From the NCBI GenBank assembly GCA_003141795.1, contig PLNO01000389.1:12522-42787 (forward strand): a stretch of 30,266 nucleotides of DNA, read 5' to 3'. Positions 1-30,266 of this stretch are shown in pieces. Origin of the DNA: Spirochaetaceae bacterium. GTDB taxonomy: Bacteria; Spirochaetota; Spirochaetia; SZUA-6; Fen-1364. A program made the position numbers and the translations under genes. The notes beneath the pieces are model-generated. The model was not told the DNA's origin and did no database searches. It saw only the letters and a list, made by a program, of their open reading frames with translations. Positions within the stretch are counted from its first letter, which is position 1. Each line of letters opens with the position of its first letter.

Positions 1-640
1 GGTCCACGGGGTTGTCCGACCTCTCGTAGATCCGTGCGCTGCCGCCGGTGGCAATCACGACGGCCTTTGCGGAAATGGGGATGAGCGCACCGGTCTCATT
101 GTCGAGGACCGTGGCTCCTGCTACTGCTCCGTCTCCGACGAGCAGGCGGGTTGCGCGATGGTTGTCCATGATCCGCACGCCGAGCTTTTCCGCGGCCTCC
201 CGCAGGGGCATGGTGAGGTTGAAGCTCAGCGGCCGGCCCGGCCCGGGGGTGACGTTGTAGATGCCGGGAAGGTTTTCCTGGGGACCTTCAGGATAGTTCT
301 CCAGGTGATAGTGGCTGCCGTCCGCAATCGTCATGGGCACGCCGTACTGTGAGAGGCCCGGAACGATGATCGCCGCCTCGCGGACAAAGACGTCGACGAG
401 CTCCTGGTCATTGAGGTATCCGCCCACCTCGACCATCTGGCGGAACATCTCCGCCTCGCTCTGCGGAGTGACGCGGGTGATGTTGGTGACCGCGTACGGG
501 GTGCACCCGCTCTTTCCTGACTCCTTCTTGCAGAGGAGGATGACGTCGGCGCCCTTTTTTCTGGCCTCGACGGCGGCGCAGAGGCCGGCCCCTCCCCCTC
601 CGATGACGAGAACATCGGTTTCGATCCTCTTGTTGTCCAT
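1..640 (-). CDS. FAD-dependent oxidoreductase, fumarate reductase/succinate dehydrogenase flavoprotein type (C-terminus beyond window)
   Basis: The reading frame opens at ATG 640 and stays open to the window edge, giving the first 213 residues. Near the N-terminus it reads TDVLVIGGGGAGLCAAVEA, the glycine-rich dinucleotide-binding loop followed by a hydrophobic helix typical of the FAD_binding_2 family (fumarate reductase, succinate dehydrogenase and aspartate oxidase flavoproteins). A stretch near residue 190 resembling KAVVIATGG is the usual second FAD contact of that family. A weak Shine-Dalgarno (AGAAAGG) sits upstream. The gene lies 74 bp downstream of a sugar-type binding protein on the same strand, so it may oxidise or reduce the imported compound; that is inference. 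The catalytic domain is outside the window, so the substrate cannot be assigned. Confidence 0.85.
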   Translation of the reverse strand, partial: MDNKRIETDVLVIGGGGAGLCAAVEARKKGADVILLCKKESGKSGCTPYAVTNITRVTPQSEAEMFRQMVEVGGYLNDQELVDVFVREAAIIVPGLSQYGVPMTIADGSHYHLENYPEGPQENLPGIYNVTPGPGRPLSFNLTMPLREAAEKLGVRIMDNHRATRLLVGDGAVAGATVLDNETGALIPISAKAVVIATGGSARIYERSDNPVD

Positions 641-666
641 CTGATGTGTGCCTTTCTTAGGGAAGA

Positions 667-690
667 GAGCGGCGGCGTGCGCCGCCGCTC
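667..690 (-). terminator. GC-rich hairpin between binding protein and flavoprotein genes
   Basis: A perfect 10-bp inverted repeat (GAGCGGCGGC / GCCGCCGCTC) with a 4-nt loop lies between the binding-protein stop and the flavoprotein start. Read on the minus strand it is followed by only a short, broken pyrimidine run (TCTTCCC), so it is more likely an mRNA-stabilising or attenuating hairpin than a strong intrinsic terminator. Confidence 0.45.
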
Positions 691-714
691 CCCTGTGTGC
701 CGAACTAGTACGCC

Positions 715-1782
715 CTACTGGAAGAGTGCGTCAATCTGGTCTTCAGAGTACCAGGTGTTGACGTAGAAGGAGTCCAGGGTGTCCTTGTACTTCGCGAAGA
801 CCTGATCGATGTTGTTGTTGTCGACGAACAGGGCCGGCTTCGTCCAGATCTCGTTCGGCTTGACGAACGAGCTGTCCTTCAGCTTCTTGCCCTGGAGGAG
901 GCGCACGCCGATCCCGAGGCTCGTGCAGAGGGCGCCCGGCGAGTTCTCAACGCCGAAGGAGTTGAACCCGGAAGCGGTCTTCCTCTTCTCCCATTCCTTG
1001 ATGAAGGCGACCTGGGTTTCGCCGGTGACCGGCGGAATCTTGCGGCCGGCAGCGTCGAAGGCCCTGAGGATCCCGAGGGACATGCCGTCCTGGGTCAGGA
1101 CGCCGTCGATGTTGGGGAAGGAGCCCAGAAGGTCGGTCATCTTCTGCTGCGCGGCGGCCTGGTCCCAGTTGCCGTTCGCCGTTGCGAGGACCTTGATCCC
1201 GGGGTACTTCTTCAGCGTTTCCACCGCGGCCTGGTCACGTTCGATGTTGCCCGGCTGGTCGGCGATGCCGCTGATGTACACGATGTTGCCCTGGCCGTTG
1301 AGCTGCTTGGCGAGCCAGTCGACGATGGGGCCCATCCACCACGCCTGGTGCATGTGCACGTTGAGGCAGGGGGGGTTATCCACGCCCTGATCGTAGATGA
1401 TGCAGGTGATGCCCGCGGCCTGTGCTTCCTTGATCACCGGAACGAGCGCCGTCGCGGAGTTCGGGTTGATGAGGATCAGGTTCACCTTGCTCTGGATGAG
1501 GTTGCGGATCTGCGCGATCTGGGTGTTCACGTCCTCACCGGCGTTCTGCACGATCAGCTTGCTGACCCAGCCCTTGGCGACGTACGCCTCGACCTGGTTA
1601 TGCAGGCTTTCGATCATCTGGACGCGCCAGCTGTGGGTGAAGGGCCCGTTGCTCAGGCCGACCACGATTCCCTTTGATCCTGACGCGGATTCGCTGGTGC
1701 CGTTCGCGAACGCGCCCAGGGCGACTGCCAGGCAGAACAGGACCACGAGTCCGGTTCTGAACCAGCTCTTCGTTCTTGCCAT
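715..1782 (-). CDS. Sugar-type ABC transporter substrate-binding protein (RbsB-like, periplasmic binding protein family)
   Basis: A 355-residue protein. Residues 1-26 form a signal peptide: basic MARTK, a hydrophobic core, then a cleavage-like AFA followed by NGTSESASG, a mature start common among spirochaete binding proteins. The body has the two-lobed type-1 periplasmic-binding fold seen in ribose and autoinducer-2 receptors, with repeated motifs such as KVNLILINPNSATALVPVIKEAQAAGI and NIDGVLTQDGMSLGILRAFDAAG. Start ATG 1782 has a strong ribosome-binding site (AGGAGGAGG). Matching ATPase and permease genes are not in the window and probably lie further along the minus strand past the flavoprotein. 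A sugar, polyol or related ligand is likely but cannot be named from sequence. Confidence 0.9.
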   Translation of the reverse strand: MARTKSWFRTGLVVLFCLAVALGAFANGTSESASGSKGIVVGLSNGPFTHSWRVQMIESLHNQVEAYVAKGWVSKLIVQNAGEDVNTQIAQIRNLIQSKVNLILINPNSATALVPVIKEAQAAGITCIIYDQGVDNPPCLNVHMHQAWWMGPIVDWLAKQLNGQGNIVYISGIADQPGNIERDQAAVETLKKYPGIKVLATANGNWDQAAAQQKMTDLLGSFPNIDGVLTQDGMSLGILRAFDAAGRKIPPVTGETQVAFIKEWEKRKTASGFNSFGVENSPGALCTSLGIGVRLLQGKKLKDSSFVKPNEIWTKPALFVDNNNIDQVFAKYKDTLDSFYVNTWYSEDQIDALFQ

Positions 1783-1807
1783 GTCTCTTCCTCCTCCTGA
1801 AAATTAA

Positions 1808-1824
1808 AATGGTCAACGACCATT
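1808..1824. promoter_or_regulatory. Palindromic operator candidate in the leader of the binding-protein gene
   Basis: AATGGTC-AAC-GACCATT is a perfect 7-bp inverted repeat with a 3-bp centre. It lies 26 bp before the start codon and downstream of the predicted promoter, a position suited to repression. The TGGTC/GACCA half-sites resemble those of GntR/FCD regulators, although those normally have a 1-bp centre. The rest of the 313-bp intergenic region (1783-2095) holds the minus promoter listed separately, a GntR-like half-palindrome near 2022-2032 (TGGTAGGACTA) and the isomerase ribosome-binding site; no hidden gene was seen. Confidence 0.45.
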
Positions 1825-1925
1825 AAAAGGACACAGAAAGCGCGGTCCTCGCCTGATCTCCGGTGGCGGGTCCCGCGTGGTAGAAAAAGAACGAAATCTG
1901 GAATTAATCTCTCGAACGAGGACGC

Positions 1926-1954
1926 ATCTTAAACCCAGTCCACCGGCTTGTCAA
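1926..1954 (-). promoter_or_regulatory. Sigma-70-type promoter for the binding-protein/flavoprotein operon
   Basis: On the minus strand TTGACA (1949-1954) is followed by a 17-bp spacer and TAAGAT (1926-1931). The region upstream of the -35 box is A/T-rich, unlike the GC-rich surroundings. This gives a leader of about 135 nt before ATG 1782 that contains the AATGGTC palindrome. Confidence 0.65.
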
Positions 1955-2095
1955 ATTTTTTCTCTGCATTATGGTTCAAATCTTCACAGATAATTGAGTG
2001 GTTGCGAACAAGGCTGAAGTATGGTAGGACTAATATACCGAATTGATTTAATCCGACCAATAATTGAAGCAAAACGAACTGACAGGAGGGATCCC

Positions 2096-3211
2096 ATGTA
2101 TTCTTTGGCTGATCTTCGGTATCAATCCCGACACAGGACGCCGGAGGAGCTCCTCGCGCACATGAAGAGCTTCTCCCTGGATATGAAGCTCACGGTGGGC
2201 ATCTGGTACTTCGCTCCCGGCGGCAACAGGTTCCACGACCGCTACGTGCCGGATATGAGCATTGCGGATCGCATCGAGCTGGCAGCGGAAATGGCACGCT
2301 ACGGCGTGAAGGGCATCGAGGCGCATTACCCTTCCGAGGTGAACGAGGAAAACCTCCACCTGTACAAGAAGCTGGAGAAAGAGGCGGGAATACGCCTCGT
2401 CGGGCTCGGACCCAACAGCTTCTCGCGCCCCGAGTTCGAGTTTGGAACCCTCTCCAATCCTGACAAGAAGAAAAGGGACCAGGCGCAGAAGACGGTGATC
2501 GGCGCGCTGAAGATGGTGAAGGAGGCGGGGGCGGCGCACATGGGCCTGTGGCCCGGGAACGACGGGTTCCTCTATCCCCTGGGGACCGTCTTTTACGACA
2601 TGTGGGACTGGTACGAGGGGGCCCTCGCCGAGTGCCTGGACGAGGTGCCGGGGGTCCGCATAGGGCTTGAGACCAAGCCCTACGAGCCTGTCCCCAACAA
2701 CATCTACCGCACCACGGGGGATGGCCTCGTCATGGCCTCCGACATCGAGAAGCGTCTGAAGAACCCCATCAACCGCAAGCTCCTCGACGAAGGCCATTGC
2801 ATCGTCGGGTTCCAGCCCGAGGTCGGCCACATCCTCATGGGATACGAGATCCTGCCCTACGCGTACACGCGGATCTCCCGGCAGGCCCGACTGTCCCACA
2901 TCCACCTGAACGGCCAGCCCCTGGGCAATTACGACCAGGACCTCAACGTGGGGGTCGTCTCCTGGCAGGAGACCGAGGCGCTCCTCTATTCCCTGAAGGC
3001 CATCGGCTACAAGGAGTACTTCGGGCTGGACATCAATCCCGAGCACATGCCGGTCATGGAGGCCATCAAGGTGAACGCGCGCGTGCTCGAGGTCATGAAC
3101 GCGCGCATCGACACCCTTCCCCACGACAAGCTGCTGGAATGCTTCCACAACCCCGAGAAGAACAGGGGCGGCATCGAAATGATCCTCGCGGAGAGCTACG
3201 CCAAAAGGTAA
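2096..3211 (+). CDS. Xylose-isomerase-like TIM-barrel protein
   Basis: A 371-residue protein of the xylose isomerase/AP-endonuclease-2 TIM-barrel superfamily. Features include RYGVKGIEAHYPSEV in an early strand-helix unit, GLETKPYEP carrying a likely metal-ligand glutamate, GFQPEVGHILMGYE with Glu and His, HIHLNGQ, and GLDINPEHMPV at the last strand. These acidic and His residues at strand ends match divalent-metal sites of sugar isomerases. ATG 2096 is preferred because GGAGG lies 7 nt upstream; an in-frame ATG at 2021 would add 25 residues without a ribosome-binding site. It diverges from the binding-protein gene, so the pair probably serves one sugar or polyol. The exact substrate is not known; sugar isomerase or epimerase activity is the likely role. 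Confidence 0.85.
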   Translation: MYSLADLRYQSRHRTPEELLAHMKSFSLDMKLTVGIWYFAPGGNRFHDRYVPDMSIADRIELAAEMARYGVKGIEAHYPSEVNEENLHLYKKLEKEAGIRLVGLGPNSFSRPEFEFGTLSNPDKKKRDQAQKTVIGALKMVKEAGAAHMGLWPGNDGFLYPLGTVFYDMWDWYEGALAECLDEVPGVRIGLETKPYEPVPNNIYRTTGDGLVMASDIEKRLKNPINRKLLDEGHCIVGFQPEVGHILMGYEILPYAYTRISRQARLSHIHLNGQPLGNYDQDLNVGVVSWQETEALLYSLKAIGYKEYFGLDINPEHMPVMEAIKVNARVLEVMNARIDTLPHDKLLECFHNPEKNRGGIEMILAESYAKR

Positions 3212-3225
3212 GGCTGGGTACTGCA

Positions 3226-3271
3226 CTCCGGCGCGCCTCCTGCGTATACTTGCGGGAGGCGCACGCCGGAG
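3226..3271 (+). promoter_or_regulatory. Hairpin that buries the ribosome-binding site of the PII-like gene
   Basis: CTCCGGCGCGCCTCC (3226-3240) pairs with GGAGGCG-CA-CGCCGGAG (3255-3271), leaving only a 2-nt bulge and a 14-nt loop. The distal arm contains GGAG of the Shine-Dalgarno GGAGGG (3268-3273), 4 nt before ATG 3278. Folding would hide the ribosome-binding site. The loop also contains TATACT, which could serve as a -10 box, but no good -35 box is visible. Confidence 0.5.
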
Positions 3272-3277
3272 GGTTCC

Positions 3278-3613
3278 ATGAAGCGCATCGTGGCCATCAT
3301 CAAGGATGACAGGCTCGCCCGGGTTCTCCAGGAGCTGGACCGCAACGAGATCTACCTCAAGACGATCTCCCGGGTCTACGGTCCCGATGCGCCCAGGGAC
3401 GCGCCGGTAGACGCGTGGTCGGGGGAGGAGAGCCTCGCACCCTGGTTCCGCCTGGAAATCGCCGTCAACGACAACTACGTGAGGCCCACCATCGACGCCA
3501 TCCTCAACGGCGCCCGCACGGGATCCGGCGGTGCCGGCAAGATCTTCATCCAGCCACTGGAGCAATGCATCCGCATCCGCAACGGAGACACGGGAACCAT
3601 CGCGATCGGATAG
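3278..3613 (+). CDS. PII-family (GlnB/GlnK-like) signalling protein, atypical T-loop
   Basis: A 111-residue protein with the PII fold signature: MKRIVAIIK at the N-terminus, FRLEIAVNDNYVRPTIDAIL in the middle, TGSGGAGKIF (residues 81-90, corresponding to the TGKIGDGKIF nucleotide loop) and CIRIRNGDTG near the end, matching the usual RIRTGE. PII trimers bind ATP, ADP and 2-oxoglutarate and report energy and nitrogen state to transporters and enzymes. The T-loop (about residues 35-56) is unlike GlnB: it is rich in Pro, Asp and Glu and lacks the uridylylated Tyr51. No amtB or glnA neighbours it; it lies 66 bp after an isomerase-like gene, so it may regulate a nearby metabolic or transport function. 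The start is fixed by GGAGGG. Confidence 0.85.
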   Translation: MKRIVAIIKDDRLARVLQELDRNEIYLKTISRVYGPDAPRDAPVDAWSGEESLAPWFRLEIAVNDNYVRPTIDAILNGARTGSGGAGKIFIQPLEQCIRIRNGDTGTIAIG

Positions 3614-3683
3614 CTCAGGGGTCGTCCCTGCACGCTGCCTCGGTCCCCGCGCGCGGCAATTCTCAGTTTGCGTCTCACAAATG

Positions 3684-3773
3684 AGCACTTCTCATTTTGC
3701 CCCACAATAAGGGCTCCATTTGTCAGTACTGCCGTTATGTCGTGAGCTCCAAAGGTACAAAATGAGAAGTGCT
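3684..3773. repeat. Long-spaced perfect inverted repeat upstream of moeA
   Basis: AGCACTTCTCATTTTG (3684-3699) recurs as its exact reverse complement at 3758-3773, 58 bp away. The left copy is also inside a smaller palindrome, AAATGAG-N5-CTCATTT (3679-3697). The spacer is A/T-richer than the surroundings. The element lies between the PII gene and the moeA promoter, within a 243-bp gene-free stretch (3614-3856). It could be a paired operator that supports looping, or an RNA stem. It has no target-site duplication, so a miniature transposon is unlikely. Confidence 0.6.
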
Positions 3774-3785
3774 GCCCCGCGCGCG

Positions 3786-3815
3786 TTGATACGGGCGCGA
3801 CGCGCGTGCTACTGT
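3786..3815 (+). promoter_or_regulatory. Promoter of the molybdenum cofactor operon
   Basis: TTGATA (3786-3791), an 18-bp spacer, then TACTGT (3810-3815). The same -10 hexamer and spacer length occur in the promoter of the sugar transport operon at 12142-12171. Transcription would start near 3822, about 35 nt before the moeA GTG. The right arm of the 16-bp inverted repeat ends 13 bp upstream of the -35 box. Confidence 0.6.
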
Positions 3816-3856
3816 GATGCAGGTCCGTTCCACGGGCCCGTAGCGAGAGGCGTGTC

Positions 3857-5029
3857 GTGATCGATCTGGAAGAGGCCCTGGCCGTCGTGCGGGGCATCCC
3901 GCGCGGTTGTACGGAGGAGACGGTCGACCTCGCCCATGCGCTGGGTCGCGTCCTTGCGCGCGCGGTCCTCTCTCCGCTGGACTCCCCCTCCTTCGACAAG
4001 GCGACGATGGACGGATTCGCCGTCGGTCCCGACGATGATTCGCCCGTGTACCGCATCGTGGAAACGGTGGCCGCCGGATCGCTTCCCTCCCGCGGCATCC
4101 ATCGGGGGGAATGCGCGCGGATCATGACCGGGGCAGCCCTCCCGGCGGGCGCGGCCCGCGTCATTCGCAAGGAGTACGTCGAAGAGCGGGACGGGACCGT
4201 CCGCAGCGTGAGGCCGGAGACGGTCCCCAACGTGGTGCTGCGCGGCGCAGGCCTCCGCGCGGGCCAGGAGCTCCTGGCGCCGCGGGTCCTCCGCGCCCAT
4301 GACGTCGGGATCCTCGCCGCATCCGGAATCGCGCGCGTCGAGGTCGCCTCCCTGCCGACGGTGGGGATCGTCTCGACGGGATCGGAGATCCGCGCGGCCG
4401 GCGCCGTCCTCCAGCCGGGGCAGATCTACGACAGCAACGGGCCGCAGCTTGCCGCGCAGTGCGCCGCCCTGCGGCTGCCGACCCAGTCCTTCGGGATCGT
4501 GCGGGACGAGGCGGAAGCGCTTCGCTCGAGCGTTACCGCGGGGCTGGATGCCTGCGGATGCGTGCTCATCTCCGGCGGGGTGTCCGTCGGGGACTTCGAC
4601 CTGGTGCCTCGCTGCCTTTCGGAGTTGGGCGCGACGACCCTGTTCCACGGCGTGGCGGTCAAACCGGGGAAGCCGACGCTGTTCGCCCGGCGCGGGGACA
4701 GGATCATCTTCGGCATGCCGGGGAACCCGGTGTCGGCGTTCGTGATCTTCGAGCTGTTCGTGAAACCGGCGGTGTTCCGCTTAATGGGGCTCGATTGGAA
4801 ACCGCTCGAGTTCAACGCAACGTTGGCACGCCCGATCCGACGCCGGGACACCGAGCGCGTGGAGTTCTTCCCCGTCAGCATGAAGGCGGGCAGGGCGGTG
4901 CCGATCGCGCTACAGGGGTCGTGGAATTTGAACGCTCTGGGGGATGCCGACGGCCTGGTGAGGATCGAGCGCGGCGTTGCGGAGCTCCCGGAGGGAACGG
5001 AGACGTATGTTCGACCTGTTTGGTCGTGA
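3857..5029 (+). CDS. moeA: Molybdopterin molybdotransferase MoeA
   Basis: A 390-residue protein of normal MoeA length. It inserts molybdate into adenylylated molybdopterin to give active molybdenum cofactor. Diagnostic motifs are DKATMDGFAV (residues 47-56), ISGGVSVGDFD (238-248), KPGKP (269-273) and GMPGNPVSAFV (286-296), in the order of MoeA domains III, I and IV. The start is GTG 3857, with GAGAGG upstream; no ATG is available near the conserved N-terminus. It heads an operon of eight overlapping or closely spaced genes, and its 3' end overlaps moaA by 23 bp, implying translational coupling. A promoter lies 40 bp upstream. No fused second domain is present. Confidence 0.95.
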   Translation: MIDLEEALAVVRGIPRGCTEETVDLAHALGRVLARAVLSPLDSPSFDKATMDGFAVGPDDDSPVYRIVETVAAGSLPSRGIHRGECARIMTGAALPAGAARVIRKEYVEERDGTVRSVRPETVPNVVLRGAGLRAGQELLAPRVLRAHDVGILAASGIARVEVASLPTVGIVSTGSEIRAAGAVLQPGQIYDSNGPQLAAQCAALRLPTQSFGIVRDEAEALRSSVTAGLDACGCVLISGGVSVGDFDLVPRCLSELGATTLFHGVAVKPGKPTLFARRGDRIIFGMPGNPVSAFVIFELFVKPAVFRLMGLDWKPLEFNATLARPIRRRDTERVEFFPVSMKAGRAVPIALQGSWNLNALGDADGLVRIERGVAELPEGTETYVRPVWS

Positions 5030-5804
5030 GATCACCTCTCTTCGCATCTCGGTCACCGCTGACTGCAACCTGCGCTGCGGCTACTGCGTGCCCGTCGGCG
5101 GGGAGCCCGCGCGCGGCAGGGCGGCTGCGCTCAGCGGCGAGCGGATCGTCCTTGCGGCCCGGGCCGCAGTGGCACTCGGGGTGCGCAAGATCCGCCTCAC
5201 CGGAGGCGAGCCCCTCGTGCGGAAGGACATCGTCGAGCTCGTTGCCGAGCTTTCAACCATCGACGGGCTCGAGTGCCTTGCCATGACGACGAACGGGACG
5301 CTCCTTTCACCGCGCGCGCGCGCCCTTGCCGAAGCGGGTCTGCAGAGCGTGAACGTGTCCCTGGACACGTTGGAGCCTGACCGCTACCGGCGGATCACGC
5401 GCGGCGGGAGGATCGACGATGCGCTGAGCGGGATCCGCGCCGCGCTCGACGAGTCCCTCCCCGTGAAGATCAACATGGTGGTCCTTCCCGAGACGACGCA
5501 GGAAGACATCGAGTGTATGCGTCGGTTCTGCGCCGGCAGCGGCGCCAGGGTCCAGCTCATCAACCTCTTCGATCTGTCCCAGGAGAAATGCGACGCGGCC
5601 GGATTCGACAGACCCCCGCTGTGCGCGCAGTGCAACCGCATCCGTCTCACCGCGGACGGGCGGCTCAAGCCCTGTCTGCACTCCAACACCGAGGTTGCCC
5701 TCGATTTCACCCGGCTTTCGGACTGCATGCGCAGCGCGATCCTCGCCAAGCCACGGCAGGGCGGGGTCTGCACGAACCGCTCCATGGTGGAGATCGGAGG
5801 CTGA
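5007..5804 (+). CDS. moaA: GTP 3',8-cyclase MoaA, unusually short form
   Basis: A radical-SAM enzyme for the first step of molybdopterin synthesis, GTP to the cyclic precursor with MoaC. The N-terminal iron-sulfur ligands are C20, C24 and C27 (CNLRCGYC), RLTGGEPLVRKD follows, and the MoaA-specific second cluster is C206, C209 and C223 (LCAQCNRIRL then LKPCL). The NRIR arginines and the C-terminal GG tail (MVEIGG) are kept, which argues for function. At 265 residues it is about 60-70 shorter than typical MoaA: the segment that normally lies between FIEYMP and the second cluster is nearly absent. Start ATG 5007 lies inside the end of moeA, with GGAG just upstream. Confidence 0.9.
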   Translation: MFDLFGREITSLRISVTADCNLRCGYCVPVGGEPARGRAAALSGERIVLAARAAVALGVRKIRLTGGEPLVRKDIVELVAELSTIDGLECLAMTTNGTLLSPRARALAEAGLQSVNVSLDTLEPDRYRRITRGGRIDDALSGIRAALDESLPVKINMVVLPETTQEDIECMRRFCAGSGARVQLINLFDLSQEKCDAAGFDRPPLCAQCNRIRLTADGRLKPCLHSNTEVALDFTRLSDCMRSAILAKPRQGGVCTNRSMVEIGG

Positions 5805-5806
5805 CG

Positions 5807-6259
5807 GTGGGGCTGAGCCATCTCGACGAGCAGGGCAAGGCAGTCATGGTCGACGTCTCCTCCAAGCCGCGGGTGAGGCGCACGGCACGCGCCGCGGGAC
5901 GCATCCTCATGCAGCCTGAGGCGCTGCGACTCATTCGGGAGAACCTCCTCAAGAAGGGCGACGCGCTGGGGGTGGCCCGGGTTGCGGGCATCGCGGCGGC
6001 CAAGCGCACCGCGGAGCTCATCCCCCTGTGCCACAACATCAGGATCGACCAGGTGACGGTGGACTTCGAGCTCCGCGACGATTCGATCGAGATCGAGGCG
6101 CGCACGGTCTGCACGGAGAGCACCGGCATCGAAATGGAGGCGCTCACCGCAGTTGCCGTCGCCGCGCTCACGCTGTACGACATGTGCAAGGCCGTCGATA
6201 AGGGGATGCGGATCACCGACGTCCGCCTGATCGAAAAGACCAAGGGAGAGCCGGGATGA
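5807..6259 (+). CDS. moaC: Cyclic pyranopterin monophosphate synthase MoaC
   Basis: A 150-residue MoaC, the normal length. It converts the MoaA product into cyclic pyranopterin monophosphate. Signature segments are MVDVSSKP near the start, LIPLCHNIRI (His76), TGIEMEALTAV (Glu109, Glu111) and DMCKAVDKGM (Lys128, Lys132), which match the family active-site residues. The start is GTG 5807, chosen because GGAGG lies 6 nt upstream and it follows the moaA stop by 2 bp. The same frame stays open upstream, but that region is within moaA. The stop overlaps the next gene by 4 bp (ATGA). Confidence 0.93.
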   Translation: MGLSHLDEQGKAVMVDVSSKPRVRRTARAAGRILMQPEALRLIRENLLKKGDALGVARVAGIAAAKRTAELIPLCHNIRIDQVTVDFELRDDSIEIEARTVCTESTGIEMEALTAVAVAALTLYDMCKAVDKGMRITDVRLIEKTKGEPG

Positions 6260-6693
6260 TCCGCGATTTCGCACTCGTTTCCATCAACCTCTCGCAGGGC
6301 AAGGGCACGAAGAAAACGCCCGTGGGCCGGGCAGTGCTGAAGCAGGGCCATGGCATCGTGGGCGACGCTCACGCCGGCGACTGGCACCGGCAGGTATCGC
6401 TCCTGGCGGAAGAGGACATTGCCGGGGTGCAGGGCAGGCAGATCGGGCACGGGGAGTTCGCGGAGAACCTCACCACGCGCGGGATCGCACTGGAGGCGCT
6501 CCCGGTTGGAACGCGACTCCACGTCGGCCCCGCGGTTCTGGAGATCACGCAGATCGGAAAGGAATGCCATGGCGGAGAGTGCGCGATCCGCCGTGAGCTC
6601 GGCGACTGCATCATGCCGCGCAGGGGTGTGTTCGCCCGCGTTCTCCAGGGCGGGGAGATCGACGTTGAGAGTCGCTGTCATTTCGATCTCTGA
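6256..6693 (+). CDS. MOSC-domain protein
   Basis: A 145-residue stand-alone MOSC (molybdenum cofactor sulfurase C-terminal) domain. Motifs include GIVGDAHAGDWHRQVSLLAEEDI, the usual GDxHAG region, GEFAENLTTRG, and the conserved cysteine in IGKECHGGEC (C104). MOSC domains bind molybdenum cofactor and are thought to carry sulfur, or here possibly selenium, to it. It starts with ATG 6256, overlapping the moaC stop by 4 bp, and its end overlaps mogA by 29 bp. It has the same placement between moaC and mogA in many anaerobe clusters. Its precise biochemical role is inferred from the family and context. Confidence 0.88.
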   Translation: MIRDFALVSINLSQGKGTKKTPVGRAVLKQGHGIVGDAHAGDWHRQVSLLAEEDIAGVQGRQIGHGEFAENLTTRGIALEALPVGTRLHVGPAVLEITQIGKECHGGECAIRRELGDCIMPRRGVFARVLQGGEIDVESRCHFDL

Positions 6694-7150
6694 CAGGGCC
6701 TCCCGCGGGGAGTATCCCGACCACTCCGGTCCCGCGGTGGAAGCGGGCGTCCTGGCTCTCTATCCCGACGCATCGATCTCGCGTGCGCTGGTCCCGGATG
6801 AGGCGGCGGCGATCCGCGGAGCACTCGTTGCTCACGATGGCGTCGACTTCATCCTCACCACCGGCGGCACCGGGCTCTCTCCCCGCGACATCACACCCGA
6901 GGTCACGATGGCGTTCTGCGACCGGCCGATCCCCGGCATTGCCGAGACGCTGCGGGCGCTGTCCTACCGGGAGACGCCCACCGCGATGCTGTCCCGCGCG
7001 TATGCCGGCGTGCACGGGACGTCGATCGTGGTCAACCTCCCCGGCTCCGTGAAAGCGGTGAAGTTCTGCATGTCGGTGCTCGGGCCGGTCATGGCGCACG
7101 CGGTGGCCATGCTCCACGCCGAAGGGCACGAGAAAGGGGGCTCTCCGTGA
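6665..7150 (+). CDS. mogA: Molybdopterin adenylyltransferase MogA/MoaB
   Basis: A 161-residue MogA/MoaB-type protein that adenylylates molybdopterin before MoeA adds molybdate. The diagnostic loop TTGGTGLSPRDITPE is at residues 65-79, preceded by VAVISISDRASRGEY and followed by VVNLPGS near the C-terminus. The start is taken as TTG 6665, 7 nt after GGGGAG and directly before the first beta strand; no ATG or GTG is available there, and the longer frame upstream only shadows the MOSC gene. Whether it is closer to MogA or MoaB cannot be settled by eye. It overlaps both neighbours. Confidence 0.88.
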   Translation: MRVAVISISDRASRGEYPDHSGPAVEAGVLALYPDASISRALVPDEAAAIRGALVAHDGVDFILTTGGTGLSPRDITPEVTMAFCDRPIPGIAETLRALSYRETPTAMLSRAYAGVHGTSIVVNLPGSVKAVKFCMSVLGPVMAHAVAMLHAEGHEKGGSP

Positions 7151-8223
7151 GCACACTCATCATACGCGAGCTGGCCGCCGGACAGGGGCCCGTTGCCCTG
7201 GTCACCGTGGTCAGCACGGAAGGCTCGGCGCCACGCCATGCGGGCTCGAAGATGATCGTGCGCCCCGACCGCAGCATCAGCGGCACGGTGGGTGGCGGCC
7301 GTCCCGAAGCCGCGGCGATCGAGGCCGCCATCGCCTGCATCGCCGCGGGGCGCCACGAGCTCATCTCCGTGGAGATGCAGGGAACGGAAGCGGAGGGCAA
7401 CGACCTCCTCTGCGGCGGACGGGTCCTCCTCCTCGTCGAGTGCATCGCGGAGCGCGAGGTGTATCGCGCGGCATCGCGTCTGCTCGGGACCGGGGAGAGG
7501 TCGCTGCTCGCCAAGCGGTTCGCGGGCAGTGCGGCGGGTGCGGAGGCCGGCGGTGTGACCTCCACGTCCGTCGTCGTGTCTACGGCGCTTCTCGACGCCG
7601 CCGGCTCCCGTGTTGCAGGGGACGCCGTTCCCGTCGACGCGGAAACCGCGGCTCACTCGGCGCAGAGCGGCAGGCCCCGCTACGCTGAGGAACAGTCGCT
7701 CTTCTACGATCCGCTCGTTCCCGACGAGAAGCTCCTCATCTTCGGGGCGGGTCACGTGGGCAAGGCCATCGCCGCGGCGGCGGTCGGCCTCGGGTTCGCC
7801 GTCACCGTGGCGGATGACAGGCCCGAGTACCTCGATCCGCGGCGTTTCCCCGCGGGTGTGGCCACTGCGAGCGGGAGCTTCACGGAGATCGCGAAAGCCT
7901 ACCCGTGGGACAGCGCGACCTACGCGGTGATCGTCACCCGCGGACACCTCTTCGACCTGGAATGCGTCCGCGCCGTCCTCGGCCGGACGTGGCGCTACGC
8001 CGGGTTCATGGGGAGCAGCCGCAAGGTGGAGCTTCTCCTCGACCAGGTCCGCAGGGACGGGGCCGACCCCGCCACGGTGGACCGGCTGCACGCCCCCATC
8101 GGCATCGACATCGAGGCGGAGACGCCCGAGGAGATCGCCGTCTCGATACTCGCGGAGATCGTCGCCGTGCGCCGGGGAGACGGGTCCCGGCACCCCTCCT
8201 CGCTATCGAAAGGAAGGCATTGA
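7147..8223 (+). CDS. xdhC: XdhC/CoxI-family molybdenum hydroxylase maturation protein
   Basis: A 358-residue protein with the two XdhC parts. The N-terminal XdhC_CoxI domain has VTVVSTEGSAPRHAGSKMIV, GTVGGGRPEA (residues 47-55) and LLCGG (Cys89). The C-terminal Rossmann-like XdhC_C domain begins with LLIFGAGHVGKAIA (GAGHVG at 200-205) and contains VIVTRGHLFDLE and YAGFMGSSRK. XdhC binds molybdenum cofactor, helps exchange its oxo ligand for sulfur, and delivers it to xanthine-dehydrogenase-type enzymes. It starts with GTG 7147, overlapping mogA by 4 bp, and overlaps yqeC by 4 bp. In this selenium-linked cluster it may serve a selenium-dependent hydroxylase; no xdh structural gene is in the window. 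Confidence 0.9.
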   Translation: MSTLIIRELAAGQGPVALVTVVSTEGSAPRHAGSKMIVRPDRSISGTVGGGRPEAAAIEAAIACIAAGRHELISVEMQGTEAEGNDLLCGGRVLLLVECIAEREVYRAASRLLGTGERSLLAKRFAGSAAGAEAGGVTSTSVVVSTALLDAAGSRVAGDAVPVDAETAAHSAQSGRPRYAEEQSLFYDPLVPDEKLLIFGAGHVGKAIAAAAVGLGFAVTVADDRPEYLDPRRFPAGVATASGSFTEIAKAYPWDSATYAVIVTRGHLFDLECVRAVLGRTWRYAGFMGSSRKVELLLDQVRRDGADPATVDRLHAPIGIDIEAETPEEIAVSILAEIVAVRRGDGSRHPSSLSKGRH

Positions 8224-8963
8224 GCGATTATAGCGCCTTCCTCCAGCGCTGCTTCCTCCCCGGCGCCGTGTACGCGTTCGTCGGTGCAGGGGGGAAAACC
8301 ACGGCGATTCTGAAAGTCGCGGAGCTCTGCGCCGGCCAGGGTATGCGCGTGCGCATCACCACGACGACCCGTTTTGGCAGGGAGGAGGTTTCCCGCTATC
8401 CGCTCGCCTTCGCCTCGGATGCCGGCGGATTCCTCGAAGCGGTGGACGCCGCCGAACGGGTGTGCGTGATCGCCTCCGCTCCGGACGGCTCTGCTTCCAA
8501 GCTCCTCGGCGTCCACCCCCTGTTCATCGATGCCGTGCGGCCCCGGTCGGACCTCCTCATCCTCGTCGAGGCCGACGGGGCCCGGCACAGGCCGCTGAAG
8601 GTCCCCACGGCCCGCGATCCCGTGATCCCCCGCATCTCCGCGGCGGTCTTCGGCCTCATGGGCGCCTCGGGTTTCGGAGAGGCCATCGCGGAAGAGCATT
8701 GCTACAACCACGAGGCCGCGTTGCGGCTCCTGGGCAGGACGGGCGGCAGCTTCGACGCGCCGGGCCTGGCCGTGCTCGCCGTGCACCCTGAAGGGCTGCG
8801 GAAGGGGGTGCTCCCCGGCATGGCATTTCACGTCATCATCAACCAGGCGGATCTTTCGGAGAAACGCACGATCGCGCACGAGGCGGTGAGCGCCATCAGG
8901 GCCGCGGGGGCGGGGGCAACGCTGCTCTCCTGCCAGGAGGAGCGAATCTACGAGTCCCTCTGA
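8220..8963 (+). CDS. yqeC: YqeC-family accessory protein of selenium-dependent molybdenum hydroxylases
   Basis: A 247-residue protein with a P-loop-like FVGAGGKTTAI (GAGGKTT at 22-28), ITTTTRFG, and VEADGARHRPLK (115-126), the hallmarks of YqeC, a putative nucleotide-binding factor found with orphan selD and yqeB. The start is TTG 8220, overlapping the xdhC stop by 4 bp and preceded by AAGGAAGG; no ATG or GTG is positioned before the conserved P-loop. The biochemical role is not established for the family: it is assigned to the selenium-dependent molybdenum hydroxylase system by phylogenetic profile and gene neighbourhood, which this locus reproduces. Confidence 0.88.
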   Translation: MSDYSAFLQRCFLPGAVYAFVGAGGKTTAILKVAELCAGQGMRVRITTTTRFGREEVSRYPLAFASDAGGFLEAVDAAERVCVIASAPDGSASKLLGVHPLFIDAVRPRSDLLILVEADGARHRPLKVPTARDPVIPRISAAVFGLMGASGFGEAIAEEHCYNHEAALRLLGRTGGSFDAPGLAVLAVHPEGLRKGVLPGMAFHVIINQADLSEKRTIAHEAVSAIRAAGAGATLLSCQEERIYESL

Positions 8964-9000
8964 CCGCGGCCCCGGGACCAGTCCGCGCCCCATCGCCCTG

Positions 9001-9777
9001 GTGAAAGGCGCAGGCGACCTCGCCACAGGGGTCGCGCTCGCGCTCCATCGGGCCGGCATGTCCGTTCTCATGACCGAGCTTGCCGAGCCGACGGCCGTGC
9101 GGCTGGCGGTGAGCTTCGCCTCCGCCGTCTACGACGGGGTGTCTGTCGTGGACGGCGTCAGGGCGGAGCGCGCAACGGCGGGGACGTGGACAGCCGTGGC
9201 CGGACGGGGAAACGTCGCGGTGCTCGTCGACCCCGACGCACGGATCCTGACGGCGATCCGCCCGACGGTCATCGTGGATGCGATAATGGCCAAGCGCAAT
9301 CTCGGCACGAGGCGGCAGGAGGGCGTGGTCGTCGTGGCACTGGGCCCCGGCTTCACCGCCGGGGGCGACGTTGACGCCGTGGTGGAGACTCTCCGGGGGC
9401 CGGACATGGGCCGCGTGATGCGGCAGGGCTCGGCACGCCCCGACACCGGCATGCCCGGGGAGATCGGCGGCAGGGCGGGGGACAGGGTCCTCAGGGCGCC
9501 TGCAGCGGGCAGGATGGCGCCCGCGCGGCGGATAGGCGACGTGGTGAAGCGCGGGGAGCCGCTCTTCAGCGTCGCAGGGATCACCGTCGTCGCTCCGTTC
9601 GACGGATGCCTGCGCGGCCTCATCCACGGGGGGGCCCTTGTGGCGGAAGGGCTGAAGGTCGGGGACCTCGACCCGCGGGCGGACCCGACTTTCGCCACGA
9701 CGGTCTCGGACAAGGCGCGCGCCATGGGTGTCGCGGTGATGGCCGCCGTCACGTCCGTGCGGCGTGAGCGTGGCTGA
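9001..9777 (+). CDS. yqeB: YqeB-family selenium-dependent molybdenum hydroxylase system protein
   Basis: A protein of about 258 residues. It begins KGAGDLATGVALALHRAGM, the conserved YqeB opening, followed by VDPDARILTAIRPTVIVDAIMAKRN, VVALGPGFTAGGDVDAVVET and a C-terminal RAPAAGRMAPARRIGDVVKRGEPLF segment that resembles a small biotinyl/lipoyl-like beta barrel. GTG 9001 is the only standard start after the last in-frame stop (8887); conserved-looking residues RPIALV just before it suggest a non-standard start (CTG 8998 or ATC 8992) is possible. Here XdhC and YqeB are separate genes, whereas E. coli YqeB carries both parts. This is the last gene of the operon, 37 bp after yqeC and convergent with the GH32 gene. 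Confidence 0.85.
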   Translation: MKGAGDLATGVALALHRAGMSVLMTELAEPTAVRLAVSFASAVYDGVSVVDGVRAERATAGTWTAVAGRGNVAVLVDPDARILTAIRPTVIVDAIMAKRNLGTRRQEGVVVVALGPGFTAGGDVDAVVETLRGPDMGRVMRQGSARPDTGMPGEIGGRAGDRVLRAPAAGRMAPARRIGDVVKRGEPLFSVAGITVVAPFDGCLRGLIHGGALVAEGLKVGDLDPRADPTFATTVSDKARAMGVAVMAAVTSVRRERG

Positions 9778-9811
9778 GGCCTTTCGAATTCGCCCGACAG
9801 TCCATGTCGCG

Positions 9812-11239
9812 TTACCGCTCCAATACGGGGTGCAGCGAATAGGTCAGGGGTTTCATCTCCCAGGCATCGAAGCTGCTGAGGCTAACGGCGTCGTTCCAGC
9901 TCATCTCCAGTGAGTCCATTTCATGAAGGCATTCGACCATGTGGCTTACGCAGATCCGGCCGCCGTCGATGAAAACCTCGAGGACCGAGCGATCGATGAA
10001 GATGCGTATGTCGACCGCGCGAGCCGAATCCTCCGTCAGATTTTCGCAGCGCACAAGGGTGTCACGCACGTGGAAGAGCGAAGATTCGAGGCTGAGGAGC
10101 GGGGCCCGGATGCCTTTCGCGAGAGCGTGCAGATCGAGACTCGAGGTGCTGGTCAGGTTCACGCGAAGAAGGATCTCGCAGTTGCGGAGCGCCGGGGATT
10201 GGAAGCGCAAGCCGTTGGGGACCATTGTGCAGTCGTCTGTCTCAATGTGAACGCCGCGCAGGCGTTCCATCACGGGAGCGGGACCTTGCAGCAGGTCGCC
10301 CTTGTCGCCGAGACGGAGGAGGCGTGGAAGCGCCAGACATCCGTTCCACCCCAACCCCTTGGGAAAGGCACGTAGCCATGCCAGAAGGTACACGTCATTC
10401 GCCGGGCCGAAGATCGTGTTGGACGCGTAGTATTCCGAGGAATGGTCGACAGTGCCTTGTCTCATCGGCGTATAGAGGAGGTTCTCCTCGTCGAAGGAGC
10501 CCGCGAAGTACGTTACGGGCTCGAAAGGGGATCCGATGAGGATCCACGCGCCCTGCATCTGGAAGAAGTTCGGACATTCGAAGAGCTGGGTGCCGCGGGG
10601 AAAACCCTTGAGAATCCCACGATAGTCCCATTGCGACAGATCCCCCGCTTCGTTCGTGTAGAGAAGCACCACGGGAGTATCGTCGTCGCGCACAGCGGAG
10701 AGCACCATGTAGTAGGTCGGGCCCTTCCGGTAGATGTAGGGATCGCGCCAGTCGTTCTTGATCTTTGGCGTCCCCCGAGAATCCACGGTCAGGATCGGCG
10801 ATTCGGCCCGCGACCAGCCGATCATTTCCGCATCTCCGTACGCCGCGCGCTGCTGGTGCGGATTATTGTCGACATCGAATGGGACACTCGTATAGAAGAT
10901 GACCGCACGGCCGTTTCTGTCGATCGTGGCGCAGCCAGAGAAGCAGTGCTCCTCGCCGATCGAGGCGTCCGGGTACAGGGCAATCGGCATGTATTCCCAG
11001 TGAAGAAGGTCCTTCGATCGTGCGTGGCCCCAATGCAGGTGGTCCCACGAATCGCCAAAGGGGTTGAATTGATAGAAGACGTGGTAGTACCCCTGGAAGT
11101 AGATGGTGCCGTTGGGATCGTTCATCCATTGTGCGGGAGAATGAAAGTGGTATATCGGCCGTCGGGGATCCGCCAAAGCCCTCGACTCCGCGGCGCGGAT
11201 CCGCTCGTTCATTTTTTCATCGTGCAAAGAAAAGCTCAT
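9812..11239 (-). CDS. Glycoside hydrolase family 32 beta-fructosidase
   Basis: A 475-residue GH32 enzyme that hydrolyses terminal beta-fructofuranosyl bonds (sucrose, fructo-oligosaccharides, inulin or levan fragments). The three active-site motifs are present: WMNDPNG (38-44, nucleophile Asp41), RDP (165-167) and EC (221-222, acid/base Glu221). A C-terminal beta-sandwich follows from about residue 330, with IFIDRSVLEVFIDGG. There is no signal peptide, so it is cytoplasmic and acts after import. It is 18 bp downstream of the DeoR gene and probably co-transcribed. GGAGAGG lies 11 nt before ATG 11239. Sucrose versus longer fructan specificity cannot be read from the sequence. Confidence 0.93.
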   Translation of the reverse strand: MSFSLHDEKMNERIRAAESRALADPRRPIYHFHSPAQWMNDPNGTIYFQGYYHVFYQFNPFGDSWDHLHWGHARSKDLLHWEYMPIALYPDASIGEEHCFSGCATIDRNGRAVIFYTSVPFDVDNNPHQQRAAYGDAEMIGWSRAESPILTVDSRGTPKIKNDWRDPYIYRKGPTYYMVLSAVRDDDTPVVLLYTNEAGDLSQWDYRGILKGFPRGTQLFECPNFFQMQGAWILIGSPFEPVTYFAGSFDEENLLYTPMRQGTVDHSSEYYASNTIFGPANDVYLLAWLRAFPKGLGWNGCLALPRLLRLGDKGDLLQGPAPVMERLRGVHIETDDCTMVPNGLRFQSPALRNCEILLRVNLTSTSSLDLHALAKGIRAPLLSLESSLFHVRDTLVRCENLTEDSARAVDIRIFIDRSVLEVFIDGGRICVSHMVECLHEMDSLEMSWNDAVSLSSFDAWEMKPLTYSLHPVLER

Positions 11240-11257
11240 AGTGGATGAATCCTCTCC

Positions 11258-12025
11258 TTATGAAGAAGCGGAAATGATCTCGATGTTCATCTCCGCCAGG
11301 ACCGCGAGCTCGCTCTCGGCGAAGAGGCGATCGGTGAAGATCTTATGCACGACGTTCAGTGGGGCCACGATTCCGCCCGCCTGTTTGTCGAAGGTCGCCG
11401 ATCCCGCCAGCATGATGACCTGTCGTGTGGTGCGGATCATGGCGTTCAGGCTCGGTATCTGGGCCAGGTTCTCGTGCGTGAAACCCTCCCGAAGGCTGAT
11501 GCCGGATGGCTCGAGAAACAGAAGGTCTGCGCGGAGGTTCTGGAGCATTGTCTCCACGATGGCGCCGTTCAGGCTGTTGCCGAGGGGGTCGAAAATCCCG
11601 CCCGTGGAGATCAGGTGGAGATTCCCATTGCTCTTCAGCGCATCGAAAATGGCGAGCGAGTTGGTCACGACGCTGATGTGCGATTTTTTCTCCAACGACC
11701 GTGCGAGCAACAATGTCAGACGGGATCCCGGCAGGATGATCACCTGGCCCGTGTGGATGTTCTTCAACGCCTGTTCGACGATGGTGAGGTCCGTTTCGGT
11801 CGCAATTGATATCGGGGCTTCGAGTGCCGGGGGTTCCGATTTCAGCTCGACGACCGATGCCTTTCCGTATTCGCGCGTGATGACGTTCTGGAGCTCCAGC
11901 TGACGGAGATCCCGCCGCACGGTCGCCCCGTTGAGCCCGAAACGATCACAGATCTCCTGCACGGAGGCCGAATGCCTCGATTTGATGAACCGCAGGACCT
12001 CGTCAGCGCGTTTTGTTCTCGTCAT
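11258..12025 (-). CDS. DeoR-family transcriptional regulator
   Basis: A 255-residue DeoR regulator. The N-terminal winged helix-turn-helix is SVQEICDRFGLNGATVRRDLRQLE (about residues 20-43). The C-terminal domain is a sugar-phosphate sensor related to ribose-5-phosphate isomerase, with VVTNSLAIFDAL, LISTGG and DLLFLEPSGISLREGFT. ATG 12025 is chosen because it directly precedes the conserved helix-turn-helix; a start 69 nt upstream would cover the promoter and has no domain support. The ribosome-binding site is weak. It is first in the deoR-GH32 operon and divergent from the transporter operon, so it most likely represses both arms and is relieved by a sugar phosphate. Confidence 0.92.
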   Translation of the reverse strand: MTRTKRADEVLRFIKSRHSASVQEICDRFGLNGATVRRDLRQLELQNVITREYGKASVVELKSEPPALEAPISIATETDLTIVEQALKNIHTGQVIILPGSRLTLLLARSLEKKSHISVVTNSLAIFDALKSNGNLHLISTGGIFDPLGNSLNGAIVETMLQNLRADLLFLEPSGISLREGFTHENLAQIPSLNAMIRTTRQVIMLAGSATFDKQAGGIVAPLNVVHKIFTDRLFAESELAVLAEMNIEIISASS

Positions 12026-12064
12026 GCTGTTTCGTACACCATTTCCTGGCTGAACGCCAACTGA

Positions 12065-12094
12065 AGAGTAGCATGAACCCGTGTGAATAGTCAA
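12065..12094 (-). promoter_or_regulatory. Promoter of the deoR-GH32 operon
   Basis: On the minus strand TTGACT (12089-12094), an 18-bp spacer and TACTCT (12065-12070). Transcription would begin near 12058, about 33 nt before the DeoR start codon. Confidence 0.6.
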
Positions 12095-12113
12095 CGAATA
12101 GATTTAAATGATG

Positions 12114-12171
12114 AACATTTAATGGAATTATTGGAAAAATGTTGACAAATGATTGTACAGTGTTGTACTGT
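12114..12171 (+). promoter_or_regulatory. Promoter and operator region of the fructoside transporter operon
   Basis: TTGACA (12142-12147), an 18-bp spacer and TACTGT (12166-12171) form a near-consensus promoter. The spacer contains two TTGTAC direct repeats exactly 10 bp apart (12153 and 12163) and the inverted repeat ACAGT-N5-ACTGT (12157-12171), which overlaps the -10 box. Upstream, AACATTT (12114-12120) and AAATGTT (12137-12143) form a second inverted repeat that touches the -35 box. These are natural candidates for binding by the divergent DeoR regulator. Confidence 0.6.
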
Positions 12172-12199
12172 CGGGCAACACTCGTAAAAGGAGAGAGAC

Positions 12200-13501
12200 A
12201 TGAGACACTCGAGAGTCCTGTTTCTGACCCTGATTCTTCCGCTCGTTCTCAGCGTTGTCGCGTGCGGCCCGGCAAAGTCAGCGAACACGGCGGTAACGCT
12301 GTGGTTCCATGGAGGAACGGCGGAGGAGACTGCGGCGATGAAAGCGCAGATCGCGCGCTTCAATGCGTCGCAGAAGAAGTTCAAGGTCGCGATGACCGAG
12401 ATCCCGGGAGGCGCGGTCGCGGGCAGCGGGTACAATGACTCGGTGAACGCGGCAGCGGTTGCGGGGAAACTGCCGGACATCCTGGATCTGGACGGGCCGA
12501 ACCTCTACAACTACGCGTGGGCGGGCTTCCTCAAGGATCTGACGAACGTCGCCAGTGCGGACCTCAAGGCGGACCTCCTTCCCTCGCTGATCGAGCAGGG
12601 CATGTACAAGGGCAAGCTCTACGCCATCGGGCAGTACGACTCCGGTCTTGCCCTCGCCGGGCGGAAGTCGATGCTCCAGAAGGCCGGAGTCCGGATCCCC
12701 ACTGGCGTCAAGGACGCGTGGACAATGGCCGAGTTCAAGGGTGCCCTGGCCAAGCTGAAGGCGAGCCACCAGGCCGAGTACGCCATCGATCTGAAGATGA
12801 ACTACGGCGCCGGGGAGTGGCTGACCTATGCTTTCTCCCCGATCGTCTGGGGTTTCGGCGGGGACCTGATCAATCGCACGACCTGGGCCACCGCCGACGG
12901 AGTGCTGAACGGCCCCGAAGCCGTTGCGGCGATGAAGTTTTTTCAGAGCATGTTCACGCAGAAGCTGGCCAACCTGACTCCGGCAGACGACAATGATTTC
13001 GTCAATGGCAAGGCCGCCCTCGGTTTCTGCGGCCACTGGATGACGACGCCGTACTACAAGGCGTTCGGCGATGACTTCGTCCTTCTCCCGATGCCCAACT
13101 GGGGCAAGAAGGCGGTGACGGGAATGGGTTCCTGGGCATGGGCTATCTCGTCGCAGACGAAGAACCCCGATGGAGCATGGGCGTTCTTCCAGTTCATGCT
13201 GCAACCCGACGAGATTCTCGCCATCACCAATATCAACGGAGCGGTCCCTGGGAGGATCTCAGCTCTCGACAAGACCGACCTGTACAAGGAGGGGGGAAGG
13301 CTCGCCGTGTTTGCCGAGCAGCTGAAGTCCGGAGTCGCAGTTGCGCGTCCGGCGACTCCCGCATACCCTGCAGTCACCTCCGCGTTCTATACGGCGGCGG
13401 ACAGTATCGCCAAGGGTGGCGACGTAAAAGCGGAGCTGGACAAGGCGGTGGATAAGATCGACAAAGACATCAAGAGCAACAACGGCTATCCCGAGAAGTA
13501 A
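12200..13501 (+). CDS. ABC sugar transporter substrate-binding lipoprotein (CUT1/MalE type)
   Basis: A 433-residue extracellular binding protein of solute-binding family 1. The N-terminus is a lipoprotein signal: basic MRHSR, a hydrophobic core, then lipobox VVAC with the acylated Cys at residue 22. The mature part has VTLWFHGGTAEETAAMKAQI, LPDILDLDGPNLYNYA, MYKGKLYAIGQYDSG and a C-terminal AWAFFQFMLQPDE, all typical of oligosaccharide-binding proteins. A ribosome-binding site (AAAGGAGAG) precedes ATG 12200. It heads an operon with two permeases and faces the GH32/DeoR operon, so sucrose or fructo-oligosaccharides are the likely ligands (inference from context). Confidence 0.92.
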   Translation: MRHSRVLFLTLILPLVLSVVACGPAKSANTAVTLWFHGGTAEETAAMKAQIARFNASQKKFKVAMTEIPGGAVAGSGYNDSVNAAAVAGKLPDILDLDGPNLYNYAWAGFLKDLTNVASADLKADLLPSLIEQGMYKGKLYAIGQYDSGLALAGRKSMLQKAGVRIPTGVKDAWTMAEFKGALAKLKASHQAEYAIDLKMNYGAGEWLTYAFSPIVWGFGGDLINRTTWATADGVLNGPEAVAAMKFFQSMFTQKLANLTPADDNDFVNGKAALGFCGHWMTTPYYKAFGDDFVLLPMPNWGKKAVTGMGSWAWAISSQTKNPDGAWAFFQFMLQPDEILAITNINGAVPGRISALDKTDLYKEGGRLAVFAEQLKSGVAVARPATPAYPAVTSAFYTAADSIAKGGDVKAELDKAVDKIDKDIKSNNGYPEK

Positions 13502-13524
13502 GCGGGTATCGAATCGTTCCCGAG

Positions 13525-13550
13525 GGTGAGGTCCCGTCAGGGGCCTCACC
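13525..13550 (+). other. Intergenic hairpin between binding-protein and permease genes
   Basis: GGTGAGGTCCC pairs with GGGGCCTCACC (one T-G wobble) around a GTCA loop. Hairpins at this spot in binding-protein operons commonly protect the upstream message or reduce permease transcription, so that binding protein exceeds permease. No T-run follows, so it is not a full terminator. Confidence 0.6.
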
Positions 13551-13574
13551 GCTTCCGCGGTCGTCGACGAGGTC

Positions 13575-14657
13575 ATGGTGAAGAAGACGTCACTCAAAAG
13601 GCACGAAAGATACTGGGCTCTCGCGATGGGCCTCCCGGGGATGACGGTTCTCATCGTTTTCGTCGCCGTTCCGCTGATCCTCGGCCTGGGGTGGAGCTTC
13701 ACGAACAAGCGCCTCATATCGCCGTTGCCCACCCGCTGGATCGGGGGCGCGAACTATGCGAGCTTGCTCAGCCTGCGAACGATCCATCTCGAACCGATGC
13801 GCAACGCGCAGGGCGCCGTTCTCGTCGACGAGAACGGCGCTCCGCAATACGCGGCAGTGCGCGAGATCACGAAGAGCGATCCTTCCCTGCAGGACTTCAG
13901 CGAGTGGTTTCGAGTGAAGCGGGGGCGGGGGTACGTGGTGTGGCTGGCGAAGGACCCCTCCTTCATGAATGCCCTGGTCAACACGATCCGTTTCGTCCTG
14001 GTGATCGTTCCCTGTCAGGGAGGGCTCGCGCTGCTCCTTGCCCTGCTGGTCAATCAGCGCATCCGGGGCAAGAACGCCTTCCGCACGATCTTCTTCGCGC
14101 CGGTCGTCACCTCGATGGCAGTGGTCGCCGTCGTTTGGATCTTTCTCCTGAACCCTGAACAGGGAATCGTCAATTCCTTCCTCTCCTGGATGACGGGCGG
14201 GGGACTCCAGAAAATCCCGTGGCTGCCTGACCGGAGGTACGCCCCTGTCGCCATCTACATCGTCTCCATCTGGCAGTCCGCCGGCTTTCAGATGCTCATT
14301 TTCCTGGCGGGACTTCAATCCATTCCGGAGCAGTTGTACGAATCCGTACGCATCGACGGGGCGGGCCCGTGGCAAAGCTTCGCTTCCATCACCTTCCCGC
14401 TCTTGCGCAACACGACGATCTTCGTCGTGATCAGCACGACGATCCTCGCCTTCAGGGTCTTCACGCAGATCGACATCATGACAAAGGGCGGGCCACAGGA
14501 GAGCACGTCGTCCCTGATCTACTACGTCGTTCAGCAGGGCTTTCGTCAGCAGCACATAGGATACGCTTCGGCGGTGACCGTGGTGTTCTTCCTCTTCGTT
14601 CTCCTCGTCTCGGGCATTCAGAAGGGGCTTCTGAAATCATCGAGCGAGGTCGAGTAG
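13575..14657 (+). CDS. ABC sugar transporter permease (CUT1, MalF-like)
   Basis: A 360-residue inner-membrane permease. The first transmembrane helix is at about residues 18-40, and further helices begin near residues 134, 173, 225, 285 and 330. The cytoplasmic coupling loop (EAA motif) reads EQLYESVRIDGAGPWQSF, which docks to the ATPase. Between the usual NYASLL segment and the DPSFMNALVNTIRF entry of the second helix there is an extra hydrophilic stretch of about 60 residues (about 67-127) likely to face the periplasm. The ribosome-binding site before ATG 13575 is weak. Its stop is immediately followed by the second permease start. Confidence 0.92.
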   Translation: MVKKTSLKRHERYWALAMGLPGMTVLIVFVAVPLILGLGWSFTNKRLISPLPTRWIGGANYASLLSLRTIHLEPMRNAQGAVLVDENGAPQYAAVREITKSDPSLQDFSEWFRVKRGRGYVVWLAKDPSFMNALVNTIRFVLVIVPCQGGLALLLALLVNQRIRGKNAFRTIFFAPVVTSMAVVAVVWIFLLNPEQGIVNSFLSWMTGGGLQKIPWLPDRRYAPVAIYIVSIWQSAGFQMLIFLAGLQSIPEQLYESVRIDGAGPWQSFASITFPLLRNTTIFVVISTTILAFRVFTQIDIMTKGGPQESTSSLIYYVVQQGFRQQHIGYASAVTVVFFLFVLLVSGIQKGLLKSSSEVE

Positions 14658-15524
14658 ATGACGGTGTCCACTCTTCGGAGAAGCGGCGCCGTCGCGCTTT
14701 CATATGTCGTGCTCGCCGTGTTCTCCGCCTTCTTCCTCTTTCCCCTGGTGTTCATGATCGTCTCGTCGTTCAAGCCCGAGAAGGTCATCTTCGACGACCT
14801 TGCAACGATCTGGAGGGCGTTCGTCCCAACGCACGTCACCCTCGAGAATTACCGCTACGTCTTCAATCGGGTGCCCTTCTGGCGCTTCATGATGAACTCG
14901 GTCCTCATCACGGTGCTCACCGTGGGAATCGGGTTGATCTTCAACAGCATGCTCGCCTACGCGCTGGCCCGGCTCACCTGGCCAGGGAAGAGAATCGTTC
15001 TGATGGCCGTGATCGCGCTGGCGATCGTGCCCCTGGAGACCGTCGCCATCCCGATGCTCGTCATGGTGAATGGTTTCTGGTGGCCCGATGGGACCCGTGG
15101 ATGGCTCGACACCTACAGGGTCCAGATCATCCCGTTCATCACTGACGCCATGTCGACCTTCATGTTCTACCAGTTCTTCCTCGACCTGCCGAAGCCCATC
15201 GACGAAGCCGCGTACATGGAAGGCTGCAACCCCTTCCAGATCTACTCGAAAATCGTGGTTCCGCTCTCCCGACCTGTTTTCGCTACCGTCACGATCCTCA
15301 ACTCTCTCGCGATCTGGAACTCTTACCTCTGGCCGCTCATGGTCACCAGATCCGAAGCGGTCAGGCCTCTGCCCATCGGGATCACCGCTCTGTACGTTCT
15401 CAACATGCGCTGGGGGTATATCCTCGCCTTCGCCTCGCTCATCACCATTCCGATCCTCATCGTGTTCCTCGTCTTCCAGAAGTTCTTCGTTGCGAGCATC
15501 ACTTCAGCCGGGGTGAAAGGGTAG
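14658..15524 (+). CDS. ABC sugar transporter permease (CUT1, MalG-like)
   Basis: A 288-residue permease with six predicted transmembrane helices and the EAA coupling loop KPIDEAAYMEGCNPFQIYSK near residue 180. The N-terminal helix SYVVLAVFSAFFLFPLVFMIVSSFK and the NYRYVFNRVPFWRFMMNSVLI segment are standard for the MalG side of CUT1 importers. It starts one base after the first permease stop, so the two are translationally coupled. No ATPase gene follows; CUT1 systems often borrow a shared MsmK/MalK-type ATPase encoded elsewhere, which is likely here. Confidence 0.92.
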   Translation: MTVSTLRRSGAVALSYVVLAVFSAFFLFPLVFMIVSSFKPEKVIFDDLATIWRAFVPTHVTLENYRYVFNRVPFWRFMMNSVLITVLTVGIGLIFNSMLAYALARLTWPGKRIVLMAVIALAIVPLETVAIPMLVMVNGFWWPDGTRGWLDTYRVQIIPFITDAMSTFMFYQFFLDLPKPIDEAAYMEGCNPFQIYSKIVVPLSRPVFATVTILNSLAIWNSYLWPLMVTRSEAVRPLPIGITALYVLNMRWGYILAFASLITIPILIVFLVFQKFFVASITSAGVKG

Positions 15525-15571
15525 GGCGTCATGCTATGCTTCCAGGATCCGGTTGCGAGCGGAGGCGGGCG

Positions 15572-15676
15572 ATGTCGGTCCTGATCGAAGTGTGCTGCGG
15601 GTCGGTCGACGATGCGCTGGAGGCGCAGGCGGGCGACGCGCGCGGATCGGACGTGATCCCCCTCAGCTCACCGTGA
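15572..15676 (+). pseudogene. Probable 5' remnant of a CutC-like gene (34 codons)
   Basis: A 34-codon frame reads MSVLIEVCCGSVDDALEAQ and then degenerates into ARGSDVIPLSSP before a stop. This resembles the first 30 residues of CutC-family TIM-barrel proteins (typically a hydrophobic LxEVC strand, a serine-valine motif, DALAAQxGGADRIEL). It has a good ribosome-binding site (GGAGG, 6 nt before ATG) but the remaining 200 or so residues are missing: the frame ends inside the 3' end of yedF, which it overlaps by 14 bp. The likeliest reading is a truncated gene left at a rearrangement boundary. A genuine small protein cannot be excluded. Confidence 0.4.
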
Positions 15677-16298
15677 CGACGTCCTGCGACGCGAGGAACC
15701 TCTCCGTGATCTCCAGAATGTTGGACACGCGTCCCGCACGCAGCCCTTCCTTGAGGTGGTAGTAATCCAGGCAGGTCCCGCACACGAGGATCTCCGTCCC
15801 CTTGGCCTGGATAGCCTTGAGGAGCTCGATGGTTTCTTCCCGCTCCGCGGCAAGGCGCACGCCTGAGTTCATGAGCACGAGAGTCTTCGGCGGCTGCGGA
15901 AGCTCGCTCAGTGTATAGAGCATGCCCTTGATCAGGAGCTTGCCCAGCGATTCATCCCCCCGGCCGATCTGGTCTGCTGAGAAGAACAGAGTCTTCCCGT
16001 TGAGCCGCGCGCCGTCCGTCTCCGACTCTTCTTCGCACCCTGGCGCAGGCTCGCCCCCGGATGCCTTTGCGATCATTGCAGGGGTGACGGACGCCGTGAT
16101 TGTATGGACCTTTCCCGCGCTTGCCACGTGCGGCTGGGCGGCACCGGCGAACGTGAGGAACTTGACCACGTTCTCCCGTGCAGGCTCGTTGTCGACGATC
16201 ACCTCGATTTCATCGAGCCCCCCCGCCGCCAGGGTCTTTCGGCACATGATCACCGGCTGGGGGCAGACAGAACCCTTCGCATCGACCGATTTCTTCAT
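15663..16298 (-). CDS. yedF: Selenium metabolism protein YedF (TusA-like plus DsrE-like)
   Basis: A 211-residue protein. The N-terminal TusA/SirA-like domain has MKKSVDAKGSVCPQPVIMCR, with the sulfur/selenium-carrier cysteine (C12) in the CPQP motif. After an acidic linker (about residues 84-98) the C-terminal half has LFFSADQIGRGDESLGKLLIKGMLYTLSE and ILVCGTCLDYY, typical of the DsrE-like half of the YedF family found next to selD. It probably carries reduced selenium (or sulfur) from a cysteine desulfurase to SelD; this is family and context inference. ATG 16298 follows GGAGGG by about 11 nt. It is the last gene of the selenium operon. Confidence 0.9.
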   Translation of the reverse strand: MKKSVDAKGSVCPQPVIMCRKTLAAGGLDEIEVIVDNEPARENVVKFLTFAGAAQPHVASAGKVHTITASVTPAMIAKASGGEPAPGCEEESETDGARLNGKTLFFSADQIGRGDESLGKLLIKGMLYTLSELPQPPKTLVLMNSGVRLAAEREETIELLKAIQAKGTEILVCGTCLDYYHLKEGLRAGRVSNILEITERFLASQDVVTVS

Positions 16299-16539
16299 AT
16301 CGTTTTTGTCCCTCCTTCAGGACGATCTGATACAGAACCCTCTGCGTTTTGAGCTCGTACCACCACACGGGAAGGTTCGGCCCTCCCGCATCCTCCGAGG
16401 TGAGGATCGAAAACCCGCAGCCGAGCGTTATGGCAACCGGCGTGGGGATAAGATCCACAGGCACTCGAAACCTCTGTAACGCTCCTTCGGCTTCCAAGGT
16501 CTGATGGATGCTGGAGAAAACGACGAGGAGATCAGCCAA
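16210..16539 (-). CDS. DUF3343 putative Se/S carrier protein
   Basis: A 109-residue frame beginning MADLLVVFSSIHQTLEAEGALQR and continuing with VPVDLIPTPVAITLGCGFSI, the pattern of DUF3343, small proteins of about 80 residues that accompany selD and yedF and are annotated as putative selenium/sulfur carriers. The conserved cysteine is C41. The start ATG 16539 overlaps the selD stop by 8 bp. The domain would normally end near residue 80, exactly where yedF starts; here the frame runs on for about 28 more residues (ending GGGGAR) inside yedF, so its natural stop may have been lost. Confidence 0.78.
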   Translation of the reverse strand: MADLLVVFSSIHQTLEAEGALQRFRVPVDLIPTPVAITLGCGFSILTSEDAGGPNLPVWWYELKTQRVLYQIVLKEGQKRYEEIGRCEGFCLPPAGDHVPKDPGGGGAR

Positions 16540-17557
16540 GCTCGATGTTCCCCGCGCCGGGTATCGTCGAGCCGATGCCCGCAGCGGGCACCCCGGCGGC
16601 GCGCATCTCCGCGAGCACCGCTTCCGCTTCCCCGGCGGGGACAGCGGCGAGCAGGCCCCCCGAGGTCTGGGGATCGAAGAGGATGTTCACCATGTCCTCA
16701 CCGACGCTCTCGGGATTGGCGACGAAGCGCAGACGGAACCCCTTGTTCCTGTAGGTACCCTCCGGCACGAGCCCCATTGCCGTGTAGTCCTTCACCGAGG
16801 GCAACAGAGGAACGGAATCAACGGTGATCCGGATGTTCATTCCCGAGTCCGCGGCCATCTCGCACGCGTGGCCCAGGAGCCCGAAGCCGGTGACGTCCGT
16901 GCACGCGTGCACCTCATGACGCTGGAGGATCTCCGATGCCTTCCTGTTCAACATTGCCATGGAGTCGGTGGCGGCGCGAAGCGCCTCCTCGGAGACGAGC
17001 CCTCCGCGCAGCGCCGTGGTGATGAGCCCCGTGCCGATGGGCTTCGTGAGCACGAGGACCTCCCCTCCCCGCAGGGAGTTGTTCAGCCACACTTTCCGCG
17101 GATGGACGATGCCGGTGACGGCATAGCCGAACTTCAGCTCCTTGTCGTCGATGCTGTGCCCGCCGACGAGCGGACAGTCGGCATCGGCGAGTGCTGACAG
17201 CCCCCCGTCCATCATCTTTCGCAGCACCTCGATGTCAAGAGCGCCCACGGGGAACCCGACGATCGTAACAGCGGTGCAGGGCCGTCCCCCCATAGCGTAC
17301 ACGTCGGAAAGCGCGTTCGCGGCGGCGATCCTCCCGTAGAGGAACGGATCGTCCACGATGGGCGGGAAGAAATCGACCGTATGCACGAGGGCCTGCTCGT
17401 CGTTGAGGCGCAGGACGCCGGCATCCTCGCTGCGGCGGAAATCGGCGATGAGGTCAGGGTACTCGCGCTGCGCGAGCCCGCAGAGCGCCTGGTCCAGCAG
17501 GCCCGGGCCGAGCTTCGCCCCGCAGCCGGAGAAACGCGAAAACGAGGTGAGCTTCAT
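16532..17557 (-). CDS. selD: Selenophosphate synthase SelD
   Basis: A 341-residue selenide, water dikinase that makes selenophosphate from selenide and ATP. The N-terminal catalytic pair is in FSGCGAKL (Cys12 and Lys15; cysteine rather than selenocysteine). Further motifs are VHTVDFFPPIVDDP, AANALSDVYAMGG, LVGGHSIDDKELKFGYAVTG, TDVTGFGLLGH and FDPQTSGGLL, covering both halves of the AIR-synthase-like fold. It overlaps the upstream cysteine-desulfurase-like gene by 4 bp and the downstream DUF3343 gene by 8 bp. No selA, selB or selenocysteine tRNA is visible in the window, which together with yqeB and yqeC fits the orphan-SelD system supplying a selenium ligand to molybdenum hydroxylases. Confidence 0.95.
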   Translation of the reverse strand: MKLTSFSRFSGCGAKLGPGLLDQALCGLAQREYPDLIADFRRSEDAGVLRLNDEQALVHTVDFFPPIVDDPFLYGRIAAANALSDVYAMGGRPCTAVTIVGFPVGALDIEVLRKMMDGGLSALADADCPLVGGHSIDDKELKFGYAVTGIVHPRKVWLNNSLRGGEVLVLTKPIGTGLITTALRGGLVSEEALRAATDSMAMLNRKASEILQRHEVHACTDVTGFGLLGHACEMAADSGMNIRITVDSVPLLPSVKDYTAMGLVPEGTYRNKGFRLRFVANPESVGEDMVNILFDPQTSGGLLAAVPAGEAEAVLAEMRAAGVPAAGIGSTIPGAGNIELG

Positions 17558-18732
17558 GAGCCTGCTCCGATCTCCGTGAATGCCCTGAGCGCCGCATCGA
17601 TGTCGGAGGCGGCGGTGAACGGGCCGGGGGACACCCTGAGGGTGCCGCCGCCGTCGTAGGTGCCGAGGGTGCGGTGCGCGGCGGGCGCGCAGTGAAAGCC
17701 CCTGCGGCAGGCGATCCCCCGCATGTCCAGGGCGAGTGCGAGCTCGTCGAGGGGAATGGTATCGTGCGTAACGGAAAAGAGCGGAAGCCTCTGAACGGCG
17801 CTCCCGGGGCCGTGGATGCGGAATCCGGGGATCGAGGATATCCCCGCGCGCAGCTCCTCCGCCGCGCGTCGGCTTCGCGCCGCAAGAGAGTCCACTCCCT
17901 CCCGCGCCAGAAAGCTCACGGCAGCGGCGAGGCCCGCGATGCCGGGGAGGTTCAGCGTGCCGCTTTCATACCTGTCGGGGAGGAAGTCGGGCTGCTCCTC
18001 GGACTCGGATCTGCTCCCCGTGCCGCCGTAGACGAGCGGCGCGGGGGACGCGCGCGGGCCGAGGAAGAGCAGGCCGAGGCCCGCGGGGGCGAGCAGGCCC
18101 TTGTGCGGCGATGCGCAGAAGAAGTCGAAAGGGAATGCTCCGAGGTCGGCGGGGACTTCTCCCGCTGCCTGGGCCGCGTCGATGCACACGAGGGTGGACG
18201 GGGACAGGCGCGCCGCGCGCTCGGCCATTTCCTGGAAGGGGAAGAGTGCGCCCGATACGTTGCTCGCCGCGGTGAAGACCAGGAGGTCAGGGCGGCCCTT
18301 CAGCGCATCGTCGAACGAGGCACTGTCGGGCATGCCCCCGGCGTCGCACGCGAACGAGCGTACTGTGCAGTGCAGCTCCTTCTCCAGCGCGCGCAACGGA
18401 CGCATGACGGCATTGTGCTCCATTGCTGACACTGCCACGGTGCTGCCGGGCCGCAGCGTTCCGCGCAGCACGAGGTTCAGGGAGGCCGTGGTCCCGGGTG
18501 TGAAGAGCAGGCGCGCTGTGTCGGTGAAATCGAAGAGAGCTGCCGCAGCGTTCCGCGCCTCGTGAACGAGCCTGTCGGCCGATACGGCGCCGGCATGCGT
18601 CCCCCGGCCCGGGCTCCCGTAGGGCTCCTGCAGGGATCGAGCGACAGCCTCGGGAACGCCGGGCGCCTTGGGCCAGCTCGTCGCGGCGTTATCGAGGTAC
18701 ACCATCGGGCCAGACATCACGTGGCGAATCAT
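17554..18732 (-). CDS. Cysteine desulfurase/selenocysteine lyase-like class V aminotransferase
   Basis: A 392-residue PLP enzyme. VYLDNAATSWPKAPGV opens the fold; MEHNAVMRPL carries the ring-stacking His106; LVCIDAAQAAGEVP contains the cofactor-binding Asp185; SPHKGLLAPAGLG carries the Schiff-base Lys211; and RRGFHCAPAAH (Cys348) supplies a candidate persulfide or perselenide cysteine. It belongs to the cysteine desulfurase subfamily that sits next to selD and yedF in orphan-SelD genomes and probably mobilises sulfur or selenium for SelD and YedF. ATG 18732 is 11 nt after GAGGGGGA; internal ATGs at 18717 and 18705 are alternatives. It is the first gene of the selenium operon. Confidence 0.88.
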   Translation of the reverse strand: MIRHVMSGPMVYLDNAATSWPKAPGVPEAVARSLQEPYGSPGRGTHAGAVSADRLVHEARNAAAALFDFTDTARLLFTPGTTASLNLVLRGTLRPGSTVAVSAMEHNAVMRPLRALEKELHCTVRSFACDAGGMPDSASFDDALKGRPDLLVFTAASNVSGALFPFQEMAERAARLSPSTLVCIDAAQAAGEVPADLGAFPFDFFCASPHKGLLAPAGLGLLFLGPRASPAPLVYGGTGSRSESEEQPDFLPDRYESGTLNLPGIAGLAAAVSFLAREGVDSLAARSRRAAEELRAGISSIPGFRIHGPGSAVQRLPLFSVTHDTIPLDELALALDMRGIACRRGFHCAPAAHRTLGTYDGGGTLRVSPGPFTAASDIDAALRAFTEIGAGS

Positions 18733-18804
18733 AGCAGGTCATTCCCCCTCTGTGTAGAATAGTGGGCACGGATGCACTACGATGCGTCCCGCAGGAGGAG
18801 CAAC

Positions 18805-19584
18805 ATGGGCATACTCGAGGGACGCACGGCGCTTGTCGCAGGCGGTGGCAGCGGCATCGGCCGCGCGGTGGCGAAGAGGTTCCACGATGAGGGGGCTTTC
18901 GTCGTCATCTGCGGACGCAGGGAATCGAAGCTGAAGGAGGCCTGCGGCCTCATCTCCCCGACGGGCGATCGGGTTCTCGGAGTGCCCGCTGACGTGACGA
19001 GCGCCGTGGACGTCGCGCGTCTGATGTCCGCGGTCATGGCCAAGCGGGGCGGGCTGGACGTCCTTGCCAACTGCATGGGGATCATGCGGTTCGGAAAGCT
19101 GGAGACGCTGGAGCCCGCCGCGCTGCGCAGCATGCTGGAGATCAACACAATCGCCCCGTGGACTCTGTCCGTCGCCGCACTTCCGCTGATGCGTGCGCGG
19201 GGGTCGGGATCGATCGTCAACATCTCATCGATATCCGGTATGCGGCCCTTCGAAGGAAGCGGCGCGTACTGCACGTCCAAGGCGGCGCTCATCATGATGT
19301 CGCAGGTCATGGCGCTCGAGGTGGCTTCTGAAGGGATCCGCATCAACATCATCTGCCCCGGCATGGTGGAGGATACAGAGCTCGGCGACGCCGTGTTCGC
19401 CCCCGACCAGGTGGCCGCTTCCTACCAGAAGTTCCGCTCGGTGCATCCCCTCGGCCGCAATGGCAAGCCGCAGGACGTCGCGGACGCCGCCCTGTTCTTC
19501 GCCTCAGCGCAGAGCTCCTGGATCACCGGCGCGGTCCTCCCCCTGGACGGGGGGAGGCACATGACGTCGAACAAACCTGGGTAA
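18805..19584 (+). CDS. Short-chain dehydrogenase/reductase
   Basis: A 259-residue classical SDR. The NAD(P) loop is GGGSGIG (13-19), with RTALVAG before it; LANCMGI (near residue 88) replaces the usual NNAG; the catalytic Ser142, Tyr155 and Lys159 are in SSISG and AYCTSK; and the C-terminal WITGAVLPLDGG is standard. A basic CGRRES after the second strand suggests NADP(H) preference. ATG 18805 has AGGAGGAG upstream; an in-frame ATG at 18772 lacks one. The gene is divergent from the selenium operon and convergent with carbamate kinase. The substrate, probably an alcohol or hydroxy acid, cannot be told from sequence. Confidence 0.9.
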   Translation: MGILEGRTALVAGGGSGIGRAVAKRFHDEGAFVVICGRRESKLKEACGLISPTGDRVLGVPADVTSAVDVARLMSAVMAKRGGLDVLANCMGIMRFGKLETLEPAALRSMLEINTIAPWTLSVAALPLMRARGSGSIVNISSISGMRPFEGSGAYCTSKAALIMMSQVMALEVASEGIRINIICPGMVEDTELGDAVFAPDQVAASYQKFRSVHPLGRNGKPQDVADAALFFASAQSSWITGAVLPLDGGRHMTSNKPG

Positions 19585-19649
19585 GGCCGGGCGCCCCGCC
19601 CAGGCGCGCGCAATTTGGGCGTCCTCTCGGTTTCCCACTCACATCATGA

Positions 19650-19671
19650 TTTTGGAATGATCATTCCAAAA
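19650..19671. promoter_or_regulatory. Perfect 22-bp palindrome between convergent genes
   Basis: The left arm TTTTGGAATGA is followed directly by its reverse complement TCATTCCAAAA. As a hairpin it would give a 9-bp A/T-rich stem with a GATC loop, flanked by no T-run beyond the arms. As DNA, TTGGAAT/ATTCCAA half-sites resemble IclR-family operators such as those of AllR. It sits 65 bp past the SDR stop and 40 bp past the carbamate kinase stop, away from any visible promoter. Confidence 0.6.
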
Positions 19672-19710
19672 CCGGATCCCTCCTAGGGCGCGCAGATCAC
19701 CGCTGCCGTG

Positions 19711-20658
19711 CTAGGGTAAAAACGTCGTCCCGCTCCTGCCCTGCAGCGCTTCCACGGCCTTGTCCAGCGCGCCGATGATGGCAGGCCTGCCGCTCCATCG
19801 CACGAATCGAAGGCACGCCTCCACTTTCGGACCCATCGACCCCTTGAGGAAGTGGCCGTCGCGGAGATAGCCTTCGGCCTCGGCGACGCTCAGCGCGTCG
19901 ACGCAGCAGGCGTGCGGAGTCCCGTAGCGCAACGACACCCTCTCCACGTCCGTGAGGATCATGAGCCGGTCAGCGTTGATCGCCCGCGCGAGTGTATAGC
20001 TCGCCTTGTCCTTGTCGATGACGGCGTTCACGCCCAGGAGGCTGCCGTCGGGCTCACGCGCCACGGGGATACCGCCGCCGCCCGATGCGATCACGACGAA
20101 CCCGTCGGCCAGGAGTGCCTTGATGGCCTTCTCCTCGACGATCTCCTGCGGCTCGGGTGAGGGCACTACGCGCCGCCAGCCCTTTTCGCACCCCGGCTTC
20201 ACGAGCTTGATGCAGTAGCGCTTGGACTTCTGGAGCGCCTGCGCCTCTTTTTCCGTATAGAAGGGCCCCACCGGCTTCGACGGGTCCTGGAAATCCGGAT
20301 CGTCCCTGCTCACGAGCACCTGCGTGACGAGGCTGCACGCCTCTGTTTCCAGGCCCTCGGCGCGAAGGTAGTGGGTGAGGCGATTCTGGATCATCCAGCC
20401 GATGGACCCCTGCGTCATTGCCCCGCAGGCGGCAAGGCTCTGCCCCGGCACCACGGCCTCGGTTTCTTCCTGCTGGATGAGGAGGGCTCCTGCCTGGGGG
20501 CCGTTACCGTGGGCAACCACGACGCGGTACCCCGATCTGGCGATCCGTGCGATCTGGCGGGCCGTCGTATCGACGTTGGCGAACTGCTCATCCGTCGTTC
20601 CCCTCTGGCCTGACTGGAGAATGGCGTTGCCGCCCAGTGCGATGACGAGAGTTTCCAT
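19711..20658 (-). CDS. arcC: Carbamate kinase
   Basis: A 315-residue carbamate kinase of normal length. It makes ATP from carbamoyl phosphate and ADP, releasing ammonia and carbon dioxide. Motifs are METLVIALGGNAIL at the start, VVVAHGNGPQAGALLIQQE, CGAMTQGSIGWMIQN, FVVIASGGGGIPV, NAVIDKDKASYTLA and FLKGSMGPKVEACLRF. ATG 20658 with AGGAAGG upstream is chosen; the frame is open for 27 more codons but those cover the promoter. It is transcribed away from the GntR regulator and the dapA-hyuAB-ygeW arm, and with the ygeW carbamoyltransferase it forms a carbamoyl phosphate to ATP step. Confidence 0.95.
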   Translation of the reverse strand: METLVIALGGNAILQSGQRGTTDEQFANVDTTARQIARIARSGYRVVVAHGNGPQAGALLIQQEETEAVVPGQSLAACGAMTQGSIGWMIQNRLTHYLRAEGLETEACSLVTQVLVSRDDPDFQDPSKPVGPFYTEKEAQALQKSKRYCIKLVKPGCEKGWRRVVPSPEPQEIVEEKAIKALLADGFVVIASGGGGIPVAREPDGSLLGVNAVIDKDKASYTLARAINADRLMILTDVERVSLRYGTPHACCVDALSVAEAEGYLRDGHFLKGSMGPKVEACLRFVRWSGRPAIIGALDKAVEALQGRSGTTFLP

Positions 20659-20688
20659 GCCGGTGCACCTTCCTGAGTTGTGGACTAC

Positions 20689-20699
20689 TGGTCTGACCG
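20689..20699. promoter_or_regulatory. GntR/FCD-type operator, carbamate kinase side
   Basis: TGGTCTGACCG is a near-perfect palindrome (TGGTC-T-GACCG) matching the GntR/FCD pattern TNGTNNNACNA in all but the last base. It lies just downstream of the predicted minus-strand transcription start for arcC, a repressing position. The 9-bp core TGGTCTGAC recurs at 20832. Confidence 0.6.
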
Positions 20700-20710
20700 C
20701 AATAGGACCG

Positions 20711-20739
20711 ACGATACGGCCATTTGTTTCTCCTGTCAA
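20711..20739 (-). promoter_or_regulatory. Promoter of carbamate kinase
   Basis: On the minus strand TTGACA (20734-20739), a 17-bp spacer and TATCGT (20711-20716), with an A-run of eight just upstream of the -35 box that could act as an UP element. Transcription would start near 20704, immediately before the TGGTCTGACCG operator. Confidence 0.65.
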
Positions 20740-20793
20740 TTGATTTTTTTTCCAGGCATAAATACGGGGCTTTTTGAAGGATCACGATTTTCC

Positions 20794-20823
20794 TTGACAG
20801 GGGACATTCGGATGCACTACGAT
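20794..20823 (+). promoter_or_regulatory. Promoter of the GntR-led catabolic operon
   Basis: TTGACA (20794-20799), an 18-bp spacer and TACGAT (20818-20823). Transcription would start near 20830, overlapping the TGGTCTGACAG site. The 15-mer CGGATGCACTACGAT at the -10 box also occurs just upstream of the SDR gene (18769-18783). Confidence 0.65.
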
Positions 20824-20831
20824 CGGAATCG

Positions 20832-20842
20832 TGGTCTGACAG
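20832..20842. promoter_or_regulatory. GntR/FCD-type operator, regulator side
   Basis: TGGTCTGACAG shares the 9-bp core TGGTCTGAC with the site at 20689-20699. It lies directly at the predicted start of the gntR transcript, so autorepression is likely. Confidence 0.55.
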
Positions 20843-20874
20843 CCGTACCGACTATGGCAAAGACAGGGGAAAGC

Positions 20875-21600
20875 ATGTTCGAGCGCCTCCATACTCAGAA
20901 AAACTATATGCAGATCGCGCGTCAAATCCGCGACCTCATCCGCGACGGCACCCTGAAGGTGGGGGAACAGCTCCCCCCTGAACGGACCCTCGTCGAGCAG
21001 TTCGGGGCGTCGCGCGCATGCGTCCGCGAGGCCTTGAGCGCCCTGGAGATGCTCGGCCTCATCGAGTGCCGCAGCGGGCAGGGCAACTACATCAAGGCGG
21101 ACGGCTCGGAAGGCACCATCGACGGCGAGATGCTGAAGGCCCTGCTCAGCGACCACGACCCCTACGAGATCTTCGAGGCCCGCCTGGAGATAGAGCCGAA
21201 CATGTCCGCTCTCGCGGCGGAACGCGCTACCGACGAAGAGCTGGAGCAGCTCAAGGGGTTCATCGTCAAGCTTCGCGACCTTGGTGGGGCCATCGTCAGG
21301 GAAGGCTTCAAGGATGAGATCGTCGACGAGTACATGGAGACCGACAGGCGATTCCACCTTGAGATCGGCCGCGCCGCCCATAACAACGTCCTTTTCACCG
21401 TCTTCTCAGGCGTCAACCTCATGACCAAAGAGACCCACTGGAAGGGCATGAAGAGCAAGGGCCTTTCCAATGAGGAGAACATCAAGGCGTATGAGGTGGA
21501 GCACGATGCCATTCTCACCGCCATCCTCCAGAAGGACGGCCGTGCGGCGTGGAAAGAGTCGAAGAGGCATCTGCAGATGCTGAAGAAGAGCCTTTTCTAG
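20875..21600 (+). CDS. GntR-family regulator with FCD ligand-binding domain
   Basis: A 241-residue FadR-subfamily regulator. The winged helix-turn-helix (about residues 8-72) reads QIARQIRDLIRDGTLKVGEQ, PPERTLVEQFGASRACVREAL and LEMLGLIECRSGQGNYI. The helical FCD domain follows, with FEARLEIEPNMSALAAERA, DRRFHLEIGRAAHN and VEHDAIL, carrying the Asp and His residues that usually bind a metal and a carboxylate ligand. ATG 20875 follows AGGGGAAA and is preferred over the in-frame ATG at 20854, which lacks a ribosome-binding site. It begins the catabolic operon and is divergent from arcC; an organic or amino acid is the likely effector. Confidence 0.93.
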   Translation: MFERLHTQKNYMQIARQIRDLIRDGTLKVGEQLPPERTLVEQFGASRACVREALSALEMLGLIECRSGQGNYIKADGSEGTIDGEMLKALLSDHDPYEIFEARLEIEPNMSALAAERATDEELEQLKGFIVKLRDLGGAIVREGFKDEIVDEYMETDRRFHLEIGRAAHNNVLFTVFSGVNLMTKETHWKGMKSKGLSNEENIKAYEVEHDAILTAILQKDGRAAWKESKRHLQMLKKSLF

Positions 21601-21686
21601 AATCCATTTTTCGGACAACACGCGTCAACGTTACAGCGGCCTGCGCTCGGCGACGCGACAGAGATACGACCAACAGGAGGAAGAGG

Positions 21687-22580
21687 ATGGTTTCTGGCAA
21701 CGATGTCAAAGGTGTGTTTCCTGCCCTCGTCACCCCTTTCACGAAGAAGGACCAGGTTGACCTCAAGGGTGTGGAGAAGATCACGAAGTTTCTCATCGAC
21801 AACGGCGTCCATGCGCTGATGCCCGTCGGCGGCACGGGGGAGTTCCCCAGCCTGCTCCGCGAGGAGAAGCGCGATGTGGTGGCCGCGGTGGCCCGCGTTG
21901 CCAAGGGGAAGGTCCCCATCATCCCCGGCACGGCTGCCTGCAGCACGCGCGAGGTTATCATCCTCAGCAACGAGGCGCATGAAGCGGGGGCGGACGCGGT
22001 CATCATCACCGCGCCGTACTACTTCAAGCTCTCCGATGCATCGCTCATCGAGCACTACACGACGGTGGCCGCCAATGTCGGCTGCCCTGTCATCGTCTAC
22101 AACAACCCCTTGTACACGGGAAACCCCATGAGCCCGCAGGTCCTCGCCAAGCTCATGTCGGTGAAGAACATCATCGGCGTGAAGAACAGCTCTCCCGACA
22201 TGGGCCAGCTCGTCGAGATGATCCGCCTCTCCCCCAAGGGCAAGAGCCTGTGCACGGGCATCGACAGCCAGTTCTACCCCGCGCTGTGCGTCGGGGCATC
22301 CGGGTTGTATTCCACGGCGGCCTGCATCGTCCCCGCGGAGATGGTGAAGCTGTACGACCTCACCATGGCGGGCAAGCACAAAGAGGCGCTTGCGCTCAGC
22401 ATGAAGCTCCAGACCCTCAATCGCTACCTCGAATACGATCCGGGGTATGTCGCTCCCGCGAAGGAAGCGCTGAACCTCCTTGGTCTGCCCGGTGGCTACC
22501 TCCGTGGGCCGCTCCCCCAGCTCACCTCGGCAGAGAAGGCGGGCGTGAAAGCGGCGCTGAAGACCATCGGGGTCCTGTAA
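21687..22580 (+). CDS. DapA/N-acetylneuraminate lyase-family aldolase or lyase
   Basis: A 297-residue TIM-barrel class I aldolase of the dihydrodipicolinate synthase family. It has GVFPALVTPF at the N-terminus, PVGGTGEFPSLLREEK (GGTGE at 48-52), the catalytic Tyr138 in PVIVYNNPLY, and the Schiff-base Lys166 in IIGVKNSS. The family cleaves or forms 2-keto acids such as 4-hydroxy-tetrahydrodipicolinate, sialic acid, or 2-keto-3-deoxy sugar acids. Placement with hydantoinase and carbamoyltransferase genes, not lysine genes, argues for a catabolic lyase; the substrate is unknown. ATG 21687 follows AGGAGG; the gene is 86 bp after the regulator and 13 bp before hyuA. Confidence 0.9.
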   Translation: MVSGNDVKGVFPALVTPFTKKDQVDLKGVEKITKFLIDNGVHALMPVGGTGEFPSLLREEKRDVVAAVARVAKGKVPIIPGTAACSTREVIILSNEAHEAGADAVIITAPYYFKLSDASLIEHYTTVAANVGCPVIVYNNPLYTGNPMSPQVLAKLMSVKNIIGVKNSSPDMGQLVEMIRLSPKGKSLCTGIDSQFYPALCVGASGLYSTAACIVPAEMVKLYDLTMAGKHKEALALSMKLQTLNRYLEYDPGYVAPAKEALNLLGLPGGYLRGPLPQLTSAEKAGVKAALKTIGVL

Positions 22581-22593
22581 AGAGGCGACAGCG

Positions 22594-24663
22594 ATGAAAC
22601 TGCGGATGGGAGTCGACACCGGAGGGACCTTCACCGACGGCGTGGTGATCGACGAAAAGGGTACGATTCACAACTTCAAAGAGCTCTCCACGCCCCGGGA
22701 CCCCTCCATCGGTTTGTACAACGTCATCAAGAAGGCGGCCGAGCATTTCGGCAAGGACGTGCGCGGGTTCCTGGGAGACCTGGATTTCTTCGCGCACGGC
22801 ACCACCGTCGCCACGAACACCCTTCTCACGGGGACCGGCGCGAAGACCGGGCTCATCCTGACGAAGGGCTTCAGGGACACGCTGGAGATGCGCAGGGCCC
22901 ACAAGGAGAACATCTGGGACCTGTACCTGCCCGCCGCCATTCCCCTCGTTCCCCGGCGCCTGCGCATCGGGGTGACGGAGAGGATCGACGCCGCGGGGAA
23001 GGTCGTCCTCCCCCTTGTCGAGCAGGACGTGTATCGCGCCTGCGAGCTGTTCAAGAAGGAGGGGGTGAAGGCGGTCGCGATCTGCACGCTGTTCTCCTTC
23101 CTCAACGACGAGCACGAGAAGGCCATCAGGGCGATCGTCCAGAAGGAGATGCCGGACGCCTTCATCTCCATCTCCTCCGAGGTGCTCTCCCAGATCCGTG
23201 AGTACGAACGCATGTCGACGACCGTCGCCAACGCGTACGTCGGCCCCAAGCTCACCGTGTACCTGTCCACGCTGGACAGGCGTCTGAAGAGCGACGGCCT
23301 GACCCGCGCCTTCTATATTACCGCCTCCAATGCGGGAGTCATGACGGCGGACACCGCCATACGGCACGCCTCCGCCACGCTCCTCTCGGGTCCCGCGGCA
23401 GGCGCCGTGGGCGGGATCTTCTTCGCCGAGCTCCTGAAGCTCGGCAACCTCATCACGATGGACATGGGGGGGACCTCCTTCGACGTGACCCTCGTGAACG
23501 AGGGCAAGGTCACCCTCAGCACGGAAGGCTCCATCGCGGGCTACCGCATCGCCAAGCCGATGTGCGACATCAACACCATCGGCGCGGGGGGCGGCTCCAT
23601 CGCGTGGACCGATGCGGGCGGCATGCTGAAGGTCGGACCCGCCTCCGCAGGCTCGGACCCCGGCCCGGTCTGCTACGACCTGGGCGGAACGAAGCCCACC
23701 GTGACCGACGCGAACCTGCTCCTCGGCTACCTCGACAAGGACTACTTCCTCGGCGGGGAGATGAAAGTCAACGAGCAGAAGACCAAAGAGGCGATGCGCA
23801 CGGTCATCGCCGATCCGCTGGGCATGTCCGTCGTGGACGCAGCGGCAGGGATCTTCCGCATCATCAACCAGAGCATGGCGGACGCGACAAAGGTCGTATC
23901 GGTCCAGCGCGGCTTCGATCCGCGCGAGTACGCGCTGGTGAGCGCGGGCGGGGCCTGCTCGATCCATGCGTGCAAGATCGCCGAAGAGGTGGGGTCCACC
24001 ACAGTCATCGTCCCCAAGGCGGCAAGTGTTTTCTGCGCCCTGGGCATGCTGGAATCGGACATCCGCCTGGACAGCCTGAAGACCTACCACGCCGTGATCC
24101 CCGGCATCGACCTTTCCGAGTTCAACGTCGTCATCGAGCAGGCGGAGAAGAAGGCGATGACCGAGCTGCTGCAGGAAGGGGTGGAGCGGGAGCGGGCGAG
24201 CCTCGTGCGGCACCTGGACATGCGCTACGTCGGCCAGCACCACGAGGTGAACGTCGACATCCCCTCCAACTGCCGCATCGAGGAGAAGCACCTGCCGATC
24301 ATCGCGGAGGCGTTCCACAAGGCGCACGAGAAGCTCTACACCTACTCCACGCCCGAGAACCCCATAGAGATCATGAACCTCCGCATTACGGCGGTTGGCG
24401 CGGTCCAGAAGACGGGGCTGTTCGAGCACCCGATCAAGGGTCCGGATCCCGCAAAAGCCTTCAAGCACAAGCGCAAGCTCCACTTCCAGGAGGCCGGAGG
24501 ATTCGTCGAGGTTCCCGTCTACAACAGGGACCTCCTCGTGCCGGGCAATGTCGTGCCCGGACCCGCGGTCATCGAGGAGCGGATCACGACCATCGTCGTG
24601 CACCCCAACTGGAACGCGCGCATCGACGCGTTCGAGAACGTCGTCATGGAGGCACGGGCGTGA
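22594..24663 (+). CDS. hyuA: N-methylhydantoinase A/oxoprolinase alpha subunit (HyuA)
   Basis: A 689-residue protein of the hydantoinase A/oxoprolinase family. The N-terminal ASKHA phosphate loop is GVDTGGTFTDG (6-16), followed by FFAHGTTVATNTLLTGTGAKTGLI, LLSGPAAGAVGG, ITMDMGGTSFDV and NTIGAGGGSIAW, and a C-terminal MRYVGQHHEVNV segment. With HyuB it hydrolyses cyclic amides such as hydantoins or 5-oxoproline at the cost of ATP; related pairs carboxylate ketones. It begins 13 bp after the dapA-like gene and overlaps hyuB by 4 bp. This is not the dihydropyrimidinase-type enzyme that is also called HyuA in E. coli. Confidence 0.92.
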   Translation: MKLRMGVDTGGTFTDGVVIDEKGTIHNFKELSTPRDPSIGLYNVIKKAAEHFGKDVRGFLGDLDFFAHGTTVATNTLLTGTGAKTGLILTKGFRDTLEMRRAHKENIWDLYLPAAIPLVPRRLRIGVTERIDAAGKVVLPLVEQDVYRACELFKKEGVKAVAICTLFSFLNDEHEKAIRAIVQKEMPDAFISISSEVLSQIREYERMSTTVANAYVGPKLTVYLSTLDRRLKSDGLTRAFYITASNAGVMTADTAIRHASATLLSGPAAGAVGGIFFAELLKLGNLITMDMGGTSFDVTLVNEGKVTLSTEGSIAGYRIAKPMCDINTIGAGGGSIAWTDAGGMLKVGPASAGSDPGPVCYDLGGTKPTVTDANLLLGYLDKDYFLGGEMKVNEQKTKEAMRTVIADPLGMSVVDAAAGIFRIINQSMADATKVVSVQRGFDPREYALVSAGGACSIHACKIAEEVGSTTVIVPKAASVFCALGMLESDIRLDSLKTYHAVIPGIDLSEFNVVIEQAEKKAMTELLQEGVERERASLVRHLDMRYVGQHHEVNVDIPSNCRIEEKHLPIIAEAFHKAHEKLYTYSTPENPIEIMNLRITAVGAVQKTGLFEHPIKGPDPAKAFKHKRKLHFQEAGGFVEVPVYNRDLLVPGNVVPGPAVIEERITTIVVHPNWNARIDAFENVVMEARA

Positions 24664-26423
24664 GCGCACAAATCAGAAAGAAAGAGTTCGAGGGGGCGCG
24701 TGACCCCATCACCCTTTCGGTGATCTACAACAGGCTCCTGACGATCAACCAGGAGATGGGGATCACGATGATCAACACCTCCATCTCCCCCATCTTCGCG
24801 GAGGTGCACGATTTCTCCTGCGCCATCTGCGACTGGGACAACAGGATCGTCGCGCAGATCGACGGCGTGCCTTCGCACACCGCGTCGGTCATGGAATCGG
24901 TGAAGGCGGTGAGCAGGGAGTTCGGTGGCGACATCAACCCGGGGGACGTGTTCGTTCTCAACGATCCGTACCTCGGCGGAACGCATCTCCCCGACATCAC
25001 CATCATGAAGCCGATCTTCTTCGAGGGGAAGCTCCAGTTCATCGCCATCAATCGCGCCCACCACGGGGACGTCGGGGGCATTGTGCCCGGCTCCTACGTG
25101 CCCAGCGCGACGGAGCTCTTCCACGAGGGGATCCGCATTCCGCCCCTGCGCATTTATAAGGACGAAAAACCCATCCAGGACGTCGTGAACATGATCCGCA
25201 TCAACACGCGCATGCCCGACGCCCTGTGGGTCGACATGAAGGCGCAGGTCGCCTCCTGCCGCGTGGCGGAGAAGAGGATCATCGAGCTCGTCGCGAAATA
25301 CGGCGTAGAGAAGACCCGCGCGACGATCGAGGACATCCACACGTACGCCGAGCGAAGGATGCGCAAGGAGATCGAGAAGCTCACCGACGGGCTGTACGAA
25401 GGGGAGACGTTTCTCGACTCCGACGGGTTCAGCGACAAGCGCATCAGGATCAAGGTGTCGATCCGTATCAAGGGCGACGAAGCCTGGGTCGACTTCGCGG
25501 GTTCCGATCCGCAGGTGACGGGCTTCGTGAACTCCCCCATGGCCAACACCGCCACGTGCGTGTATGTCGCGTTCCTCACCACGGTGACCACACCCGACAT
25601 CCCGCACAACCAGGGCGTGTACAGGCCCGTGCACATCACCGCACCCGAGGGGTCCGTTGTGAACGCGAAGTTCCCCGCCCCCGTTGGCTCATGCACGCTG
25701 GATACCGCCTGCGCGATCCTCGAGGCGTGCTGGATGGCCCTCTCCAAGGTGCTCCCCGACAGGGTGCCCGCTGGGTGGAACCGGTGGAACGGACCGACCA
25801 TCACCGGCGTGGACCCGCGCTCGGCCAGCTTCTACGTCATGTTCGGATTCAACGGCTTCGGCGGGGCAGGTGGCATGCCGGGGCTCGACGGGCGGCACTA
25901 CATCGGGGACGGGATCGACCTGGGCGGGCTCATCGCCCCGAACATCGAGACGAACGAAACCGACTATCCCCACCTCACCGAGTTCAACGAGTTCACCACG
26001 GACTCCTGCGGTGCGGGGAAGTGGCGGGGCGGATGCGGGGCGAAGTACAGGATCGGCCTGTACGACGAGAACCCCACCCTCGTCATGTTCGGCGACGGCA
26101 AGGTGACGCCGCCCTACGGACTGTTCGGTGGGAAGCCGGGCTCGTGCAACATCGCCTTCATCAATGAGGGTAAGGCGGGTACGCGGGAGCTGCGGGCCAA
26201 GGAAACGGTTCAGCTCGTGAAAGGAGACACCTACTCCACCTATCCCTCGGGGGGAGGCGGATGGGGCAATCCCCTGGAGCGCGATCCAGAAGCGGTGCGC
26301 GAGGACGCGCGCAATGAGATCGTCTCCCGTGAGGCGGCGCAGAAGCTGTACGGCGTCGTTCTCGAGGGGGAGGAGTACGTGATCAACACCGAAAAGACAC
26401 GCGCTCTGCGCAGCGGGAGATAG
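24660..26423 (+). CDS. hyuB: N-methylhydantoinase B/oxoprolinase beta subunit (HyuB)
   Basis: A 587-residue HyuB-family subunit. It has DPITLSVIYNRLLTINQEMG at the start, then SAICDWDNR-like CAICDWDN, GVPSHTASVMESV, DVFVLNDPYLGGTHLPDI, NRAHHGDVGG and a C-terminal YPSGGGGWGNP, all hallmarks of the family. GTG 24660 overlaps the hyuA stop as GTGA, so the two are coupled. The same frame stays open for more than 350 codons upstream across hyuA, but that part shows no domain and is a GC-rich shadow. Partners HyuA and HyuB are both full length, so the complex should be active. Confidence 0.93.
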   Translation: MSAQIRKKEFEGARDPITLSVIYNRLLTINQEMGITMINTSISPIFAEVHDFSCAICDWDNRIVAQIDGVPSHTASVMESVKAVSREFGGDINPGDVFVLNDPYLGGTHLPDITIMKPIFFEGKLQFIAINRAHHGDVGGIVPGSYVPSATELFHEGIRIPPLRIYKDEKPIQDVVNMIRINTRMPDALWVDMKAQVASCRVAEKRIIELVAKYGVEKTRATIEDIHTYAERRMRKEIEKLTDGLYEGETFLDSDGFSDKRIRIKVSIRIKGDEAWVDFAGSDPQVTGFVNSPMANTATCVYVAFLTTVTTPDIPHNQGVYRPVHITAPEGSVVNAKFPAPVGSCTLDTACAILEACWMALSKVLPDRVPAGWNRWNGPTITGVDPRSASFYVMFGFNGFGGAGGMPGLDGRHYIGDGIDLGGLIAPNIETNETDYPHLTEFNEFTTDSCGAGKWRGGCGAKYRIGLYDENPTLVMFGDGKVTPPYGLFGGKPGSCNIAFINEGKAGTRELRAKETVQLVKGDTYSTYPSGGGGWGNPLERDPEAVREDARNEIVSREAAQKLYGVVLEGEEYVINTEKTRALRSGR

Positions 26424-26432
26424 GAGAAAAGG

Positions 26433-27569
26433 ATGCAGCCGATCAAAAAGATTGCGGTACTGGGTGCGGGAAGCGGGGGGTTCATGTGCGCCGCGGACGC
26501 GGGCAGCATGGGATACGAGGTAGCCCTGTTCTCCCGCGACATGAAACGTATTCAGGGGGTCAAGGATCACGGTGCCATCGAGGTGCTGGACATCGACTCC
26601 AAGCCCACGGGCATGACGGGCAAGGTCGCACTTGCAACGAGCGACATCGCGGCGGCGGTGAAGGGCGCGCAGGTGATCCTGAACCCCATCCCGTACTTCG
26701 CCAGCGAAGAGTATGCCCGCCTGACCCTTCCCCATCTGGAAGAGGGACAGGTGGTCGTGCAGCTCGGCAAGGGCGGTGCATCGCTCACCTGGGCGAAGGT
26801 CGCCCGGGAGCTCAAGATCAAGAAGAAGATCTACTTCGCCGACACGAACACGCTGCCCTACGGCGCCTCCCGCAAGGGAGAGCACCAGGTGCGGCTGGAG
26901 AACAGGACGCTGAACCTGATCCTTGCGACGTTCCCCGGCAGAGATATCGACGAGGTGGCGGAGGTGGTCTCCCACGTGTTTACGAAGGAGCACGGCTACG
27001 AGATCAGGAAGGGCCAGAACGCCATCGACTCCATCCTCGTGGACTACAACGCCATCACGCACACCCCCCCGATGATCTGCAACGCTGCGCGCATCGAGGG
27101 CGGGGGAAAGCCCTTCTTCCTCTTCGGGAAGAAGGAGAACACCCCGGGGGTCGTGCGCATGATCGAGCGCATCGACCGTGAGCGCATGGCCATCGGTCAG
27201 GCCCTGGGGATGAAGCAGTGGACGCTCGAGGAAGAGATCAAGATGGTGAAGTGGAACCCCAAGGGGGAGGACTACGTCCTTCCCCTGTACGACGCGATCC
27301 ACACGCCGTTCCTCGAGGTGTGCGAAGGGCCCTACACCCTGGATACCCGTCACCTCACGGAGGACATTCCCTTCGGTCTGGTGACATATTCTTCACTGGG
27401 GAAGATGCTCGGAGTGCCCACTCCGGTGACCGATGCCATCATTTCCCTGGCCGAGGTGCTGCTCCAGAAGGATTTCCGCAGCATCGGCCGCACGGTGGAG
27501 TCACTGGGAATCAATCCCTCGTGGTCGCCCAAGAAACTGGCGAAGTATCTGCGTGACGGAACGGTCTAA
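26433..27569 (+). CDS. NAD/NADP octopine/nopaline (opine) dehydrogenase-family protein
   Basis: A 378-residue protein. The N-terminal Rossmann domain has [19 protein letters not shown] (GAGSGG at 11-16), and the C-terminal half is the helical octopine dehydrogenase domain with [23 protein letters not shown], including the conserved His, and [20 protein letters not shown]. Family members oxidise or form opines, that is N-(carboxyalkyl) amino acids, by NAD(P)-linked reductive amination. It is 9 bp after hyuB with GGAG upstream. The genuine substrate is unknown; in this operon it may handle an amino acid released from the ring-opened product. Confidence 0.85.
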
Positions 27570-27594
27570 CAACAGGAAAAAGGGAGGAACTGAC

Positions 27595-28170
27595 ATGAGC
27601 AATCTGAAGGGACGCGATCTGTTGGGAATTTCGGATTTCAGCCGGGAGGAGATCGAGCTCACCCTGGAAGTGGCCAGGCAGTTGAAGCTGGATCAGAAGA
27701 TCGGCAGGGCCCACAACCTCCTGCAGGGCAAGACCCTGGCGGGGATCTTCGAGACGCCGTCGACAAGGACCAGCATCTCCTTCGAGACCGCCATGACGCA
27801 GCTGGGCGGCCACATGATCTACCTCAATGAGACCCGCATGTGGGTCGGCACAGCGGCGGAGGAAGACTGGCACGACACCGTCATGACGATCGACCGCTAC
27901 GTCGACGGGATCGCGCATCGCCCGATCATGCGCAAGGCCATTGAGCAGGCCGCCGAATACGCGAGCATCCCGGTGATCAACGCCTCCTGCCCCGTGGAGC
28001 ATCCCTGCCAGGCCTTTGCCGACGTGATGACCATGATGGAGAAGAAGGGCTCGCTGAAGAAGGCGAAGGTCGCGCTGTGCTGGGGATACCGCAAGGCGAA
28101 TCCCCCCGCGGGCCTCACCAACTCGATGATGCTGATGGCCGGCAAGCTCGGCTTCGACATCACCGTGGCC
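27595..28170 (+). CDS. ygeW: YgeW-type carbamoyltransferase, N-terminal part only
   Basis: The first 190 or so residues of an aspartate/ornithine carbamoyltransferase-family protein: [14 protein letters not shown] (STRTS at 56-60 binds carbamoyl phosphate), [26 protein letters not shown] YVDGIAHRP and [15 protein letters not shown] (HPCQ at 136-139). Length, HPCQ and the LNETRMWVG segment favour the YgeW branch found in purine-catabolic clusters. ATG 27595 follows GGGAGG. After [10 protein letters not shown] the sequence changes abruptly to formate-tetrahydrofolate ligase, so the second (amino-acid-binding) domain is missing. In the real genome it presumably continues as a normal gene of about 400 codons. 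Confidence 0.85.
28150..28170. other. Junction of two unrelated sequences (probable assembly chimera)
   Basis: The 21 bases here encode GFDITVA, which is plausible in both the carbamoyltransferase (after MAGKL) and formate-tetrahydrofolate ligase (before [10 protein letters not shown]). Upstream genes are spirochaete-like; all downstream genes are alphaproteobacterial in style. The shared bases would let an assembler or a PCR step join the two molecules in frame. Confidence 0.85.
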
Positions 28171-29244
28171 TCCGAGGTGATGGCCATCCTCTGCCTGGCC
28201 GACTCGCTGGACGACCTCGAGCGCCGGCTGGCCAATATCGTGGTCGGCCAGACCCGCGACCGCATCCCCGTCCGCGCCAGCGATCTGAAGGCGTCCGGGG
28301 CCATGGCCGCGGTGCTGAAAGACGCGATCAAGCCCAACCTGGTGCAGACGCTGGAGAACAATCCGGTCCTGGTGCACGGCGGGCCCTTCGCCAACATCGC
28401 CCATGGCTGCAACTCGGTGCTGGCCACCCGGCTGGCGTTGAAGCTCAGCGACTATGTGGTCACCGAGGCCGGCTTCGGCGCCGATCTGGGCGCGGAGAAG
28501 TTCTTCGACATCAAGTGCCGCAAGGCCGACCTCTTTCCAGACCTGGCGGTGATCGTCGCCACTGTCCGCGCGCTCAAATTCCACGGCGGGGTGAAACGCA
28601 GCCGGCTGGGCCGCGAAAACGTCGCGGCGGTGACCCGCGGCATGGCCAATCTTGAGCGGCATATCGAGAACATCCGCAAGTTCGGCGTGCCGCCCATCGT
28701 GGCGATCAACCATTTCACCGCCGATTCGGCCGCCGAGCAGGGGGCGATCGTCGCCGGCTGCGCGGCGCTGGGCGTCCAGGCCATCGTCTGCCGCCATTGG
28801 GCCGAGGGCGGCGCCGGGGCCGAGGATCTGGCCCGGGCCGTTGTCGCGGCGATCGACAGGGCCGAGGCCAATTTCCACACCCTCTATCCCGACAACATGC
28901 CGCTTCTGAAGAAGATCGAGACCATCGCCTTCCAGATCTATCGCGCCGGCGAGGTGGTGGTTTCCAAGCCCGCCGCCGACCGCCTGGCCGAGCTCGAGGC
29001 GCAGGGCTTCGGCCACCTGCCGGTCTGCATCGCCAAGACCCAGTATTCCAACTCCACCGACCCCGCCCTCTACGGCGCGCCCACCGGCCACGTCCTGCCC
29101 GTCCGCGAGGTGCGGCTCTCGGCGGGCGCTGAGTTTGTCGTGGCCATCTGCGGAGACATCATGACCATGCCGGGCCTGCCGCGCCGGCCGTCGGCGGAAA
29201 CGATCGGCGTGGCCGCGGACGGCCGCATCGTCGGACTATCCTAG
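28150..29244 (+). CDS. fhs: Formate-tetrahydrofolate ligase, C-terminal two thirds only
   Basis: The frame continues from the carbamoyltransferase into about 364 residues of formate-tetrahydrofolate ligase: [38 protein letters not shown] [66 protein letters not shown] and [21 protein letters not shown]. The family is about 557 residues; the first 190 or so, including the ATP-binding P-loop, are absent, so as written the protein would be dead. Codon choice and sequence style resemble Caulobacterales or related Alphaproteobacteria. The gene activates formate to 10-formyltetrahydrofolate in one-carbon metabolism. Confidence 0.88.
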
Positions 29245-29247
29245 GCC

Positions 29248-29832
29248 GTGGAAGACGTCGCCGCCTGGCGCACGCGCGAGCGCGAACGGCTGATCGCCGC
29301 GCGCATGGCCACGCCGGCGGCCGCGCACCGGGCCTCCAGCGCCGAGATAGGCAGGCTGCTGCTGGCGCATTTTATGCCGGCCAATCCAGGCATCGTCGGC
29401 TGCTACTGGCCCTTTCGTCGCGAGTTCGACTGTCTGCCCATCATGCGCCGCATCATCGCCCTGGGCGGCGAAGTCGCCCTGCCCGTGGTCATCCGGCCCC
29501 GCCATCCGTTGGAGTTCCGACGCTGGACCGCGCAGACCGAGATGGCCAAGGGCGTCTGGAACATCCCGCACCCGGCCGGCGGGCCAGCGGTGCATCCGGC
29601 GACCCTGCTCGTCCCGCTGGTCGGCTTCGACGCAGCCGGCTACCGCCTAGGCTACGGCGGGGGCTTCTACGACCGCACCCTGGCGGCCTTCCCGCACCGG
29701 CCTCAGACCTGGGGGGTCGGGTTCGAAATGGCGCGGCTTGAGACCATTCACCCGCAAGATCACGACGTGCCGATGGACCACATCGTCACCGAGACAGGCA
29801 TAGTTCCTCCCCTAGTGCCGGATAGAAACTAG
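29248..29832 (+). CDS. 5-formyltetrahydrofolate cyclo-ligase
   Basis: A 194-residue enzyme that converts 5-formyltetrahydrofolate to 5,10-methenyltetrahydrofolate with ATP. The signature [15 protein letters not shown] is near residue 132, with [11 protein letters not shown] and LLVPLVGFD before it and the terminal [10 protein letters not shown]. It starts with GTG 29248, 3 bp after the fhs stop, so the two folate genes form an operon. Its 3' end overlaps that of metK by 4 bp in convergent orientation. The protein looks complete and alphaproteobacterial. Confidence 0.9.
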
Positions 29833-30266
29833 GCCAGACCGCGCAGCGCATCCACCAGGTCGGTCTTTTCCCAGGAGAATCCGCCATCCGCGTCGGGCGT
29901 GCGGCCGAAGTGGCCGTAGGCCGTGGTGCGGGCATAGATCGGGCGGTTCAGTTTCAGGTGCTCGCGGATAGCCCTGGGCGTCGCGCCGCCGATCATCTCC
30001 GGCAGCGCCTTTTCCAGCTTGGCCGGGTCGATCTCGGCCTTGCCGTGCAGGTCGACATAGAAGCTGAGCGGATGCGCGACGCCGATCGCATAGCCGATCT
30101 GGATGGTGCATTTCTCGGCCAGGCCGGCGGCCACCACGTTCTTGGCCAGGTAGCGGCAGGCATAGGCCCCCGAGCGGTCGACCTTGGTCGGATCCTTGCC
30201 GGAGAAGGCGCCGCCGCCGTGCGGAGCCGCGCCGCCATAGGTGTCGACGATGATCTTGCGCCCGGT
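29829..30266 (-). CDS. metK: S-adenosylmethionine synthase, C-terminal part (start beyond window)
   Basis: The last 145 residues of MetK, which makes S-adenosylmethionine from methionine and ATP. The frame enters at the window edge with [19 protein letters not shown] and continues with [20 protein letters not shown], the glycine-rich phosphate-binding and metal-binding segments of the family, then [18 protein letters not shown] and a C-terminal [20 protein letters not shown]. No frameshift is seen. Its sequence style is alphaproteobacterial like the neighbouring folate genes. Confidence 0.95.

Follow-up and report, generated by a model that had tools for sequence, protein, structure and literature searches.

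Does the long frame at 27595-29244 on the forward strand of contig PLNO01000389.1 encode a new two-domain protein, or does it mark the point at which two genomes were joined? Within the window, that is, the whole stretch of 30,266 nucleotides analyzed here, this frame ran from ATG to stop over 549 codons without an internal stop, and Pfam assigned two domains to it: residues 7-149 to OTCace_N (PF02729; E 3.9e-42) and residues 175-549 to FTHFS (PF01268; E 1.8e-167), the latter covering profile positions 182-556 of 556. The second carbamoyltransferase domain (PF00185) was not found in the hybrid by the Pfam scan. Two motifs were likewise absent from it: HC(L/M)P, which we take to be the second-domain motif of carbamoyltransferases and which lies at residue 288 of the intact relative P0121, and GEGKTT, presumably the P-loop of formate-tetrahydrofolate (THF) ligase, found at residue 74 of the intact relative P0002. 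Among the matches listed, HC(L/M)P was also absent from 7 of 119 carbamoyltransferases and GEGKTT from 12 of 119 formate-THF ligases (FTHFS), all 12 of them short (324-453 aa). Judged by the joint presence of PF02729 and PF00185, the hybrid is not an ornithine/aspartate carbamoyltransferase, and judged by a full PF01268 with its P-loop, it is not a formate-THF ligase. The preliminary description had read the 549-codon frame as the start of a carbamoyltransferase continued by the C-terminal part of a formate-THF ligase, each partner lacking an essential half; the open frame, the two truncated domains and the parental alignments given below bear this out.

The left part of the frame (27595-28170, +) corresponded to a truncated spirochaete-type gene resembling those of ornithine carbamoyltransferases, of which it keeps the N-terminal half that binds carbamoyl phosphate, as indicated by PF02729, identity to P0121 and blastn. 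In alignment with P0121 (333 aa, both domains), 177 of 192 hybrid residues were identical, followed by only 11 of 141. A search of residues 1-192 against the protein collection retrieved 271 proteins; among the best 120 of these, P0121 was the closest relative (92% identical) and P0001, the hybrid itself, was the only one carrying an FTHFS domain. Organism-named relatives among the matches listed belonged to Spirochaetes or Spirochaetales (71-73%), and one match at 67% was named Bipolaricaulota, which counts against the reading favored below. The family had initially been given as YgeW-type, an identity that we rejected on the model scores: the ornithine carbamoyltransferase model TIGR00658 scored 165 bits and two YgeW models 43 and 36 bits (cut-offs, 453 and 500), all scores being those of a half protein that falls below every full-length model cut-off.

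The right part (28150-29244, +) consisted of the last 364 codons of an alphaproteobacterial formate-THF ligase gene (fhs), without the first third that includes the P-loop, as supported by PF01268 and identity to P0002. From residue 186 onward, 359 of 364 residues were identical to intact P0002 (562 aa), compared with 5 of 100 in the residues before. P0002 headed the ligase relatives at 99% identity among the best 120 of 8000 candidates scored, and Caulobacteraceae-named relatives among the matches listed reached 90% (P0008) and 87% (P0012). Two spirochaete genomes (G001 and G002) carry their own FTHFS, 46% and 51% identical to the right half of the window's frame; the enzymes of 19 alphaproteobacterial loci were 60-69% identical to it. 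When closer alphaproteobacterial genomes were sought by order around G015, G220 and G063, the best identity to P0002 was 75% (G739), and the best match among plasmid records was 68.6%.

The two parental matches overlapped solely at GFDITVA, hybrid residues 186-192, encoded by the 21 bases GGCTTCGACATCACCGTGGCC at 28150-28170 (+), which fit both parent proteins and the alphaproteobacterial locus L020. Alignment of the hybrid to its parents placed the switch at the same seven residues, where identity to P0121 and to P0002 both collapse, in agreement with the position first proposed. The 21-mer GGCTTCGACATCACCGTGGCC occurred once in the window and never in shuffled sequences; among the 63 loci compared, only the alphaproteobacterial fhs of L020 contained it exactly. 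GFDITVA was present in 2 of 119 carbamoyltransferases among the matches listed, the closest relative P0121 being one of them, and GFDITVAS was present in 115 of 119 FTHFS among the matches listed. The alignment starts at 28149 and not at 28150 in 13 of 14 loci (9 of 10 genomes), so that base 28149 (C) fits the FTHFS side; base 28171 (T) would be compatible with a cysteine codon in P0121. The overlap at the join is thereby estimated at 21-23 bases, with the bases of the left parent deduced from its protein; of the roughly 20 shared bases originally proposed, the shared GFDITVA in both parent proteins is observed directly, and the nucleotide identity on the left is putative. Overlaps of 21-23 bases are long enough for a de Bruijn walk with short k to pass from one genome into another. 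In a comparison of 10 spirochaete-class loci (107 kb) with 26 alphaproteobacterial loci (159 kb), 21-mers were shared by chance at one independent place, which scales to approximately 943 per pair of 4-Mb genomes, a figure that derives from a single count and gives an order of magnitude only.

The genes to the left of the join retained a spirochaetal arrangement. The octopine-dehydrogenase-family gene (26433-27569, +; PF02317) was 89% identical to its counterpart in L044 of genome G558 and 71-74% identical to those in L001, L002 and L045-L047. The hydantoinase B-like gene (24672-26423, +; PF02538, E 1.7e-169; start codon provisional) was 79-82% identical in L001, L045, L046 and L047 and matched L044 as two pieces (91% and 88%), and the order around the hydantoinase A-like gene (22594-24663, +; PF05378/PF01968/PF19278) was kept in L001, L058/L059, L045, L046 and L047. 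With labels taken from Pfam, the order dapA-like, hyuA, hyuB, octopine dehydrogenase and carbamoyltransferase was found wholly or partly in L001, L002, L045-L047 and L058/L059, of which L001 and L002 come from metagenome-assembled genomes titled Spirochaetes and Spirochaetia. By blastn (E 1e-10), the window was collinear with the reversed contig G558:C252, whose genome was chosen from the same class as G001 (source of L001; title, Spirochaetes bacterium), in four blocks at 73-84% identity (15669-19596, 19727-23227, 23284-24967 and 25065-28157), none of which extended past 28157. Downstream of its carbamoyltransferase, G558 carries transketolase, spread over two frames, and then genes for GrdB, a glycine reductase component and a thioredoxin-reductase-like protein, the last three of which are also present in L002; both spirochaete relatives thus run into glycine-reductase genes where the window turns into fhs.

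Several features of this side merit mention in their own right. The recurring cluster at 20680-28170 comprises genes for a GntR/FCD regulator, a DapA-family protein, hydantoinase A- and B-like proteins, an octopine-dehydrogenase-like protein and the carbamoyltransferase, and an amino-acid-kinase gene (PF00696) lies at 19711-20739. If we guess that this kinase is a carbamate kinase, the genes could form a catabolic operon in which a carbamoyl compound yields ATP. In the G558 relative, the GrdB gene (L044:4400-5770, -) contains one in-frame TGA (STUGTCTRC) followed by 89 open codons, the TGA corresponding to residue 352 if it encodes selenocysteine, and the window has YedF and YqeB selenium genes scoring above their cut-offs. 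YqeB was found in 1 of 10 spirochaete-class genomes and in none of four alphaproteobacterial genomes. Collinearity with G558 starts only at 15669, although the G558 contig runs approximately 8.4 kb further. Window positions 1-15600 gave only scattered weak DNA matches, in three of four spirochaete-class genomes, and an ABC permease within 1-15668 was 55% identical to that of G349, 28-45% identical in nine other spirochaete-class genomes and 31% identical in the best of four alphaproteobacterial genomes. Near 15.6 kb there may be a rearrangement or another join. The statement that everything upstream is spirochaete-like therefore held only for 15.67-28.16 kb, by virtue of the G558 collinearity, with thin evidence for 1-15.6 kb.

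To the right of the join, the window followed alphaproteobacterial genomes belonging to the same class as G003, which contains L009 and bears the title uncultured Alphaproteobacteria bacterium. All 14 alphaproteobacterial fhs loci compared, from 10 genomes, aligned with the window from 28149 or 28150 onward, and the lone match further left, in G716, covered 119 bases of the hydantoinase-B-like gene (26248-26362). The next gene encodes 5-formyltetrahydrofolate cyclo-ligase (29248-29832, +; TIGR02727, 141 bits; cut-off, 84.9), and its product was 96% identical to P0240 and 77% identical to Caulobacteraceae-named P0259. This gene was the next one matched beyond fhs in four of five genomes of one order (G063, G715, G716 and G728), fhs in the fifth (G739) ending at base 2 of its contig; of 19 alphaproteobacterial loci with flanks of approximately 1.5 kb, only one (L015) had it near fhs. 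Several relatives of fhs and of the cyclo-ligase gene occurred on equal-sized contigs (5608, 90034, 70161 and 3214 bases), which suggests linkage. The window ends within metK (29829-30266, -; PF02773, E 1.7e-52), whose C-terminal part runs off the end and which is assigned to the alphaproteobacterial side by position only; no metK was found in those alphaproteobacterial fhs loci whose flanks were scanned. The alphaproteobacterial character previously ascribed to the downstream genes is thus supported for the cyclo-ligase.

Base composition lent weak support to a two-sided origin. The tetranucleotide profile of 28171-30266 was the furthest from the left part among 14 segments, with a mean difference of 0.397 compared with 0.205-0.295 and a correlation of 0.622 compared with 0.734-0.902 for the other segments. 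The GC content of the right side fell within the range of the left side and gave no separation, and codon usage separated the sides weakly. A comparison of k-mer composition across the join, as had been advised, therefore revealed a difference in tetranucleotides and hardly any in GC content or codon usage. Codon usage was too weak to place the break independently and was set aside, its change point being fitted at 28221 rather than 28170 and the carbamoyltransferase piece being neutral (-0.9).

Occurrence of the fusion in an isolate genome had been named as evidence against a false join. The whole hybrid was searched against approximately 5.8 billion proteins, from which the 8000 candidates sharing the most words were scored; no second hybrid was found among the best 120, where P0001, the hybrid itself, was the sole two-domain entry and the other 119 matches were FTHFS covering 59-66% of the query. 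A degenerate pattern for the 14-residue junction gave no matches in viral_contigs or in genome_contigs (84,980 species), the exact junction 48-mer gave none in viral_contigs, and, judged by title, none of four papers listed by a literature search dealt with such a fusion. Intact near relatives of both parents, P0121 and P0002, occur separately, and the junction did not recur in the collections searched. As a separate observation, the false fusion P0001 already stands among the collected proteins as a two-domain entry, with a longest contig of 43,019 bases; if that contig is identical with the present one, approximately 12.7 kb lie outside the window. P0142 (884 aa; octopine dehydrogenase, carbamoyltransferase and transketolase), on a contig of 10,877 bases, was considered as a second fusion and rejected: its domain order equals the gene order of G558, and a frame-shifted read-through of neighboring genes is the more likely origin.

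Collectively, with a probability of approximately 0.86, our reading of the sequence is that the contig is a chimera formed in assembly, in which a spirochaete-type piece was joined to a Caulobacteraceae-like alphaproteobacterial piece. Intact relatives of the two parents found apart, an abrupt switch, an overlap compatible with both parent proteins, neighborhoods that differ between a spirochaetal side collinear to 28157 and an alphaproteobacterial side aligned from 28149/28150, and the lack of a second copy in the collections searched all support the chimeric join put forward in the preliminary description. The hybrid frame, present in the sequence, almost certainly does not exist in nature and is an artefact rather than a new protein. 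In the proposed scenario, sequence from an uncultured spirochaete-type genome would break off within the carbamoyltransferase gene, and sequence from a Caulobacteraceae-like alphaproteobacterial genome would take over within the formate-THF ligase gene. The two genes would each encode GFDITVA, for which high-GC codon choice could yield 21 identical bases, or a run of 22 or 23 with a matching base at one or both edges, and an assembler working at k near 21 could walk between the genomes through the shared node. With the shared bases in the same phase in both genes, the frame would remain open across the join. Two elements of this scenario are inferred: the precise nucleotides of the left parent and the step taken by the assembler. 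For synthetic reads, PMC7329831 reports chimeric contigs at 1% in coassembly and 2.2% in multiassembly and describes them as rare; assembly with iterated k is also described there.

Two other origins of the join deserve weighing, and both are unlikely. The chimera could have been made in the laboratory, by template switching during PCR or whole-genome amplification or by fragment ligation, the assembler merely recording it. Template switching likewise relies on short identity and would leave a break of the same anatomy; such a molecule is, however, less likely to leave an overlap fitting both genes or to dominate an assembly, since true reads normally outweigh a lone chimeric molecule and simple ligation needs no shared bases, so that an overlap fitting both genes is not expected from it. 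We judge the laboratory origin improbable. Very improbable is a natural cross-phylum recombination at approximately 21 bases of microhomology, in which a spirochaete operon would have received an alphaproteobacterial segment, or vice versa. The frame is open and in phase through the join, as such an event would allow, but the essential halves of both enzymes are lost, so that a hybrid gene formed in this way would probably be dead; no second copy appeared among the matches listed or, as an exact amino-acid pattern, in 84,980 genomes; and no mobile-element gene was present among the five genes scanned around the join. With the right-hand proteins 96-99% identical to P0002 and P0240, the event would also have to be very recent. 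A functional two-domain enzyme coupling carbamoyl phosphate to folate chemistry, for which the open frame alone speaks, is scarcely conceivable given a ligase without its P-loop motif, a carbamoyltransferase without its second domain and no second copy among the matches listed.

If assembly produced the join, the contig needs to be split at 28150-28170 before binning or annotation; left unsplit, it would keep a false fusion protein in the collections and credit an alphaproteobacterial folate cluster to a spirochaete. The value of this clear example of an in-frame artefact slipping through gene calling lies in correcting the record.

Compared with known systems, the left half resembles ornithine-carbamoyltransferase-like proteins from uncultured spirochaetes, with P0121 as the nearest, over residues 1-192 (92%), and these relatives have operon neighbors in common; P0121 carries a second domain with HC(L/M)P, whereas the hybrid has none. 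The right half resembles the fhs product of Caulobacteraceae-like alphaproteobacteria, nearest P0002, in its last 364 residues (359 identical), and the cyclo-ligase gene follows fhs as in some of these relatives, but the first 198 residues of P0002, P-loop included, are missing. As a whole, the contig is comparable to chimeric inter-genome contigs of metagenomes, with an abrupt switch inside genes, between two bacterial groups, at a short sequence compatible with either, and with no second copy among the matches listed; it differs from them in that the join is in frame and is therefore predicted as one long protein.
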